From contig NZ_JAMQOQ010000007.1 in the NCBI RefSeq assembly GCF_031624635.1, positions 62,001 to 126,000 of the forward strand: a stretch of 64,000 bases of DNA, written 5' to 3'. Every line of letters starts with the position of its first letter. The stretch's first letter is position 1. Positions 1-64,000 of the stretch are shown piece after piece. The position numbers and the translations under genes were made by a program. Below the pieces are notes generated by a model, which was not told where the DNA came from, did no database searches, and saw only the letters and a program-made list of their open reading frames with translations. Origin of the DNA: Halogeometricum sp. S3BR5-2 (GTDB lineage: Archaea; Halobacteriota; Halobacteria; Halobacteriales; Haloferacaceae).

Positions 1-81
1 AGCTCACTTTTCCCTGATGATGAATCGGACTACGCATTTTGTTCACGCCACTTATCCGGCCTCGGTGTTACGTACAGGTGA
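1..81 (+). CDS. Possible C-terminal end of a gene entering the window
   Basis: An open frame runs from the first base to a TGA at 79-81 and would encode 26 residues ending in ...GVTYR. No start is visible because the window begins inside it. The stretch is too short to assign a family, and the reading could be chance. It is recorded only because nothing else explains these bases. Confidence 0.2.
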   Translation, partial: SSLFPDDESDYAFCSRHLSGLGVTYR

Positions 82-107
82 GCTACGAATCGGTTGGTAT
101 ACTATCT

Positions 108-320
108 TTATGGGTCGATATGATGCACTGCTTCAGGAGAAAGGAGACGCCCAGTTGGTAAAGCAACCCAACTGTTCGGAAGAATTCTGAGATTACCTTC
201 GTGGAGAATCTGTTCTTGTTCGAAATCGCCGTATACCGTTGCATTCTCGTACTCAATCACCGTTCCGTCCGAAAGTTCCTCCGCAACTTCGTCCCACACC
301 GACTTCGTTGAAATGACCAT
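108..320 (-). CDS. Small acidic hypothetical protein
   Basis: Encodes 70 residues with acidic composition typical of haloarchaeal cytoplasmic proteins (VWDEVAEELSDGTVIEYENA). There is no signal peptide, membrane segment or metal motif. It lies alone about 110 bp downstream of the integrase, on the same strand. I do not recognise the family. Codon use looks genuine, but a protein this short cannot be confirmed without homologues. Confidence 0.4.
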   Translation of the reverse strand: MVISTKSVWDEVAEELSDGTVIEYENATVYGDFEQEQILHEGNLRILPNSWVALPTGRLLSPEAVHHIDP

Positions 321-434
321 GTCAACCGTATTGTTCTTCCAAGTGTAATCTTTAACGAATCACACGACAATCAATTCGCAGACTCTCCTGAACGGCTATT
401 TCACACCCATCTACTGTAGAAATAAGTGATACAA

Positions 435-1526
435 CTACTCGTCGAGGAGCCGACTAGCGGTCTCACCGCGCTCTGAAGCGTCGATGTGCGAGTACGCCTC
501 TTTTGTCACTGAGAGACTGGAATGCCGAAGGATATCGGACGCTAGTCCTCGATCTTCCCGGAACAACGCATCCCCGAGGCCGCGACGAGCACCATGCAGC
601 TTCGGTTTCTCGCCGTCGACGTCGACGCCAGCGCCCTCAGCAATCCGCGCGAGAACTCGACGAGCTCCGTGAGTCGTAATCGCCGGCGGAGCAATCTCGA
701 GTTCATAGAGAACCTCGTCGACGTCGCCGTCGTCAAGAAGCGTGTCGGCGTCGTCGCGAGCGTTACGGACCGCAGCGTACTTCGACGGCGCGTGCCCGGT
801 CGGGAACACCGGCCACTCGTCGATCGGAGAATCTTGAACACGCTTCCACTGCTGTATTGCCTTACGAGCCTGTTCAAGTACAGAGACGTCCTCCCACGAT
901 TGCGACTTCCCCCACACGCGGAGCGTCCACGAGTCCGTATCCACGCGTTCCCAGGTGAGTCCTTGTCGGCCCGAGCGATCGTCACCACTCACCCGGAAGA
1001 CCTCCGCCCCTCGGACACCTGTGTACGCGAGAACGTGGATGAACGCGCGGTCCTGAACGGCCTGCGTTGCATCGAGACCATCTTCTTCGATAGATTCGTA
1101 CGCGCGGTCGTTCGTGTATTCGACGAGCTTCTGACGGACTTCGGGCGTCCAGAATTGCTGGGTTCGGTCTTCATCGTCGCGAGGCAAAGGCTCACGAGCA
1201 CGATCAGTGAGTGCCGGGTTCTGTGAGAGGACGCCGTCGCGAACACAGTAGCCAAGAAACCCACTGACGACGTTATAGTACATCTGTGCCGTTGATGCCG
1301 CGATTCCATTTGCCTCGACGCGCTGATTCAGCCGGTCGGCATACCGGCGAAGGATCTGCTCGCCATCGTTCTCGAAGGAGTCGAAGGTCTCGAAATCGCG
1401 ACGTCGGAGCCAGACGGTGAACTGTTCGAGGACCGTCTCGGCAGTGTGGCGGTACTGATCGGAGTCGCCACTCGAACGCAGGTAGCGGTCAACAGCTTGG
1501 GAGACCTCGGAGTCATCGTCGGTCAC
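435..1526 (-). CDS. Tyrosine recombinase / phage-type integrase
   Basis: 363 residues with the two-domain layout of the lambda-integrase family. The N-terminal SAM-like core-binding domain covers roughly residues 1-115. The catalytic domain carries the first active-site Arg in TGVRGAEV, the H-x-x-R box in LHGARRGLGDALF, and the second His and nucleophilic Tyr in LRHSSLSVTKEAYSHI. All key residues are present, so the enzyme looks intact. Such enzymes integrate and excise plasmids, proviruses or ICEs. No tRNA gene or obvious att core is visible beside it. Whether it belongs to the conjugation module 33 kb away cannot be told here. Confidence 0.93.
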   Translation of the reverse strand: MTDDDSEVSQAVDRYLRSSGDSDQYRHTAETVLEQFTVWLRRRDFETFDSFENDGEQILRRYADRLNQRVEANGIAASTAQMYYNVVSGFLGYCVRDGVLSQNPALTDRAREPLPRDDEDRTQQFWTPEVRQKLVEYTNDRAYESIEEDGLDATQAVQDRAFIHVLAYTGVRGAEVFRVSGDDRSGRQGLTWERVDTDSWTLRVWGKSQSWEDVSVLEQARKAIQQWKRVQDSPIDEWPVFPTGHAPSKYAAVRNARDDADTLLDDGDVDEVLYELEIAPPAITTHGARRVLARIAEGAGVDVDGEKPKLHGARRGLGDALFREDRGLASDILRHSSLSVTKEAYSHIDASERGETASRLLDE

Positions 1527-1967
1527 GTGATCCTCCGTAATGCTGGAGTGGCGTTTCGAGGGTTGTAACCCCTGGATTTCGTTGGTGACATCGGATGGGA
1601 TGAGGGTACAGCGTCGACCCCTTTAGTTCTACGTACGTGTACTGAGATACACGTAAGTGGACACTCATCATCACTTGTTGCTACAGAGAACGCTCCTACT
1701 TGCCGAATATCGCATTCCAATGCCCACCCAAGATCAATAAATCACATAGTGGTATACAAAATCTGACGGATGGGGGAACCCAGAGTTTCGGAGGACGGGT
1801 TATTTTTGCGCTTTTCTAGGGATTTTCGTGGGTCGGACAGGCCACATCGGTGTCGCATCAACTACTGTTCTCGGTGAGACACCATCGAATGCGCGAAAAC
1901 AGCCCCAAATTCGACCACTCGCAAAGTGTCGCCACTCACAACAGGCAATCCGAGCTGGTGTAGAGCG
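1527..1967. other. Non-coding interval between integrase and IS remnant
   Basis: About 440 bp upstream of the integrase gene and downstream of the dead transposase. Short frames exist on both strands but none has convincing codon use or a recognisable product. The interval should contain the integrase promoter and one end of the IS. I could not find a clear terminal inverted repeat or target duplication. Confidence 0.5.
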
Positions 1968-3556
1968 CTAATCAGGTGGGATTAGTGGTGAGCAAACCAA
2001 CTCGACACACTCACCAGCCGTCAGAACCGGTGCATAATCCATCTCACCATTGACACCAGCCTTCAACAGAAAATCGGTGAGCCGCCAGATATTGTGCAGC
2101 AGCACCGCGAATACAAAGTAGAACAACCGCACTCGGTAATCTTTCGAGGAGGTCTTCGCCAAGAAGTCGTTCTTGATGCTCTTGTACTCGTTCTCGATCT
2201 GCCAGCGACGACTGTACCGACGGCAGAACGTCTCAGCTTCCTTGGGGCCGACTGAGAGGTTCGTCGCAAAGACCGCTGTCTCCCTCCTTTCGTCGAGGGC
2301 ACGTAGAGAAACTGCATCGCGTGCGAACCGTGATCGACGTGGACAGAGGTCGATTCAACTGCGACTTCTTGCCCATCTTCATCCATCGTCTCTATGTTCT
2401 CGCGTTCGGCGCTGTGAATCCGCTTCGGAATGAGGTAGTTCACATTGAGGTTCGAGAGCGTCTGGTAGACCGCTTTCGAGTCAAACTCTCGGTCGCACAG
2501 CACCATCTCAATCGGCACGTGCTCCTGTGCGCGTCGAACAAGCCGTCGGAGGACGCGGTGAACCCGATTCGGTGGGTTCTCGTCCCACGACGAACTCTCA
2601 CGAATAGGTTCGACAGCGAGAATCAGCGGGATGTTCCATCCGACAATCGAGATCGTGGCGAACTTGAACGCCCTTCCTTCGCCGTCCTTTGTCCCGCTAA
2701 CCATCGGCATTCCTTCCACGTTACCGAAGTAGTGGATGGTTGTGATGTCGATCGCGACGGTGACTGGGCGACGAAACGAGGAGTCCGATTGAATCACTGC
2801 GAGGAGTCCTTCCGTCGCCTGTTGAAATCCATCGAGTAGGTTCTCAGGATCAAATTGCTTGACAGCTCGGAGGTGGGTGTCTCCGTGGGGGCCGTACTCT
2901 TTGCCTCGTCGGAACTTGAACCGGGCCGCACCCTGTGGAGTACCACAGCCGACCATCCCGATGAACGTCTGAAGCTCAAAGAATCGCGTGTCCTCATACG
3001 TCGCGTTCTGGGCTCTCCCGGAGTCGAACGGACCGAAGCCATGCTCACGAGCGAGACGAGTTGTTCGATAAATTTCTTCGTCAGAGATTTCGGCAGCATC
3101 CTCAGCCGAGTTAATGGTCTCCTCTGATGACTGCTTGACTTCCTCCAGTGGCCGGACTTCGGGAACCGAGAGATTCTCGTTATGGATTTCCTTGACCAAG
3201 CAGTGTGCACTGGCAGTGACATACCCACGAACATCGTCGTCAAAGCGATTGCACCACGTTCGAGAGATGACTGACTCGTCGGGAATTCAGTCGAGACCGA
3301 ATACATCTGCGAGTTCTGGATGGCGTGTGAGAGACCGATAGCTGTCTCCAGTGACTTCTAGATAGATGAAGAGCTTGAGCATTCCGTGGAACGAGTACGG
3401 TGTGGGGTGCCATTCCGGGTAACCGTCTTTCAGCGTCTTGATTTGGAGCTCAAGATTGGTCAGTGCAGTACACAACTCTGTACCTTCTCGAAGGTGCTTG
3501 CGGAGTACAAGAGCAGCGACAAATGCGTCGGTCAATCGGCGGCCACGCTGTACCAT
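1968..3556 (-). pseudogene. IS4-like DDE transposase, broken by a stop and a frameshift
   Basis: Three in-line segments together read as one DDE transposase of about 525 residues. The N-terminal segment (3290-3556) ends at an in-frame TGA at 3287-3289. Translation in the same frame continues IPDESVISRTWCNRFDD and on through the catalytic Asp regions (VTVAIDITTIHY and VLCDREFDSKAVYQ). Near 2290-2300 the frame shifts, and the C-terminal part with the catalytic Glu (WQIENEYKSIK) continues in another frame to 1968. Two independent lesions make this copy inactive. The IS subgroup and the element ends were not determined. Confidence 0.85.
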
Positions 3557-3682
3557 CGATTTGTTATACCATGAGATGATTAATGATGGTCCTGGCTTTT
3601 TAGCTTTGTTGATATTCTTATAAAAATTATGAAAATATACACACGCTATGATTAGACGGACAAGGAAAGTAAAAAGACGGAG

Positions 3683-4366
3683 TCAATGATAATGGGGTTC
3701 TTGAAACGGGACTACGGGGATATTCCGAACATGAAATGTCTTGCCTTGATATTCGACTGTGGTATCTAGTGTCTCGGGAAGGAGTTCAACGAGTCGATCA
3801 AACGGGAACGAGGGCGGATTTGAGACTGCTGGAATCATTCTCGGTTCGCTTTTATCGACGGGATAACTGACCCCGACCCACAGAACCCGCTCTGGATACT
3901 CTGCCGTGCCGACTGCTGCCTGAGTGCTGACCCGTACCGCCTTTGCTTCGTCTCCGAGATGGTCGTATAACAACCGTTTGATCGTCTCTCTCGCTATCTT
4001 TGTCGCTTCAACGAGGAGCCAGCTTTGAAACGACATCTCGTTAGTTCTAGTTGTGGACCCATCTGGTCCAGAATCACGTACCCCGTCGTATTCTCGCGTC
4101 ACTGACTCCCTTGAGTTAAGAAAATCTGGGGAGTTTCTCCGAATTACTGCCTCGTCGTCAGATACTTTTTGGACACCAAGTATCTCGTCTTCAATGCCGA
4201 GTTGGATGGCTGCCACCTCCAGCTGATTCGGGTCCAGGTTGAAACGATTGGCAATAGTATTGAATTTTTCTGGGTCAACTGAGCCCCGCTGGACGAGCAG
4301 AGTTCCGAGAGCTGCTGCAACATCGGAGTCCTCGTGAAAGGGGAAGAGTTCATGCGTGGCAGTCAT
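3683..4366 (-). CDS. Hypothetical protein, 227 aa
   Basis: Soluble, moderately acidic protein with no signal peptide or membrane span. The N-terminal half is predicted helical (DPEKFNTIANRFNLDPNQLEVAAIQLGIEDEI). The C-terminal half has beta-like segments (RVLWVGVSYPVDKSEPRMIPA, TVEYQGKTFHVRNIPVVPF). No catalytic or metal motif stands out and I do not recognise the family. It sits between the dead transposase and the protease stub, so it may itself be cargo of a mobile segment. Confidence 0.6.
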   Translation of the reverse strand: MTATHELFPFHEDSDVAAALGTLLVQRGSVDPEKFNTIANRFNLDPNQLEVAAIQLGIEDEILGVQKVSDDEAVIRRNSPDFLNSRESVTREYDGVRDSGPDGSTTRTNEMSFQSWLLVEATKIARETIKRLLYDHLGDEAKAVRVSTQAAVGTAEYPERVLWVGVSYPVDKSEPRMIPAVSNPPSFPFDRLVELLPETLDTTVEYQGKTFHVRNIPVVPFQEPHYH

Positions 4367-4378
4367 GGTTAGTGAGCG

Positions 4379-5191
4379 GTGCTAGATAATTATATCTCTG
4401 TATTATTAGAGACCCACGTTGACGTTGAACCTGTCTTCGATGTTCTCTATGGCTGTTGCTTGTGCGTACATGGCCTTTCCTTTGTGGATTCCTGCTATCA
4501 GGCTGTACGTGTAGTCAGTCCCGTATTCGTGGAAGACAGGACCCCCAGAGTCCCCACTTTGAGAAGTTGCTCGGTAGGCGAAGACAGACCCATCCCAAGA
4601 GGAAATGAAACCAGAAGTCCGGCCAGTACTAGCACCTTGTTTCGTGAGTTCGAAATTCTGATTCCCAGCCTGATCGTCGATTTCAGAATTAGTGAGAATC
4701 CCGGCATTCACTTCAACGAACTCCGGAGGCGCCTGGAACTCGCCAACGGCCAAGTACAGTACCACGTCCGCAAACTGAAGCGGGCGGGAGAGATCGACGA
4801 GGAGTCGTACTTCGGACGAACGCACTACTACGCTCCCGATTTCGACCCCGAGACGAGGAAGACCGTTGCCGTGCTTCGGCGGGAGACGGCACGGGATATT
4901 TTGTCCGTTCTCCTCGAGAACGGTCCGAGTCGACCGACCGAACTCATTGAAGCCCTCGGTATCGCGCGAAGCACCCTGGATTACCACGTCAATCGCCTGA
5001 TCGACTGCGAACTCGTCGAGAAGCGTCGCGGCATCGGTAACCACGTGACGGTCGCCGTCGACGACCGGTCGACCGCGATCGAACTGCTCGAACTCGTTCG
5101 GCCGTCGTTCCCCGATCGAATGGTTGACCGGTTCACGAGACTGTTCGACGGTGTGTTGTACGGGCACGGAAACGACGAGGGTGAGTCGTAA
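4379..5191 (+). CDS. Two-winged-helix transcriptional regulator with a foreign N-terminus
   Basis: The open frame is 270 residues. Recognisable regulator sequence starts only at about 4670-4685 (SENPGIHFNELRRRL, GQVQYHVRKLKRAGEI). A second winged helix follows (SRPTELIEALGIARSTLDYHVNRLIDCELVEKRRG). This is the double-wHTH architecture common in haloarchaea. The first ~95 residues are antisense to the serine-protease stub and are probably not native. The regulator either lost its own start or now begins internally. The next gene, a P19-like lipoprotein, starts 68 bp downstream and may be its target. Confidence 0.6.
   Translation: MLDNYISVLLETHVDVEPVFDVLYGCCLCVHGLSFVDSCYQAVRVVSPVFVEDRTPRVPTLRSCSVGEDRPIPRGNETRSPASTSTLFREFEILIPSLIVDFRISENPGIHFNELRRRLELANGQVQYHVRKLKRAGEIDEESYFGRTHYYAPDFDPETRKTVAVLRRETARDILSVLLENGPSRPTELIEALGIARSTLDYHVNRLIDCELVEKRRGIGNHVTVAVDDRSTAIELLELVRPSFPDRMVDRFTRLFDGVLYGHGNDEGES
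4406..4680 (-). pseudogene. C-terminal stub of a trypsin-like (S1/streptogrisin-type) serine protease
   Basis: About 90 residues end a chymotrypsin-fold protease: LTKQGASTGRTSG is followed by the nucleophile motif SQSGDSGGPVF and a terminal strand region (YSLIAGIHKGKAMYAQATAIENIEDRF). The catalytic His and Asp would lie upstream and are absent. Beyond about 4645-4685 the same frame is simply antisense to a regulator gene on the other strand. The protease was therefore truncated by a recombination join and should be non-functional. Confidence 0.75.
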
Positions 5192-5259
5192 TCGGGTTCC
5201 CGTTTCCGTTCCGGAGAACGCACCAGAATCAGTTTGAACGCGCGGTACCGAACGCGAGT

Positions 5260-6310
5260 ATGAGACGACGTCAGATGCTCCTCGGGGCCGGGACGGTCGC
5301 GCTCGGATCGTTGACCGGATGCACGGGGAGTGTCTCGAACGTGTTCGAGATGTCACCCGGCAACACACCTCCTCTCGTCGAGAACCGTCTGAGTGCGGTG
5401 TACGTCCCTACCCACGTGGCAAGGGATGAACATGGTCGGGACAGGCACACTCGGTGAGATAAGGGTCGGGCTGATGTACTCGTACCCACACCGATTTTGG
5501 ATGGTAGAGAAAGAGAACGGCGAGTACGTCACGAACCAAGTGAAGATTCGACAGGAGGATTCGGTGCATCTGATGGCGATCCCGTGGGACGGTGAAACAG
5601 GGACGGTTCTCCCCAACACCGGGCTCTCCGTTGAGATAACGCGCGACGGCGAATTGATGAGCGAGGAGGTCATCTCCCCGATGCTCTCTCAGCGAATGGG
5701 CTTTCACTACGGTGCGAACTTCTCGCTCGACGGTGATGGCACGTACGACGTCACAGCCAACGTCGGCGGCGTCAGTATCCCGCGGTACGGTTCCTTTGAG
5801 GGGAAGTTCAGTTCGGCCGCTCAGACCACTGTCTCGTTCGAGTTCTCCAAACGCGAGCTGAACGACGTTCCGTATCAGCTATTGCGAGACAAGCAGGGCC
5901 AGCGCGGAGCGGTGAAGCCGATGAAAATGGAGATGATACCGACCGGATATGCCCCCGACTCGCTTCCGGGCACACCGCTCGGATGGGGAACTAGCGGGGA
6001 CGCCGTGTTCCTCGGAAGCGTCGTCGAAGCCGAGCGGTTCGGTTCCGGTCCGTACCTCGCTCTCTCCGCCCGCACACCACACAACGGCTTCGTTATCCCC
6101 GGAATAGCGCTATCAGCGTCCATCGACGATTCCGATCCCGTCGAACTCTCTCCGGCGCTCGACCCCGAACTCAATTTCCACTACAGCGCAACCGTCGACG
6201 ACCTCTCTGCTGATAGCGCGGTAGAGGAACCGTCGATGTCCCGCCGCAAGTCGCTCGGCACGAGGGGTACGAGACAGCGTTCTCGCGGATGCCTGCGTTT
6301 GAACTCGAGT
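5260..6310 (+). pseudogene. P19/Tp34-like iron-transport lipoprotein, two frameshifts
   Basis: Starts with a Tat-lipoprotein signal (MRRRQMLLGAGTVALGSLTGC). Near 5421-5428 one extra base shifts the frame, after which the family core resumes (GMNMVGTGTLGEIRVGLMYSYPH, DSVHLMAIPWD, MGFHYGANFSLDGDGTY). A second shift near 6220-6230 separates the terminal signature PPQVARHEGYETAF, which ends at TAG 6308-6310. Two intact paralogues lie at 17273-18355 and 20378-21439. Proteins of this type are thought to bind Fe or Cu outside the membrane and feed an iron permease. Single-base lesions could be decay or assembly errors. Confidence 0.75.
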
Positions 6311-6370
6311 AGCGATACATCGCTCTCTGTGGCGCTTTCTCCTCATCACTGTAAAAAAGAACCCGGATGG

Positions 6371-6979
6371 TTACGTCGATTCGTTCGTGTCCCCGAGAAC
6401 TTCGATGAGCCTCTCCACGAGGTCCTGATCGGATACCGCGTTACCGTACACGCGAACCTTGCTGACCCCCGAGTATCCGTGCTCTCCGGATTTGTCCCGT
6501 TCCCAGTAGAGCCACACCGCTTCTTCATCGCCTTCGAGTCCCAGTTCGGCGACGGGGAACTCCAGGGAGAGCGATTTTTCGTTTTCTTGGTCCCCATGTC
6601 CGCTACTGGTTTCGACCGTCTCTCCGTCGTTGAGCGGACGCGCTCCGTTCCCACCGTCGAGCGCGGTCCACGACCCGAGCCGGTATCGAACGGGTCTCTC
6701 GACTGGGTCGAACGTTTCCGTCCTACCGTCCGAATTCAAGAACTGGGAGGGGTAGACGACGACCTCGACGGACTCGTGCTTGGCTAAGTCGACGAAGTTC
6801 TCTTCGTTTCCGGGTTGAACGTCGATGTCAAGTTCGGTGGGAAAATGCGCTGCTGCGGTCTTGCTGAGTAACGGAAGTGCCCCGACTGTAACTGCGGTTG
6901 CACCCGCACCCTGAATGAGCCGTCGCCGAGTAAGGTTGATGGATTTTGTTCCGTTTCGTGTTTTACTGTCTTCTCGCAT
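6371..6979 (-). CDS. Tat-exported hypothetical protein
   Basis: 202 residues with a twin-arginine signal (LTRRRLIQGAGATAVTVGA) and a probable cleavage after TAAA. The mature part is acidic and beta-rich, with no cysteine, so it is probably a soluble secreted or envelope protein. Segments such as VEVVVYPSQFLNSDG, RYRLGSWTALDGG and EEAVWLYWERD suggest a compact extracellular domain. Convergent with the P19 pseudogene. I do not recognise the family and assign no activity. Confidence 0.7.
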   Translation of the reverse strand: MREDSKTRNGTKSINLTRRRLIQGAGATAVTVGALPLLSKTAAAHFPTELDIDVQPGNEENFVDLAKHESVEVVVYPSQFLNSDGRTETFDPVERPVRYRLGSWTALDGGNGARPLNDGETVETSSGHGDQENEKSLSLEFPVAELGLEGDEEAVWLYWERDKSGEHGYSGVSKVRVYGNAVSDQDLVERLIEVLGDTNEST

Positions 6980-7562
6980 TTACACGAGCACAAGGGGCCT
7001 TGTAGAGTCTGTTTCTTATGGCGTATCTCTCGTATCTGGTTTTGTATCGTACCGTTATTATAAGCCATAAGTCCACATCGAGATCTATTCTACAGCATGA
7101 CGGACTCTAAACGCAAATCATTCCACCGAAAATATATTTTATCATTTGAAATCTGTATTTACAGACCTATTCATTGGAGAAGTGTCCGGACCGGCGAACG
7201 ACTTTGAGAGCCGAACGACCCACGCCGATTCGGTATTCGGTGGGATGGCCTGTCACTCAACGAGAGCTAGAACATCTCCGGCGAAACTAGGAACTTTGAG
7301 GGAAATTGATTCACGATTCCGAGTAGCGTGGCCTGTGATTACTTCCGGGATAGTGGCTCGAAGACTGGATGCGAAAATATGAGAACACAAACAACTACGG
7401 ATCGGAACAGAATGTGGAGATTAGACTCCGATACGTAGCTGGTACCCCTCTCAGTTCGTTCGTGTTACTGTGTTACCCATAGAACAACATCAATTTGTGG
7501 CGAGTTCCTCATTACTGAGAATCCTCCTGCGCTCTTTAGGGCAAGATGCTCAATCAAGAAGC
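6980..7562. other. Non-coding interval upstream of two divergent secreted-protein genes
   Basis: About 580 bp between the Tat protein gene and the halocyanin gene, presumably carrying both promoters. AT-rich stretches with TATA-like hexamers (TTATAA near 7058-7065) are present. A 78-residue frame at 7146-7382 on the plus strand has poor haloarchaeal character and I do not call it. No repeat structure was recognised. Confidence 0.45.
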
Positions 7563-8135
7563 ATGGAGCGCAGACGGTATTTAAAAACAGCCAGTGTCGT
7601 CGCCACAGGCGGTGTGGCAAGCCTCGCAGGATGCACCAGTTCTGGCACTGAGGGCGACAGCAGTGACTCAACGAGCAAATCGCAACAGACGACCAGTAGC
7701 TCTAATGAGACGACCGGGAACTCAAATACGGTGCTGATGGTCACCGAAGGAAGTCAGTATTACTTCGACCCCATCGGATTGTTCGTTGAAACGGGCGATA
7801 CCGTCTCGTTCAAGATTCGGAGCGGGAACCACTCCGCAACGGCGTATCAGAAAGGGAACGGTCCCGCTTCGGTGACCCGTATCCCGGACGGAGCACAAGC
7901 CTTTGATAGCGGAACTCTGAGCGAACGGGGGGCGACCTTCCAGCACACGTTCGAGACGACCGGGACGTTCGATTACTACTGTATCCCACACAAAACTCTG
8001 GGTATGGTCGGCCGAATAGTCGTTGGAAAACCAAGAGGTCCAGCTGAGGAAAACATGCCGCCAGACGGAAATGTGCCAAAAAGCGGAACAATCGTCGATA
8101 ACGGTCTGGTTTCCTACAGCGAATTTAGTAGGTAA
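7563..8135 (+). CDS. Halocyanin-like blue copper lipoprotein
   Basis: 190 residues from ATG 7563, chosen because it begins the Tat/lipobox signal (MERRRYLKTASVVATGGVASLAGC). A Ser/Thr-rich linker (about residues 20-58) leads to a cupredoxin domain. Likely type-1 copper ligands are His in SGNHSATAY, then Cys, His and Met in DYYCIPHKTLGM. It would be a lipid-anchored electron carrier on the outer face of the membrane, passing electrons to oxidases or other redox enzymes. It lies just upstream of an arylsulfotransferase-like gene with a 56 bp gap. All ligands are intact. Confidence 0.88.
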   Translation: MERRRYLKTASVVATGGVASLAGCTSSGTEGDSSDSTSKSQQTTSSSNETTGNSNTVLMVTEGSQYYFDPIGLFVETGDTVSFKIRSGNHSATAYQKGNGPASVTRIPDGAQAFDSGTLSERGATFQHTFETTGTFDYYCIPHKTLGMVGRIVVGKPRGPAEENMPPDGNVPKSGTIVDNGLVSYSEFSR

Positions 8136-8191
8136 TAGATTTCTAGCATCGATATCCAAACACTCAATATGCGCTAAATGGGTGAACCAAT

Positions 8192-9589
8192 ATGGATCGA
8201 AAGCGGTTGCTTCGGCTCTTCTTTGCCTTCGTTCTCGGGGTTTCAAGTCTCGGTCTCGTGTACGGATACGCTGCGGGAGCGACGAACAATACGTTCGAGA
8301 ACCATCTCTCGAATCAGGGAATCGACAATCCCAACGAGAAAATCGTTCCGCCTCGTGACAACATCACCGTCATCGCGACCGATTCGAACTCGTGGCGGGG
8401 TGAGGCGAGCGGCGGTTCTCGCGCTCGAGCGGAACTCGTCGGATTCAATCCGAACGGGAGCGTCCTCTACTACAACGATTCGCACACTCGCTACTGGGAC
8501 GTTGACCCGGTCGCCGGGACGGAATCGACCGTTGAGTACATGTTCGCGGATCATCTTGACTCGTCAGCGTGTCCGAGTAGTGCAGACCTTTCCCAGCGCC
8601 GGGTTAACGAGAGCACGTGGACAGAGTACGAAAGCGCTCGATCGACGGACGCTTGCACGCGGAACGGCTACGAGCGGGTCAATCTGACGACCGGGGAGGT
8701 GACCCGAATCTGGAGCGAGACCACACCCGGGAAGGAGGCGACACGCTATCACGACGCCGACCGACTCAATGACACACACTTCGTCGTCGCCGATATCTAC
8801 CTCGACCGCGTGTTCGTCGTGAACACGACATCCAACCAAACTGAGTGGGTATGGAACGCCAGTTCCTCGTTCTCTCGGGAAACTGGCGGACCTTTCCCCG
8901 AAGATTGGACCCACATCAACGACGTTGAGGTCCTTGACGACGGTCGATTCATGGTAAGTGCCCGAAACCAGGACAGAGTCGTTTTCATCAACCAAAATGG
9001 TCTTAACCACGAGTGGACACTCGGTGAAGAGGATAATTACAACATCCTCTACGAGCAGCACAACCCCGATTATATTCCGTCCGAACGCGGCGGGCCATCC
9101 GTACTCGTCGCGGATTCCGAAAACAACCGCGTCGTCGAGTACCAACGAACGAACGAGAGCTGGCGACAGTCGTGGGTTTGGAGGGATGCGCGGATGCAGT
9201 GGCCTCGTGACGCTGACCGGCTTCCGAACGGTCACACGCTCGTCACGGACTCAAACGGAAATCGCGTATTCGAGGTGGACGAGTCGGGAGAAGTCGTTTG
9301 GAGCGTCAACATCGCGTTCCCCTACGAGGCGGAACGCCTCGGAACTGGAGACGAGAGTAGCGACGGTCCGAGTGCAGCGCGTGCGAATCTCGATTCCAAC
9401 ACCGGTGATCTCAGCGACCGATTCGTGATCGCTATCAAACAGTATATCCCCGGGAAGTATCTGAACGGTCTCATGTACATCACTCCCGTCTGGATGGGAA
9501 TCTTGGAGGTACTCGAAGTGGCGATGATACTCGGGACCGGTCTACTGTGGGTTGGAACCGAGTTCGTCTGGTGGAGGCAGGATAGATGA
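8192..9589 (+). CDS. Arylsulfotransferase (ASST)-like beta-propeller membrane protein
   Basis: 465 residues. There is an N-terminal hydrophobic segment (LLRLFFAFVLGVSSLGLVYGY), a propeller with repeating blade motifs (RYHDADRLNDTHFVVAD, WTHINDVEVLDDGRFMVS, WPRDADRLPNGHTLVTD, NRVFEVDESGEVVWSV), and a C-terminal membrane segment (MGILEVLEVAMILGTGLLWV). This is the haloarchaeal ASST-like layout with the propeller outside. Many N-glycosylation sequons (NNT, NGS, NTTSNQT) fit surface exposure. Substrate is unknown and sulfotransfer is unproven for archaeal members. A paralogue follows at 10620. Confidence 0.8.
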   Translation: MDRKRLLRLFFAFVLGVSSLGLVYGYAAGATNNTFENHLSNQGIDNPNEKIVPPRDNITVIATDSNSWRGEASGGSRARAELVGFNPNGSVLYYNDSHTRYWDVDPVAGTESTVEYMFADHLDSSACPSSADLSQRRVNESTWTEYESARSTDACTRNGYERVNLTTGEVTRIWSETTPGKEATRYHDADRLNDTHFVVADIYLDRVFVVNTTSNQTEWVWNASSSFSRETGGPFPEDWTHINDVEVLDDGRFMVSARNQDRVVFINQNGLNHEWTLGEEDNYNILYEQHNPDYIPSERGGPSVLVADSENNRVVEYQRTNESWRQSWVWRDARMQWPRDADRLPNGHTLVTDSNGNRVFEVDESGEVVWSVNIAFPYEAERLGTGDESSDGPSAARANLDSNTGDLSDRFVIAIKQYIPGKYLNGLMYITPVWMGILEVLEVAMILGTGLLWVGTEFVWWRQDR

Positions 9590-9986
9590 GATTGGGTAGT
9601 AAGACCCGTGTGTGAGGTGAGACCGCTCCTCTCTGAAAGCGATTCAACGCCGATGTGAGGAAGCCTATTGTTCCCTCCTTGTCGCAACGACGAGTCAGTG
9701 GTATATATCCAGTCTGTAACGTAAGAGTGTACGTCAAATTTCCGCTCAGTGAGAGTCCGCCGTCTATCCCGTTCATTGGCGTTTTTTGCTACTCACTATG
9801 CTCTCTGTCGTACTGGTGCCGATTACGTGCTTCTCGTAGCGCGTTCGTATCCACACTTTCTATACATCGTCTAACTGACGGGTGATGTCACTGTAAATCC
9901 AACCGAGAATCTGAAAGGAGATACAGATGGAAATCGGATAACGTATCCCGGCGGACGTTCATCATCGAACAAGAGGTGGAGTCACA
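9590..9986. other. Non-coding interval between propeller gene and regulator pseudogene
   Basis: About 400 bp with no supported gene. Frames seen here are short and lack haloarchaeal codon character. The sequence before 9987 contains a purine-rich AAGAGGTGGA that could serve as ribosome-binding site for the downstream GTG start. Otherwise I see nothing distinctive. Confidence 0.45.
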
Positions 9987-10348
9987 GTGCCGTCAGAAAC
10001 CAACTTAGCGTTACAGGATGTCCCCGGTGCGCTGGATGACCCCGCCTGTCAGGCGATCCTTTGGAGACAAGCGATCCCATGACCGCCAACGAACTCGTCA
10101 ATAGATGCGGAATTCTCCAATCGACGCTGTATCGGTCATTAGACGTCCTCGGCTTGGCCGCGCTTCTCAGAGAACGGGACAAGACTAACCCTAGCGGCGG
10201 TCAAACCACCTACTGCAAACGCGCTTTCGACGATGTCCTGATTTCGGTAGAAGAGACTGGTGTATTCTCCGTAACTGTCGAATACGGTTCCCAGACCACC
10301 GACGAACGAATCGCAGACATCTGGTTGATGATAGAAGACGAACTATGA
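9987..10348 (+). pseudogene. Winged-helix regulator with a frameshift near its N-terminus
   Basis: A GTG at 9987 with a good upstream AGGTGGA begins PSETNLALQDVPGALDDPAC, which reads as a regulator N-terminus, but the frame stops soon after. From about 10060 another frame carries the rest: ETSDPMTANELVNRCGILQSTLYRSLDVLGLA, a clear HTH, ending at 10348. One base added or lost around 10050-10060 explains both. The gene overlaps the next by four bases (ATGA), so it was co-transcribed with the small membrane protein. Internal initiation at TTG 10061 could rescue a 95-residue product. Confidence 0.65.
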
Positions 10349-10623
10349 ACGAAATCGTGACCGCCATCGTCCTTGTGCGGTCGGGGATTTTGCTCCTCGT
10401 CAGTGGAATTACCTATCTCGCGTTTAAGACGTACCGTCGAACTGGAGAGCGCACTCTGCGTGCGCTTGGGCTCGGCTTTGGCGTGATCACCGTCGGCACA
10501 CTTACCACGAGTAGTGCCAATCAATTCTTCTCGGCCCCCCTCGAAATCGGGATACTCGTGAACAGCATTTTTGTCGCTGTTGGCTTCGCAATTATCACGT
10601 ATTCGCTGTACACTCAACGATGA
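10345..10623 (+). CDS. Small three-helix membrane protein (DUF7521-like)
   Basis: 92 residues with three hydrophobic segments (IVTAIVLVRSGILLLVSGITYLA, LGLGFGVITVGTLTT, IGILVNSIFVAVGFAIITYSL). In haloarchaea such proteins commonly follow an ArsR/HTH gene in a two-gene unit, exactly the context here. The partner regulator upstream is frameshifted. Translation is coupled on both sides by ATGA overlaps, to the regulator before and the propeller gene after. Function unknown; a membrane signal sensor for the regulator is a guess. Confidence 0.7.
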   Translation: MNEIVTAIVLVRSGILLLVSGITYLAFKTYRRTGERTLRALGLGFGVITVGTLTTSSANQFFSAPLEIGILVNSIFVAVGFAIITYSLYTQR

Positions 10624-11942
10624 AATCGATAACAGACCTGCCTCTCGGTCGAGTTCGTCGCGGAACAGGACTAATCACTGTCGGCTGTGTGCTCTTGGCG
10701 ACGACGTTGCTCGTCAGCGCGACACTCGCTCCTGCGATCGGAGCCGGCTCCGACGGGGAACGAACCCCAGAAACGCTCGTCGGCTCGCAGGGTGGTGGAC
10801 CAGGGTGGCACAAGTTCGGGAGCGTCTACCATCTCAACGGAACGAACGTCACGTGGCGCGAATCGAGCGCAGACAGCTACTTCGATGTAACGAAGACTGA
10901 GAACGGCACTATCCTCGCGGGGTTCATGGATTCCGGCTATCAAAAGTGCGGCCCGTACGACGCACCGTGTACTCGCACGGGGTTCCGTGTCATCGACCCA
11001 AGCCCCGAACCGCGCGTCGTGTCAGAGTACAGTTTCCCAGTACGGTCGAGTTCGAACAGCGAAGTTCACGACGTCGAACGACTCGAATCGGGGGAATATC
11101 TACTGACGGATATGGAGTACGAGCGCATCTTCACCGTTAAGGATGGCGAGGTGACGTGGCAGTGGAACGCGAGTGAATTCTACGACGCGCCTACCGACCC
11201 AACGACGACTGACTGGCTTCATATCAACGACGTCGACGTCATCGGAGAAGGTCGGTATCTCGTGTCCGTCCGCAACGCAAACCAGCTACTTGTCGTTCAA
11301 CGCGGCGAGGGCGTCACTAACATCATTAACAAGGACACAGACGATTCGAACGATGGAAGCTGTCGGAAATCGGGTCAACTCGCGGATTACGACGGCGACG
11401 GCGAGGTTCGGTGCGGTGACCCGACCGTTCTCGATCACCAGCACAATCCGCAGTGGCTCGGAAACGGAGCGGTACTCGTCGCCGACAGCGACAACGACCG
11501 CGTGGTCGAACTCCACCGCACCGAGAACGGTGTGTGGGAACCGGCGTGGACGCTTTCGGGTGCAGGCGGTATTCCGTTTAATTGGCCCCGGGACGCCGAC
11601 CGACTCCCGAACGGAAACACGCTGATCACGGATACGTTGAACCGGCGTCTCGTCGAGGTGAACGAATCGGGTGAGATCGTCTGGAGCGTCGAGACAGACC
11701 GGATTCCGTACGAGGCTGATCGGCTTCCGGTCGGCGAACTAGTCGGTGGACCTCACTACAATTCGGATGGGACGACAACAGAAACTCCGTCCGATGACGT
11801 CCCCGTCCTATCTCTCATGCTCGTGGGTATCCGGGCTGTCGTCCCATCCACGCCATTCTGGTTCCGAGAGCTACAGCTCGGTCTGACCATCCTCTCGGCG
11901 ACCCTCGTCATTGTCGGAGGAATCGACCGATATCGCGACTAG
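10620..11942 (+). CDS. Arylsulfotransferase (ASST)-like beta-propeller protein, second copy
   Basis: 440 residues, clearly paralogous to the gene at 8192. It has an N-terminal signal/anchor (GLITVGCVLLATTLLVSATLAPAIG), blade motifs (VHDVERLESGEYLLTDMEY, LHINDVDVIGEGRYLVSVRNANQ, WPRDADRLPNGNTLITDTLN, RLVEVNESGEIVWSVETD) and a short C-terminal membrane segment (LQLGLTILSATLVIVGGI). Overlaps the upstream membrane gene by four bases, so the HTH, the membrane protein and this propeller form one unit. Probably surface-exposed and glycosylated. Substrate unknown. Confidence 0.8.
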   Translation: MKSITDLPLGRVRRGTGLITVGCVLLATTLLVSATLAPAIGAGSDGERTPETLVGSQGGGPGWHKFGSVYHLNGTNVTWRESSADSYFDVTKTENGTILAGFMDSGYQKCGPYDAPCTRTGFRVIDPSPEPRVVSEYSFPVRSSSNSEVHDVERLESGEYLLTDMEYERIFTVKDGEVTWQWNASEFYDAPTDPTTTDWLHINDVDVIGEGRYLVSVRNANQLLVVQRGEGVTNIINKDTDDSNDGSCRKSGQLADYDGDGEVRCGDPTVLDHQHNPQWLGNGAVLVADSDNDRVVELHRTENGVWEPAWTLSGAGGIPFNWPRDADRLPNGNTLITDTLNRRLVEVNESGEIVWSVETDRIPYEADRLPVGELVGGPHYNSDGTTTETPSDDVPVLSLMLVGIRAVVPSTPFWFRELQLGLTILSATLVIVGGIDRYRD

Positions 11943-12519
11943 CTGTCTTCATTATCGTATTGTACCGTAATCCGGTTTCACTTATCGGTCGCTCGGAGAT
12001 TTTCTGAGTTTCACAACCGAATTTGTATCCGCTCGCTGTGAGACAACGCACGAATGTCTCCGTCTCGAACAGTTGGGTACGTTAGACACCGGTTGGTGTC
12101 CAAGGCGAGAAGAGGCGACGAACAGGCCCAATATGTCCCGAACAGGACGATGTTTAGTATAACAATGAAGCCCTGTTTGCAAGTAATCCCGTCAGACTCA
12201 CCAGTTTCTCCGTGGAGGCTATCTGAAGGTGAGTATCGACGTAGCCGATACCGTGTGTGAGGTACCTCACCGTCGTTTCGCCTCGGTCCAAACAGACGAT
12301 AATGGGATTTCCGATTGTTCCGTTGTACGTGATGGATCATCTACGTCGGCGACAGTGGTGTGTACTCTGGCCACGAAACCGTCGATTCCTTTAATTCGGT
12401 CGGTGTGACAACGCGATGAGAAGTCTACATCGTAAGTTCGGTATCGACTGTGCGATCGTTTCGTTCTATTCGATGCTGAGGATGCCGCCGGTCAGGAAAC
12501 GTTTCCTATCCGTTCGTTT
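11943..12519. other. Non-coding interval between convergent genes
   Basis: About 575 bp between the end of the propeller gene and the end of the CDF exporter gene. Several 60-110 residue frames are present on both strands but all look like noise. No repeat longer than a few bases was noticed. It probably holds the two transcription terminators. Confidence 0.4.
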
Positions 12520-13449
12520 TCATCCCTCGTGCCCGTGGCTCGTGCGGTTCGTCGACTTAGCCTCGACATCAGCCGCCCCGAGGAGTTCGACAGTCGCGTG
12601 ATCCACACCGGCCTCGGTGAGCTGTTCGTGTGCCTGTTGGCGGACCGTCTGCTGGTCTTCGAGCGTTTCGACGTCGTCTCCGAGACGAACGGTCGCGACG
12701 GTCAGCTGGCTGCACACCTGCCAGACGTGGAGGTCATCGACCCGTTCGATGCCGTCGATGGACAGCAGTTCATCCCGAAGTCGGTTCGTGTCGAGCGGAC
12801 TGCGCTGTAGCAGTATCGAGGTGCTCTCCCACAGCACCTTTCCGGCGGACCAGAGCACCAACACGGCGATGAGTACCGCCGCAATTGGATCTGCGATGGG
12901 CACCTTGAAGACCGCGATCGCAGCCGTTGAAACGATCACCGCGATAGATCCGCCCGCATCACCGAGAAGGTGGTAAAACGCCCCTCGTTCGTTGAGACTC
13001 ATCTCACCGCCCTGTAACACGTAAACGGACCCGAGGTTAACGAGTAACCCCCCGGTCGCGATAATCAGTGTCATCGTCGGGTCGATGCTCACTGGATCGA
13101 GGAACCGCTGGTACGACTCCCAGAGAATATAGCCGATCATCGGAACGAGCAGTATACCGTTCAAAAACGCAGCGGCGGGTTCGAGGCGGTGTAATCCATA
13201 CGACCACGTCTGTCCGCCACCGTACCGCTCTGCGGTGTAACTCGCGCTGAACGCCATCGCGTACGCGAGCATGTCGAACAGCATGTGTATCGCGTCGCTT
13301 ATCAGCGCTACCGACCCGAACAGGATTCCCCCGGCTAACTCGACGACGAATCCCAAGAAGTTGATGACTGCGACGATTGCGAGCGTTCTCGTACTCCCTC
13401 CTGAGGCGGATTCAAGAGCGTTCATCTCGTCGTGGTCGTGTCCAGACAT
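12520..13449 (-). CDS. Cation diffusion facilitator (CDF) metal exporter
   Basis: 309 residues with six membrane helices and a cytoplasmic C-terminal dimer domain (ERVDDLHVWQVCSQLTVATVRL). The metal-site patterns of the family are present: HxxxD in helix II (SDAIHMLFD) and in helix V (YHLLGDAGG). The N-terminus and C-terminus carry extra His (GHDHDEM, SHGHEG). CDF proteins exchange Zn(II), Cd(II) or Co(II) for protons and export them from the cytoplasm. It is the last gene of an operon with the P-type ATPase and a small membrane protein (6 bp gap), which indicates a metal-resistance unit. Confidence 0.92.
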   Translation of the reverse strand: MSGHDHDEMNALESASGGSTRTLAIVAVINFLGFVVELAGGILFGSVALISDAIHMLFDMLAYAMAFSASYTAERYGGGQTWSYGLHRLEPAAAFLNGILLVPMIGYILWESYQRFLDPVSIDPTMTLIIATGGLLVNLGSVYVLQGGEMSLNERGAFYHLLGDAGGSIAVIVSTAAIAVFKVPIADPIAAVLIAVLVLWSAGKVLWESTSILLQRSPLDTNRLRDELLSIDGIERVDDLHVWQVCSQLTVATVRLGDDVETLEDQQTVRQQAHEQLTEAGVDHATVELLGAADVEAKSTNRTSHGHEG

Positions 13450-13455
13450 GGGGGA

Positions 13456-13914
13456 TCAGTCCTGTTTCGTGCTGTCTGCTCCGCTTTGATCCTTCGTCTT
13501 CGATGTTGACGCCTCTGTCGCCTCCGACGAAGCACTATCAGTCGTCTGTGACAGCTCTGGACGCGGTTGATCTGTATTCGACGCTTGACGTTCGCTCTCT
13601 TCCACCTCGTCCTGTTCGTCCTCTTCCGCCTCGTTCCGCTCGGACCAATCTTGTGCGTCAGTTCCGACGATTTTCAGTGGCCGGATCCAGACGTACCACA
13701 CGACGAAGATCGTCGTCCCATACCCGACAATCCACACGATGTCCGCCGCTAGGGCGAGGTTCGCCTCTTCGAGTACGGACACCCCGAGTCCGGGCCCGAT
13801 CAGGCCGATCGTGATGACGACGAGAAACGACAGTCGAGACGACAGTCCGAACGGATACCGACGAGATTCGTCGTCGGATTCGCGCGTACCGTCTGATGTC
13901 ACTTGATCCTCCAT
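13456..13914 (-). CDS. Small membrane protein of the metal-efflux operon
   Basis: 152 residues. Two hydrophobic helices (FLVVITIGLIGPGLGVSVL, ADIVWIVGYGTTIFVVWYVWI) are followed by a long, very acidic and Ser/Thr/Gln-rich tail (about residues 90-152). The gene starts 3 bp after the P-type ATPase and ends 6 bp before the CDF gene, so it belongs to that operon. I do not know the family. A tail of this kind could be a flexible metal- or protein-binding arm, but nothing in it is a recognised ligand motif. Confidence 0.65.
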   Translation of the reverse strand: MEDQVTSDGTRESDDESRRYPFGLSSRLSFLVVITIGLIGPGLGVSVLEEANLALAADIVWIVGYGTTIFVVWYVWIRPLKIVGTDAQDWSERNEAEEDEQDEVEESERQASNTDQPRPELSQTTDSASSEATEASTSKTKDQSGADSTKQD

Positions 13915-13917
13915 CGT

Positions 13918-16554
13918 CTATCGTTGAGGCGTCTCGGCCAATTGCTCGTCCGTGTTCTCCGGCTGGATGCGAGAAAGGCGCATGGCGTTCCCAGTCACGC
14001 CGACGGTCATCCCCGCGTCGCCCGCGAGGACGGCCAGCCAGATGGGAACGAGACCGAACGGGACCCCAACGGCGAGCGCCGCCTTGACTCCGAGACTTGC
14101 CCAGATGTTCTGTCGGATGACGCTGTTCGCGTCGTTTGCGAGTTCGTACAGGTACGGGAGTTTCGAGAGGTCGTCCGCCATGAGCGCGATGTCAGCGGTT
14201 TCGAGCGCGGTATCAGTACCGGCAGCGCCCATTGCGACGCCGACAGTGGCCGTCGCGAGCGCGGGTGCGTCGTTGATGCCGTCACCGACCATCGCGACGC
14301 CGTCGTACTCCTCGACGAATTCGTCTATTGCTGACACCTTCTCGTCCGGGAGCAGTTCGGCGCGGAATTCGTCGACACCGACCTGTTTGGCGATTGCCTG
14401 TGCGGTTCGCTCGTTGTCCCCCGTGAGCATCACGGTGCGCTTGACGCCGAGGTCCTTCAACCGAGCGATAGTCCGTTTTGCCTGCGGTCGGATTTCGTCC
14501 GCGACGGCGATGATGCCCTCCAGTTCGTCCTCCGTTCCGACGAGGATGACGGTCTTCCCCTCGGATTGGAGTTTCGGGACGGCGTCTTCGAGTAGGTCGA
14601 GGCAGTTGTGACGGTCGCAGAGTTGACGGGCGGCCTGGGTGACCACACCGCCGTCGGTCGTCGCGTGGACGTGCGAGAGGTCAAATCCGAGTTCCTCGAA
14701 GAGACCGGGCTTCCCGGCGAAGTGTGGCTTACCGTCGAGCGTCGCACGGACGCCCTTGCCGGTGATGCTCTCGAACTGGTCTATCTCGCGCCCTTCGACG
14801 CCAGCGTTGGTCGCTTCTGCGACGATGGCTTCGCCGATAGGGTGTTCGCTCCGCTGTTCGAGGCCGCGCGCGCAGTTCAGTACGTCTTCCTCGTTGTTCC
14901 CGTTCAGAGGGACGACGTCTGTCACAGCGAGTTCACCCTTGGTGAGCGTGCCCGTTTTGTCGAAGGCGACGACGTCGACAGCGCCCATCGCTTCGAGATG
15001 GTTTCCGCCCTTGATGAGGACGCCGTTCTTCGCGGCACTCGTGATACCCGAAACGACGGAGACAGGCGTGGAGATGACGAACGCACACGGACACGCGAGA
15101 ACCAAGAGCGTGAGACCGTAGACGACTGCGGTCGACCACGACGTGCCGAGAACGTACGGACTGCCGAGTGTGACGAGGATGGCAACTCCAACGACGACCG
15201 GTGTGTAGTACGCCGAGAACCGTTCGACGAACTGTTCACGTTCGGTCTTGTTGGACTGAGCGTCCTCGACCATCTCGACGATTCGCGAGAGCGTGTTGTC
15301 GCTCGCTTCGGAGGTGACCTGAACCTCGAGGTAGCCCTCCTCGTTGATCGTCCCGGCGTACACCTCGTCCCCGGTCGTCTTGTCGACGGGGACGCTCTCG
15401 CCGGTGATGGGCGCTTGATTGACCGCGCTCTCCCCGTCAGTGACTTCGCCGTCCATCGGTATCTTCTCACCGGGTTTGACCACCACGACGTCGCCGACAA
15501 CGACGTCGTCGACGGGGACGGTCACCTCCTCGCCGTCACGTTTGACGGTCGCCTCGTCGGGCGAGAGATCCATCAACTCCTGCAGCGAGTTGCGGGCGCG
15601 GTCCATCGAGTAGCGTTCGAGCAATTCGGCGACGCTGAAGAGGAACGCGAGGGTCGCAGCCTCGAAGTACAGCGCTTCGCCGAACGCGAGACTAGCGACC
15701 AGTGCGCCGACGATAGCGACGGACATCAGGAAGTCGATGTCGAGGTTCAGGTTTCGGGCCGAGTAGTACCCGTTTCGGAGTATCTCTTGGCCACCGACTG
15801 CGATAGCCACCAAGAAGAGGACGTCGGCGACGAACAATTCCCGACTGACGACGGTCGCCACTTCGGCGTTCTGTCCGACGAGAAAGAACTCGAACAACAA
15901 TCCGAGCGCGACGAATCCACCGCTGATCCATGTCTTAATCGCGCGGGTGTTCGTCCAGATGCTCTCTTCGGAGTCCTCGCTTCTGGAACCTGAGTGTCTC
16001 CCCGTCGTCGTGTCAGTCACCTCGTAGCCAGCACTCTCGATGGCGGCGACGATGTCCGACTCGCTGGTAGCGGACTCGTCGTATGTGATGGTCACCTTCC
16101 CCGTGGTAGGTTGAGTAGCGTACGTCGACACGCCGTCGACGCGTTCGAGGGCGTTTTCGATCTTCCCCGCGCAGGAGGGGCAGTCCATCTCCGGCACGGT
16201 GAACTTCGCTGTGATTTCCCCGTCGTCTTCCACGCGGTAGCCCGCCTTTTCTATGCGGCCGCTGATTGACGCTGGTGTCGTCTGCTCGGGGTCGTAGGAG
16301 ACGGTGAGCGTCCCGGTCGTAACCGCCGGGTCGACGCCGTTGATTCCGTCGAGTTTGCGGACGCTGTTTTCGACCTTTCCCGCGCAGGAGGGGCAGTCCA
16401 TCTCCGGTACAGAGAACTGCGCGACATCTCCTCGATCCATCGATTCTGACGTCGGCTCCGTCGGTCCGTGATCGTGATCGTGGTCATGGTCGTGATTGTG
16501 ATCATGCGACTGTGAATCTCCTGGTTCGTCTGGCTCACGATGCGGAGAGGTCAT
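13918..16554 (-). CDS. Heavy-metal P1B-type ATPase (Zn/Cd/Co class)
   Basis: 878 residues. A His/Asp-rich N-terminus (HDHNHDHDHDHDH) precedes two heavy-metal-associated domains, each with the motif MDCPSCAGK. Then come the membrane helices with the CPC metal site at residues 488-490 (ACPCAF), the phosphorylation site DKTGT (Asp about 532), the SEHPIGEA motif of P1B pumps and the hinge MVGDGINDAPALA. His-rich tails and CPC fit Zn(II)/Cd(II)/Pb(II)-type exporters better than Cu(I) pumps, although CPC occurs in both. First gene of a tight three-gene operon with a CDF exporter. A TATA-like element 25 bp upstream suggests a leaderless transcript. Confidence 0.93.
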   Translation of the reverse strand: MTSPHREPDEPGDSQSHDHNHDHDHDHDHGPTEPTSESMDRGDVAQFSVPEMDCPSCAGKVENSVRKLDGINGVDPAVTTGTLTVSYDPEQTTPASISGRIEKAGYRVEDDGEITAKFTVPEMDCPSCAGKIENALERVDGVSTYATQPTTGKVTITYDESATSESDIVAAIESAGYEVTDTTTGRHSGSRSEDSEESIWTNTRAIKTWISGGFVALGLLFEFFLVGQNAEVATVVSRELFVADVLFLVAIAVGGQEILRNGYYSARNLNLDIDFLMSVAIVGALVASLAFGEALYFEAATLAFLFSVAELLERYSMDRARNSLQELMDLSPDEATVKRDGEEVTVPVDDVVVGDVVVVKPGEKIPMDGEVTDGESAVNQAPITGESVPVDKTTGDEVYAGTINEEGYLEVQVTSEASDNTLSRIVEMVEDAQSNKTEREQFVERFSAYYTPVVVGVAILVTLGSPYVLGTSWSTAVVYGLTLLVLACPCAFVISTPVSVVSGITSAAKNGVLIKGGNHLEAMGAVDVVAFDKTGTLTKGELAVTDVVPLNGNNEEDVLNCARGLEQRSEHPIGEAIVAEATNAGVEGREIDQFESITGKGVRATLDGKPHFAGKPGLFEELGFDLSHVHATTDGGVVTQAARQLCDRHNCLDLLEDAVPKLQSEGKTVILVGTEDELEGIIAVADEIRPQAKRTIARLKDLGVKRTVMLTGDNERTAQAIAKQVGVDEFRAELLPDEKVSAIDEFVEEYDGVAMVGDGINDAPALATATVGVAMGAAGTDTALETADIALMADDLSKLPYLYELANDANSVIRQNIWASLGVKAALAVGVPFGLVPIWLAVLAGDAGMTVGVTGNAMRLSRIQPENTDEQLAETPQR

Positions 16555-16575
16555 TACCAGAAACGAGGGACTCCG

Positions 16576-16587
16576 AAGTTATTAATC
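16576..16587 (-). promoter_or_regulatory. TATA-like promoter of the metal-efflux operon
   Basis: An AT-rich block (GTTATTAATCC on the plus strand) centred about 25-28 bp upstream of ATG 16554 is placed where an archaeal TATA box would be for a leaderless transcript. No clear operator for a metal regulator was recognised. Confidence 0.4.
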
Positions 16588-16723
16588 CAACTGCTACTAG
16601 TTCATCCGTGAGTATGCAGAATTAACAACGGACCATCATAGAATTACTAACCGACTGCTTCAATCGAATTGTCTGAGGCCGAGAATAGGAGGGACTTAGA
16701 GAGAGGAGAAACATCGTAGGTGC

Positions 16724-16984
16724 ATGGAAGAGATTGCCCGAACGCTGAGCGGGAAGACCGTATTCGGTTCGGTTTTCGCGGCCAGTATCGTCATCGGCGC
16801 GGTGTTCGGCTTGGTTCTCGGAACGAGCACGAAGATACAGCATATCTCGGTTTCCGACTGGATCACGTTTCATCCGACCCCCACCGGAATGGCTCTCTAC
16901 GGAGCGACGGCCGCTGCCGTCTTAGTCGGTGCGGTCTTGGGTATCGTACTCCTGCTCTCCCGTTTCGACGAAGATGCGATCTGA
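16724..16984 (+). CDS. Small two-helix membrane protein
   Basis: 86 residues with two strong hydrophobic segments (FGSVFAASIVIGAVFGLVLGT and MALYGATAAAVLVGAVLGIVLLL) joined by a short outside or inside loop rich in His and Thr. Divergent from the metal-efflux operon. I do not recognise the family and see no ligand pattern. Codon use and composition look real. Confidence 0.55.
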   Translation: MEEIARTLSGKTVFGSVFAASIVIGAVFGLVLGTSTKIQHISVSDWITFHPTPTGMALYGATAAAVLVGAVLGIVLLLSRFDEDAI

Positions 16985-17082
16985 CAGCAGGTTTTTCGAC
17001 AACCGCAGATGTCCAACGTGAGACGGATGACCCGGTAGAATTCGTGAATAGAATTATCAGTACTGCTTCCGATTCAGAGCGC

Positions 17083-17241
17083 ATGTGCATCTACTGTAAC
17101 GACCACGAAGAATCGCCGGAAGACGACGCGACTCGAGCAACTACGAACGAGGCGACGTCCGCAGACGAAGCGCTGAATCGGACTACTGGGGGAGTACTCT
17201 CACGAATAAAGGCGTCTATCGTCGCGTACGTCGAACACTGA
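17083..17241 (+). CDS. Small CxxC protein, 52 aa
   Basis: Begins ATG TGC ATC TAC TGT, giving MCIYCNDHEESPEDDA, then an acidic/Thr-rich middle and a helical end (GGVLSRIKASIVAYVEH). One CxxC with nearby Asp/His could bind a metal, possibly as a dimer. It lies 98 bp after the two-helix membrane gene on the same strand. Haloarchaea encode many such tiny zinc-binding proteins, but this one cannot be assigned to a family. Confidence 0.45.
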   Translation: MCIYCNDHEESPEDDATRATTNEATSADEALNRTTGGVLSRIKASIVAYVEH

Positions 17242-17272
17242 GCGTCGTACGTGCCGACTACTGGGCAGAGTT

Positions 17273-18355
17273 TCACCGGGCTACCGAACCGACGGTACAT
17301 TTCGCTGGAGGCATGTCGAGAAACGCGGTCTCGTACCCGTCGTGACGGGCGAGTTGCGGAGGGGTCACCGTCTCGATCACGACCGAATCGCTGGCTTGTA
17401 ACTCCTCGACGGGAGCACGATAGTAGCATCCGATCTCGGGATCGATAGTTGCTCGAAGTTTCCGCTTCAGAATGGTCGTCTGTTTTCGGTTCACGGACCC
17501 CGTGAGTGCCATTCGAGGAAGCATGATACGATTGTACGGTGTTCGTGGAGAGACGAGTAGCGTAGGCTGGCCGTTCTTGCTGAATCGAGAGTCTCCGTCT
17601 ACCAGGCTGATGAGAAAAGACACGTCGTCTGAAGTTACTTCCCCGATCGACTGTCCCGGAAGTTCTTCTCTCGGGGGGACGCGAGGTGATGGAACGGATT
17701 TCATATCCATCAACTCCACCGTTCCTTTCGTACCCGCTTTCTCCCCCAACCGCCGAATCGGGAGGTTGTAGGTTTCGCTCGTGTCAAACGTAAAGCCAAC
17801 TGTTACTGACTGAGATTTCGTGAACCGCCCATCAAGTGCACCTGTCCGCTCCGTTTGAAGTGGCCCCGCGCTGATTGTGGCTCGGTAGTTCCCCTCTCCG
17901 TTTAGTGCGACGTTGTCGCCGTAGTGAAAGCCCATATTAGGGGAGATCATAGGCCATAGATTGGTATTCGTTACTTTACCGTCGCTATCTTCGATCGTCA
18001 CAGAGAGATCGATTGGAAGGATCGTATCGCTCTTTGCATCCCAAACGCTTGCCATCAGGTGAAGCGAGTCGTCGGACTGAACAACCACTTTCTCCTTCCT
18101 GGTTCCGGTGAGATTCCAGAATCGGTGCGGATACGAGTACATGAGGCCGACCCCCAACCCGTTTTTCGTGGCTGTACCGTACATACCCATCCCCTCCACG
18201 ATAGCCGGATAGTACACCGCATCGGGTTTATTCTTGACCTGAGGTGGATCCCGCCACGCTGACTGCGTCTCGAATCCGAGACGGCTGAGACACCCCGTTA
18301 ATCCGATGCAGCTCGCCAGTCCGGTCCCTCGTTTGAGAAACGACCTCCGTCTCAT
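17273..18355 (-). CDS. P19/Tp34-like iron-transport lipoprotein
   Basis: 360 residues from ATG 18355, chosen because it starts the signal (MRRRSFLKRGTGLASCIGLTGC); a start 96 bp further upstream would bury the signal. The mature protein shows the family signatures: GMGMYGTATKNGLGVGLMYS, YPHRFW, DSLHLMASVWD, MGFHYGDNVALNGEGNY, PRTPYNRIMLPRMALTGS and ARHDGYETAFLDM. P19-type proteins are periplasmic or extracytoplasmic Fe/Cu-binding partners of iron permeases. Met- and His-rich motifs are compatible with that, but the haloarchaeal group is poorly studied and may be known only as a DUF. Intact paralogue at 20378; frameshifted one at 5260. Confidence 0.7.
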   Translation of the reverse strand: MRRRSFLKRGTGLASCIGLTGCLSRLGFETQSAWRDPPQVKNKPDAVYYPAIVEGMGMYGTATKNGLGVGLMYSYPHRFWNLTGTRKEKVVVQSDDSLHLMASVWDAKSDTILPIDLSVTIEDSDGKVTNTNLWPMISPNMGFHYGDNVALNGEGNYRATISAGPLQTERTGALDGRFTKSQSVTVGFTFDTSETYNLPIRRLGEKAGTKGTVELMDMKSVPSPRVPPREELPGQSIGEVTSDDVSFLISLVDGDSRFSKNGQPTLLVSPRTPYNRIMLPRMALTGSVNRKQTTILKRKLRATIDPEIGCYYRAPVEELQASDSVVIETVTPPQLARHDGYETAFLDMPPAKCTVGSVAR

Positions 18356-18541
18356 ATCGATTACGTGTACCCATGTAAGGGAGAGGTTTCTGGTGTGGAT
18401 ACCGAAGCGGAACACCGCTGTAGACGACGCGGAAGTCGAGTTCTCGTGCACTGCTACTGGTTTGCAAAAGAGCTCCGAATGCTGAACCAGAACGATTTCA
18501 AAGACGCACTGAGTAGTTCCGTGTACCGGTCACCGATCGAA

Positions 18542-18808
18542 ATGTCACAGATACAAACAACCGTTCCAGAGGGTGAAACGCCCGCAGGCACGTGTGAGTA
18601 CTGCGGACATCCGTTCCCGACCACCGACCGTCTTGTGCTTCACAGAGGTAGAGAACATAGTCAGCGGCTTGACGACATCGACAAGGAGAAGTTCAAGTCC
18701 GCATTTACGGAAGAAGAAGACGCTCTCCGCAGTCTGCGTTTGAGAGCGCTCGCAATACTGGTCATCTTGTACTTCGGGTTGTTGAACGTCTATGCCGTCT
18801 TCGCCTGA
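18542..18808 (+). CDS. C2H2 zinc-finger protein with C-terminal membrane helix
   Basis: 88 residues from ATG 18542. A single classical finger, CEYCGHPFPTTDRLVLHRGREH, has two Cys and two His in C2H2 spacing. A charged linker (DDIDKEKFKSAFTEEEDA) leads to one C-terminal transmembrane segment (LRALAILVILYFGLLNVYAVF). Small zinc fingers tethered to the membrane recur beside oxidase and metal genes in haloarchaea. It overlaps the start of the next gene by 17 bases, so the two are translationally linked. Confidence 0.75.
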   Translation: MSQIQTTVPEGETPAGTCEYCGHPFPTTDRLVLHRGREHSQRLDDIDKEKFKSAFTEEEDALRSLRLRALAILVILYFGLLNVYAVFA

Positions 18809-20303
18809 TTCGACCTCCAGCGAACTGATCCATTCAGACGTGCGATCGGAACGCTGGTCGATGAGGGATAGATTGCGAGCGACTCTTTCAGCACCCCAAA
18901 TCAGGGTTGCTGTGCAGTGTCTGCTCTGGATATCCGCGCTGGTCCTGTTCGTTGACACCGCATCAGCGGGGAATGGCCTAACCCTCTCGAAGCAACCCAG
19001 AGACACACTCGCAGTTCCTCGATGGCTCTATCTCGCCACTGGGGGCGCCACTATCGGTGCGTCGGCTCTCCTCGCGAGTTTTGTGACCGATCGAGCGTTT
19101 ATCCGTTATCTTCACAACTGGTCGAAGACCCTCCCAACGATTGAGAGTTGGTGGCAACCAGTAGTCTGGATCGCACGTGGTCTCGGCGTCACCACCCTCG
19201 CTCTCACAGTATATCTCGGATACGTAGGTCCCCAACTCCCGACCTCAAGTCTCGCCATCTTGGTCACGTTCGCTGGAGTTCGTGCTGGCCTGCCCATCTT
19301 CACGTATCTTGTCGGAAATATTTGGCCAGTACTCAATCCGTGGCGGACCGTCGCATCCGTCCTCCCATCTGGATGGCTCGAATATCCAGGCTCGCTCAAG
19401 CGATGGCCGGCGGTTGTAGGGCTGTTGGGTCTCGTCTGGGTCGAAGTTATCTTTCCCGTCAGTACTGTCCCGGCAGTGCTCGCGACCGCAATTGTACTAT
19501 ACACGGCAGTCACGCTCGCCGGTGCGCTCGTGTTCGGCCCCGAACCGTGGTTCGGAAACGTTGACCCTCTCTCCGTACTCTTCCGATTTTACGGTGGCGT
19601 CTCTCCTCTCACACGACACACAGGAACCGTAGAGATGAAGCTCCCAGGAGGGGATCTCCAACACTCGGACGTCGTTGCTGATACCTCTGACATCGCATTC
19701 ATCATCGCACTCGTTTGGGAACTGACGTACAGCGGGTTCATCACGACGAGTGCTGGATCAACGACGATCAGGACCATCGTCGAACTCAACTTCCCTGGGT
19801 TCGTGAGTGCAGAGGTTCGTGCAGTCGCCGTATACACACTCTTGCTCCTCGCTGGATATCTCGTCTTTTTCGCCGCATACTGGTACGCTGGTCGCGTCTC
19901 ACGGCGCCGTACCGGCACCTACATCACTGCTCGAACGATCAGGTATCAGTTCGCGTCCCCACTCTTAGCGATCGCGGCAGGGTATCATCTGGCTCACTAC
20001 GCAGGGCTGTTCGTCTCTCTAAGTCCTGCGCTGGTACTCGCTCTCACATCACCGCTCTCTCCACCGTCGAATCCGCTGGTCCTCTCGCCACCAGGCTGGT
20101 TTGACGGATTCAACATTGCGTCTATCCTCGTCGGACATCTACTCGCCGTCTGGACGGCTCACACTCTGGGATACGACCTCTTCTCCAGCCGACTCGTTGC
20201 GGTCCGGAGCCAGTATCCGTTCGTTGCCGTCATGATCGGTTACACGGTCGTCAGCCTCTGGATTATCTCCCTTCCCGGTGCGATTCCTCCGTATCTATCC
20301 TGA
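18792..20303 (+). CDS. Polytopic membrane protein, about 12 helices
   Basis: 503 residues with many hydrophobic helices from residue 40 to the end. Conserved-looking loop motifs include NIWPVLNPWRTVASVLPSG, YPGSLKRWPAVVGLLGLVWV and EPWFGNVDPLSVLFRFYGG, with a polar outside loop VEMKLPGGDLQHSD. Similar motifs occur in actinobacterial membrane proteins of unknown role. Overlap with the zinc-finger gene and location between two P19-like genes suggest a role in transport of iron, copper or heme, but that is inference from context. Confidence 0.65.
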   Translation: MPSSPDSTSSELIHSDVRSERWSMRDRLRATLSAPQIRVAVQCLLWISALVLFVDTASAGNGLTLSKQPRDTLAVPRWLYLATGGATIGASALLASFVTDRAFIRYLHNWSKTLPTIESWWQPVVWIARGLGVTTLALTVYLGYVGPQLPTSSLAILVTFAGVRAGLPIFTYLVGNIWPVLNPWRTVASVLPSGWLEYPGSLKRWPAVVGLLGLVWVEVIFPVSTVPAVLATAIVLYTAVTLAGALVFGPEPWFGNVDPLSVLFRFYGGVSPLTRHTGTVEMKLPGGDLQHSDVVADTSDIAFIIALVWELTYSGFITTSAGSTTIRTIVELNFPGFVSAEVRAVAVYTLLLLAGYLVFFAAYWYAGRVSRRRTGTYITARTIRYQFASPLLAIAAGYHLAHYAGLFVSLSPALVLALTSPLSPPSNPLVLSPPGWFDGFNIASILVGHLLAVWTAHTLGYDLFSSRLVAVRSQYPFVAVMIGYTVVSLWIISLPGAIPPYLS

Positions 20304-20377
20304 GCACAACAGAATACATCTCACCGGAGAATTTGTGGGCGTGATCGAGACGCTTTAATTTCGGCTCAGTTCCGCCG

Positions 20378-21439
20378 TTAGAGCGTCAGCGTCATCGGTT
20401 TCATATCGACAAACGCAGTTTCGTACCCCTCGTGGCGAGAGGTTTGGGGTGGCGAATCGATAGTTATTGTGAACTCGTCGCCAGACTGCACGTCCGAGAC
20501 GACCGCGCCGTAGTGATAGCGCAGCTTGGGATCGATCGTCGACTGTAAGATTCCATCGAACACCGTGGATCCATCACGAGTTAACGTTCCCGAAACAGAC
20601 ATCATCGGGAGCATAGTTCGATTGTAGGGTGTCCGCGGTGACACGGCTAGATACTGCTGATTTCGATCTCCACCGAACCGCGATGCGTCTTCGAGTACCG
20701 TCACTACAAATTTTGCGTCCCCGCTCGTCGCCGTTCCACGGACATCGCCAGGAAGCGCATCGGGTTTCGGGACCTGAGAACTCGGCAACGTCTCCACATT
20801 CATCAGATCAACTGCGCCCCTCGTTCCTTCCTTGTCTGCAGGGATATCCGTATACGATATCTCTTCGAGTGTAGATTTTCTAAACTCAAACTCGAACGCG
20901 AATGAGACGTTTCCTTCGTTCCCTGACAGAGACCCCACCCGCCGAGTTGACGGACCGCCGACCCGTACTTTGACCGTATAAGAACCGTCTCCATTGAGTT
21001 GAGCGTTGTCACCGAAGTGGAACCCCATCGGTTGGGAGAGCATCGGCCACGGTGCGAACTGATCGACCGAGTTCCCATTTTGAGTGATGTAGACCTGGGG
21101 GTTGATATCGGGGGGAATGATTTCCGTTTCTGTCTCCCATACGACCGGCATCAAGTGAAGCGAATCCTCTGACTGGATGTCTACTTTTGAGATACCATCC
21201 GGCTTCATTAGCCAGAATCGGTGGGCGTACGAATAGGTGAGTGCACAGCTATAGCCGCCTTGAGTCTTCACGTTCGATGTTTTCATCCCCTCGTAGTGGC
21301 TCGGGAAGTAGACGGCATCTGGTCGATTTTCAGGGAGTGGCGGGGCCCGCGCGGACTGCGTCTGAAACAGCCCTGTGCATCCCGCGAGGCCGATTAAGGA
21401 CGTTCCTCCGAGGGTTCCGAGAACGTCACGACGACGCAT
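20378..21439 (-). CDS. P19/Tp34-like iron-transport lipoprotein, third copy
   Basis: 353 residues. Signal MRRRDVLGTLGGTSLIGLAGC is a Tat-type lipoprotein leader. Family motifs: CALTYSYAHRFW, DSLHLMPVVWE, MGFHFGDNAQLNGDGSY, PRTPYNRTMLPMMSVSG and TSRHEGYETAFVDMKPM. The start overlaps the end of the DyP-like peroxidase gene by 14 bases, so the peroxidase and this lipoprotein form one operon. EfeB-type DyP peroxidases work with iron-uptake lipoproteins and permeases in bacteria, which supports an iron-acquisition role here. Confidence 0.72.
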   Translation of the reverse strand: MRRRDVLGTLGGTSLIGLAGCTGLFQTQSARAPPLPENRPDAVYFPSHYEGMKTSNVKTQGGYSCALTYSYAHRFWLMKPDGISKVDIQSEDSLHLMPVVWETETEIIPPDINPQVYITQNGNSVDQFAPWPMLSQPMGFHFGDNAQLNGDGSYTVKVRVGGPSTRRVGSLSGNEGNVSFAFEFEFRKSTLEEISYTDIPADKEGTRGAVDLMNVETLPSSQVPKPDALPGDVRGTATSGDAKFVVTVLEDASRFGGDRNQQYLAVSPRTPYNRTMLPMMSVSGTLTRDGSTVFDGILQSTIDPKLRYHYGAVVSDVQSGDEFTITIDSPPQTSRHEGYETAFVDMKPMTLTL

Positions 21440-22730
21440 TGTCTACCCCTTGAGAATTCTCAGACGGAAGTACGGGCGGAAGTGCACGCAACGGCCGTGG
21501 TGGCACTAAGTAGTTACCGCGGTGCTCTGTCTGAACATACTGGAGAATCCCGTTATTGTTTCGTTGTCCAACCGCTGATTGTTCAACCACATCAGTCCCG
21601 TTCATCGCTTCCCGCGTCGCCACAAAATCACTAATTCCTCGTTGGAGCGCCAGAAAATGGAGGCCTGCCTGTCCGCCGTCGGTTGAATCAAAATCCCGCC
21701 GGAGGATAACTGGGCTGTTGTTTTCGCGGGCGGATGTCATCTTCTGAGAATGACCGACGACACCCATTTCACGAGCGGTCTCAGTCGCGGGTCCGCAGTC
21801 CTCGACCTGACTACTCGTTCCGAGGTTATCTCCTGGTCCTTCCACGACATCGTTTTCGGCGTGATACGGACAGAACATCTTCGCCTCGCGCTGCCAGCGG
21901 TCGTCTTGGTTGTACCACTGATTCAGGTTGAGCTGGAGTTTCGAGATGTGCTGTGTTGTTCCTCCCGCGAACGGCCCCGACTGGATCGTAACTCGGTCCT
22001 CACTCGCCTGATTCTTTTCGAATCCAGATTTGAAACCCATGAATAGAGGCGCATCGTCCGGAACTTTGTCGGCAGGGATCCCATCGGCATCGTCAGCGTT
22101 TTCGGCCGGAAGTCCATCACCAACGAATCCGGTTCGACGGTCGACGACTTCAAACATGTCGGTCAGCGCGGCGTCCGGTTGTTCGATACCGTTGAGGGTT
22201 CCTTTTTTCCCCTTAAGCGCTTCCTCTGCCCCGAGGATGACCGGTGCATTGTTGCTCGCGAGATGGACGACAGCATCGGGCGTATCCAATTCAGGGTCTT
22301 CGAACGAAGCAAGCGCTTTCGGCGCCGGGAGGTCAACGCTTTCGGGGAGTGCCGAATCGAACCGACTGAAGTACGCCGGAGAGTAGCTCATCGTAAGTAA
22401 GAGACCGGTTCCACTCCGTTCGTACGCTCGTTCGACACCACGAAGCGCCTTCTCAACGCTTTTCCTGTCTTTCTCGACTGGCGGACCGCTACGGCTGTAC
22501 TTCAGGTATAGCAGGACGTGATGGCGCGGGGGGACGGTATTTCCCTGGTCGTCTCGTGGGAGCACTTCGTTCCACGCATGTTGACGTCGAGGAAGCGACG
22601 ATAGGTTCTCCGGCCCCGTCGGAACATCTACTGATCCTCGTCCTAGGCACGCACTGAGTGCTGCCGCCCCACCGATAGCGACGGCTGACTTCATAAAATC
22701 CCTCCGCGGGACGCCTCGTCTATCAGCCAT
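21426..22730 (-). CDS. Tat-exported DyP-like (EfeB-type) peroxidase
   Basis: 434 residues with a Tat-lipoprotein leader (VPRRDFMKSAVAIGGAAALSAC). The middle region carries ferredoxin-like-fold segments (HHVLLYLKYSRSGPPVEKDR, AVVHLASNNAPVILGAEEAL). The C-terminal part resembles the end of DyP/EfeB enzymes (SPVILRRDFDSTDGGQAGLHFLALQRG then ISDFVATREAM). DyP enzymes bind heme and use peroxide; EfeB members act in iron or heme acquisition outside the cell. The heme-ligand region is divergent, so enzymatic activity is uncertain. Upstream of and overlapping a P19-like gene, which fits an Efe-like iron system. Confidence 0.7.
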   Translation of the reverse strand: MADRRGVPRRDFMKSAVAIGGAAALSACLGRGSVDVPTGPENLSSLPRRQHAWNEVLPRDDQGNTVPPRHHVLLYLKYSRSGPPVEKDRKSVEKALRGVERAYERSGTGLLLTMSYSPAYFSRFDSALPESVDLPAPKALASFEDPELDTPDAVVHLASNNAPVILGAEEALKGKKGTLNGIEQPDAALTDMFEVVDRRTGFVGDGLPAENADDADGIPADKVPDDAPLFMGFKSGFEKNQASEDRVTIQSGPFAGGTTQHISKLQLNLNQWYNQDDRWQREAKMFCPYHAENDVVEGPGDNLGTSSQVEDCGPATETAREMGVVGHSQKMTSARENNSPVILRRDFDSTDGGQAGLHFLALQRGISDFVATREAMNGTDVVEQSAVGQRNNNGILQYVQTEHRGNYLVPPRPLRALPPVLPSENSQGVDNASS

Positions 22731-22922
22731 TAATTCGAATTCGGTCCACAGACAAAAATGGGTTCTGGTGAACTTATCGAACCGGATGACCGCCGATCAG
22801 GCGGGTATCGCGTGACTGCGAACCTTCGCTCGTTCAAACGAACAAAGTCGCGCGAACGCGGTCGTAGAGTCGGATAGATAATCGGCCGTGGAGAGATCGT
22901 TCAGCGGGTGGATGCCATTCCG

Positions 22923-24014
22923 TCAGTTAATCGTTGCCGAAGGAGATGCAGGATTCGGTTCGGGAACCGAGCCACCGGCCGATTGGAGCAGGCTACCGAG
23001 CAACATCATGATACTTAGCGCGAAGAACACGCCGCCGACGGGCGACGTCGGAATCATGAACGACCAGTAGATCGGTGTCGCAGCCGTGCCGAAGAGGACA
23101 CTCAGTACGCCATAGAACGCGGGTGCACAGCAACAACATGCGGTCGCACCGGACGTCGCGAGCGATCCGGAGAGCATCTTCCTCCCGGCGACCGACCCGC
23201 TGTTTGTCCATTGCTGCGTCACGACCGCTACGTTGAGGCCGACGAGACTACCCAGCACTCCCATGACCAAGACCGTTCCAACGGAGATATATCCAGTGAA
23301 GGGGATCGACGGAAAGTACCACTCAACGGCTGGCCACACCACGAGTGGACTGGCGACTTCGTACGGGATGACGAACGCCTCCGTCGGGACATTGACACCG
23401 TCATCGGGGTTGAAACTCATCGTTCCCCCGGAGAACGCGAAGAAGACGCTCATCAACAGACCCGCCGCGATGCCGAAGAGCTTCGGTTTCGTCTGCAGGC
23501 GGATACTCTGGATGATCCCCCGAGCGTCCGACCAGACGATGGCTGTGAGAACGGCGGGAAGCGAGAGAGCGAGGAGGTAACCTAGTGGATTCGTGTATCC
23601 CTGATTCGGCATCACCACCGGGTAGGCAATCCAACTTCCGAGTATCACGCACAGGACCGCGTACAGTGGTTTCGTCGGCCACTTGAGTCGCACCGTAGCG
23701 AACCCACCTACTGCTAAGAGTGTACTCGCTACGAGGCTCAGTGGCGGATATATATCGACGAGTTTCGGCGGCGTCGTTCCGACAACTTGGAGTTCGACGA
23801 GACCGATTCCACTGAAGGCGACCGAGACGACCCCGCCGGCGAGGATGACCGCAGCGGCACGAAACGATACGATACCTCGACGAGCGGAAGCGACTGATCC
23901 TGCTATTCCACCGATTCCGACGATCAGTAAGACGAACAGAAGCCAGTGTGGCGTCCCCGCGTGAGTGGTTCCTGAATGTGCTGCAGCGGGTGTAGAGAAC
24001 GCTCCAACCGCCAC
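22923..24014 (-). CDS. Polytopic membrane protein with a Cys-rich motif and disrupted signal peptide
   Basis: 363 residues from GTG 24014. About nine hydrophobic helices. A notable cluster GATACCCCAPAFYGVLS lies near residue 305. Reading upstream in frame gives a natural signal peptide (ITALGLALVAVGAFSTPAAAHSG) preceded by ATG at 24053, but codon 5 is TGA (24039-24041). The original start is therefore separated by a nonsense codon, and the called product lacks half of its signal. Family unknown to me. Position between the DyP operon and the ABC pair suggests metal or redox work. Confidence 0.6.
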   Translation of the reverse strand: MAVGAFSTPAAAHSGTTHAGTPHWLLFVLLIVGIGGIAGSVASARRGIVSFRAAAVILAGGVVSVAFSGIGLVELQVVGTTPPKLVDIYPPLSLVASTLLAVGGFATVRLKWPTKPLYAVLCVILGSWIAYPVVMPNQGYTNPLGYLLALSLPAVLTAIVWSDARGIIQSIRLQTKPKLFGIAAGLLMSVFFAFSGGTMSFNPDDGVNVPTEAFVIPYEVASPLVVWPAVEWYFPSIPFTGYISVGTVLVMGVLGSLVGLNVAVVTQQWTNSGSVAGRKMLSGSLATSGATACCCCAPAFYGVLSVLFGTAATPIYWSFMIPTSPVGGVFFALSIMMLLGSLLQSAGGSVPEPNPASPSATIN

Positions 24015-24147
24015 GAGAGCGAGACCGAGTGCCGTGATTCATCGATGAAGCATCCGTACCTTAGAGGTCGGTCACACGGCAAAGTGTGTTTTGGTGCGGA
24101 CGACGAGTACGGGAGACGACGTCAATGGGCGGGTGCTGCGTCCAGCG

Positions 24148-24966
24148 TCACCTGTCAACTGAGCTCCAGACAAAGAAGGCGGTGGCGGTAAGCGAAAGGA
24201 GCGTCCACGCCAGAAGTACGAACGTCGACATGAACGTCTCGACCAACGAGACGTTCGCTGACGCAGTCACCGGAGCGACGGTCAGAGAGAGGACGAGATT
24301 CCGGTAGGCCCCGTTGGGACTCAGGAGCGCCAGGGCGGCGCTTGCTTCCCCACCACCTACTCCGAGCCCGACAACGGCGGCAATGTCGAAGCCGAACACG
24401 ACGACCAAAAATGCGACGAGCGTCGCGACGATGCCGCGGCGCGCGTCTCGTGCGACGGCCGAAATGAGGTGAAAGACGGCCAGCGTGACGGCACCGAGAA
24501 CGGCCGTCAATACAACGAACCGAAGGTACAGCACCGGTGAGTCCAGACCGGTCGACTGCGGAAGAAACGTCGCAGCGCGACCGAACAGCGGAACGGCGAA
24601 GACGAGTACTACGAGCGGGAGCACGATGCTGGCGAGGAGTGCGAGGAGCCGGGCCAGATACACTCCGAGAACGTACTCGCCGCGAGTCACCGGGTACGTC
24701 TGGTGGATATCGAGCTCATCGCGTTCGCGTTCGCCCACGATCGCGGGATACCCGAACGCGCCGGCGAACAGCGGAACTAAGAGTTCGACCGGAGTCAAAA
24801 GCGAAAGGACGAGAGGAACGTATCCGCTGACACCGCTCGTTAACGCGACGGCGACCACGAGCAGGAAGAATCCCACCGATAGGAGGAGGTAGGTCTTGGT
24901 TCGCCAGACTGTCACGAGTTCCCGCCCGAACACCACTCGGATTCGGTCGGCCCACGAGTACGTCAC
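24148..24966 (-). CDS. nosY: ABC-2 type permease, NosY-like
   Basis: 272 residues with six hydrophobic segments and the NosY-type landmark IVGERERDELDIHQTYPVTRGEYVLGVYL between helices 2 and 3. In nitrous-oxide reductase maturation, NosY forms the membrane part of an ABC transporter with NosF and works with NosD. Its start overlaps the end of the ATPase gene by four bases, so both are co-translated. Assignment to Nos rests mainly on the adjacent NosD-type gene; generic ABC-2 export is the alternative. Confidence 0.75.
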   Translation of the reverse strand: MTYSWADRIRVVFGRELVTVWRTKTYLLLSVGFFLLVVAVALTSGVSGYVPLVLSLLTPVELLVPLFAGAFGYPAIVGERERDELDIHQTYPVTRGEYVLGVYLARLLALLASIVLPLVVLVFAVPLFGRAATFLPQSTGLDSPVLYLRFVVLTAVLGAVTLAVFHLISAVARDARRGIVATLVAFLVVVFGFDIAAVVGLGVGGGEASAALALLSPNGAYRNLVLSLTVAPVTASANVSLVETFMSTFVLLAWTLLSLTATAFFVWSSVDR

Positions 24967-25703
24967 GACTCACCTCGCGTCCCGGTTTGAACTGCCGGTC
25001 CGTCCGGAATCGAATCGAGGAATGCGGCCGTCAGCGAGTCGTTTGGTCCAGCGTCAATGAGTTCACGCGGCGTCCCCGCTCGACGAACCGTCCCGCTATC
25101 GAGGAGCACGACGTAGTCCGTCCGAGTGGCTCCCGCGAGGTCGTGTGAACTGAGTACGACTGTGGTCTCCTCGCTGGCGATGTCACCGACGATGTCGAAG
25201 ACGTGCTCTCGCATTCGGGGGTCGAGCCCCGAGGTCGGTTCGTCGAGGACGACCACAGGCGGATCCCCGAGAAGGCTCTGTGCGATGCCGAGCAGTCGAC
25301 GCATCCCGCCGGACAGTTGTCCGACCCGTCGGTCACGAACGTCGAGGAGGCCGACTTGTTCCATCGACGCTTCCACGTCGACGCTTGCCTTGAGGAGATC
25401 ACCGTAGTACGTGAGCGTCTCATCGACCGAGAACTGTGTTCGGAAGCGAGGGTCCTGCGGGAGGTATCCGATCGGTCGCTCCGTTTCGATTGGGACTCGA
25501 CGACTTCCGCCATCGGATCCGAGAACACCGGCAACGACGCGTAACAGCGTCGTTTTTCCCGACCCGTTCGGACCGACGATCGCCGTCACCTCGTCTGTGG
25601 CGAATTCCAGAGAGATACCGTCGAGAACGGTCAGATCTCCGAACGAGCGGGTGATGTCTTCCAGCTGTACAATCACCTCTTTACTGTCCTCGGAGCCACG
25701 CAT
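24963..25703 (-). CDS. nosF: ABC transporter ATPase, NosF-like
   Basis: 246 residues from ATG 25703 (MRGSEDSKEVIVQLED); longer upstream starts would overlap the divergent promoter region. Walker A GPNGSGKTT, Q-loop in GYLPQDPRFR, signature QLSGGMRRLLGIAQSL, Walker B VVVLDEPTSGLDP and the switch His in VVLSSHDLAG are all intact. Forms the transporter with the overlapping NosY-like permease and probably energises maturation of a copper enzyme together with the divergently encoded NosD-type protein. Confidence 0.85.
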   Translation of the reverse strand: MRGSEDSKEVIVQLEDITRSFGDLTVLDGISLEFATDEVTAIVGPNGSGKTTLLRVVAGVLGSDGGSRRVPIETERPIGYLPQDPRFRTQFSVDETLTYYGDLLKASVDVEASMEQVGLLDVRDRRVGQLSGGMRRLLGIAQSLLGDPPVVVLDEPTSGLDPRMREHVFDIVGDIASEETTVVLSSHDLAGATRTDYVVLLDSGTVRRAGTPRELIDAGPNDSLTAAFLDSIPDGPAVQTGTRGES

Positions 25704-25797
25704 ACAGGTCCGTCTCTCTGCTGGTGTGAAATGGTTGTCGGCACGCACTGCAACCCTGACGAAGGAGTTTTGACTACCACGTGCATAACTCAAACTG

Positions 25798-27753
25798 ATG
25801 CGGACCCGTCTCGCGATTCTCGGGCTTGTGGTCGTCCTCGTAGTTGGTAGCGTCCCGTTTGCTGTTGGAGTCTCCCCGGATCGGAAGGCCGGTGCTGTCG
25901 ACTTCGAGGACACCGTCAGCGTCGGAATCTCTGAGGGCGTCGTACGAGAAGCCCAGCGGTCGTCGCTCGTGCTTCCGAAAGCCCAAGTCTTCTACTCTCA
26001 GTATCGGTACCCCGTCGGCTACTACGGTATCACCTCCCTCCTGACCGACCTGCAGACAGGGTCTGAACGGGGTCTCGGCCGTCCGCTCCAGATTTACGTC
26101 ACAGACTTCTCCGGTGAACCGATTCAACTCGACTCGGACGGCACGCTTCGACTGTCAAACGCGCGGAAAGCAGGCTGGGTGCGCGCGTCTGAAGCGTTCT
26201 TCGTCGTCGGTAGCCGAGCCCGCGTTCCGACGCGTGACTCCGTTGCTGTTCCCTTCTCGACCCGAACCGACGCTGCAGCGTTCGTATCCAAGTACGGCGG
26301 ACGAGTCGTCCGGTGGGACGACGTACGAACCCGAGAGGAGGATTCAATCGGACACACGACTGAGGAATGGAAACAGATCGTAGACGAACGAGAGGCACGG
26401 ACAGATTCGACCGTGACCTCACGACGGACGTTACTCGACCGGCCGGTCTCCGTCGTCGTCGGCGAGGACGCGCCGACGCTCACCGCTGCCCTGAGGGATG
26501 CCCCGCCGAACACGAGTATCCGCGTCCCGGCCGGAACGTACAACGTCTCCAACGTCACCGTGAGTAAGCCGGTAACGATTCGAGGAGCGGGACAGAACCG
26601 AACGCACCTCGTCGGTGACAGGACGGGGACTGTGATGACCATGACGGCGCCGCGAACGGCCGTCGCGAATCTCAGTCTCTCCGGCGTCGGCCCCGCTCGG
26701 AGCGGTAACAACGTCACGGCCGGCGCCGTCACCGTCGATAAGACGTCGTGGAACTACAACATGCGAAAGGTCCACGGATACGGCGACGCCGCGGTCGTCT
26801 TCGATACCGCGGGAGAATCCTTCGTCTCCCGAGTCCGGATCAACACCACGTCGAACGGGATTATTGCCCGCGACAGTCCAAACGTGACCATCTCGAATCT
26901 CACGTTGTACGGCACGAAACGATGGGACGAGGGATTCCTCGGTGTCGCGGCTATCGGTTCGTCGGTCGTGGTGCAGGACTCGGCCTTCTACGGCGGGAAA
27001 GTCGGCGTCTTCGCCCTCGACGTGGACGATCTCGTCGTTCGCGACTCGCGGATGGAGGGCATGATGCTCGGTGTGTTCAACCTCTACGGCCGGAATCTGT
27101 TGATCAGTAACAACCGAGTCGAAGACACCGGCTACGGTATCTACGTCGAGATGCGGTCCTCGGAGACGGCCGTCGTCGGTAACTCAGTGCGGCGGAGCGG
27201 GAACGGCGTTATCGTCGCCGGAACTGAAAACTACGTCTCGGGCAACGTCCTGACGCAGAACCGCGCCGGTCTTCTCGTCGAAGGACACTACTCGCTGTAT
27301 CGCCGGAACGTCCTCGCGTACAACCGCATCGGACTCAGGAGTCTCACGCTGCTCCCGACGAATACCGTCACGGACAACGACGTGGTGCGAAACGGGAAAC
27401 CGGTCACGACTTCGGCGTACGATATCGTCCACGTGTGGCGCGGGAACTACTGGTCGAGCGCACCCGGTGTGAGACGAACCCCGAGTGGGAGTCTCGTCCG
27501 GTCGTTCCGTCCGACCGGGTCGGTAGACCGCGCTGTCGGTCGCGTACCGTACGCGAACACCGTTGCCCACTCTCCGACGGTAACGGTCTTACGGCAACTC
27601 CAGCAGTTCGTCCCAGGACTTCGCAAAGGGGGCGTCGTGGACCCTGCTCCGGCGGCCGACCCGATTCGTGACGACGTCGTGAAGCGAGTCCAGGAGACGT
27701 ACAATCGAACGGGTAAGAGCGAGGATGACGATTCGTGGGACTATCGTTCGTGA
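25798..27753 (+). CDS. nosD: NosL-like domain fused to NosD-type beta-helix protein
   Basis: 651 residues. The signal peptide is LGLVVVLVVGSVPFAVG. Residues about 35-180 resemble NosL (ITSLLTDLQTGSERGLG, LQIYVTDFSGEPIQL, VRASEAFFVVGSRARVPT, AFVSKYGGRVVRWDDV) but lack the usual copper motif with Cys-Gly-Met. Residues about 215-560 form a right-handed parallel beta-helix of the NosD/CASH type with PAGTYNVSNVTVSKPVTIRG and repeated N-x-V rungs. NosD and NosL help deliver copper and sulfur to N2O reductase. It is divergent from the NosF/NosY pair by 94 bp. No nosZ is in this window, so the client enzyme is unknown. Confidence 0.82.
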   Translation: MRTRLAILGLVVVLVVGSVPFAVGVSPDRKAGAVDFEDTVSVGISEGVVREAQRSSLVLPKAQVFYSQYRYPVGYYGITSLLTDLQTGSERGLGRPLQIYVTDFSGEPIQLDSDGTLRLSNARKAGWVRASEAFFVVGSRARVPTRDSVAVPFSTRTDAAAFVSKYGGRVVRWDDVRTREEDSIGHTTEEWKQIVDEREARTDSTVTSRRTLLDRPVSVVVGEDAPTLTAALRDAPPNTSIRVPAGTYNVSNVTVSKPVTIRGAGQNRTHLVGDRTGTVMTMTAPRTAVANLSLSGVGPARSGNNVTAGAVTVDKTSWNYNMRKVHGYGDAAVVFDTAGESFVSRVRINTTSNGIIARDSPNVTISNLTLYGTKRWDEGFLGVAAIGSSVVVQDSAFYGGKVGVFALDVDDLVVRDSRMEGMMLGVFNLYGRNLLISNNRVEDTGYGIYVEMRSSETAVVGNSVRRSGNGVIVAGTENYVSGNVLTQNRAGLLVEGHYSLYRRNVLAYNRIGLRSLTLLPTNTVTDNDVVRNGKPVTTSAYDIVHVWRGNYWSSAPGVRRTPSGSLVRSFRPTGSVDRAVGRVPYANTVAHSPTVTVLRQLQQFVPGLRKGGVVDPAPAADPIRDDVVKRVQETYNRTGKSEDDDSWDYRS

Positions 27754-27827
27754 TTGTCGGCTAACTGCCGTCAATCAGGAGGTGTTGGTAGGGTCATCGT
27801 CATTCCAAGTCGTGAATACTGATTCTC

Positions 27828-27968
27828 AGCCTTGTTTAGACGCGGTGCAGATTACTCGCTACGGACGTTGTCCGAACAACGAAATCAGATAGAGAGGCGC
27901 TCACGAACTGAATCTCTTCACCCAACAGAGCCACTAACCTGCGCCTTCAGTTGCGTCTAAACAAGGCC
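27828..27968. mobile_element. MITE-like element with 15-bp terminal inverted repeats
   Basis: GCCTTGTTTAGACGC at 27829-27843 is repeated as its exact reverse complement at 27953-27967. The element is 141 bp and has no coding capacity. It is flanked by a 9-bp direct repeat, CTGATTCTC, at 27819-27827 and 27969-27977, as expected for a target-site duplication. The parent transposase is not in this window. Confidence 0.8.
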
Positions 27969-28059
27969 CTGATTCTCTATTCGGACCGTGAGCTATGAGA
28001 ATGGCCGTCGGTACTGTCACCGCTTCTCTGTTTGCACCCACGTTCGTCAGTGCGTTGGC

Positions 28060-28145
28060 CTATAGTAGCGTCTGCAAGTCATCACCCACTTGACCGCACG
28101 ACAGCGCGCGGTTGGATGAGTAGACAGTTGCAGACGTTACGATAG
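28060..28145. repeat. Imperfect long palindrome, possible second MITE
   Basis: CTATAGTAGCGTCTGCAA (28060-28077) pairs with TTGCAGACGTTACGATAG (28128-28145) at 16 of 18 positions. The interior has its own short GC-rich complementary tracts (GACCGC and GCGGTTG). No target duplication was found. It could be a small non-autonomous element or a structured intergenic signal. Together with the neighbouring MITE it fills most of the gap between the NosD-type gene and the CPBP gene. Confidence 0.6.
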
Positions 28146-28432
28146 ACCCGGCGCAAGATAGCACTCTGCAATTTACTAGACTTAGGGGAGCTCACCGGTT
28201 CCTCCTCTCTTGAGTTGTTCTTGCCTGGGTATACTTTGCTAACCCCTATTCAATTGATAACTGCGTTACATCCACAGGTCTGTAATAACCTGAGTGGATC
28301 GATTATTATTCTATAGGCGTTTAACCCCATAGTTATTAATAAATACTGGCGGTAATTCGGGTGCGAGATAATAACCCGTGCCGATCGTCCTATCAATAGA
28401 GACAAAGCAGAGAATCACAAACCGTTGAATAG

Positions 28433-29182
28433 ATGCGTACTGATGCTATGTCCGACAGTCGAATGAAGGATATCGCTTCCCGAGTGAAACATGTTCTACT
28501 GGCGATTGCCCTCGCTGCTGCGGGATTCCTACTTGGACTCGTTCTTCTCTCGTTTGGTACTGCCTTCTTCGAGATGTTCGGTGTCACGCTCACCGAGCGA
28601 CCGGCAATTAGGTTGGTCGTCTCAACCATACTGCTCCAGGGCGTTGCGTTTGGGACAGTCGCGCTGTGGTACGTCGCGTTTCGATCGCGAGGCTCTGAAC
28701 TCCTGCACGTTCGATTCCCGAGCCGGCGAGACATCATTTGGATTATCGGCGGAGGACTCCTATTCGTCGGCGTCTACTTCGGTCTCACAGAGTTCGTCAC
28801 AGCTGTCGGGCTTCCAATTGCTCAAAATAACGTCGCTATCATCGCGAGCGAAACACCGTCTGTAGTACTGTTACTGGTCCCACTTTCGATTCTCCTCGTT
28901 GGGCCCGGTGAAGAGCTGCTGTTCCGCGGTATCGTTCAGGGACTTCTCACTGAGTCGTTCACTGCTCGGTCGGCTATTGTTCTTGCGAGCGCAATCTTCG
29001 CTATCAGCCACGCGGGTTCACTAACAGGACGGGGACAGCTGACGTATATGATCGTTGTCTTCGGATTAGCGGTCGTACTCGGCACGTTCTATGAGTTGAG
29101 TGGGAATCTGGTAGTTCCAGCGCTCCTTCACGGCGGATACAACGCGGTTCTCTATACGAATCTGTATCTCTCCAGCGCGTGA
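28433..29182 (+). CDS. CPBP/CAAX-type intramembrane protease
   Basis: 249 residues with about eight hydrophobic segments. The three family motifs are present: GPGEELLFRGIVQG (EExxxR), AISHAGS and ALLHGGYNAVLY. Members are membrane-embedded glutamic-type proteases (Rce1/ABI family) and are often linked to bacteriocin immunity or lipoprotein processing, but archaeal substrates are unknown. An alternative in-frame ATG lies five codons downstream (28448). It stands between repeat elements and has no obvious operon partner. Confidence 0.85.
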   Translation: MRTDAMSDSRMKDIASRVKHVLLAIALAAAGFLLGLVLLSFGTAFFEMFGVTLTERPAIRLVVSTILLQGVAFGTVALWYVAFRSRGSELLHVRFPSRRDIIWIIGGGLLFVGVYFGLTEFVTAVGLPIAQNNVAIIASETPSVVLLLVPLSILLVGPGEELLFRGIVQGLLTESFTARSAIVLASAIFAISHAGSLTGRGQLTYMIVVFGLAVVLGTFYELSGNLVVPALLHGGYNAVLYTNLYLSSA

Positions 29183-29328
29183 GAGTACCCACTGATATCG
29201 ACAACAGCGATGCGGTAGATTCCTAACTCTGATACGGTAACCGAGAAATTCGAACGATTTCGGCCAGTTGCGAACGTTCTTTAGGTAAAAGCCGATACTA
29301 TGTGTTCTTCTGATTCTCGTTTAATCCT

Positions 29329-29502
29329 CTATCGACGACTGGCTACGAGCAGTTGTATGAACTGTAGACAAACTATCGCTCCGATTAGAGCTGACCCAAT
29401 GAGTGGGGCTCTTCCCTCCGTCACCGGGTTACTCACGTAGAAACCAACCAAGGCGATCAGTAGTACGAGCGCTACAACCGATAGTGCGTTCTCGATGGCC
29501 AT
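29329..29502 (-). CDS. Small two-helix membrane protein, 57 aa
   Basis: ATG at 29500-29502 (reverse strand) opens a frame ending with TAG at 29329-29331. It reads MAIENALSVVALVLLIALVG, then FYVSNPVTEGRAPLIG, then a second hydrophobic segment SALIGAIVCLQFIQLLVASRR. The clean helix-loop-helix pattern and haloarchaeal composition argue for a real gene. Small proteins of this type cluster with cytochrome oxidase genes in haloarchaea, and an oxidase subunit lies 2 kb away. Confidence 0.5.
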   Translation of the reverse strand: MAIENALSVVALVLLIALVGFYVSNPVTEGRAPLIGSALIGAIVCLQFIQLLVASRR

Positions 29503-29636
29503 ATCGAAAAAAAGGCACTCTTCTACAAATAATCCGCGGATTCCACTGGCAAACAGGCGTTCGTCAGTTTATATCTCCGTTGAACCTCTTCTAGTCGAAT
29601 GAACACTCATTTTACGCTCCTCTCGAAGCAACACTC

Positions 29637-29723
29637 GTGAAAGCAAAACACCGTCTCATGTTTGTCCTGTTCGGCATCGTATTGCTATTAGTCCTGGTCG
29701 GATTCGTTGTCCGGCTGATATAG
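29637..29723 (+). CDS. Possible single-helix micro-protein, 28 aa
   Basis: GTG at 29637 starts KAKHRLMFVLFGIVLLLVLV then GFVVRLI and stops at TAG 29721-29723. One basic flank and one strong membrane helix are visible, like small accessory subunits of membrane complexes. No ribosome-binding site is obvious and the length is at the limit of what can be judged from sequence alone. Confidence 0.3.
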   Translation: MKAKHRLMFVLFGIVLLLVLVGFVVRLI

Positions 29724-29946
29724 CGAAATATGTGTAGGTAGATGAATACACAGTCACAGTTGATACAATAGTATACGACTAGAATTAATAAGGTGACCTG
29801 TTCAACTGGTAGCCAGCTTATTATGCCTGTAGTGGAATAATCTCGATAATGGTTGAGCAGCAAAGAGGCGCCTTAATCCGGACCACGTATCTTGAGCGAG
29901 AGGTTTGGAGACAGACTGACGACACATCAAGTGATGGTGCGTCAGG

Positions 29947-30351
29947 ATGAGTGAAGATGCAGAAGCAGACTTGGTGAACACTGGATCAAGTCCATGGCCG
30001 ATGTTTATCGCACTCGGCCTAGCTTTGTCTGAGGTTGGTGTCCTGTTTGCGCTTCGCCCCGTTTCAGTCAGCGGGTTGTTACTATTTGTCGGATCCGTTG
30101 CCGGAATCCTTGCAGAATCGGGATACGTCACTCGATCTACTCGATCCATCGGCGCACAGGGAATCGCCCTATTGGTTATCGGGAGCGTATTGATCCTGCG
30201 AAATCAGACTGGAATGACTATCCGTGGCCAATCTATCGTTATCGCAGGAGTGCTCTGTTTCGTCCTTTTACTCCTCAGGATTGGGTACCACCGACTTCGT
30301 TTCGGAAACACGAACCGGGCTTCTGATGCGTCGGAATCTTCGTCTGACTAA
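29947..30351 (+). CDS. Cox-cluster-type membrane protein (DUF7541-like)
   Basis: 134 residues, with about four hydrophobic segments (PMFIALGLALSEVGVLFAL, VSGLLLFVGSVAGILAESG, GAQGIALLVIGSVLIL, SIVIAGVLCFVLLLLRIGY) and acidic ends. Proteins of this shape are usually found in haloarchaeal cytochrome c oxidase clusters, and the oxidase subunit I gene is 0.9 kb away. A role in oxidase assembly is possible but unproven. Confidence 0.65.
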   Translation: MSEDAEADLVNTGSSPWPMFIALGLALSEVGVLFALRPVSVSGLLLFVGSVAGILAESGYVTRSTRSIGAQGIALLVIGSVLILRNQTGMTIRGQSIVIAGVLCFVLLLLRIGYHRLRFGNTNRASDASESSSD

Positions 30352-30868
30352 TCAGAGATACTGGTCTCGATAAGTAGCACCCGGAATCGTGGGTGGAAGA
30401 TTTCGTCTGCTACGCCATTTGATAGAACTGGAGGCGAAATACAGTAACGAGAGCAGCGTCAAGTAGGTTGACGCAAAGATGATGCTCACGAACGGAATCG
30501 CTGCCACAATCGGTAACCGCTCTCGGTGACGATCTATGCGGCGTTGTTCGTCCCGACTTTGACACCTAAGAGCGAGATTGCAGTGATCGCCGAGAGTCCG
30601 AACGATAACGCAGTGACGTATCCGACGGCTGCATAGATGAGTGTGTGGAGTGCTGGGACACGAAATCTAACGTATGAGCGGTCGAAATTCCGGTGTCGGA
30701 GATAGAGGAGAGCAACTCCACCGAATCCGCGTCCTGTGTCAAGTACTAATGAAGGAACGATGCTCAGTACGGGAGTGATCTCAAATCCTGCGACACTTAG
30801 CACCAATCCAGCGACGAGAATAGGGCTAATCTGATACCAATGCCAACTGCTGCTGACAGGAGTTCCAT
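30352..30868 (-). pseudogene. Decayed membrane protein gene with at least two frameshifts
   Basis: Three overlapping frames on the minus strand read in series as one membrane protein. First comes ATG 30868 with MELLSAAVGIGIRL. The next frame continues ILVAGLVLSVAGFEITPVLS, then SYVRFRVPALHTLIYAAVGY and LSFGLSAITAISLLGVKVG. Just after 30540 a further frame continues RHRERLPIVAAIPFVSIIFA and ends with TGA at 30352-30354. No single frame has a good start covering the whole. Codon character persists across the breaks, which indicates recent decay or sequencing indels. Family unknown. Confidence 0.5.
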
Positions 30869-31006
30869 ACCTTTGGCGCTACCTTCTTTTGTTTGCTGTC
30901 TAAGACAGTTAACAAAGATGTGAGGCATTTGAATGGATGTGTGAGGATATTTGATTCCCTTTGGCCATATGATGGAACTGGATACAGAGAGCAAGTATTT
31001 GTAGCC

Positions 31007-31131
31007 GGCTCTGTTGAAACCCTCTCGCAGTCTGGCGGTTTGCTGAGAAGTCAGTTTTCCATCGGAACTGTGCAATCCGGGTGGAAGAGTCGCTCTCTGC
31101 ACTGTCAACACCGAAGGATTTCAACAGAGCC
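31007..31131. mobile_element. MITE-like element with 13-bp inverted repeats and 9-bp direct repeats
   Basis: GGCTCTGTTGAAA (31007-31019) is matched by its exact reverse complement TTTCAACAGAGCC (31119-31131). Flanking copies of TTTGTAGCC at 30998-31006 and 31132-31140 look like a target duplication. The ends resemble the GGnnCTGTTGnAA type of IS6-family elements, and an IS6-like transposase stub is present at 33649. The 125-bp element cannot encode a transposase. Confidence 0.8.
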
Positions 31132-31241
31132 TTTGTAGCCACACTGCATCATCGTTCAAAATAGGTCTCATCGCCAACGGCATGTTTTTCGCACGATTCT
31201 CAACAACACCAGTCAGCGCGTATATCGCGGTCTGCCTCCGC

Positions 31242-33533
31242 TCATTCTGAGACGTGAACGAGCGATGTCTGCAGACGCCCGCTCAGCATTTTGAATGTAG
31301 CCGCGAGTCCGGTGCCATACGCAAGGTGGGCAACGAACGCCACTAGAATGTAGCCGACGAGTTCCCACCCGGACTGGCCGCTGTAGAACGCCACGAAAAA
31401 GCCCGGCAGCATCACCACAGCGAACACGAGGCCCGTCCTGATAAGGGGTTCTCCCGGCAGGAAGTCCGCGAAGGTGACGAACAGGAGCGCCCACGTGGTC
31501 ATGCCGCCGCCGAGGAAGATGAGGTAGCCGATCGGCGGATTCCCCTGCACGCCGACGAGCTCAGCCAGTTCAGCGAACGCCGCCAGTTGGAAGACGCCGA
31601 GGAGAGACCCGACGTAGAGGACGGCCGACATGAGCATCATGCCGACGAAGCCGGCGACGGCGCCGACGACGACGTCGCGGCCGACGCCCGAGAGATCCTC
31701 GAACGCCTTCGGACTGCCCGTATCCGCCTCGTCCTTCTGGTCGCCGACCATCTGGCTCTCCGCGGCGGCCCGCGTTTCCTCAGGCGGGGGGCTGGTGACG
31801 CCGTACTTCTCCGCGAGGCGCGCCTCGAACGCCTGCCACTCGCGGGTGAACTGCTGGGTCTTCTTCAGGTCCCATACGTCGGCGTCACGGACGATGTCGC
31901 CGAACCACAGCGAATGCAGCATGTTGTACACCCACAAGAGGACACTGAAGCCGATAATATATGCCCCGATAGTAGCCACGTCATTGAGAAATTGGAACTT
32001 CGGTGGGTAGGAGGCGAACCGCCGGGGCATCCCAAGGGCGCCAAGTATCAGGAACGCCATGAACGTAACGAACACACCGACGGATGTGAGGACAGCTTGG
32101 AGGCGCGCCAGACGTTGGTTGTACATCCGTTCGGTGATGATGGGGAACCAGTAGTAGGAGGCAGCGAACATCTGGAACGGGATGATCGCCATCAGTATCA
32201 TGTGGAAGTGTCCGACGACGTAGTAGGTATCCTGATACATTACGTCGATGGGGATAGAGGCGAGGAAGACGCCTGTAATTCCCCCGATGACGAACAGGCT
32301 GAGCCCCCCGGCGGAGAACAGCATCGGTGCGGTCAACCGGATGTTCCCCTTCCACATCGTCGTTAGCCAGTTGAACACCTTGATGGCGCTGGGGACGGCG
32401 ATGGCGATGGAGACGATCATGAAGGAAGTGAGAATTCGCGGATCCATCCCCGTTGTGAACATGTGGTGCGCCCAGACGCCGAACGACAGCACCCCGATGG
32501 CGAGCGTCGAGTAGACGACGAACTTGAACCCGAATAGCTTCCGCCCCGAGAACTTCGGGAGGATGGTGCTCATCAACCCCGTCGCGGGGAGGAAGATGAT
32601 GTACACCTCTGGGTGGCCGAAAAACCAGAAGAGGTTTTGATACAGTATTGACCCGCCTGCCTCCACAGCGTAAAAGGAGGTACCGAAGTTGCGGTCAAGG
32701 AGCAACATGAGGAGGGCGCTCCCGAGCAGGGGGAACGCAAAGAGGATTATGCCGCTCGTTGTCAGCATCGACCACGTGAAGATATCGAGGTCACCGATGT
32801 CGACGTCCTCACCACGTTTCATGAATATAGTGACGATGAAATTTACCGCCCCCATCATCGTCGACAGCCCGCTTAAATGTAATCCAAGTAGCATAAAATC
32901 TATCTGTGGATTGGCTAATTGCGTCGACAGCGGGGTGTAGAGTGTCCATCCCGTTGCTGGTGGAGCGAGAGTGTACAAAAGCTGGAGCATTGATCGAGGC
33001 AGCCCGAGGCCAAGGATCCGTGCGAGGACTTCGGTGAGGAGGCCACCGCGGACGAGGAGTAACGAGGGAGGGAGGAGCCAGAAGGCGATGGCGTTGATGC
33101 GGGGGAACGCCAGGTCGTCGGCGCCGACGAACAACGGAAGGAAGTAGTTGGCCATGCCGAAGAACACCGGGGTGACGAAGAAGAACAGCATCGTCAGCCC
33201 ATGGGTGGTGAACAGCGCGTTGTACGTCTCTTCGGACCACACGTCGACGGCAGGCGTCAGCAGTTCCGTCCGAATCATCATTGCGTCGACGCCGCCCCAC
33301 AGGGCCGCCGCAGTCCCGAACACGAGGTACATGAGACCGATGTCCTTGTGGTCGACGGTCGTCATCCACCGGAGAAGGTTCTGTTTCTTCTCGCGTTCCT
33401 CCGTCTCTTCACCTTGGACGTGTCCACCGTCCGCGAAAACGATTCGAGAGAAATCTCGGAATGAGCCGTATCGTGCCCGGAGGATCACGACAGAGAGAAC
33501 GATTACCGCGAGTACGTATGGTATGATGCTCAT
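31242..33533 (-). CDS. coxA: Cytochrome c oxidase subunit I with C-terminal membrane extension
   Basis: 763 residues. The heme-copper oxidase core spans about residues 50-600 with its metal ligands: His in TTHGLTML (low-spin heme), GHPEVYI with the cross-linking His-Tyr pair, WAHHMFTTG (CuB histidines), and VVGHFHMIL (heme a3 and heme a). A cytoplasmic linker (residues about 600-645) leads to a further four-helix extension (VVGAVAGFVGMMLMSAVLYV to the C-terminus) typical of some haloarchaeal subunits. It reduces O2 and pumps protons. No subunit II gene is adjacent, so subunits must come from elsewhere or the locus is a relic. Confidence 0.92.
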   Translation of the reverse strand: MSIIPYVLAVIVLSVVILRARYGSFRDFSRIVFADGGHVQGEETEEREKKQNLLRWMTTVDHKDIGLMYLVFGTAAALWGGVDAMMIRTELLTPAVDVWSEETYNALFTTHGLTMLFFFVTPVFFGMANYFLPLFVGADDLAFPRINAIAFWLLPPSLLLVRGGLLTEVLARILGLGLPRSMLQLLYTLAPPATGWTLYTPLSTQLANPQIDFMLLGLHLSGLSTMMGAVNFIVTIFMKRGEDVDIGDLDIFTWSMLTTSGIILFAFPLLGSALLMLLLDRNFGTSFYAVEAGGSILYQNLFWFFGHPEVYIIFLPATGLMSTILPKFSGRKLFGFKFVVYSTLAIGVLSFGVWAHHMFTTGMDPRILTSFMIVSIAIAVPSAIKVFNWLTTMWKGNIRLTAPMLFSAGGLSLFVIGGITGVFLASIPIDVMYQDTYYVVGHFHMILMAIIPFQMFAASYYWFPIITERMYNQRLARLQAVLTSVGVFVTFMAFLILGALGMPRRFASYPPKFQFLNDVATIGAYIIGFSVLLWVYNMLHSLWFGDIVRDADVWDLKKTQQFTREWQAFEARLAEKYGVTSPPPEETRAAAESQMVGDQKDEADTGSPKAFEDLSGVGRDVVVGAVAGFVGMMLMSAVLYVGSLLGVFQLAAFAELAELVGVQGNPPIGYLIFLGGGMTTWALLFVTFADFLPGEPLIRTGLVFAVVMLPGFFVAFYSGQSGWELVGYILVAFVAHLAYGTGLAATFKMLSGRLQTSLVHVSE

Positions 33534-33648
33534 ACGAATTTCCGGAGATCCGACTGTTTGAGTGCGTAGCGCATCTTATCGTTGCGGACGAAGTTTCTGC
33601 CATTAAATCTACTCCCTGAACTTGGAGAAATAATTAATCACAAGGATA

Positions 33649-33858
33649 CTACGGAAACGATTCCGTGTGGCCAACCTCCTGAACCGGTGTTCGTCTATGG
33701 AGCGCTTGATGCAGCCTCTGAAACATCAGTAATAGATAAACCTCGCAAGACGCTAGCGGACGCTCAGTTGATCCCCGCAAATTATGAAAGCGATCAGTTC
33801 GGATCTTGAGGCTCTGAAACCACTTTTCGATCAGGTTTCGGTTAGTATAGTCAATCAA
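33649..33858 (-). pseudogene. C-terminal stub of an IS6-like transposase
   Basis: The frame reads IDYTNRNLIEKWFQSLKIRT DRFHNLRGS and ends QRLHQALHRRTPVQEVGH. This is the catalytic Glu region (NLIEKWFQSLK) and C-terminal HQAL...RTP motif of IS6-type DDE transposases. About two thirds of the enzyme, with both Asp residues, is missing. It is a relic and marks past recombination next to the conjugation region. Confidence 0.7.
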
Positions 33859-34453
33859 CTACCTAATCCTAACCAACAGATCACAAGTCGATAATCAGAC
33901 TAATCGACGAAAAATACCGTATCTTCGCAGTTCTGGTATTACGATGGAGCCGGTCTAATGCACGTTTAAATAGAAATGTGGCTACAGATTACTAACAAGA
34001 GCCATTTTAGTATTATCCCAGGCTATTTAAACTCATAATATGAAGAATACAGGTATCTAATTCTGTAGATTGATAACCTTCTCCACATAAATAACAGAAA
34101 ACCCAGGTATGAACGTATATTCTACTATTTGTGTTTATTTTGAGAAGTATGAACAATAAAGCTACGGTTTGAGTTCGCTGAATATTAGACTCTAGGGTGC
34201 AAACAAGAAAATCTACAGCGACAGCTGACTCATGGGGAGAACTCAAAATCAGCCCTTCACTACATCTTGATTTGCTCACAAACTCCGTTTTATGCTGCTA
34301 GTTAGCAACACTCAGTACTAGTCTGACAAAACCACTCTACTAGTTTAAATATTATACATTCAATATATCCATAATTTATTTATCTTCTTCCATTGACCTC
34401 GTCGATAGCCGACCTCCTCGGCACCTGTCGAAGACGCAAACAAAGAACTCGCT
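33859..34453. other. AT-rich non-coding boundary before the conjugation operon
   Basis: Nearly 600 bp of markedly AT-rich sequence, unlike the GC-rich coding regions on either side. An 88-residue frame at 34013-34279 (minus) has no haloarchaeal character and is not called. TATA-like tracts (ATATTATA, TTTATTTATC) lie at about 34348-34385, some 70-100 bp before ATG 34454, and may drive the operon. A repeated ACTAGT sits near 34317 and 34339. Candidate location for a replication origin or transfer origin, but no iterons were recognised. Confidence 0.5.
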
Positions 34454-34876
34454 ATGTCACAGGACAGCACTACCCCCAAGATGTTTGAGAACCGTACTGA
34501 CAGTCAATATACGGCGATAAGCACCGTCTCTAGACAGGCTATTCTCGCCCTTGCGCTGTTGAGCCTGTTTGCTGTCTCCCCTGTCGCAGCGCAGACGGGC
34601 GCAGTCTGTAGCGCCGAGAAGCTCCCGAGCATGATTGAGGGATTCTTCCAGCTGACTACCGGGCTCGGAATCGTCGGACTTGCTGTGGTCTGGCAGGCAG
34701 ACTCACTCATTGAAATGTTCACCCTCAATTCGGAGCAGAAGAAGGGGCTCAAGCGCCACAAGCGCTCGGCGATGAAGTCTGCCGTCATCCTCCTCGTCCT
34801 TGGTCCGTTGTACACGGTCGCCGGGTCGATGATGAGTCTTCCACTGGCTGACTGCGTTAATCTCACCCCCTGGTAA
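34454..34876 (+). CDS. Small secreted/membrane protein, pilin- or VirB2-like position
   Basis: 140 residues. A signal or first helix (ILALALLSLFAVSPVAAQTG) is followed by a Cys in GAVCSAEK, two hydrophobic segments (FFQLTTGLGIVGLAVVW, SAVILLVLGPLYTVAGSMM) separated by a basic loop (KKGLKRHKRS), and a final Cys in ADCVNL. This size and topology match the VirB2/TrbC or PilA-like small membrane proteins that open type IV secretion operons. First gene of the nine-gene cluster, 27 bp before the next. No direct homologue is recognised. Confidence 0.6.
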   Translation: MSQDSTTPKMFENRTDSQYTAISTVSRQAILALALLSLFAVSPVAAQTGAVCSAEKLPSMIEGFFQLTTGLGIVGLAVVWQADSLIEMFTLNSEQKKGLKRHKRSAMKSAVILLVLGPLYTVAGSMMSLPLADCVNLTPW

Positions 34877-34903
34877 GCTACTCCCCAATCCATCACGAAG
34901 CCC

Positions 34904-36640
34904 ATGGAACACCGAGAACTCTCCGTGCTCATGGCCACCCTGCTGGCGACGAGCCTCGCTACAGGCCTCGTCACAGCTACCCCACCACGACCGGGAACGG
35001 ACGACAATGGACTCTCTGAGAACGAATCCGCGACGCTGTGGTCTCGGGACACAGATAACTACACCAGCCAAGAAGCGTACCGCCAACGCTACGGTGACGA
35101 GCGAACTGCCATTCACCAGCTCGCAAACGGCAGCGATATCACGTTCAAGCGGCCGCCCGCGACCGCCGCGACGTGGACTCGGAACGACTTCGAGGACCTC
35201 GAAGCCGGTGGCTCGGATACGTCTGTTCACCCACCCCACGCGTCGCTCGAAGATGGCGTGTTCATCGCGGATGCCCACGCGACCGTATTCGCGGTGCAGC
35301 CATCGACCCATGGCCATCTCGAATCCGGTGAAACCCCACTCTACATCGCACCGAATGGAACGATGAGCGGGTTCGTCGATTACCGCATCCGTGTTCCAAA
35401 CGGGAGTTCCTCTGAGAACCAGACTATCGAATGGTCGCTCGCAGACCACGAGATCGAGGAGGTTCGATTGCAGAAAGATGGAGAGACTATTGCGAGGACC
35501 GATGGGTCGCACACACCCGCTCTCGACTACCAGATCAACGACGACTGGAGCGCGACTCTCTCCCTTGAAGCCGAGATCCACGTCCGACTGAAGAAGACGA
35601 TAGAGACTGACGGGGTCAACGGAACCGATGTCGAGGTCGTCTACCGAGAGGAGACGCAAAACGTCTCCGACTCGATCGACGTCGAGATTTATGACCTCTC
35701 CGCGTACCCCTACGACGCTGAGTATCCCAATGGCGATGCTGGCGTCGCTATCTTCCAGTCCCGCCCGTGGCAAGGGTACACTTTCTCCGACGATGGGAAC
35801 GCGAGCGTGCGTGGTGTCTGGCGGTTCTACACCGCTCACAACACCAACTGGGATACGCTCGTCAGATCGAATCGAACCGACAGCGCCGAAGTTGAGTCCG
35901 ATGCGATCCCTGTGTACGTCCACGCGTATCCATCTCGAATCGGACCGCGTGCTGAACCCGTTCGGGACGGCCCGGAGATCATCGACACGTGGGGGACCGA
36001 ACGGTCCTCCCCATTAGAGAGTATCGGCGAAAACGTCACCATTGAGGTCGTCAACCAGTCCTACGAGACGACGTACGGTGTCGCCGTCCGTGCTGAGAAC
36101 GTCGACCGAGAGGCGCTCCACGTTGCCGGCATCGTTCGCGGCGTGAACGCATCTATCGTTGAGCCCGACGCCGGGTCCGAGCGGCAGCTTCGACGCAGTA
36201 ACCTGACGGTTGAGGTTCTCGAGCAGAACCAGTCGCAGGCGACGCTCCGAATCGAACTACGTGACAACGGGACTGGTGCACCGATCATCCTCAATGACGA
36301 TACCCGTCGGTATCTGATCAGTGGGAGCGCCCGTAGTGGCTACATCACCATCGCTGGTCAGGAGGTCGAGACCAACGCCTCTGGCGTCGCCATCGTAACG
36401 GTCACTGAACCGGGTATCTACACGGCCCGCTATCATCCGGGCTCGTGGCTCGGACACAACCCGGCCTACGTGAGTGACACGGCGACCGCTCGGTGGCATC
36501 CACTCGGAACCATCGATGGCTGGTTCGACCTCGTCTTCGAGGCCGGCTGGCAGTTCATCCCTTTCTTCGTGATGTTCTACGCGGGACGCCGTCTCCTCCG
36601 AATGCTCGGTCCAGCAGACATCTTCCAACGAAACCCATGA
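34904..36640 (+). CDS. Large secreted surface protein of the conjugation operon
   Basis: 578 residues. A signal peptide (VLMATLLATSLATGLVTA) precedes a long extracellular region and a C-terminal membrane anchor (LVFEAGWQFIPFFVMFYAG). The ectodomain is acidic, beta-rich and carries many N-x-S/T glycosylation sequons (NGS, NES, NQS, NNT-like), typical of haloarchaeal surface proteins. Its place between the pilin-like gene and the transport ATPases suggests an adhesin or mating-pair surface component. Overlaps the next gene by four bases. Confidence 0.65.
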   Translation: MEHRELSVLMATLLATSLATGLVTATPPRPGTDDNGLSENESATLWSRDTDNYTSQEAYRQRYGDERTAIHQLANGSDITFKRPPATAATWTRNDFEDLEAGGSDTSVHPPHASLEDGVFIADAHATVFAVQPSTHGHLESGETPLYIAPNGTMSGFVDYRIRVPNGSSSENQTIEWSLADHEIEEVRLQKDGETIARTDGSHTPALDYQINDDWSATLSLEAEIHVRLKKTIETDGVNGTDVEVVYREETQNVSDSIDVEIYDLSAYPYDAEYPNGDAGVAIFQSRPWQGYTFSDDGNASVRGVWRFYTAHNTNWDTLVRSNRTDSAEVESDAIPVYVHAYPSRIGPRAEPVRDGPEIIDTWGTERSSPLESIGENVTIEVVNQSYETTYGVAVRAENVDREALHVAGIVRGVNASIVEPDAGSERQLRRSNLTVEVLEQNQSQATLRIELRDNGTGAPIILNDDTRRYLISGSARSGYITIAGQEVETNASGVAIVTVTEPGIYTARYHPGSWLGHNPAYVSDTATARWHPLGTIDGWFDLVFEAGWQFIPFFVMFYAGRRLLRMLGPADIFQRNP

Positions 36641-37497
36641 CCAGAAACAATCCATACATCAGTCGTAGAAACGCCCTCCAAACAGTGGCAGGTGCCGCGC
36701 TTGCGAGCGTAGCTGGCTGTCTGAACAATGGCGAAAGCTCCGGAACGCCTGGTGACGGAACAACCTCCCCCGACAGTCAGGGACCGCTCAAACGAGTCGC
36801 CGTCGAAGGGCCGGCACTCGTCGTTGAGCTCTCAGTAGAAGCCGACGTCGACCAGGTTAACCTTATCCAGCCGAACGGAGAGCTGTTCGGAACGCGTGAC
36901 GTGGCTGCAGGGGCCCGGCAGGTCTCGTTCGAGATCGGAACTGCGTACGAACCGGGAGAGTACCGCGTGGTCGCTCTGAAAAGTGAGGAAACAGTAGTGG
37001 AGACCTCCCTTTCCATCCAACCGAATCTCAGCATTGTAGAGATGGGTATAGGGCGGAATCAACCAGAAAAGATGTGGGATAGTTCGAGTGACAAGGTAAC
37101 CAAAGAGGCATTCGTAACTGTCGAAAACCAGGGTAGTGGTCCAGCTGCGATAACGCAGCTCCTCTTCATTGGAGATGTTCCGTATCCGTCAGATGAAGAA
37201 GGTACGAACTACGCCGACAACGATGATGTAAGCGGCATTTACGATCCTGAAACGGATACAGAAGTGGATGCTGTAGTCGTAGAACCGGGAGAGAAGCTTA
37301 CACTGTACAGTTACCGATCACCGTTTGCTTTCATTCGAGGAGAGGGAACGTCGTGTAAGAGCGAAGAACAAGTTGGTGAGTTCGAGGTCGTCTTAGAAAC
37401 GCGAGTTGGAGCAAATACGGTCTCTAAGACATACAGCATCCAGTACTCTGCATCAGAAGAGTTCGATAACTGTGATACTACAATTAGTGAGGCGTAG
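36637..37497 (+). CDS. Tat lipoprotein of the conjugation operon
   Basis: 286 residues from ATG 36637, which overlaps the previous TGA. The twin-arginine lipobox leader is SRRNALQTVAGAALASVAGC. A Gly/Ser/Thr linker and two beta-sandwich-like domains follow (VAVEGPALVVELSVEADVD; EAFVTVENQGSGPAAITQLL), with two Cys near the C-terminus. Probably exposed on the cell surface. A longer frame starting at 36493 would overlap the previous gene heavily and lose the signal, so it was rejected. Two bases before the next gene. Confidence 0.7.
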   Translation: MTRNNPYISRRNALQTVAGAALASVAGCLNNGESSGTPGDGTTSPDSQGPLKRVAVEGPALVVELSVEADVDQVNLIQPNGELFGTRDVAAGARQVSFEIGTAYEPGEYRVVALKSEETVVETSLSIQPNLSIVEMGIGRNQPEKMWDSSSDKVTKEAFVTVENQGSGPAAITQLLFIGDVPYPSDEEGTNYADNDDVSGIYDPETDTEVDAVVVEPGEKLTLYSYRSPFAFIRGEGTSCKSEEQVGEFEVVLETRVGANTVSKTYSIQYSASEEFDNCDTTISEA

Positions 37498-37499
37498 CT

Positions 37500-38561
37500 A
37501 TGGTTGACCTGATTGATGTCGTCTTAGAGGGATTCAAAGACGTTGTCGACTGGGTGATTGGCCTCTTCATGGAGGGGCTGAACACCGGTTATGAAACCCT
37601 CACTGCGGAGATGTTCGGAACACCTACGCCCGAAACAGAAGGAGCGTTTGTCTTCGGTGCCCCAACAAACGGACCCTGGCCAGCAATCCGCGATGCGTTG
37701 GTTGGTGGTGAGATAATGCTGATTTCACTGCTTCTTCTGGTAATGTCTGTCCAGGGTCGACACACGATTCGGATTTTCAATATCGGGAGTGCGTATGAGG
37801 CAAGACGGACGAAGAAGACCGCGTGGGTTGGAGCGTTTCTCATCATCAGTTGGTACTGGGTGGGCATTCTCGGGCTCTACTTGGTTGACGGATTTACAAT
37901 CGCCCTCATGCCGAGTCTAAGCTCGTTGGGAGATGCGATGCTTAATTTCCTAAAGGAGTCGCTGACTAACCCAGGACTCAGTTTCCTATTTGCGGTTATG
38001 GGGGGCCTCTCGATGTGGGCGCTTGAGGCACTGTACTACATCCGAGAGGTTCTTCTCTACGTCTACGTGTATGGGATGCCAATTGCGTTCGCTCTCGCCT
38101 ACGGTAATATCCCCGTTCTTTCTGACATCGCTATGGGGTTCTCAAAACGATTTGTGCCTCTTGCAGTCCTTCCGCTTCCAGCAGCAGTCGTATTCAAAGG
38201 ATACGATCTGCTCTACTCAGAGGGGGCACTTACCCCCAACAGCCCATTTCTGAAGTACCTGGTAGCTGCATCACTACCCCTAATTGCTCTCTATCTCACC
38301 TGGAAGACGTTCAAGTACGCGACTCCGCTGACTGCCAAGGTCGTCGGAGGAGCGACGAAAGGAGCAGCACTCATCGGCGGTGTCGCAGCGGGTGCATACG
38401 TCGGTGGCGCCGGCGTCGCGACGACTGCTGCTCGGTGGGGACCAAAGGCAGCTGCTGGTCACGCTCTCGCTCAGAAGGCAGCAGCACGAGCAGAGAGCGG
38501 TACCGAAGAGAATAGCACGCCGTCGTACCGGCGAACCGAGAACGACCCTGGAATTCACTAA
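37500..38561 (+). CDS. Polytopic membrane protein, VirB6/TrbL-like
   Basis: 353 residues with about seven hydrophobic helices (IMLISLLLLVMSVQG, VGAFLIISWYWVGILGLYLV, GLSFLFAVMGGLSMWALEAL, VLLYVYVYGMPIAFALAYG, YLVAASLPLIALYLTW) and an Ala/Gly-rich C-terminal tail with basic residues (AAARWGPKAAAGHALAQKAA). The topology and tail match VirB6/TrbL-type channel proteins of conjugation systems and their archaeal analogues. Two bases on each side separate it from its neighbours. The assignment comes from topology and operon position, not from clear sequence motifs. Confidence 0.65.
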   Translation: MVDLIDVVLEGFKDVVDWVIGLFMEGLNTGYETLTAEMFGTPTPETEGAFVFGAPTNGPWPAIRDALVGGEIMLISLLLLVMSVQGRHTIRIFNIGSAYEARRTKKTAWVGAFLIISWYWVGILGLYLVDGFTIALMPSLSSLGDAMLNFLKESLTNPGLSFLFAVMGGLSMWALEALYYIREVLLYVYVYGMPIAFALAYGNIPVLSDIAMGFSKRFVPLAVLPLPAAVVFKGYDLLYSEGALTPNSPFLKYLVAASLPLIALYLTWKTFKYATPLTAKVVGGATKGAALIGGVAAGAYVGGAGVATTAARWGPKAAAGHALAQKAAARAESGTEENSTPSYRRTENDPGIH

Positions 38562-38563
38562 CA

Positions 38564-39685
38564 ATGTCAATGGATCAAGACGCAGCCGCACGACGCATCA
38601 TGGACCAGTTCGGCGAAGAGAGTCGCATCCCCTACCTCAATATCGAGGAGGGGGACGTCGGCGTACTCATCGCCTTCCCGATTATCGGCCTGTTCATCGC
38701 AGGTCTCACTGGGATTGAATCACTCGCCCTTCCGTTCGTCGTGGGTGGATTCGGGTTTGGCGTTGCTGTCATCTACGTCTCTCCCAACCACCTCAATGCG
38801 TGGACCTGGACGAAGAGCATCTATCGGTACGCCAAGCGTCCGCGAGTCACGTTCAGTGCCCCAGAAGAGCCCGACAGTACCACAAACGAGACTGAACGAA
38901 ACGACGGTGGGCTCGCGAACTACACACCGTTCAAACCGGACGAGCGAACGCAAGACCTCACGAACGTCAAGCGGGCGTGGCCCGGCGCTGGAGCGATTCA
39001 ACGGGCAGACGGAACGATGGAGGCCTTCATCGAGATCGACCCCGGGAACATGGACTTCGCCATGTCCGATGACTGGGCACAGCTCCAAGAGGCGGGCGAA
39101 GAGTTCGCCAACAAGGAACTTGACTCGAAGCTCAAGTTCCATGCGACAACTCGGTCATTCCCAGTGGAACAGATTACAGAGACGATCGAAGAACGACTCA
39201 ACGACGAGGACGTCACACAGAATCCGATCTTCCGAGAACTCCTCGAGGAGTACCGAGAGACACGACCCAAGGAGATGCGTGATCGAGGAATTCAGCAGGT
39301 ACGATACTACCTCGGTGTCGAGGTCTCCCCGCTAGAGGTTTACGACCGATTCCGAGACGAAGGGACGCCCGCCGAGAAACTGACGCAGTTCCCCGTCATC
39401 GGATTCCTATTCAACCCGTTCGTGACGCGGCGTGAGGACCTGACGGATGTTGAGCGGCGGGCTCAGATGTTCGAGAAACTGGACAGCCGCGTCAACGATG
39501 TTCGCGCCGAATTCATCCAACAGGCGTCCGGGTGGTCCGCTCGCCGGCTCAGTACGGTCGAACTGTTCGTCCTGAACATGGACTTCTGGAACGGGCGAGA
39601 GCACGACGCCGAGGAGGCAGAGCACGCTGTTCGCGAGCAACCGATCATCGGTCGCTCACGCCGGGAGGATGAGGTCAATGCGTAA
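38564..39685 (+). CDS. VirB3/VirB4-accessory-like membrane protein
   Basis: 373 residues. Two N-terminal helices (VGVLIAFPIIGLFIAGLTGI, LALPFVVGGFGFGVAVIYV) resemble VirB3/PrgI proteins. A soluble domain follows (GAIQRADGTMEAFIEIDPGN; DSKLKFHATTRSFPVEQITE; IQQVRYYLGVEVSP) similar in style to the N-terminal domain of VirB4 ATPases, but there are no Walker motifs. It probably docks the next ATPase to the membrane. It overlaps the ATPase gene, and together they look like a VirB3-VirB4 unit. Confidence 0.6.
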   Translation: MSMDQDAAARRIMDQFGEESRIPYLNIEEGDVGVLIAFPIIGLFIAGLTGIESLALPFVVGGFGFGVAVIYVSPNHLNAWTWTKSIYRYAKRPRVTFSAPEEPDSTTNETERNDGGLANYTPFKPDERTQDLTNVKRAWPGAGAIQRADGTMEAFIEIDPGNMDFAMSDDWAQLQEAGEEFANKELDSKLKFHATTRSFPVEQITETIEERLNDEDVTQNPIFRELLEEYRETRPKEMRDRGIQQVRYYLGVEVSPLEVYDRFRDEGTPAEKLTQFPVIGFLFNPFVTRREDLTDVERRAQMFEKLDSRVNDVRAEFIQQASGWSARRLSTVELFVLNMDFWNGREHDAEEAEHAVREQPIIGRSRREDEVNA

Positions 39686-41876
39686 CGTCATCCTGCAGGC
39701 GAGTGGCGGTATCCTCGGCCAACTCACAGAGTGGCTTCTGAACCCGACGTCGCCCGAAGGCGCGGCGATTTTCGCCATACTGGTCGTTACCCTCGGGGCC
39801 AGTGGCAAACGTCTCTGGGACCGCCACACCGCCGACAGCGAACCGGAAGTCGACTTTTCGGATGTCCTCGACGAGAAGACGCTCGAAGAGGGTCACGCAG
39901 AGGGCCAGCTCCTCGACGACATTTCCGAGTCCCACAAGACAGTGATTTCGCCGGCAGCCATCGAGTGGGAGACACGAGCGGCTCACGTCGGCGAGCAGTG
40001 GACAACGACGCTGTACATCGCTGACTACGCCGATTACCCGAATGACGGCTATCTAAGCGACCTCTTCGAGTTGACAGACGTCGAGTTCGACCTCACAGCG
40101 CACATCACCCCGAAGAACCAGCAGCGAGCGCGGAACGAGCTGCAAGACATCGCTGATGACCTCCAAGTCGATGCCGACCTCGAACAGAGCGTCCGCAGTG
40201 CGTACCTCCAAGAGCGGGCAAACGAAGCTGCTGCGACGTACAAGGCCGTCGAGAGCGGCGCGAACGTCTTCGACCAAGGGATGTTCATCACGGTTCGTGA
40301 CGACAACAAAGATGACCTCCGAGACTCCGTCCAGAAGGTCAAGAGTGCGCTCCGCGATGACCCGGCGAACCTCACGCCGAAGACTGCAATCTGTCGGCAG
40401 GACCTCGCGCTCCAGTCCGCTGCCCCGATTGGAGACAACAAGTTTGGCCGCGAGTCCATCGCCCTCGGTGGTGCCATCGGTGCACTGCTCTCGTCGCCGC
40501 ACAACGCGACAATCCTCGAAGAGGGTGGTGTCGAGTTCGGTATCCACAAGGACAACCAGAGTCCTGTCGTCATCGACCCGTTCGACCGTGACAACGGGTA
40601 CGCGATGTTCACCGTCGGCGATACTGGCTCCGGGAAGTCGTTCGGCTCGAAACAGAACTTCATCCGCTCGATCGAACAGAGCAAGGACCGCATCGGTATC
40701 ATCCTCGAACCGCTCAACAACTGGGCGGGCGTCTCTGAAGCGCTCGATGCGAAACGCATCACCGTCGGTGGGACGCTTGGGCTGAATCCCTTAGAGATTC
40801 GCCAGACGCCCGACCACGTCCAGCGGGCGATGGGTGAGGATGCGAGTCCGTTCAACGAGAAACTCGACGACGCGATGAGCTTCCTCACGAACTTCTTCGC
40901 ACTGCGTGGTATCTCGCTCGGGGATCGTCGGACGACGCTCGAACTCGGACTCAAACGCGCCTACATGCGTAATAGTATCTCCGACGACATCTCGACGCAC
41001 AGTAACCCAAGCCCGACGATTCGGGAGATGATGGACGTCTTCGAGGATATGATCGACGAACCGGAGGAGTTCGTCGTCCGGTCCGACGAGGAGGCCGGAA
41101 AAATCCGCGAGGACGCAACCTGGCTGCTGGACCAACTGCGCCCCTTCGAGGAAGAGGGTCGCCACGCCAATCTTGGGAAGTCCTCCGAGTTCGACATTCG
41201 CGACGAGAAGGTCATCTACCTCGACCTTGCGCAGCAGGAAGGCAGTGTCGACAGCAGTACGGCGCTGACGATGCAGTTACTCATCTCGCTGGTGTACGAG
41301 CGAGCGAAGGAGACGGACAAGGAAGTCGTGTTTGTCATCGACGAGGCGCGCTATATCATGCAGGACGCCGCGAGTCTGGCGTTCCTTGAAACGGTGTTCC
41401 GTCACCACCGTCACCACGACCTCTCGATTCGCCTCGTCACCCAGACGGTCGATGAGTTCTTCGAGCACGCCGAATCAGAGGCAATCCTCGATCAGTGTGC
41501 AGTCAAGCAGTTCCATCGCCTGGATGGGATGGACGAAGAGTGGGCCGAGGAGTTCGGTCTGAATTATGCACAGATGCGCTACGTACAGGATGCGGTGCCC
41601 GGCAACGAGGACGCCGGGTTCTCTGAGGCGCTCGTCGGTGTCGACGGCGAGTGGCGTGGGATCAAGGTGCAGGCAATGTCCAAGGAAAAGCAAGTCATCG
41701 ATTTCGATCCAGCCGAACAGACACGAGAAACACTTCCTGGTGCTGACGAGGAGGCCGCCACTACTGACGTGCAGCAGTTCCGTGAGGAGCTCGAACAGCA
41801 GGCCACGAACGGAGAGTCACAGTCGGTCACTGCGAAACCTGATGGTGGATCGGTGGAGGTGGACGAGGATGCGTGA
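39678..41876 (+). CDS. virB4: VirB4/TraC-family conjugation ATPase
   Basis: 732 residues from ATG 39678, favoured over ATG 39669 because a GGAGG lies about 12 bases upstream. One N-terminal hydrophobic segment (AIFAILVVTLGASG) is followed by a VirB4-type N-domain (TTLYIADYADYPNDGYLSDL). The ATPase domain has Walker A GDTGSGKSF near residue 314 and Walker B VVFVIDEAR near residue 550, then RHHRHHDLSIRLVTQTVDEF typical of VirB4 motifs. VirB4 proteins energise assembly and transport in type IV secretion. Overlaps the upstream and downstream genes, 8 bases in each case. Confidence 0.88.
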   Translation: MRNVILQASGGILGQLTEWLLNPTSPEGAAIFAILVVTLGASGKRLWDRHTADSEPEVDFSDVLDEKTLEEGHAEGQLLDDISESHKTVISPAAIEWETRAAHVGEQWTTTLYIADYADYPNDGYLSDLFELTDVEFDLTAHITPKNQQRARNELQDIADDLQVDADLEQSVRSAYLQERANEAAATYKAVESGANVFDQGMFITVRDDNKDDLRDSVQKVKSALRDDPANLTPKTAICRQDLALQSAAPIGDNKFGRESIALGGAIGALLSSPHNATILEEGGVEFGIHKDNQSPVVIDPFDRDNGYAMFTVGDTGSGKSFGSKQNFIRSIEQSKDRIGIILEPLNNWAGVSEALDAKRITVGGTLGLNPLEIRQTPDHVQRAMGEDASPFNEKLDDAMSFLTNFFALRGISLGDRRTTLELGLKRAYMRNSISDDISTHSNPSPTIREMMDVFEDMIDEPEEFVVRSDEEAGKIREDATWLLDQLRPFEEEGRHANLGKSSEFDIRDEKVIYLDLAQQEGSVDSSTALTMQLLISLVYERAKETDKEVVFVIDEARYIMQDAASLAFLETVFRHHRHHDLSIRLVTQTVDEFFEHAESEAILDQCAVKQFHRLDGMDEEWAEEFGLNYAQMRYVQDAVPGNEDAGFSEALVGVDGEWRGIKVQAMSKEKQVIDFDPAEQTRETLPGADEEAATTDVQQFREELEQQATNGESQSVTAKPDGGSVEVDEDA

Positions 41877-44800
41877 GTATCTCCGCGTCACGCCGACGTC
41901 CGAACAGCTCGATTCTGCGGGAATCTCGCGTGTTCTCGCTAGTCTTCACAAGCTCACGAATACTGGATCGGAAAGCCTCACAGAGAAGCTGAACCCGTTC
42001 CACAGTGAAACACCGCCCCGGTTCGAGTTTCTTGCCCTAAGCGATGGACCGGACGAGCCAGTCGAGTTCTACTACGGCGTCGGCGAGAACCTCGACACTT
42101 TCGAGAAGCGTCTCCGTTCGATCTATCCCGAGACGTTCGATATCGAACGCGTTGACGTCGACGTCGCCTCACGGCTCATCCAGCCAGTCGAGTTCACACG
42201 ATCGGAGTTCATCGACCACTACGAAGCAGGGCAACTACAGTACGAATTTGGTCCCGAGGAGCAGCACGCTCTCGACGGCGAGGGCCAGACAGAAACGTCG
42301 GAAACGTCCCCCCTCTCTACTGGCGATGCAACGGCCCAGAGAGCTACAAATCATCTCATCGAGATAGGGAACACCGCACTCGAACTCGCACCACCGAGTG
42401 CAGTTCCCGAAGACGGGCCACTGACGACACTCGAAAAACCAACCGAGACGACGGAGGGAACGATACTGGCTCGACCAACTATCGACGCCGTCTCGCCAGT
42501 TGGCGTGCGCTGGTCCGGTTCAGCCACCCGGAAGAAGGACTGGATGACGTCGCTGACGCCCTTCGCATCCAGTGATGACGACGACGCAGTAACTGCTGTC
42601 GACCAGCCCGGCTCGGCGCTGGCCTCACTCGTCGACTATCTGATGGAGACAGCGTCGCCTGTGGCGTTCCAAGTTGTGTTCGAACGGCGGGCACCCTGGC
42701 AGGCCGACGCTGAACTTCGCAGAGAGGACCTTCTCGATGGACGGGATACCTTCATCCAAGAACTCATTGGCTCATTCTTCGCGGTCGAAGAGCGACAGAA
42801 CGGTCGCGAGGAGAGACAGTTCCCCGAATCAGTCGCAAAGCGGATCGAATACATCGACGCGAAGAACCACAACCGGTCGTTTACCGCAAACATTCGAGCA
42901 GTGGGCGTCCCAGTTGACAGTGCATCCCGTGACGAGCTTGCAGCTCAGATGGACTCCCTTCGGCCCGTGTTCGACCCGATCGACGGTCCCTATTACGAAG
43001 TCACTGGCAAACGACTCCGTGCTGAGGGCTTTCGAGAACAGACGAAGGAGAAGAACGCTCGAACGGCCCTTCAGCAGCTACTCGATCGAGAGATTGCGGT
43101 CGGTCGAGGCAAGACCCGACCGGATTTCGTCCTCAGTGGGGCGGAACTCGCGAACTTCGTCTTGGTTCCTTCCTCCGAGCAACTCACAGTAGAAGGAACA
43201 CGCGGGACTCGCGCTGAACAGCAGAGCCGGAATCCGCTTCCGTGGCCGAATCCAGACCTTATTCAACAGTTCCAACAGGGGATGGCGGTCGGGTATGCAC
43301 TCGATGAGAATGGGTCTCCCCAACCGGACCCGATCCGGATTCCGCCGAATCTCTTGACAACGCACTACGGCCGGTTCGCATCGACCGGCGGCGGGAAATC
43401 GAAGGCGATTATCAACGACGCGTTGTCTCTGCGAGAGACAACAGGTGGGCCCGTCGTCATCGTCGATCGGAAAGGCGACGGGATGTGTGCGAACTACCTT
43501 CGCTGCCACTACGAGCACTTCAGTGGGTTGGACGACGTCTACCAGTTCCGCGTTCCAGAGACGCTCCCTGCGTTCTCTTTCTTCGATATTCGGCCTGCGC
43601 TCGAAGCAGGACGAAACCGCGAAGACGCGATTCAGGATAAGGTCGACCATTTCCACGATATCATGGGGATGGTGATGGGACGCGAGATGTACGGACAAGC
43701 GTTCGTCGCCAACGAAATCCTCAGCTACCTCATCAAGGCGCTCTTCGATGAGGAGTATGGGAGCAATGTCTTCGGGCTTGACGACCTCTTCGCGGCAGCA
43801 CTCCAGATGCAACGTGAGCGAACAATCCCACCGGTTTCGGCAGACAATACAAACGTCGAGGAGTCACTCACGCGGCATTTCTCGAAGGACGACCACCAGT
43901 TCCAGGTGTCGATGGACGCGGTCGGCAACCGCCTCGATAAACTCAGAGAAGACACGCACTTGCGACGGATCTTCAGTCACGTCCCGGAACAGGACGAGAC
44001 CGGAGAGTACGTCGACAACCGATTCGACTTCCGCGAGTTCCTCGACGAAGACATCACAATTCTGTTCGATCTCGGTGATCTCCGTCCGGAAGCCCAGCGG
44101 GCCATCACACTTCTGCTCTTGAGTAACCTCTGGGATGCGGTGCAGGTGCGTCGACGTGACGGGCAAACGGACTACGAGAAGCTCACGAACCTCATCATTG
44201 AGGAGGCGGCACCCATCGCCGCCACGAAACTCGTTTCCGAACAGTTGCTTCCCCAAGGTCGGTCCTTCGGCCTAAGTATGGGGCTGGTGATGCAGTTCCC
44301 CGGACAGGTTCGGAATCGAAGCGAACGGGCCTACGACGAAGTCCTCAACAACATCAAGACGAAGCTCATCGGGAATATTTCCATCGAGCGCGACCTCGCT
44401 GAGTCGTTGGCCCACGAAGACTTGAGCCCGACTGACCTCCGCAATCGGATCAACACGCTCCCCAGCGGGGAGTGGATTGCGCAACTCCCGAGTCCCTCAT
44501 TCGGGGAGACGGGCCCAGCCCCGTTCTCGGTGAAGCCACTGCCGATCGCACCGGGGCATCCAGAAAGCGACGAGCCGTTTTCTGTCGAGCAGGCGGACCA
44601 CTTCGAGACCGTGGCCCTTCCGCGACTGTCGGAGCGAACACAGGCCCAGTACGGGCTTGCTGAGACCACCAACGAATCGGAGACAGCCGACGACAGCTGG
44701 GGGAGTAGAGCGAACGATGAAGGCCCGACATTCGTAGACTCAACTAGCCCAGTGGAATCGACGCAGTCGTCGTTCCTCCGACAGGCAACCAATGGTTCAG

Positions 44801-45672
44801 CAAGCGACGAAGAGAAGAAAGAGAAAGACGCGGACACCACTCCCTCGCTGTCTGGAGATTCCGAGGTAACTGCGTCGGAAGAACCAGTCGGTGAAGAAGA
44901 GGAGACTGCCGTCGAGGAGAATGGATCGTCACCGGTACAGGCAGGTGGTGTAACCGTCTCAGATGACGAACTCCAGCGGCACGGGCTCACCCACGACGAC
45001 GTCCGATTCTTGACCCGCATCCTTGACGTGATGAATGGTGACGCCTCAAATCACAGACTCTTGGATTCAATGAATTCGTTCAAGAGCGACTTTGAGGATC
45101 TGGATGTGCAACGTCTCGTCGAGAAAGACCTGCTAGAGGAAGGGCGAGCCTGCGGTCGGAAATACTACACAGTCCTCCCGGCAGGGCGTGAGCTGCTCGG
45201 GCAGAAACTCAAGGTCGGTCCTAATCAGGGAGATATCGGTGAGAAGACGCCGCACAAAGTTGGTGTGAAGCTACTCGAACTGTGGTTAGATTCCCGCGAC
45301 GACGTCACACAGGTCGAACCCTACTACGAGTACGATGAAGAGACGGTGTTCGACGTCGCCGGCCTCGATGCTGACGGGGAACTCGTGTGGGTCGGTGAAG
45401 CCGAACTTGCGAGTAATAACAAACACGCGCCGGTTGACGACTACGACAAGCAGAGTGCGGTGGATGCGAACGCTATATGGGTGTTCAACAGACGCGAGAC
45501 AGCCGTCGAGGTGTTGGACCGTCTTGCAGAAGCCGACCGAATAGAACACAGTGTGAGCGGGCGTGCAGCCCGTCGATTCTCGGATATTCGGGAGGCCGCT
45601 GAATCGTTCGACGCAGCTGGGCTGACGACGATCCGGAGTTTCCACAAACTCGACCAGGAGTTCAATTCATGA
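41869..45672 (+). CDS. VirD4/HerA-like coupling ATPase with C-terminal wHTH and nuclease-like domain
   Basis: 1267 residues from ATG 41869, which overlaps the VirB4 stop; the frame is open further upstream but that part is only a shadow of virB4. The N-terminal half (1-480) is unrecognised. The ATPase core has Walker A ASTGGGKSK at about 504-512, VVIVDRKGDG after it, and a Walker-B-like LIIEEAAPIAA near 775. After an acidic low-complexity linker (about 930-1020) there is a winged-helix-like region (LTHDDVRFLTRILDVMN; LVEKDLLEEGRACGRKYYTV) and a PD-(D/E)XK-like segment: VFDVAGLD near 1162, VGEAEL near 1176-1180, then DYDKQSAVDANAIWV. Probably the coupling protein, possibly with DNA-cleaving activity. 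Confidence 0.8.
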   Translation: MREYLRVTPTSEQLDSAGISRVLASLHKLTNTGSESLTEKLNPFHSETPPRFEFLALSDGPDEPVEFYYGVGENLDTFEKRLRSIYPETFDIERVDVDVASRLIQPVEFTRSEFIDHYEAGQLQYEFGPEEQHALDGEGQTETSETSPLSTGDATAQRATNHLIEIGNTALELAPPSAVPEDGPLTTLEKPTETTEGTILARPTIDAVSPVGVRWSGSATRKKDWMTSLTPFASSDDDDAVTAVDQPGSALASLVDYLMETASPVAFQVVFERRAPWQADAELRREDLLDGRDTFIQELIGSFFAVEERQNGREERQFPESVAKRIEYIDAKNHNRSFTANIRAVGVPVDSASRDELAAQMDSLRPVFDPIDGPYYEVTGKRLRAEGFREQTKEKNARTALQQLLDREIAVGRGKTRPDFVLSGAELANFVLVPSSEQLTVEGTRGTRAEQQSRNPLPWPNPDLIQQFQQGMAVGYALDENGSPQPDPIRIPPNLLTTHYGRFASTGGGKSKAIINDALSLRETTGGPVVIVDRKGDGMCANYLRCHYEHFSGLDDVYQFRVPETLPAFSFFDIRPALEAGRNREDAIQDKVDHFHDIMGMVMGREMYGQAFVANEILSYLIKALFDEEYGSNVFGLDDLFAAALQMQRERTIPPVSADNTNVEESLTRHFSKDDHQFQVSMDAVGNRLDKLREDTHLRRIFSHVPEQDETGEYVDNRFDFREFLDEDITILFDLGDLRPEAQRAITLLLLSNLWDAVQVRRRDGQTDYEKLTNLIIEEAAPIAATKLVSEQLLPQGRSFGLSMGLVMQFPGQVRNRSERAYDEVLNNIKTKLIGNISIERDLAESLAHEDLSPTDLRNRINTLPSGEWIAQLPSPSFGETGPAPFSVKPLPIAPGHPESDEPFSVEQADHFETVALPRLSERTQAQYGLAETTNESETADDSWGSRANDEGPTFVDSTSPVESTQSSFLRQATNGSASDEEKKEKDADTTPSLSGDSEVTASEEPVGEEEETAVEENGSSPVQAGGVTVSDDELQRHGLTHDDVRFLTRILDVMNGDASNHRLLDSMNSFKSDFEDLDVQRLVEKDLLEEGRACGRKYYTVLPAGRELLGQKLKVGPNQGDIGEKTPHKVGVKLLELWLDSRDDVTQVEPYYEYDEETVFDVAGLDADGELVWVGEAELASNNKHAPVDDYDKQSAVDANAIWVFNRRETAVEVLDRLAEADRIEHSVSGRAARRFSDIREAAESFDAAGLTTIRSFHKLDQEFNS

Positions 45673-46553
45673 GTTGGCGCCAAGCTACGCGCGAGGAGAT
45701 CTACAGGTACTACATAGAAGAGTTCCCCTCGTACATCGACGAACTCCCACCGTTCATCACAGCAAAGGGGCCGAAGCAGTACGCACTCGCGTTTCGAGAC
45801 CCTCACCCGGTACGGAAAGACGGAGTCCCAGACAAGGACTTCATCCGACGAGATACGTGGCAAACGAACGTCTCAGGTGAACGGACCTCGGCGGCATTCC
45901 ACGAGTTCAACGACGTCCTCGAGTTCCTCTGCCATCCAGCACGGAACGATCCACTCGGACGGAGCAACTTCGCACTCGCCGACCCCGATCTGCTCGACAA
46001 ACCAGACCCGCGTCCTGATGCAGTCTACTACGCTCTCGATCACTGGGAACGGCCGTGGGTGCTCCTCGTCGATATCGACGCGAAAACGATCGCTCGAGAG
46101 CGAGCAACACGAGCAGTACCTGACAGAGATGGTACGGGAGACAGCGAGGTGCTGCTCGATACCGCGGGCATTTTCGAAGCGGACCCGGTAGGCTACCCGT
46201 ATTCCTTCGAGGATGTTGAACGGGCTATCGAGTACGGCTTCGAGCTACGAGATATCTTCGAGGACGACTTCAACGCCGAGGAGACGGTAGTGGTGTACAG
46301 CGGCCAAGGCGTTCACGTTTATGTCCTCGATACGGGCCCTGCCCATCGGTACGACGCGAAGAGCCGAGAAGTGCTGAACGACCTTCTGCAAGACACCTAC
46401 GAGATTCCCATCGACCCAGTAGTTACCGCCGACCGACGTCGAGTCACCCGACTCCCCTACTCGTTGCACGCTGACGTCTGCAGTATCGTCACGCCGATAG
46501 AGAGTCCAAACTTCGACGTTCGGTCTGCAACACCGGAGATCATCCAGTCATGA
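45669..46553 (+). CDS. PriS-like archaeal-type primase catalytic subunit
   Basis: 294 residues. Motif I with two catalytic Asp is LLVDIDAK (D135, D137). The sugar/nucleotide motif is VVVYSGQGVHVYVLD (S211-H217), close to the SGGRGVHV motif of PriS. Motif III/terminal signature is DRRRVTRLPYSLHADVC (R261-H267). This is the archaeo-eukaryotic primase (AEP) pattern. It is shorter than chromosomal PriS (about 330-390 aa) and lacks an evident zinc knob. It overlaps the ATPase gene before and the PriL-like gene after by four bases each. It likely makes RNA or DNA primers for element replication or second-strand synthesis. Confidence 0.82.
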   Translation: MSWRQATREEIYRYYIEEFPSYIDELPPFITAKGPKQYALAFRDPHPVRKDGVPDKDFIRRDTWQTNVSGERTSAAFHEFNDVLEFLCHPARNDPLGRSNFALADPDLLDKPDPRPDAVYYALDHWERPWVLLVDIDAKTIARERATRAVPDRDGTGDSEVLLDTAGIFEADPVGYPYSFEDVERAIEYGFELRDIFEDDFNAEETVVVYSGQGVHVYVLDTGPAHRYDAKSREVLNDLLQDTYEIPIDPVVTADRRRVTRLPYSLHADVCSIVTPIESPNFDVRSATPEIIQS

Positions 46554-48061
46554 GTCAGTCAACCCCTGTCGAGGACGAGCGTACCGCCTACCGCGTTGCG
46601 ACGCTCCCGCTTGAATACGGCACGACACGCATTAACCAACTGTTCACGCGAGGCTACAATCGCTACATCGTCGACGGCGAAGATCAACCGGAAGATCTGT
46701 TGAACGATCTCGAGCGGTTCGGGACGGCGGCGTTCAAAGAAGACGTCAGGGCCAACGCCGCAGAGGAGCCCTTCGTCGACGAACCCGGAACGCTCGCCGT
46801 CCTTGCGACGTTGAACGCAATCTGCGTGAAATCACACCCAAAGTTCGAACACGTTCCACCGCGAAAGGTACAGGTCCTCTACGATATTCGCGAACTCTAC
46901 GTCAACAATCTCGCCTCTCTCCTTCGAGAATTCGGTGATGGGAGTCTCCAACAGGATATCGCGGAGGTGCTGTACGCGAAAGACCCCGGAGAGGACGGAC
47001 CACACCCCGGTCGCGTTTGTACTGGAATCAAAGAGATGCCCGAATTCAGTGACGGGTTGTATCTCGAAATTCCGATGGCTGCAGCGTCGAGGGATTGCCT
47101 CGTTCACGCCGATACTGAGACAGGCGAATCCGGAGAACTGCTCACTCGTGTCAAGAACAACCATCTCTATGTGCCGGCTGGTGATTTCGATACGAAGTAT
47201 CGCGAGTATGCCAGACGTGCGTTCAAGAAGCTCCTGCGAGTCCAAGAGGAGAACCTCTCAGAAGACCAGCTCACGTGGCTGACGACGAATGAGTCGGCCA
47301 TCACAGAGCGCATCGACCGCTTCATCGAGACGGGACACCACGAACGGATCTGGCAAGACTGGAACCCCGGTGAACGGACCATCCGTGTGCTTCGGGATGC
47401 GATTCGAGACGCTCCAGACGAGGTTGTCTCACTGGGAGAGTTCCACTCGGCGAAGGAGCTGTTTGAAGCGGTGGAGGCATACGACTCGGAAGCGAGCTGG
47501 AAGCGAGACGTCTGTAATCGGATTTCGAGTCCACGGAGCCTCGGGAACCTTCTCGCATCCCAGCGTGACCACCGAAGTTTGACTATCCGGCAGCACGGAA
47601 ATACGAACCACTATCGGGTTCAGGAGTCTTCGCGTGGCGTCCAGCCCCTCGATGTCGAGTCAATCGAGGATCTGTTCGAACTCCCCTGTATGGCGAATAT
47701 GGCCGAACGTCTCCACGAGAAGAAGCCAGTCCGAAAGGACCTGTACAACTTCGCCCGGATGGTGATGTGGCTGCCACAGTATCAGAACAGCGACCTCGAG
47801 ACGATTGTCGCAGACCTCAAGGACGTCTTCTCACGGTGGCCGTGGTACGATGAACAGGTTACCGATTACCAGATTCGCTACGAGTTCTCGAACACGATTG
47901 GAGGCGACACCCCGCTTCCGATGAACTGCGACAACGATGATATGCAGCGGTACTGCATCGGTCAGGACCAGTGTCCGTATTCGATTTGGGGGAGCCTCCC
48001 CTTCCCGGATGAGATGTACGATCGACTACGTGAAGCCGAGGGTAAGGAAAACGAGTTCTAA
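46550..48061 (+). CDS. PriL-like primase large subunit with four-Cys Fe-S domain
   Basis: 503 residues. The C-terminal domain matches the PriL iron-sulfur fold: first Cys in ELPCMANM (C380), helices with RKDLYNFARMVMWLPQYQ, the VTDYQIRYEFSNTIGGDTP stretch, then Cys at 460 (PMNC), 469 (RYC) and 475 (DQC). These four would bind a 4Fe-4S cluster as in archaeal and eukaryotic PriL. The N-terminal half also resembles PriL in layout (YRVATLPLEYGTTRINQLF). Directly downstream of and overlapping the PriS-like gene, so they form a heterodimer on the element. It is the last gene of the nine-gene operon. Confidence 0.8.
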   Translation: MSQSTPVEDERTAYRVATLPLEYGTTRINQLFTRGYNRYIVDGEDQPEDLLNDLERFGTAAFKEDVRANAAEEPFVDEPGTLAVLATLNAICVKSHPKFEHVPPRKVQVLYDIRELYVNNLASLLREFGDGSLQQDIAEVLYAKDPGEDGPHPGRVCTGIKEMPEFSDGLYLEIPMAAASRDCLVHADTETGESGELLTRVKNNHLYVPAGDFDTKYREYARRAFKKLLRVQEENLSEDQLTWLTTNESAITERIDRFIETGHHERIWQDWNPGERTIRVLRDAIRDAPDEVVSLGEFHSAKELFEAVEAYDSEASWKRDVCNRISSPRSLGNLLASQRDHRSLTIRQHGNTNHYRVQESSRGVQPLDVESIEDLFELPCMANMAERLHEKKPVRKDLYNFARMVMWLPQYQNSDLETIVADLKDVFSRWPWYDEQVTDYQIRYEFSNTIGGDTPLPMNCDNDDMQRYCIGQDQCPYSIWGSLPFPDEMYDRLREAEGKENEF

Positions 48062-48609
48062 CGCAGACAGTCGGTTGTCAGGAATCATACCATTATTCAG
48101 AAGATGGGAGTGTGACGGATATTAAAATCTCGTCATCCACTTTTCAGGCCTTGTATCGACCAATTTGGACAAAATCGGATGAGTCACTAGGAGCAACATC
48201 ACGTAGCCCATCATTTGCCGTCAGTCAGTTATGCCCAGTTTCAATTACACTGCGAATCAGATTCTCTCGAATTCAAGGGTTTCACCACTTCGTCAAGCAC
48301 AATTTCACCCAATCACTGTATCGTAGAACTCGTCGAGGACATCAATAGCGTCTGAGAACTGCCCGACGGCCTTCTTGCTGAATTTAAGCCCGTTTCATCC
48401 CATTCTGTACCTCCAGAATTGTCCAAAGGAAGGCTAGGGTACAGCGGTGCAAGCGCCGCTGGCTCTCTCGGGCCGAAGGGCCATCAAACGACGACTGTCT
48501 CTAGCCGATATGTCAGAATTCACTCACAGGGTGGTGATGCGATCCGCGATGGAGTTTGTCGCCCCCGAGAGGGGCGAGGGGGCTGTCGTAGGCACCCCAC
48601 TCAACAACC
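48062..48609. other. Non-coding interval with three GC-rich hairpins after the conjugation operon
   Basis: About 550 bp. The first 330 bp are unremarkable and may contain operon termination. Between 48442 and 48575 lie three short stems: AGCGG/CCGCT (48442-48460), GGCC-GAAG-GGCC (48471-48482) and GCCCC-CGAGA-GGGGC (48561-48575). They precede ATG 48610. They may be a structured leader, terminators or a recognition region. Small frames across the interval look non-coding. Confidence 0.45.
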
Positions 48610-49053
48610 ATGTCATCTGAACACGAGCAACAGCAATCACGACTCTCTAGCGAGCAGGCGGAGCAACTGAGCGAAGAATCGCGGACAGATCTCGAACTGA
48701 CGCTCCCTCACAACAGAAGTCAGACTAGCATCGTCTCATTTGTCGAGTGCGCACTCGTCGAACTCACCCACGAAGACGTCGGAGCCGAGTTCGTCTCGAC
48801 GAGCGTAGCGGGCGTGAAGCGAACACAGTTCATCGCCGTCGACGACGTCGGCCAGCGGTTCCAGAAGCGGTATTTCGACGAGCGTCTCGGCTGGCACGAA
48901 ACGACAGTCAGCCGTGAAGCGGTTCGTGAGGAGTTGGTCAACCGACTCACACAGCGGTCGTCACTGGGCTGTGGTGTGGGTCAGCATGGCGTCGTTGGCG
49001 ACCCCGACAAATTCCAGGTGATGCCAGTTCGGAAGCTGCGAGTTCAGGAGTGA
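48610..49053 (+). CDS. Hypothetical protein, 147 aa
   Basis: Acidic, soluble protein with a Gln/Glu-rich N-terminus (MSSEHEQQQSRLSSEQAEQL) and a likely alpha/beta core (VECALVELTHEDVGAEFVS; GQRFQKRYFDERLGWHETT). No catalytic motif is obvious. It is separated from the primase operon by hairpins and from the next HTH gene by a perfect inverted repeat. I do not recognise the family; plasmid-borne genes of this kind are common in haloarchaea. Confidence 0.55.
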   Translation: MSSEHEQQQSRLSSEQAEQLSEESRTDLELTLPHNRSQTSIVSFVECALVELTHEDVGAEFVSTSVAGVKRTQFIAVDDVGQRFQKRYFDERLGWHETTVSREAVREELVNRLTQRSSLGCGVGQHGVVGDPDKFQVMPVRKLRVQE

Positions 49054-49055
49054 TG

Positions 49056-49100
49056 TCTTAACCAACAATAGCATAAGACCATAACGTCTGTTGGTTAAGA
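49056..49100. promoter_or_regulatory. 12-bp perfect inverted repeat, candidate operator 1
   Basis: TCTTAACCAACA (49056-49067) and TGTTGGTTAAGA (49089-49100) are exact reverse complements, 21 bp apart. They lie upstream of the HTH gene at 49191. The same half-sites recur at 50223-50264, after the partner gene. Placement on both sides of a two-gene HTH module points to binding by the module's own regulator. Confidence 0.65.
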
Positions 49101-49161
49101 TTGTGGCCAGTTGGTGGATTCCACCCCGCACAAAGTCAGGAAACTATTCCCCAAAGTAAGA

Positions 49162-49169
49162 ACTATATC
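49162..49169 (+). promoter_or_regulatory. TATA box of the HTH gene
   Basis: ACTATATC is centred about 25 bp upstream of ATG 49191, the spacing of a leaderless haloarchaeal promoter. This supports ATG 49191 over any longer start. Confidence 0.5.
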
Positions 49170-49190
49170 CTGTGCCACGCAAGAACAAGT

Positions 49191-49724
49191 ATGTCCAACA
49201 GCGAGTCTCCAGACGGCCCGCCTTCCTTCGAGGATGCGTTTCGTGGCGACGATGTTGAGCAACGCATCTACGGGACGATTCTCCAGACTCGTGAGCCGAC
49301 AACAGCGAGCGCCATCGCCAACGTCGCCGACTGTGACTCGAAAACTGCTCGGAAATATCTGGGCTGGTTCAGTGAACTCGGTATCGTCACGCGCCACGAT
49401 GGCCATCCAGCCACATACGAGCGCAACGACGCCTACTTCGAGTGGCGGCGAATCAACCAGCTCGCGGCCGACCACTCCGTCGAAGACCTCCAGCAGCACG
49501 TTCGGGAACTGAGCTCGCGGATCGAGGAGTACGAGGATACGTATGGTGCTCCGACGCCAGCGGCTGTCGACGCCGTCGCCACTGCAGAATCGAGCGACGA
49601 CCGAACAATCGATGACGTGTACGGTGACCTCGGCGACTGGGCGACTGCCATCAAGGAGCGAACACGCTACGAACGTGCCCGTCAGCAACGCGCAAGCACT
49701 GAAACCGAACAGGTATCCGGGTAG
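49191..49724 (+). CDS. HTH regulator, copy 1 (DUF7342-like)
   Basis: 177 residues. Winged helix near residues 22-75 (QRIYGTILQTREPTTASAIA; DSKTARKYLGWFSELGIVTR), then a coiled-coil-prone helix (HSVEDLQQHVRELSSRIEEY) and an acidic C-terminus. A TATA box sits 25 bp upstream and operator-like repeats flank the module. It is paralogous to the HTH at 52373-52885 across the recognition helix and the RI/NKI..YGxxTP region. It ends 8 bp before its partner gene. Likely represses its own two-gene unit, as an antitoxin would. Confidence 0.75.
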   Translation: MSNSESPDGPPSFEDAFRGDDVEQRIYGTILQTREPTTASAIANVADCDSKTARKYLGWFSELGIVTRHDGHPATYERNDAYFEWRRINQLAADHSVEDLQQHVRELSSRIEEYEDTYGAPTPAAVDAVATAESSDDRTIDDVYGDLGDWATAIKERTRYERARQQRASTETEQVSG

Positions 49725-49732
49725 TCACACCG

Positions 49733-50167
49733 ATGGTGCCGCCCACAGGTGACGGCGGAAGCCCCGCCCCTATTGATCGCCCGATACTCGAGTTCCTGCG
49801 GACGCGTCTTCAAGCAACGGGTCAGGTCGCAACAGCACGTATCACCGACGCGAGCGGCCATTTCGAACTTCGTGTGACACTCGCGCCATCGTACTATCCG
49901 GACTCCGTCGAGGAGACGACTCTGACTGTTCGCTGGTACACGAACGACGACTTCAAAATTCACTACCGGGAGGTTCAGTCAGACCGCTCCTGGGAATGTC
50001 GGTGGGATCGTCATCCCAACCCTCACAACACCCGAGACCATTTCCACCCCCCACCGGCTGCCCCTACCCCCGGCGACGATGCTTCATGGCCGACCGACCA
50101 TCGCGACGTGCTTCGGCTCGTCCTCGACGAAATTGAAGACCGGATAGCGACCCTGTGGAGTGAGTAA
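49733..50167 (+). CDS. Partner protein of HTH copy 1, toxin-like candidate
   Basis: 144 residues. The diagnostic block shared with the 51919-52368 protein is FKIHYREVQSDRSWECRWDR then HPNPHNTRDHFHPPP, matching YRIHYADPNTGLSCGWHRDDDHPDLGPVHF there. The conserved His/Asp/Arg cluster could be catalytic. A small fold with an N-terminal helix (DRPILEFLRTRLQA) and strands precedes it. Always paired with an HTH gene in this window, which suggests a two-gene conflict or toxin-antitoxin module. Function not known. Confidence 0.65.
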   Translation: MVPPTGDGGSPAPIDRPILEFLRTRLQATGQVATARITDASGHFELRVTLAPSYYPDSVEETTLTVRWYTNDDFKIHYREVQSDRSWECRWDRHPNPHNTRDHFHPPPAAPTPGDDASWPTDHRDVLRLVLDEIEDRIATLWSE

Positions 50168-50222
50168 GGGATGTCCCAAAGGTGAACTTATATCGCGAAC
50201 AATTTCGTCACTCCGCTGCGAA

Positions 50223-50264
50223 TTAACCAACACAGAACCATAGCCCCCTTGCACCGTTGGTTAA
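50223..50264. promoter_or_regulatory. Inverted repeat, candidate operator 2
   Basis: TTAACCAAC (50223-50231) and GTTGGTTAA (50256-50264) reproduce the half-sites of the repeat at 49056-49100 with a 24-bp spacer. It lies upstream of the small gene at 50336. This second copy argues that the sequence is a specific protein-binding site rather than a chance palindrome. Confidence 0.6.
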
Positions 50265-50335
50265 ACACGTAGCAGAGAGCAGTTTGTCCGCGCCTGAGAG
50301 GCCGAGGCGCGTAGATTCGCGCCGACGTGATTCCC

Positions 50336-50626
50336 ATGCCCGGTACAGACACACTCGACGATGCATCAGCCGACCACGAACGGTTTGAAGCGGAACTCGT
50401 CGCACAGGACCGAGATGCCGCCCGCGTCGCAATAGCGGATATTGACGACGAAAGGGCCCATTCTCTCGTCAACAACCTCGTCGACGACGACGTCGTCATT
50501 CCCATCCCCAACGAACGCGTTCTCGTCCACGAACCAAGCGACGAAGCATTCGACTCGATTCTCCAACTCGCACTCTTTCATCGGGGCTGGACTGCCGCTC
50601 ACGACACCGACGAGGGAGGAGAGTGA
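50336..50626 (+). CDS. Small acidic hypothetical protein, 96 aa
   Basis: Starts at ATG 50336 (MPGTDTLDDASADHERFEAE). Strongly acidic, with a likely ferredoxin-like or alpha/beta pattern (RVAIADIDDERAHSLVNNLV; DVVIPIPNERVLVHEPSDEA). Lies just after operator-like repeat 2, so it may be part of the same regulon as the HTH module. Convergent with the AN1-CAP gene. Family not recognised. Confidence 0.55.
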   Translation: MPGTDTLDDASADHERFEAELVAQDRDAARVAIADIDDERAHSLVNNLVDDDVVIPIPNERVLVHEPSDEAFDSILQLALFHRGWTAAHDTDEGGE

Positions 50627-50686
50627 TGCAACAGACACTTGCTGGCTGTACCTTCTGTGATGCGCTCTCGATGTGAAGTCACGGGG

Positions 50687-51781
50687 TTACGACCCACAGA
50701 AGTTCTGGGTGGCGAAAACCTTCGTGCCGTCATCAACCTCAACGACGGCGATCCCGATGCCTTCCTTGCTGAATCGGTCTCGAAGCAGATTTTCTCGATG
50801 CCCCGGCGAGTTCATCCACTGCGTCACAATCCCTTCAGCGAGGGCCTTGTTCGTATCGTAATACTGTTCGCCGTCGTCGGTTTGGACGTGTTCTTTGTAC
50901 CACGTTTGCGCGATGTTCTCCCCACTGAGTCGACAGTCGATACCGAACTGCTCGTAGCGATCTTCCATTGTCTCACCACTTGGAGAGTCGTGCGCGAAAT
51001 ACCCGTCCTCAGCCATATCCTCAGAATGGGAGACAGCGACTTCCTGCAAGTCTGCGCTGTACTGGAGGGTACTGACGCCTTCTTCGGACCGCCGTGCGTT
51101 CACGGCGTCGTGAACGAACTCTTGAACCCGTTGAGCGTCGAGGTCTTCCCCGAATAATCCCTCACCATCACTGCCAGTTTCGCTTGCTTCGGTCGTCAAC
51201 GTCGATGCACCACCGCTGGTCTCACCGCCCTGTCCGCCAGTATTGAGATTCGGGATGTCGACACCAGAGAGATTGATCGGGGAGTCGATCACGCCGGTTT
51301 GGACGGCGCCGATGGCACCGAGAAGTGTTGTGAAGAGACCACCGATGATTCGACGACGAGTCACCACTGGCGACTTCGAGCCTGCTTCGTCGAACGAGGG
51401 CTTCTCTGGGGTCTGGTGCGACCGGGGTTTAATGCTCCCATCGGCATTGACATCAGGTCCCCTCATACCCGTTTTTTCGGGGGTCTTCCCAGCTGCTCTC
51501 GACGACCCCGAGGCATGCCGTGTTCGAGAGGGGCGGCTCTGGCCTGTTTTCTTTGACTGCCCGAACGTGGGTTTCGGAGGCGTCCGTGACCTGCTTGGTC
51601 GCCGCGAAGAGGATTTGCGAGTTGAGTCGGTGGATTGTTTTTGGTAGTAGAGGCCGGGGCAGTCGTGTTTTTCGGGGAGTCGGTGGTCGCCACAGACTCG
51701 TTCGCGACAGTAGTTACAGCGGGTGCTGAGTCCTTCTTCTTCGAGACTCGTCCCGCAGTAGTGGCATTCCCTCGCTCCCAT
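50687..51781 (-). CDS. AN1 zinc finger plus membrane helix plus CAP/SCP domain protein
   Basis: 364 residues with an unusual domain order. Residues 6-41 form an AN1-type finger (CHYCGTSLEEEGLSTRCNYC, then GDHRLPEKHDC). A basic, Ser/Pro-rich linker (50-140) leads to one membrane helix (IIGGLFTTLLGAIGAVQTGV), an acidic Gly/Thr linker, and a C-terminal CAP domain with VHDAVNARRSEEGVSTLQYS, HSEDMAEDGYFAHDSPSG, SGENIAQTW and WMNSPGHRENLLRD. The finger would be cytoplasmic and the CAP domain outside. CAP proteins have varied extracellular roles; the archaeal role is unknown. Confidence 0.85.
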   Translation of the reverse strand: MGARECHYCGTSLEEEGLSTRCNYCRERVCGDHRLPEKHDCPGLYYQKQSTDSTRKSSSRRPSRSRTPPKPTFGQSKKTGQSRPSRTRHASGSSRAAGKTPEKTGMRGPDVNADGSIKPRSHQTPEKPSFDEAGSKSPVVTRRRIIGGLFTTLLGAIGAVQTGVIDSPINLSGVDIPNLNTGGQGGETSGGASTLTTEASETGSDGEGLFGEDLDAQRVQEFVHDAVNARRSEEGVSTLQYSADLQEVAVSHSEDMAEDGYFAHDSPSGETMEDRYEQFGIDCRLSGENIAQTWYKEHVQTDDGEQYYDTNKALAEGIVTQWMNSPGHRENLLRDRFSKEGIGIAVVEVDDGTKVFATQNFCGS

Positions 51782-51918
51782 ATTGATACAGAGAATGTAG
51801 TCTTCTTTGATATGAATGTTCGGTTGAGAGAGACCGCAATTGATCCTGGCCTGTAGTCACCGAAAGAGAAACTGATGACTTACAGACGCTGCTATAGGAG
51901 ACGCTCTCGTTTCGAGGA

Positions 51919-52368
51919 CTAGCGATTCTGACTGGAGGTCAGTTCGGGGAGAGTCTCGGAGAAGAGGGTATCAAGTATTTCCCACAGAATTTCTGAAGGG
52001 ACGTTCGCCTCTATCTCCGCTGGTCTATGATGTGCCCCCTCGGAGTCTGCTCGAGAGTATTGGAAGTGAACTGGACCGAGGTCTGGGTGGTCATCGTCAC
52101 GATGCCACCCACAACTGAGTCCTGTATTCGGATCTGCGTAGTGAATGCGATACTGTTGTCCCTCTTTATCGAATCGCCACTCGACATCGAGAGTTGGTGA
52201 CTGTGGGCCAGTCGGAGGGCTAACCCGGTCGGAGTCTATTGTCGCACGTATCGAGGTCTTGATGATGCTATCGGGTTCGTACGTGACTGCAGTGACAGTG
52301 GGGTATCGTTGGAGGATGTCTTTCAATTCCCGGTAGACTTGCCTATCGATGTCGCCTGAGAGCCCCAT
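51919..52368 (-). CDS. Partner protein of HTH copy 2, toxin-like candidate
   Basis: 149 residues, paralogous to 49733-50167: WRFDKEGQQYRIHYADPNTG, LSCGWHRDDDHPDLGPVHFQ. The N-terminal helix (DIDRQVYRELKDILQRYPTV) and strand pattern also agree. It follows its HTH partner by 4 bp. The shared aromatic/His/Asp core is the best place to look for an active site. No known toxin fold is evident by eye. Confidence 0.65.
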   Translation of the reverse strand: MGLSGDIDRQVYRELKDILQRYPTVTAVTYEPDSIIKTSIRATIDSDRVSPPTGPQSPTLDVEWRFDKEGQQYRIHYADPNTGLSCGWHRDDDHPDLGPVHFQYSRADSEGAHHRPAEIEANVPSEILWEILDTLFSETLPELTSSQNR

Positions 52369-52372
52369 ATAT

Positions 52373-52885
52373 TCACGCCGAGATGGGGTCTGAGTCGTCA
52401 GCCCAATCGTATTCGTTGAGTGCGGCTCTCACTACTGGGATGCGGTTGGTGAGGTGTTCCCATTCTTTCGCGATGTCACGCCGAGTCTCACTCTCTGCTG
52501 CATTCTCAACGTCTGCGATGCTTGCTCTGAGTTCTCCGGGTGTCTCCACGCCGTACGTTTGTTTCCAGTCTGTGATTTTATTCCGCATGGTCTCGAGGGC
52601 ATCGGTGAGTTCTTCGCGGGAGTGGGCTCGCTGGAGTTCTGCTACCTCTCGGTATTTCGCCATGAGTTGATCGATGCAGTACAGCGTTTGGTCTCCTTGG
52701 TCGGTTTTTCGAAGGACGTTGTCCTCGACGAGCTGGTCAAGGTATTTCTGAGCGGTTTTCGTGGAGACGCCTGTTTCGTCGGCTACCCAAGACGCTGACC
52801 GAAGGTGGTGGAGTGTTCGACCGGCACTCCGGACTCGTTCTCCTCGTGTCCGATTGTCGCGGTTCTCCTCTTCGTTGGCTGGCAT
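52373..52885 (-). CDS. HTH regulator, copy 2 (DUF7342-like)
   Basis: 170 residues from ATG 52885. This start was chosen because an ATATAT box lies 26 bp upstream, the same arrangement as copy 1; an ATG 27 bases further upstream would overlap that box. HTH: ADETGVSTKTAQKYLDQLVE. The helical middle is REELTDALETMRNKITDWKQ then TYGVETPGELRASI, homologous to copy 1. It precedes its partner gene by 4 bp. Probably the autoregulating member of a two-gene module. Confidence 0.75.
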   Translation of the reverse strand: MPANEEENRDNRTRGERVRSAGRTLHHLRSASWVADETGVSTKTAQKYLDQLVEDNVLRKTDQGDQTLYCIDQLMAKYREVAELQRAHSREELTDALETMRNKITDWKQTYGVETPGELRASIADVENAAESETRRDIAKEWEHLTNRIPVVRAALNEYDWADDSDPISA

Positions 52886-52908
52886 ACCAAGACCTACGAA
52901 CTGTTGGA

Positions 52909-52918
52909 ACATATATTC
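52909..52918 (-). promoter_or_regulatory. TATA box of HTH copy 2
   Basis: ATATAT in the plus strand at 52911-52916 lies about 26 bp upstream of ATG 52885 on the minus strand. The same geometry as at 49162 supports leaderless transcription of both paralogous modules. The TTAACCAAC repeats of module 1 are not seen here. Confidence 0.45.
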
Positions 52919-52995
52919 ACTAGGTCGAAGAAATAGTCTAGAATGGAGATTGATATTTGATAGGACCTGTGCGACGCCGAGAGGCTCAAACTTCT

Positions 52996-53523
52996 TCAGT
53001 CTGTCTCTCCTTCCAGTTCTTCTAACATGTCTCTGTAGACTTGAAGTGGCCTCACATCTACCTCGTTAGTCTCGATGACGCTTTTGAGGAAACCCCACCG
53101 GGACATGGATACGCCCTGTCGACTCAGGAAGGCTGCTTGTACCGGTGGTGGACACTCTCCCTCTTCGCCTGGGGAGTAGTCAACGACAGTGAGGCTGTGT
53201 GCGTCAACGCTGAGGACTCCGTTTGACTCATTGACCGAAAGTATGACCACTGCTTCCTCCCAGCCGTCGGTTTCAGGCGTAATACCTTCAACCTCGCAGT
53301 TCTGACACCGAGCGGCGTCAAGTGACCATCCATCTGGAAGGTCCACCAGTAATTCTAAGTGCGCCATATCATGTATTCTGGCGATATCATACATGACTGG
53401 CTCCTCGATGGACATCTTAGTATTGCAGAAGTCACAGTAGAATGAACCACGTCGTCCCACCTCTTCGCCATGAAGGTCGTGCTTTACTTGCTGTTTGTTT
53501 AATTTGGAGGATGCGCCAGACAT
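52996..53523 (-). CDS. Zinc-ribbon hypothetical protein
   Basis: 175 residues. Two CxxC pairs, FYCDFCNTKM (about residues 30-33) and ARCQNCEVEG (about 73-76), would form one zinc ribbon. The remainder is acidic alpha/beta with a helical C-terminus (LQVYRDMLEELEGETD). A TATA-like TTAATATAAA lies about 20-29 bp upstream (53543-53552). No catalytic motif is seen. Family not recognised; the location among HTH modules suggests accessory cargo. Confidence 0.6.
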   Translation of the reverse strand: MSGASSKLNKQQVKHDLHGEEVGRRGSFYCDFCNTKMSIEEPVMYDIARIHDMAHLELLVDLPDGWSLDAARCQNCEVEGITPETDGWEEAVVILSVNESNGVLSVDAHSLTVVDYSPGEEGECPPPVQAAFLSRQGVSMSRWGFLKSVIETNEVDVRPLQVYRDMLEELEGETD

Positions 53524-53828
53524 ATAGCACAGATATATAATCTTAATATAAATTTCTATTGGAGGTGTATGTTGGTGATCGGTTGGAAGGTACCCCGATG
53601 AGGATGCTGATCATCGTCCTAGGAGATATTCAAGAACTCCTGCTGGGAGATAGGGGGATGCCGCGACCGAGGAGTCGGACGCTTGCGAGGTCGGGAGACG
53701 TTCACGGCGCTTCGCGCGGTGAGGTCGGGAAACGGAGCCTCCCGATGATCGAGACGCTCTCACCCTTTGGCTGATTGACCGCAATACTCTTTACTAATTC
53801 TCTGTAAACTGTAAACACCTCGTTGCCC
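53524..53828. other. Non-coding interval with divergent promoters
   Basis: About 305 bp between divergent genes. A 71-residue frame at 53559-53774 is not convincing. GAGGTCGGGA occurs twice about 35 bp apart (near 53690 and 53723). The AT-rich right end carries the promoter and a direct repeat before the HTH-PIN pair. Confidence 0.4.
53802..53815 (+). promoter_or_regulatory. Tandem CTGTAAA repeat upstream of the HTH-PIN pair
   Basis: CTGTAAACTGTAAA is a perfect tandem heptamer 13 bp before ATG 53829. With the TTTAC at 53790-53794 it also forms a short inverted pair. Such sites close to the start are typical of autoregulated toxin-antitoxin promoters. The binding protein would be the HTH product. 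Confidence 0.45.
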
Positions 53829-54425
53829 ATGTCACGCACCTCAAACCGAACCAACGGCGATGTCATCCGAGACTTCCTCTCGGTCGCCGATCTCCTCGAA
53901 GAGCCACAGCTCGCCCAGCTGTATACGTACCTCGCTCGGGAGAGAGAAGCGACCGTCCAGGACGTGATGGACAACCTCGAACTTGCCCAGGGGACAGCCT
54001 ACAGCTACGTCAACCGGCTCGTCGACGCCGGCGTCGTCGACGTCACTGACGATGAGCAGCCCCGCCGGTACGCCGCCCGGGCAATCGACCTGACTGTGAC
54101 GACGGCCGCCGGCGACCGCGAGTATACGATCACGCCGGCGCTCATCGACGCCGTCGGCCGCCGTGAGACGAATGACGATATCGACACGTACATTGACCGG
54201 CACGGCGTCGCCGGCCTCGCAACGGCGCTCACCTACGCCGTCGCCCGGGAACGCGGTGAGGTGACCCACCGGCTGATGGCCGAGGATCTCGATATTTCGC
54301 CGCTGGCCGCAGAGATGATCCTGCAAGCGCTCCGGCCCATCGTCCACGAGCACCATGACATCGAGGAAACAGGGGCGGGACTCGACGGACTGGACATCGA
54401 CGACGATGCAGCTGACGACGCGTGA
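53829..54425 (+). CDS. Winged-helix regulator, antitoxin-like (DUF7437-like)
   Basis: 198 residues from ATG 53829 (TTG 53823 is also in frame). HTH: EATVQDVMDNLELAQGTAYS then YVNRLVDAGVVDVTDD. A second helical domain (AERGEVTHRLMAEDLDIS-like region, residues about 130-180) and an acidic tail follow. It overlaps the PIN-like gene by four bases. This HTH-PIN arrangement recurs in haloarchaea and behaves like a VapBC-type pair in layout. Tandem repeats just upstream suggest autoregulation. Confidence 0.75.
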   Translation: MSRTSNRTNGDVIRDFLSVADLLEEPQLAQLYTYLAREREATVQDVMDNLELAQGTAYSYVNRLVDAGVVDVTDDEQPRRYAARAIDLTVTTAAGDREYTITPALIDAVGRRETNDDIDTYIDRHGVAGLATALTYAVARERGEVTHRLMAEDLDISPLAAEMILQALRPIVHEHHDIEETGAGLDGLDIDDDAADDA

Positions 54426-54931
54426 GCGCGCTCCACATCGCCGACACTGGCCTGTTCGTGGCGATGGGGCAGCCCTCGAATAGCCGCTACCAGGCTGTTC
54501 GGCGATTCGCTCGCCGGAACGACATCACCTTCGTCCTCCCTGAACGGGTATACGAGGAGCTGACCGTCAACGACCCCGACATCGAGGCACCACCCGTCGA
54601 CGCCGCGATTAACGAGAGGTGGACGACAGTCGCGACGCCGCTTGAGTTTTCGGAGCCCATCGTCTCGCGGGCGATGGACGGCGTCCAGCGATACATCGCG
54701 AACGCCGACGACCGGCCCGCAGATGAGGTTGAGCGGGCGGACGCCGCGCTCGCAGCCATAGCTGCCCAGCACCTCAGTACGGGGACGGCGACCGAGGTGT
54801 ACATCTATACGACCGATATCGCAGCCGGTGAGGGAGCCGAAGCTGTGCTCGGGAGTGAGGGCTACGGGGATTCAGTGACGTTCGTGAACGGCTTCCGGTT
54901 CATCGAGGACTTGGTCACTGGAGACAGCTGA
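54422..54931 (+). CDS. PIN-like nuclease, toxin candidate
   Basis: 169 residues. The PIN acidic constellation is visible: D8 in ALHIADTGLFVA, Glu in LPERVYEEL, Asp in VERADAALAAIA and Asp in YIYTTDIAAGEGAEAV. PIN enzymes cleave RNA using Mg(II) bound by these residues. The start overlaps the HTH gene by four bases, so expression is coupled. Likely the toxin or effector of a type II-like pair. The target RNA is unknown. Confidence 0.75.
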   Translation: MSALHIADTGLFVAMGQPSNSRYQAVRRFARRNDITFVLPERVYEELTVNDPDIEAPPVDAAINERWTTVATPLEFSEPIVSRAMDGVQRYIANADDRPADEVERADAALAAIAAQHLSTGTATEVYIYTTDIAAGEGAEAVLGSEGYGDSVTFVNGFRFIEDLVTGDS

Positions 54932-54933
54932 CG

Positions 54934-55197
54934 CTAGTCTGCGTCAAGAGTACGAGCGTCGAGTTCGCCGGCGAGGTACTGCTCTCCCTCTCGCGTGATA
55001 TCGTAGACACCGTTGCCGAGGGAGACGACGAGACCGTATGCGACCAACGTCTTGCAGCGGGCATTGATGGGCATGATGGTGATGTCACTAATCCGCCGGT
55101 ATGAGGAGTCAGTTCCAGATAGTGAGTAGGACGAGTCGAGAGGGACATATACTACGCAACCTTCCCCTGTCTGGTGTCGAGAGAACCTTAAAAACAC
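54934..55197 (-). CDS. phiH1-repressor-like winged-helix protein, N-terminally shortened
   Basis: 87 residues. The C-terminal half matches the haloarchaeal phiH1-repressor family: INARCKTLVAYGLVVSLGNG then VYDITREGEQYLAGELDARTLD. The first helices with the recognition site are poorly preserved and preceded by an atypical N-terminus, so this may be a decayed or truncated copy. Convergent with the PIN gene, ending 2 bp after it. Confidence 0.5.
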   Translation of the reverse strand: MFLRFSRHQTGEGCVVYVPLDSSYSLSGTDSSYRRISDITIMPINARCKTLVAYGLVVSLGNGVYDITREGEQYLAGELDARTLDAD

Positions 55198-55262
55198 TAC
55201 CAGTCTATTGGGTAGTTATACTTCCACCACGGTTAGCTTTCATTTTTGTGTACACACTCCAT

Positions 55263-55631
55263 ATGACCTCTATGAGCGAAGATTCGAACACTGGATCAGG
55301 TAGCGATTCCTCGGACAAATCTTCCGAGCAGAGCTCAGACTCCGAGCAGTTAGCCGCGAGTAAAGATACGAGTGACAACAGACAGCAAGAGAACACTCAC
55401 AGCGCCCAGAAATCGAATAGCAAAGACCGACACCATGCTGCGAACTCAGCGCAGAAATCCTCTGACCGAACTGCCGAAAAGGGAGGTAGCAAAGACCCGT
55501 CTGACAGTCAAGCCCCGACAGCAGAGGGGGAGAGTATCCCGAGCAGCGTTGATGCTGAAGTCCCACCCAATACGGAGAATGCTGGAAACGAGTCAGATAA
55601 CAGTGACACCAACAGCTCAGGAGACGAATAA
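55263..55631 (+). CDS. Ser-rich disordered protein
   Basis: 122 residues, almost entirely Ser/Asp/Glu/Asn/Lys/Gln, with no hydrophobic core. Starts at ATG 55263 or ATG 55272. Nine bases separate it from the DUF6338-like membrane gene, so they are likely co-transcribed. Such low-complexity acidic proteins can be linkers or scaffolds. It could also be a fragment. No function assigned. Confidence 0.5.
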   Translation: MTSMSEDSNTGSGSDSSDKSSEQSSDSEQLAASKDTSDNRQQENTHSAQKSNSKDRHHAANSAQKSSDRTAEKGGSKDPSDSQAPTAEGESIPSSVDAEVPPNTENAGNESDNSDTNSSGDE

Positions 55632-55640
55632 CGACTTCCA

Positions 55641-56288
55641 ATGGCAGTCTCAAGCGGCACTGCTGTCTTCTATACGGTTCTAATAGCCCCAGGATTCATC
55701 GCGGTAATGATCGGTATCAGTCTCTCCGCGATGGAACAAAGCCTATCACAGTTTGTTCTTCTAATTTGGAGTCTCGTCACAAGCTTGTTCATCGACATCG
55801 CATTCCTCTGGAGCTATCAGGTGATATATGGACCAATAACGTCACTTAACGAATTAACTGGTATTCTGTTCAACCCTAGCCTTAAACTGGATTATCTCTT
55901 GATAGTCTTCCTCACCTCCGTTGCTGTTGGTGGGCTCTACGCTCTTGGCTTTCTTACTGATGTTCCAGGTCGGTTTCGAAAGACACTGCAGAGGAACTCC
56001 TACGTCACATATAATCCACGCCAACCCTGGGAGAATTTCATGCGTGACGCAAAGAATATTCGAATTAAGACTCAAGACGACCAGCTGTATGCGGGTGACG
56101 TTTCGGAATGGAGTCGAGCAGGTCGACGACGTGAAGTCCGTATCGAGAACCCACATAGGTATCAACCGAAGATCAGTGATTACGAGTCAGTTGGCCGTGA
56201 TGATATGCTGTTTCTTGGTGGTGACATTGACCGAGTACTGATGAGAGAGAAAGACGAAATGGTACAGAAAGGAGAAGATGACGAATAA
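55641..56288 (+). CDS. Membrane protein, DUF6338-like
   Basis: 215 residues. Three hydrophobic helices (VFYTVLIAPGFIAVMIGISL, VLLIWSLVTSLFIDIAFLW, YLLIVFLTSVAVGGLYALGF) precede a cytoplasmic domain: RQPWENFMRDAKNIRIKTQD, DQLYAGDVSEW, REVRIENPHRY, then DMLFLGGDIDRVLM. The PW..F, DG/DQ.Y.G and terminal di-R/V motifs match the DUF6338 pattern as I remember it. Biochemical role unknown. Part of a small membrane-protein cluster at 55.2-58.8 kb. Confidence 0.6.
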   Translation: MAVSSGTAVFYTVLIAPGFIAVMIGISLSAMEQSLSQFVLLIWSLVTSLFIDIAFLWSYQVIYGPITSLNELTGILFNPSLKLDYLLIVFLTSVAVGGLYALGFLTDVPGRFRKTLQRNSYVTYNPRQPWENFMRDAKNIRIKTQDDQLYAGDVSEWSRAGRRREVRIENPHRYQPKISDYESVGRDDMLFLGGDIDRVLMREKDEMVQKGEDDE

Positions 56289-56366
56289 AATTCCTACTGT
56301 CGCTTGATTGTCATCTGCTGTTCAAAGATTAGCGACGCGACCAGAGAACGGGGACGTTCCTCCTAC

Positions 56367-56534
56367 TTAGATGGCAGTGATGATGATCAACAGCCCCCAT
56401 AACACGATCCCGGTCATGCGCCCGACCGTTCCTGTGAGTCTGAGCACTCCAAGAGCGATCATCCCGAGTGGGAGGGCGAGTTTGGTGGTTCCTCGCGCCA
56501 CGTTCAAAGAGTGTTGAACGCCGAAGGATTTCAA
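56367..56534 (-). CDS. Possible small membrane protein or gene remnant, 55 aa
   Basis: From TTG 56534 on the minus strand: KSFGVQHSLNVARGTTKLAL, PLGMIALGVLRLTGTVGRMT, then GIVLWGLLIIITAI and a stop at 56367. Two hydrophobic segments and clean haloarchaeal composition suggest coding sequence. A GAGGTGG lies just before the TTG. An in-frame stop directly upstream prevents a longer protein, so it may be the tail of a broken gene. The rest of this 325-bp gap shows nothing else. Confidence 0.35.
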   Translation of the reverse strand: MKSFGVQHSLNVARGTTKLALPLGMIALGVLRLTGTVGRMTGIVLWGLLIIITAI

Positions 56535-56613
56535 GACACCACCTCAACTGCATAGCAGGCACGACACTCACACTACCGGTAGATTCGTTATACTAGATGG
56601 TTTCTAATAGGTA

Positions 56614-57465
56614 ATGACGAACAACCAGAGTAATGAGGAGCAAAATCAAAGATACAACGAACCAGAGCTTCGACGAGACTTCTTCCTGCTCTTTCTAGTA
56701 CCAACAGTAGTGCTGACGATTATCTATCTGCACCCACAAAGCGAGCAGATCTTAGAGTACAAAGCCCGTAACCCGACGATTCTCAGTATTCTCGGATCAA
56801 ACCTGGCTCATCGAACTAACGGACACATCATTGGTAACCTCATGGGGTATTGGTTACTCGGCGGAACTGCCTATCTCCTGCTTCGAGAAGCGGATTCTAC
56901 ACGCATTTATCGGTACGCGTTCGTTGCGTACCTTCTGGTTCTGCCGTTCTTCGCTAGCGAAACGATCCTCTTCATGTTTGCCGATAGACCAGAAATCGTC
57001 GCTAAATACGAGAGTGTAGGGTTCTCTCTAACGGTCGGAGCGATAACCGGACTTCTAGCGGTAGCGATAGCGAAGTACTATGTCGAAATTATTGATGATG
57101 GCTTTCCGTGGATACCGTCGCTTGGACTATTCGTTCTCGGGTTTTCCCTTGCGTTCTACAATCTCAACGCGGTGAGCAACACAACACTGTTCTTCACAGT
57201 TATCGGGCTTGCGATACTCCTGTATATGGCGTACCGTCTTAGAAACTCTTTCGAGACTTATGCAAACCAAAGAATTGTGCGTCTGGTAGGCGCAATTGCG
57301 GTATTCGTGTTCGGTCTTCTATCTCTCTTTCCGGCGTCTGCTCCAACCGGAATCTATGCACACATGGCTGGGTATGTGTGGGGATACTTCCTCCCTTTGG
57401 GAGGGATCTTCGTTACCACGGTGTATCAAGTGGTCCACGCCCGTTTGATGAGTTCTCCCTCATAG
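56614..57465 (+). CDS. Rhomboid-like intramembrane serine protease
   Basis: 283 residues with about seven hydrophobic segments. Rhomboid landmarks: LAHRTNGHIIGNLMGYWLLG (HxxxN region of helix 2), SVGFSLTVGAITG (GxS with the presumed nucleophile Ser) and YAHMAGYVWGYFLP (the His followed by GxxxG-like spacing). A soluble N-terminus of 20 residues is present. Rhomboids cleave membrane-spanning substrates. The motifs are divergent (GFS rather than GxSG), so it may be an inactive relative. Clustered with other membrane genes. Confidence 0.6.
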   Translation: MTNNQSNEEQNQRYNEPELRRDFFLLFLVPTVVLTIIYLHPQSEQILEYKARNPTILSILGSNLAHRTNGHIIGNLMGYWLLGGTAYLLLREADSTRIYRYAFVAYLLVLPFFASETILFMFADRPEIVAKYESVGFSLTVGAITGLLAVAIAKYYVEIIDDGFPWIPSLGLFVLGFSLAFYNLNAVSNTTLFFTVIGLAILLYMAYRLRNSFETYANQRIVRLVGAIAVFVFGLLSLFPASAPTGIYAHMAGYVWGYFLPLGGIFVTTVYQVVHARLMSSPS

Positions 57466-57680
57466 ACTGTGTTTTGCCAGTTATCCCACTCGCCGATTGT
57501 AACCCGGGACACGTCATCATCGCTACTTACGAGCGTCAGATTTGATGCCCCGTCGTCGAACCGTTACTCGAAATTCATCCAAACAGAATTAGATTCTTAC
57601 CAGAATTTACTTGTGTTTTTGAATCCAGTACTATCAATCACCCGATTCACATGGCGCGAGAGGCACGGTGTACTTGGGAA

Positions 57681-58514
57681 ATGACCGATGATTCAGGTGA
57701 GAACACCGAGGACCCGAATGCATCTTCTCAGAGAGAACTGATGTATCCGTTCCCTCCCCTCTCCTACTACGAACGCAAATCAACCGATCGTCCACCTCAA
57801 CCAGTTCCAGAGTTTCTCAACGCGAACTACCAGTACCTCACCATCGCTGGTGTATTCGCCGCGCTCGTCGCATATCTCTCTCGAATTACTCTTGTCTATC
57901 CTCAGCCCAAACTCGCCGGGATGCTCGGTGCAGCAATCATGTTCGCTATCGCATTCCTGGTTGTCATCAACAACGCAGTGATAGAAGCATCAAGAGCGTA
58001 CAAACACGAATCATTTCTGAATATATCGAGTTATGTCACAATAGCGATAGCGATGTTCCTGATCGGGTCTTCCTTGACCTCATTCTTCAATTCGCAGCAA
58101 TCAGCGACAGTAGATGCCCTTGACAGTCTTGTCGGGATGGTTCTAATATTCCTGATTATTGCATTTATTCGTGGGAAGTTCACTACCCCATGGGAACTAG
58201 ACCCGTCTGAAAGGGATGGGAGTGCTTTTGGCCGATTCACAAGACCAATCGCCGCATATGCTCAGTACATTGGTGGCGCTGTGGGTTGGATCTACTTTGT
58301 CGGACCGAGACAGTGGGTTGAACTGATTGGGCTGCCTGCTCGCCCGAGCACTTTACCGCCAGATGGCCTAACGCTGAATATTCTCTTTGCGACGATATCT
58401 CTGATTATTCTGACGGCAGTGATTATTGTTCTCGCGGTAGTCTCTCACTACCTCTACGAGGTGTTGGCCGAGCGTGTCGAGGCATTTCGTTCTCGATTGA
58501 AGGGATGGCCGTGA
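57681..58514 (+). CDS. Polytopic membrane protein
   Basis: 277 residues from ATG 57681; an in-frame ATG 30 bp upstream is possible. Polar N-terminus with a Pro-rich stretch (RPPQPVPEFLNANYQYLTIA), then about six hydrophobic helices ending in a coiled cytoplasmic tail (YEVLAERVEAFRSRLKGWP). No known motifs. It overlaps the following micro-gene by one base. Presumed to act with the rhomboid-like and DUF6338-like proteins, by proximity only. Confidence 0.6.
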   Translation: MTDDSGENTEDPNASSQRELMYPFPPLSYYERKSTDRPPQPVPEFLNANYQYLTIAGVFAALVAYLSRITLVYPQPKLAGMLGAAIMFAIAFLVVINNAVIEASRAYKHESFLNISSYVTIAIAMFLIGSSLTSFFNSQQSATVDALDSLVGMVLIFLIIAFIRGKFTTPWELDPSERDGSAFGRFTRPIAAYAQYIGGAVGWIYFVGPRQWVELIGLPARPSTLPPDGLTLNILFATISLIILTAVIIVLAVVSHYLYEVLAERVEAFRSRLKGWP

Positions 58515-58660
58515 TGAAGGAGCCAGACGGCAGCGTCTGGGTCGTACGCACCCACACCGACGGGCAACGCATCTTCGCGGAGAAACGAGACGACGAAGAA
58601 GCGGCATTTGATCTCGCTCTTGAGCAGTCAGTCGATGGAGACGTCTACCGACGACCCTGA
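58514..58660 (+). CDS. Small protein, 48 aa
   Basis: ATG 58514 shares a base with the preceding TGA. It reads MKEPDGSVWVVRTHTDGQRI, FAEKRDDEEAAFDLALEQSV, DGDVYRRP. The compact beta-beta-alpha pattern with clear haloarchaeal codon use looks genuine. It overlaps the next micro-gene in another frame. No function known. Confidence 0.5.
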   Translation: MKEPDGSVWVVRTHTDGQRIFAEKRDDEEAAFDLALEQSVDGDVYRRP

Positions 58661-58742
58661 CCGATTACTCGTCTACTTCAAATTCGAACCTGCAGTAGAC
58701 GAATCGGGGTGGGTTGTTGTTGAGGAAGAGCCGCAGTATTGA
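58635..58742 (+). CDS. Small protein, 35 aa, overlapping the previous gene
   Basis: ATG 58635, 26 bases before the stop of the 48-residue gene: METSTDDPDRLLVYFKFEPA then VDESGWVVVEEEPQY. Acidic and beta-like. Translationally coupled micro-genes of this kind occur in haloarchaeal accessory clusters. It ends 9 bp before the convergent gene. Support is modest because of its length. Confidence 0.4.
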   Translation: METSTDDPDRLLVYFKFEPAVDESGWVVVEEEPQY

Positions 58743-58751
58743 ATCGTTCCT

Positions 58752-59387
58752 TTACTTACGGAGAATTTCTAGCACATCTTCTTTCTGGGCATTCAATCCA
58801 TCTATTTGCCGTTTCAAACGCCCGCTAAACTGCGCAATATCTCTTTTCTGCTCACCAGACTCAAACGCCTCCGTAACACTCGCAACAGTCCGCTGAACCT
58901 TGTGAACGTCATTGTAGTACGTAATTACCTCGTCAATGTCGGAAACATCTAACACCCCAATCTTGTCAAGATTCGAATCGTAAACGTTACTTGAGAGATC
59001 TATCTCAGAGAGTTCATCTAACTCAGTCACATATGGACGTGCGAGCATACCAGCGCCCTCGTGCAAAATCTTCTTCTTTCGTTCCTCTGAGAGATCCTCA
59101 AATAGGTCTTCATCTCCTGCCTGTCTCAGTCCCTCTCTCACTCCGGTTTGGATGTTGTTCTCACGATCTTCTTTTGAACCGAGGGCTTCTAGTTTCTCTG
59201 CGAACGCATCTAGGGCTGCAATGTCCATTGAGTCGATCTCTGCGATGAGTGCTTGTCGCAGGCGTTGTTCTTCGGCTGCTTGTTGGCGGTTATGAAGCCA
59301 GTAGGTACCGCCGAGGCTGGCGAGAGCACCAATGGTTGCACCGACGAGAGAAGAGCCGCCTATCCAAATAGCCGATTCTGCGACCAT
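58752..59387 (-). CDS. Membrane-anchored coiled-coil protein
   Basis: 211 residues. One N-terminal membrane helix (WIGGSSLVGATIGALASLGG TYW) is followed by a long, mostly helical cytoplasmic part (NRQQAAEEQRLRQALIAEID; EDLFEDLSEERKKKILHEGA; EQKRDIAQFSGRLKRQIDGL). Similar single-helix plus coiled-coil proteins are found among phage- and plasmid-borne genes in many prokaryotes. No catalytic motif. Convergent with the micro-genes. Confidence 0.65.
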   Translation of the reverse strand: MVAESAIWIGGSSLVGATIGALASLGGTYWLHNRQQAAEEQRLRQALIAEIDSMDIAALDAFAEKLEALGSKEDRENNIQTGVREGLRQAGDEDLFEDLSEERKKKILHEGAGMLARPYVTELDELSEIDLSSNVYDSNLDKIGVLDVSDIDEVITYYNDVHKVQRTVASVTEAFESGEQKRDIAQFSGRLKRQIDGLNAQKEDVLEILRK

Positions 59388-59441
59388 GTGTTTTCACCAT
59401 TTAGTCCACTGTCATGAAGACTGGTGTTTGGGAGAACCAAC

Positions 59442-59690
59442 CTAACTTTCACGAGTCTCAGCTGAAATAGCCAGTGAGTGGTGTGTGTCACGCCGTATCT
59501 GTTGATTCGGACGTGACGACAACGGAATTGTACAGCGCCCCGGCACCATCAGAGCCAAAGACACCGCATAGATCCCGATTATGAGCACGGGATCAACCGG
59601 GATATCAGCTAGAGTCTCGGCGATGACCGGGAGGAGAACTAGCACGGTCGCTGCGAGTGCAGCGCGGCCAGCACGTGTGACGCGCTCCTG
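59442..59690 (-). pseudogene. Tail of a truncated membrane protein gene
   Basis: About 82 residues with two hydrophobic segments (AALAATVLVLLPVIAETLAD and VLIIGIYAVSLALMVPG) and a polar end (SSRPNQQIRRDTHHSLAISA). Reading further upstream in the same frame only mirrors the ABC ATPase relic on the other strand. Probably the C-terminal remainder of a gene cut by the same rearrangement that truncated the ATPase. Family unknown. Confidence 0.35.
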
Positions 59691-60248
59691 GCGCCCTGCG
59701 TAACCTCGTCGGCGTTCAGGAAGCCGGCGACGCCGACACATGGTACAAGAAGCTCTCGGGTGGACAGCAACGCGGGCCTGCGTCGGCATCACGATCGTCA
59801 ACGATCCGGATGTGCTCTTTCTCGACGAACCCACCACCGGTATCGACCCGATGGGCCGCCACAGTCTTTGGCGGGTCGTCGAACGGGTGGCGGGCACGAC
59901 CGTGGTGCTCACGAGCCACTCGATGGAGGAGTCGAGCGCTTCTCTGACCGTGTTGCACTCATGGACGACAGCCACGTCGTCGCTACGGGATCACCCGACG
60001 GGCTCATCGAACAGTACGGCGGGCAGCCCCGACTTGTGGTTCGGACCGAAGCCGACGCCGAATCGCTGCTGGAGATAGGCTACCAGATTGCGGAGCGCGC
60101 CAACGAACTATTTGTCTACGGTATCGGCGCCGCAGAGATCGCCGACGCCGTCAAGGCGTTCAAACAGTTGGTTATCTCATCCGATGGGGACATCGCCGTC
60201 CGGTTTACTGTCGAAGGGATTCCGATCGATGTCTCACCGGCGGTGTAG
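59690..60248 (+). pseudogene. Truncated, twice-frameshifted ABC transporter ATPase
   Basis: Read across three frames: ALRNLVGVQEAGDADTWYKK then LSGGQQR (signature), GITIVNDPDVLFLDEPTTGI (Walker B), TTVVLTSHSMEE (switch His), VERFSDRVALMDDSHVVATG and GGQPRLVVRTEADAE to a stop at 60246-60248. Frame breaks lie near 59770 and 59928. The Walker A half is absent. The protein was a drug/antibiotic-type ABC-2 exporter ATPase and is now non-functional. Confidence 0.75.
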
Positions 60249-60870
60249 ACATCATCGTCGAGGATGAGTTCGAGTGCGTCGGCGAATAACGACGTTTGTT
60301 ACGGAAATAGAGAGTGCTCTCGAAAGCCCTCGGCCACTCGACGTCCTGCGACCACGCGAGACGTAGTCTCTCTTGCACTCGTTCGCTCTGCTCATGGGAA
60401 CCCCACTGCGCGCCTTGTGCCTGCGGTGCTTGCGGGGTCGGGGGACAACCGAGACGGCCTCGCCCTTTCTGAGTCCGCCAGGATGTCGGCTGTGTTACCG
60501 AGCGTTGAGGGTGATTGAACGGTGTTTCTCTACGGCCCGCCCCGCTCGCCGCTGCCGCCCTCCGCGTCGCTCGCGACCGACCATTCCGGGCATGCGGGCG
60601 CTCTCCGCAACGCCCGCGCCCGTTCCGGGCTAAAATGAATGTGCCCTCGACGCCAGCGGGTATCCCCGTCGGTTGCGCCCCTTGCGGGCTTTCGCGTTCC
60701 AGCGCTTTGTGCCGCCTGCGCTGTCGCGCGCCACACAGCGGCGCGCGTTCTCGGCGACAGTCGCCCTGGACACGGACCCGCACATCGGGCCGGACACGAC
60801 CGGGCATATCCCGCTGGCCGCTCGCTCCGGGCGGGTCGGCGCGCGGTGCTGGTTGGGTGGCCTCCCTATG

Positions 60871-60926
60871 GCGCGCTCTCGCTCGCACCCCAGGGGGCGC
60901 TCGCGAAGGCGCGAGCGAGAGCGCGC
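60871..60926. repeat. 16-bp perfect inverted repeat (stem-loop)
   Basis: GCGCGCTCTCGCTCGC (60871-60886) is exactly complementary to GCGAGCGAGAGCGCGC (60911-60926) with a 24-base loop. It is the longest perfect stem I found in the window. It lies about 95 bp upstream of the RPA-like start and could be a terminator, a structured RNA or a replication/partition site. Confidence 0.7.
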
Positions 60927-60957
60927 AGATGGTTCTGTCGGTCGGTGTCGTCGAAGA

Positions 60958-60981
60958 ACCGCGATGTAGTAGCATCGCGGT
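60958..60981. repeat. 9-bp hairpin immediately upstream of the RPA-like gene
   Basis: ACCGCGATG and CATCGCGGT are exact complements around a TAGTAG loop. It follows the 16-bp stem by 31 bp and ends 39 bp before ATG 61021. Position suggests a leader structure controlling RPA expression or a site for the encoded regulator. Confidence 0.55.
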
Positions 60982-61020
60982 GGCGGGCGCGTGAGCGCCT
61001 TCAGGAACCAGTGAGTTCCA

Positions 61021-61917
61021 ATGTCAAGTAAGAACGTAACCAGTCAAGTAGTTTCGGTCGATGAACAAGCATTCGAAAAAGCGAACGAAGCAGAGATCGA
61101 CGAAGATGGCTTCGAGGTCGTCGATGAAACCCCGGAGTTCCAGGCGACGGTGCAGATGGAGGTGCAGGCGAAGGTGGATGCGAACCACCCGGACGGGATG
61201 GTCGACACTAGTGACGAGCGGATCTACGGTGCGACCCTCGAACAAGAAGAGCGTATTCGGGCGCGGGAAGCAGAGCTGGAGCGCATCAGTGCCCAGGCAG
61301 AGCTGGGGACGCAGGAAGGTCGGGAGAAGCGAACGCGAGACATCGCGGCGAAGCGGAGCGCTGAGCGGCGTGCTAAGTTCCAGAAGCGGGCGGCAAGCGT
61401 GAATCCGATGGCTGACCCGGAACGAGGCGATCCCCGTGCAGAACTCACGCAGGAGCAGTTGGCGGCGGTGAACACGCAGTCGATGCGGCTGGCCGAAAAG
61501 CTGGATGGCTGGTCGCGAGCAGCGATTGGTCGGCGGCTGGGTGAAGCCGTAGTCGGTGGGAAAGACCTGACGAGTGCAGTCGTTGGGGTGTTCGAGGAGT
61601 TGCAGACGGCGCCGGGACAGGTGGTTCCCATCGGGAAGCTCGAGAACGTCGATCGCAAAGAGGTGAGCATCGAAGGCCATGTAAGCGTGCTTTGGGAGCC
61701 GTCGAGTGCAGCCATTTCCCAAGTAGGCCTCATCGAGGACGACAGTGGGAAAACGAAGTTCACGAGCTGGAAAGCTTCGGATGCCCCCTGGATCGAAGAG
61801 GGTGAGCGCGTTCGGATTCACGGGGCAGCGAAGAACTGGTACAACGGGCGTGTCTCAGTAGCCGTCACTGGATGGTCGACCCTGCATTTCCCTGAGCGCG
61901 GCCGCTGGTGGGAATAG
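61021..61917 (+). CDS. RPA-like OB-fold single-stranded DNA-binding protein
   Basis: 298 residues. The N-terminal helical half is charged (LEQEERIRAREAELERISAQ) and carries an Arg/Lys-rich middle. The C-terminal OB fold shows IGKLENVDRKEVSIEGHVSV, GLIEDDSGKTKFTSWKASDA, EEGERVRIHGAAKNWYNGRV and SVAVTGWSTL. The aromatic residues W and F in these strands would stack on ssDNA. Plasmid-borne RPA-like genes of this type are common in haloarchaea. It would protect ssDNA during replication or conjugative transfer. TFB follows 214 bp downstream. Confidence 0.82.
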   Translation: MSSKNVTSQVVSVDEQAFEKANEAEIDEDGFEVVDETPEFQATVQMEVQAKVDANHPDGMVDTSDERIYGATLEQEERIRAREAELERISAQAELGTQEGREKRTRDIAAKRSAERRAKFQKRAASVNPMADPERGDPRAELTQEQLAAVNTQSMRLAEKLDGWSRAAIGRRLGEAVVGGKDLTSAVVGVFEELQTAPGQVVPIGKLENVDRKEVSIEGHVSVLWEPSSAAISQVGLIEDDSGKTKFTSWKASDAPWIEEGERVRIHGAAKNWYNGRVSVAVTGWSTLHFPERGRWWE

Positions 61918-61995
61918 CCGGAGCAACGCACCCCTTTTTTGCTGGTGTGAAGCGGTCACCGCCACCTCCCACCACCTCCACGGTCCGGGCTGCTC

Positions 61996-62014
61996 ACGGC
62001 GCTGGGAGCGCCGT
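61996..62014. repeat. 8-bp hairpin between RPA-like and TFB genes
   Basis: ACGGCGCT-GGG-AGCGCCGT is a perfect stem with a three-base loop, 79 bp after the RPA stop. A second weaker stem (GGGC/GCCC) lies at about 62067-62081. Either may end RPA transcription or act in the TFB leader. Confidence 0.5.
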
Positions 62015-62131
62015 TGCGCTGCCGGGCTTTCGCCATAGAGTAAACCCCCTGGTTGCTGTCCTACTGGGCGTTTGTTTGCCCCAGAGTGGCTGAGGGGCGT
62101 CCCGAAGAACGCATCGTCCCTCGTGAACATC

Positions 62132-63058
62132 ATGGCTACCAGAGAGATCTACGAAACTGGCTTCGACGAAGACATCCAGACGGAATCAAGCGCTAACCAG
62201 TGTCCCGAGTGCGATGGTCGGGTCACCACTAACACGGTCGAAACCGTCTGCGAGGACTGTGGCCTCGTGATCGGCGAGAATCGAATCGACCACGGCCCGG
62301 AGTGGCGGGCCTACGACGATGACGAACGAGAACGAACGGGCGCACCACTCACCGCGGCACGCCACGACCGGGGCTTGTCAACCGAGATTGGTCGCAAAAC
62401 CGATGCGAATGGCAACGAGCTCTCCGGTCAGAAGCGACGTCGAGTGGCTCGAATGCGCCGCGAACAGTCTCGCGGGCGATTCCAGTCGAAGGCCGAGCGA
62501 AACCTCGCACACGGCCTGGGTGAAGTTCGGCGAATCGCGAGCGTTCTCGGGTTCGCAGAATCGGTTCGTGACCAGGCGTGTCAGCTGTTCCGAAGCGCTC
62601 AGAACGAAGACCTGCTTCGGGGGCGATCGATTGAGGCGATAGCTGCAGCAAGCGTCTACGGGGCCTGTCGCTGTAACGGCCACTCGCGGCTACTCGACGA
62701 CGTCGTCGACGCGGCACGCGTTGAACAATCGAGAGTCGCGAATGCGTACAAGACGTTGAATACAGAACTCGGACTACCGGCCCAGCCTGTTCGACCGAGC
62801 GATTTCATTCCCCGCCTCGCGTCAGAACTGGATGTTCCAGCGGACATCCGACAGCGAGCTCGGAGATTGGCTGAACAGTCGGAATCGACAGGAACAGCGT
62901 CGGGCGTCAAACCGTCGGCGTTTGCAGCCGCCTGTCTGTACAAGGCGGGTCGCGAAGAGGGACGATGGCTGACGCAGACGGAAGTCGCTGAGGCGGCGAG
63001 CGTTACTGCAACGACCATCCGGTCACATCGAGACACGCTGAGCGAATTGGCGGTCTGA
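62132..63058 (+). CDS. tfb: Transcription initiation factor TFB (TFIIB family)
   Basis: 308 residues from ATG 62132 (MATREIYETGF). The N-terminal zinc ribbon has Cys 24, 27, 40 and 43 (CPECDGRV, CEDCGLV). The B-reader/finger region follows (GPEWRAYDDDERERTGAPLT, DRGLSTEIG). Two cyclin repeats cover about 110-200 (RIASVLGFAESVRDQACQLF; SIEAIAAASVYGACR) and 205-300 (FIPRLASELDVPADIRQRAR; TQTEVAEAASVTATTIRSHR). TFB recruits RNA polymerase to TATA/BRE promoters. Haloarchaea carry several TFBs, and extra plasmid copies may direct element-specific expression. Confidence 0.93.
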   Translation: MATREIYETGFDEDIQTESSANQCPECDGRVTTNTVETVCEDCGLVIGENRIDHGPEWRAYDDDERERTGAPLTAARHDRGLSTEIGRKTDANGNELSGQKRRRVARMRREQSRGRFQSKAERNLAHGLGEVRRIASVLGFAESVRDQACQLFRSAQNEDLLRGRSIEAIAAASVYGACRCNGHSRLLDDVVDAARVEQSRVANAYKTLNTELGLPAQPVRPSDFIPRLASELDVPADIRQRARRLAEQSESTGTASGVKPSAFAAACLYKAGREEGRWLTQTEVAEAASVTATTIRSHRDTLSELAV

Positions 63059-63152
63059 AGACACTGTCTGCGAGTTTTCTCCTGGTTCGAGTTCGGCGTT
63101 GGTGGCTGAGATTTAAATACAGAGACGAGGGAAGGTGCTGCCAGACGACTCT

Positions 63153-64000
63153 ATGACTGGACGCCAATCTGATTTTGAGGAACTACGACCCCTTGGCGAA
63201 GCGACTCACGTTCCCGACGACGAGCTTTCTGGGCGAGCAGAGGGACAGCGAAGGAAAAGACCCGAATCGTATCCAGATCGATCGAGATCGACACGGAGCA
63301 AGTGTTCTTCGTGCGGTGCTTCGATTCCTGCTAACCGTACCAAGTGTCGGTTCTGCCTCTCGAATCATCTGGATGGAACCAGTAACGACAGTCCCACCCC
63401 GGATACGGAGTGGACACTACTCCATGTCGTCCATCTGCTCGTTGAGGCGTCGACGTTCTACGCTGCCGTCGCGAAGGGTACTGCTGCGGCCACGCTCCTC
63501 ACCAAGGTTGACAGGGATCCAACGGTTGACGACTGCCAGCTGATCTACGACCTCGATACGAAGCCTGCCGCACAGCTGACCGACAGGTGGCCCCCGCTCC
63601 CCGAAGCAGTTCGGGTCACCTCCGAGCGCGGTGAACAGCTACTCACAGTCGCTCGTGAGCGGACAGGAGGGACAGAGTCGACACGGTCGCAGCGTGAGGG
63701 GGCGCACACGACGTTCCTCTACGAGGAGGGAGGACGCGACGTTCGTGAGGAAGATCGACTTACAGCCCTACTTGAGAGCGCCGAGAGCGACGTCTGGTTG
63801 GTGTCAGCGATTGCACTTCAGCGAGCCGTCGACGACGAGCACTCAGAGGATCGTCAACCCAGTACTCCCTCGAAAACACGTCTTGAGTGTCGCAGCTGCG
63901 ACCGAGCGACTGAGCATCAGTTCCAGGAGTTCGAATCTCTCCCAGATGACGAATGGTCTGGCCAGCCAATGTGGAAGTGTCAGGTATGTCAGTCGCCTCG
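63153..64000 (+). CDS. Zinc-ribbon protein, 3' end outside the window
   Basis: From ATG 63153 the frame is open to the last base (282 codons). An Arg/Ser-rich N-terminus leads to a first four-Cys cluster (SKCSSCGASIPANRTKCRFC). The long helical/acidic middle (LLHVVHLLVEASTFYAAVAK; ERGEQLLTVARERTGGTEST) ends in a second Cys set (RLECRSCDRATEHQF and MWKCQVCQSP) at the window edge. Two zinc ribbons with a linker resemble DNA- or RNA-polymerase-associated proteins. It follows TFB by 94 bp. Family not recognised. Confidence 0.7.
   Translation, partial: MTGRQSDFEELRPLGEATHVPDDELSGRAEGQRRKRPESYPDRSRSTRSKCSSCGASIPANRTKCRFCLSNHLDGTSNDSPTPDTEWTLLHVVHLLVEASTFYAAVAKGTAAATLLTKVDRDPTVDDCQLIYDLDTKPAAQLTDRWPPLPEAVRVTSERGEQLLTVARERTGGTESTRSQREGAHTTFLYEEGGRDVREEDRLTALLESAESDVWLVSAIALQRAVDDEHSEDRQPSTPSKTRLECRSCDRATEHQFQEFESLPDDEWSGQPMWKCQVCQSP

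Follow-up and report, generated by a model that had tools for sequence, protein, structure and literature searches.

What does a NosDFY-type machine do in an archaeon that lacks the enzyme for which such machines are named? To our knowledge, N2O reductase (NosZ) is the one enzyme in connection with which NosDFY has been described, and the machine takes its name from it. The question is posed by a gene (25798..27753, plus strand; 651 aa) in the 64,000-nucleotide stretch of Halogeometricum sp. S3BR5-2 DNA that we analysed (hereinafter the window), which a preliminary description had read as a NosL-NosD fusion. Profile searches bear out this architecture: the Pfam NosL model PF05573 matches residues 60-178 (profile positions 23-128; 54.5 bits against a cut-off of 24, E=2e-14) and the NosD model PF05048 matches residues 390-554 (60.3 bits against a cut-off of 23.6, E=2.3e-16), with the stricter NCBIfam NosD model TIGR04247 scoring 143.3 bits, below its cut-off of 300. 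Both halves also match solved structures, namely NosL 2hpu (E=6.7e-7) and NosD 7o0y (E=3.3e-10). An AlphaFold2 model made from 23 fusions (mean pLDDT 71.6) predicts a small N-terminal domain, a long helix (residues 188-214, assigned with DSSP; 26359..26439, plus strand) and a right-handed β-helix; among solved structures it resembles NosD 7o0y_A most closely (Z=34.7, rmsd 4.1, 337 aligned, residues 227-634), with other β-helix proteins ranking behind it. The helix thus lies between the NosL-like domain (25975..26331, plus strand) and the NosD β-helix (residues ~215-550; 26440..27447, plus strand). Neither a CxM nor a CxxC motif occurs anywhere in the 651-residue protein, as had been noticed for the NosL-like domain.

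Divergent from the fusion lie genes for a NosF-like ABC ATPase (24963..25703, minus strand; PF00005, with Walker A, signature and Walker B motifs in the translation) and a NosY-like ABC-2 permease (24148..24966, minus strand; PF12679, E=2.7e-14), which upholds the proposed NosDFY-like set. The open frame of the ATPase extends to 25913 and its likely start is at 25703; this most likely start leaves 94 intergenic bases between fusion and ATPase (25704..25797), presumably a shared control region. The fusion and the F-Y pair stand head to head in all mapped loci of the subfamily to which the window gene belongs (see below), whereas canonical haloarchaeal units mostly have them in tandem order.

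The preliminary description had found no nosZ nearby and had named a nosZ just outside the window, in the same cluster, as the case that would overturn it. The window is part of a 153-kb contig in a 4.66-Mb genome assembled in 22 contigs and 99.9% complete. As the NosZ model we used TIGR04246, which splits true NosZ (E<1e-150) from matches to the CuA domain only, in place of PF18764, which had no match in any control genome. In the whole genome there is no NosZ, the best match (E=4.9e-10) covering the CuA part only; because the model gives nothing but CuA-domain matches genome-wide, a nosZ just beyond the window does not occur. True NosZ is likewise missing from the five genomes of the window's genus, and is present at E<1e-150 in 20 of 99 related genomes. 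The window genome also yielded no separate NosL, and neither it nor the related genome G004 has a CbaA match that would indicate a ba3 oxidase.

The wider haloarchaeal family provides the frame in which these absences can be read. The Cu(I) chaperone NosL carries a CxM copper motif and an N-terminal lipobox cysteine (PMC6530538). An alignment of 63 haloarchaeal fusions, which share signatures such as FYSQYxYVVGYxG, contains no protein with CxM or CxxC (0/63); the missing copper motif is thus real in the window gene and, contrary to the emphasis first placed on it, not unusual. Separate NosL genes usually lie near the fusion, and 52 of the 56 gene copies counted encode CxxCxM, many with a lipobox, so that the ordinary unit consists of NosL, the fusion, F and Y, with the fused NosL-like domain resembling a partner that accompanies the true chaperone without a metal of its own. 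The fusion architecture itself is not new, since 'NosL/NosD' is already the name given to such a protein in one public plasmid record; we found neither the fusion nor its connection with oxidases treated in the literature covered, which lay mostly outside subscription journals.

Of the 99 genomes, 45 carry the fusion and 20 carry NosZ, with no significant association between the two (p=0.21). The fusion instead goes with separate NosL (41/45 genomes with the fusion vs 4/54 without), with ba3-type oxidase subunit I (35/45 vs 12/54; p=3e-8) and with SCO1/SenC (38/45 vs 15/54; p=2e-8). As the genomes are related, the genus-level table weighs more; there the counts for ba3 are 21/7/6/20 (p=3e-4), and NosZ gives p=0.36. 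The distance between fusion and SCO1 is 3.4-12.2 kb in 10 genomes, and CbaA falls within 12 kb of the fusion in 5; canonical neighbourhoods further contain CopA, a DsbD-like membrane protein and COX2, the neighbour genes having been chosen by a codon-position score that misses some, including the window's own ATPase. Twelve genomes have a fusion as well as NosZ, and in these the two are always either on different contigs or separated by more than 280 kb; NosZ-linked NosD forms a separate branch of the tree, NosZ being accompanied by its own NosD. Ten fusion-bearing genomes lack ba3. The canonical family most likely loads copper for CuA/ba3 oxidases, and for this family the suggestion that a NosDFY set without N2O reductase serves another copper protein is well supported by the linkage to ba3 oxidase and SCO1. 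In eight Natrialbaceae genomes, two canonical fusions are separated by ~5-7 kb, and SCO1 and NosL genes occupy the interval or adjoin the pair; one copy in Halobiforma nitratireducens is split. In another group (L097, L099, L100, L101 and L102), the canonical fusion has a constant neighbourhood of porAB, methylmalonyl-CoA mutase and acyl-CoA synthetase genes, with no obvious copper link.

For the window gene itself the same suggestion is weaker, because its genome has neither ba3 oxidase nor NosL and the protein has lost otherwise invariant His/Met residues. In a tree of the NosD part, the gene falls into a clade of its own (100% SH-aLRT) on a long stem, together with plasmid copies from Halorarius, Halostella and Halobacterium; the subfamily is often plasmid-borne. 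A wider search of 392 genomes gave 15 distinct, residue-checked members (16 rows, as the H. noricense rows L086 and G196 are one sequence). Nine genomes have the window type as their sole fusion, and none of them has a separate NosL (0/9); in four other subfamily genomes, NosL adjoins a second, canonical fusion, the two units being neighbours in G134. A tie between the subfamily as a whole and ba3 oxidase was considered and rejected, with CbaA missing from the window genome, G004 and eight further subfamily genomes. In five Halobacterium genomes that carry the subfamily type, NosZ is present, either encoded on a separate contig or ~823 kb away, and a role of the subfamily in its maturation there is unlikely; two Halobacterium genomes (G158 and G196) have NosZ and lack a separate NosL.

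The residue changes set the subfamily apart. Positions 427, 429 and 451 (27076..27150, plus strand) are F, L and E in the window protein and H, M and M in 54 canonical and two sister fusions, eight NosZ-linked archaeal NosDs and the seven annotated bacterial NosDs that formed our bacterial comparison set, the Pseudomonas stutzeri counterparts being H207, M209 and M231 of the 7o0y chain. All 15 subfamily members have them replaced, by F, by L/F/V and by E/H, respectively. The subfamily has in turn acquired residues of its own: H326 (26773..26775, plus strand) is invariant in it and Tyr in canonical fusions, M423 (27064..27066, plus strand) is invariant in it and nearly always Arg elsewhere, and H545 is present in all members but one, which has Gln. 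M422 was dropped from this set, as it is common in sister sequences too. The seven members first aligned share an acidic C-terminal motif, G..D.D.WD[YF], and six of the seven subfamily fusions counted are free of cysteine. Positions 407, 429 and 451, spaced 22 residues apart, are predicted by the model to lie on equivalent strands of successive β-helix turns, which matches the expectation for one surface cluster. Close pairs have dN/dS of 0.12-0.18 (0.15 for the window gene and its G004 relative, with few changes; 0.18 for the Halostella type; 0.12 for Halobacterium), and all subfamily ORFs checked for decay are intact. The subfamily protein is thus kept under purifying selection even though its presumed copper route has been lost. 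G004 also holds, ~30 kb from its full copy, a C-terminal piece of a second fusion (G004:C7:37660-38016) that is 72% identical to residues 531-651.

We consider the best explanation, with a probability of about one in two, to be a modified metal- or cofactor-handling job of a NosDFY-type complex with a rebuilt site that works without NosL. The machine probably serves a new purpose in the window organism, since NosZ and NosL are missing and the presumed copper-binding residues are lost, yet the machine is conserved. More tentatively, the Cu(I) route would have been abandoned and the site rebuilt for another metal or another form of copper, from a parent that was itself an unrecognised assembly system for archaeal ba3-type oxidases. 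In bacterial NosDFY, ATP hydrolysis by F-Y drives changes in the external β-helix. By analogy, the fusion and its two divergent partners may form one ATP-driven complex, with the ATPase and permease at the membrane, the β-helix outside and a built-in NosL-like module, in which hydrolysis by the F-Y pair would drive corresponding changes of the β-helix. In the canonical haloarchaeal system, Cu(I) would go from NosL to the His/Met cluster and from there, through the complex, to an oxidase partner. The window subfamily would then have split from this parent family, lost NosL and replaced the His/Met cluster on the β-helix, with H326, M423 and E/H451 as candidates for a new ligand set, here inside a copper-handling island, and the metal-free NosL-like domain as a putative docking or entry module. 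With no NosL and a different set of residues, the complex may handle another metal or cofactor, or may obtain its copper from another donor. The domains, the gene layout, the absence of NosZ and NosL, the replaced residues, the purifying selection and the separate clade are observed, whereas we infer copper binding at the lost positions, metal binding at the new ones, the direction of transport and the client. Three observations count against this explanation: several subfamily loci have no metal-related neighbours; the copper-related neighbours are consistent with a continued copper role; and in one genome (G075) the His/Met residues are retained although a separate NosL is missing, so that the loss of NosL and that of His/Met are not strictly tied.

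The neighbourhood of the window gene, a copper-type island shared with Halorarius and Halobacterium plasmids, counts in favour of this explanation and also bears on the alternatives. Within ~20 kb of it are a CopA-type P-type ATPase with two HMA domains (13918..16554, minus strand), a CDF cation transporter (12520..13449, minus strand), a halocyanin (7470..8135, plus strand), three P19-like genes, a Tat-type Dyp-like protein and COX1. CopA, CDF and halocyanin genes recur near the fusion on the plasmids of Halorarius litoreus and H. noricense, alongside two small regulator-like genes and a CPBP protease, the CopA copy being 81-84% identical on the former and 78% in the latter. Two of the P19-like genes (Iron_transport/DUF7350) flank a gene for a 503-aa membrane protein (17273..21439), and a P19-like gene and the 503-residue protein are also found near the fusion in H. 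noricense and one further Halobacterium. Other subfamily loci lack these genes, and none of them is therefore an obligatory partner.

Several further features of the region deserve mention in their own right. The three P19-like genes, each combining Iron_transport and DUF7350, fall within 16 kb (5393-6787, 17273-18451 and 20378-21439), and one such gene directly follows the fusion in H. noricense. The last of the three adjoins a gene for a Tat-signal DUF7405 protein with a weak Dyp-type peroxidase match (21426-22730, minus strand), a pair that recalls EfeB-type iron uptake. A membrane protein (22923-24014, minus strand) that contains a CCCC stretch (TACCCCAPAFYG) and matches no Pfam family has ~30% identical relatives in two Halobacterium loci, and two arylsulfotransferase-like genes (8192-9589 and 10620-11942) are paralleled by three near the fusion on the Halorarius litoreus plasmid. 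The window also contains genes for a phage-type integrase (435-1526), a VirB4/TraG-like ATPase (39669-41876) and an extra TFIIB (62072-63058); the integrase, the VirB4/TraG-like gene and the plasmid location of the relatives suggest that the contig is a plasmid or integrated element.

Among the alternatives, the one that survives best, though we give it clearly less weight than a rebuilt site, is that copper is still delivered through other ligands to a cuproprotein of the island, either the halocyanin or COX1 (31242-33533, minus strand; CtaD-like, with a fused DUF6789 tail), with a P19-like or other protein as donor. Genes for halocyanin and the CopA-type ATPase, and P19-like genes, do come up repeatedly close to subfamily fusions (in the window, Halorarius litoreus and Halobacterium), and H326 and M423 could make another copper site; however, the conserved presumed ligands and NosL are gone, most other subfamily loci have no halocyanin or COX1 nearby, and the window's contig carries no COX2, the genome's five COX2 matches lying on other contigs. 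As clients, the halocyanin and the oxidase put forward in the preliminary description are less well supported, neither being a constant partner across the subfamily. A role as part of a metal-resistance island, ridding the cell surface of copper or another metal present in excess, strikes us as unlikely: the CopA, CDF and small regulator-like genes are close by and recur on two other plasmids, but the fusion does not form one operon with CopA, resistance genes are missing at many subfamily loci, and the canonical relatives are linked to oxidases rather than to resistance alone.

Transfer of sulfur species is a role once proposed for NosDFY. We think it somewhat less likely still that the subfamily moves such a non-metal group, or helps to assemble a bd oxidase or a sulfur enzyme. 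The unit on H. hubeiense pSTJ002 is surrounded by cydAB and sulfur-transfer genes, cydAB lies ~12 kb from the unit in Halorarius, and the loss of the presumed Cu(I) ligand positions would fit; yet this linkage is confined to two subfamily loci and the window has no such genes. Finally, a decaying plasmid leftover, as the lost ligand positions, the lost NosL and the second-copy fragment in G004 might suggest, is ruled out for practical purposes by the dN/dS values and intact ORFs, with the subfamily-specific invariant residues and the conserved C-terminal motif likewise speaking against it.

We regard NosDFY in haloarchaea as a common system that follows oxidase genes instead of N2O reductase, which makes the copper assembly of archaeal oxidases directly testable. 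The 15 distinct subfamily sequences amount to a natural replacement set that could reveal the copper-carrying residues of NosD, and could also show what of NosD stays useful without H427, M429 and M451. In PMC9240420, citing Zumft and Kroneck, Haloferax volcanii is described as having nosFY and no nosZ; a NosZ-independent haloarchaeal NosDFY is a possible explanation.

Set against known systems, the window locus resembles the NosZ-linked haloarchaeal NosDs in the NosD β-helix, with 26-31% identity in the matched parts, but those have no NosL-like domain, lie beside nosZ, form a separate branch and keep H/M/M. With P. stutzeri NosDFY(L) (7o0y, 7osf) it has in common the β-helical NosD, an ABC ATPase, an ABC-2 permease and a NosL-like domain; unlike there, this domain is fused and without CxM, a separate NosL and NosZ are absent, and where the 7o0y chain has H207, M209 and M231, the window protein has F, L and E. 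The canonical units (e.g., H. hubeiense pSTJ001 and a Halobaculum marinum plasmid) differ from it in their CxxCxM NosL, retained H/M/M, tandem layout and association with ba3 oxidase and SCO1, yet share with it both the fusion architecture and the partners, at 38-47% identity over most of the length.
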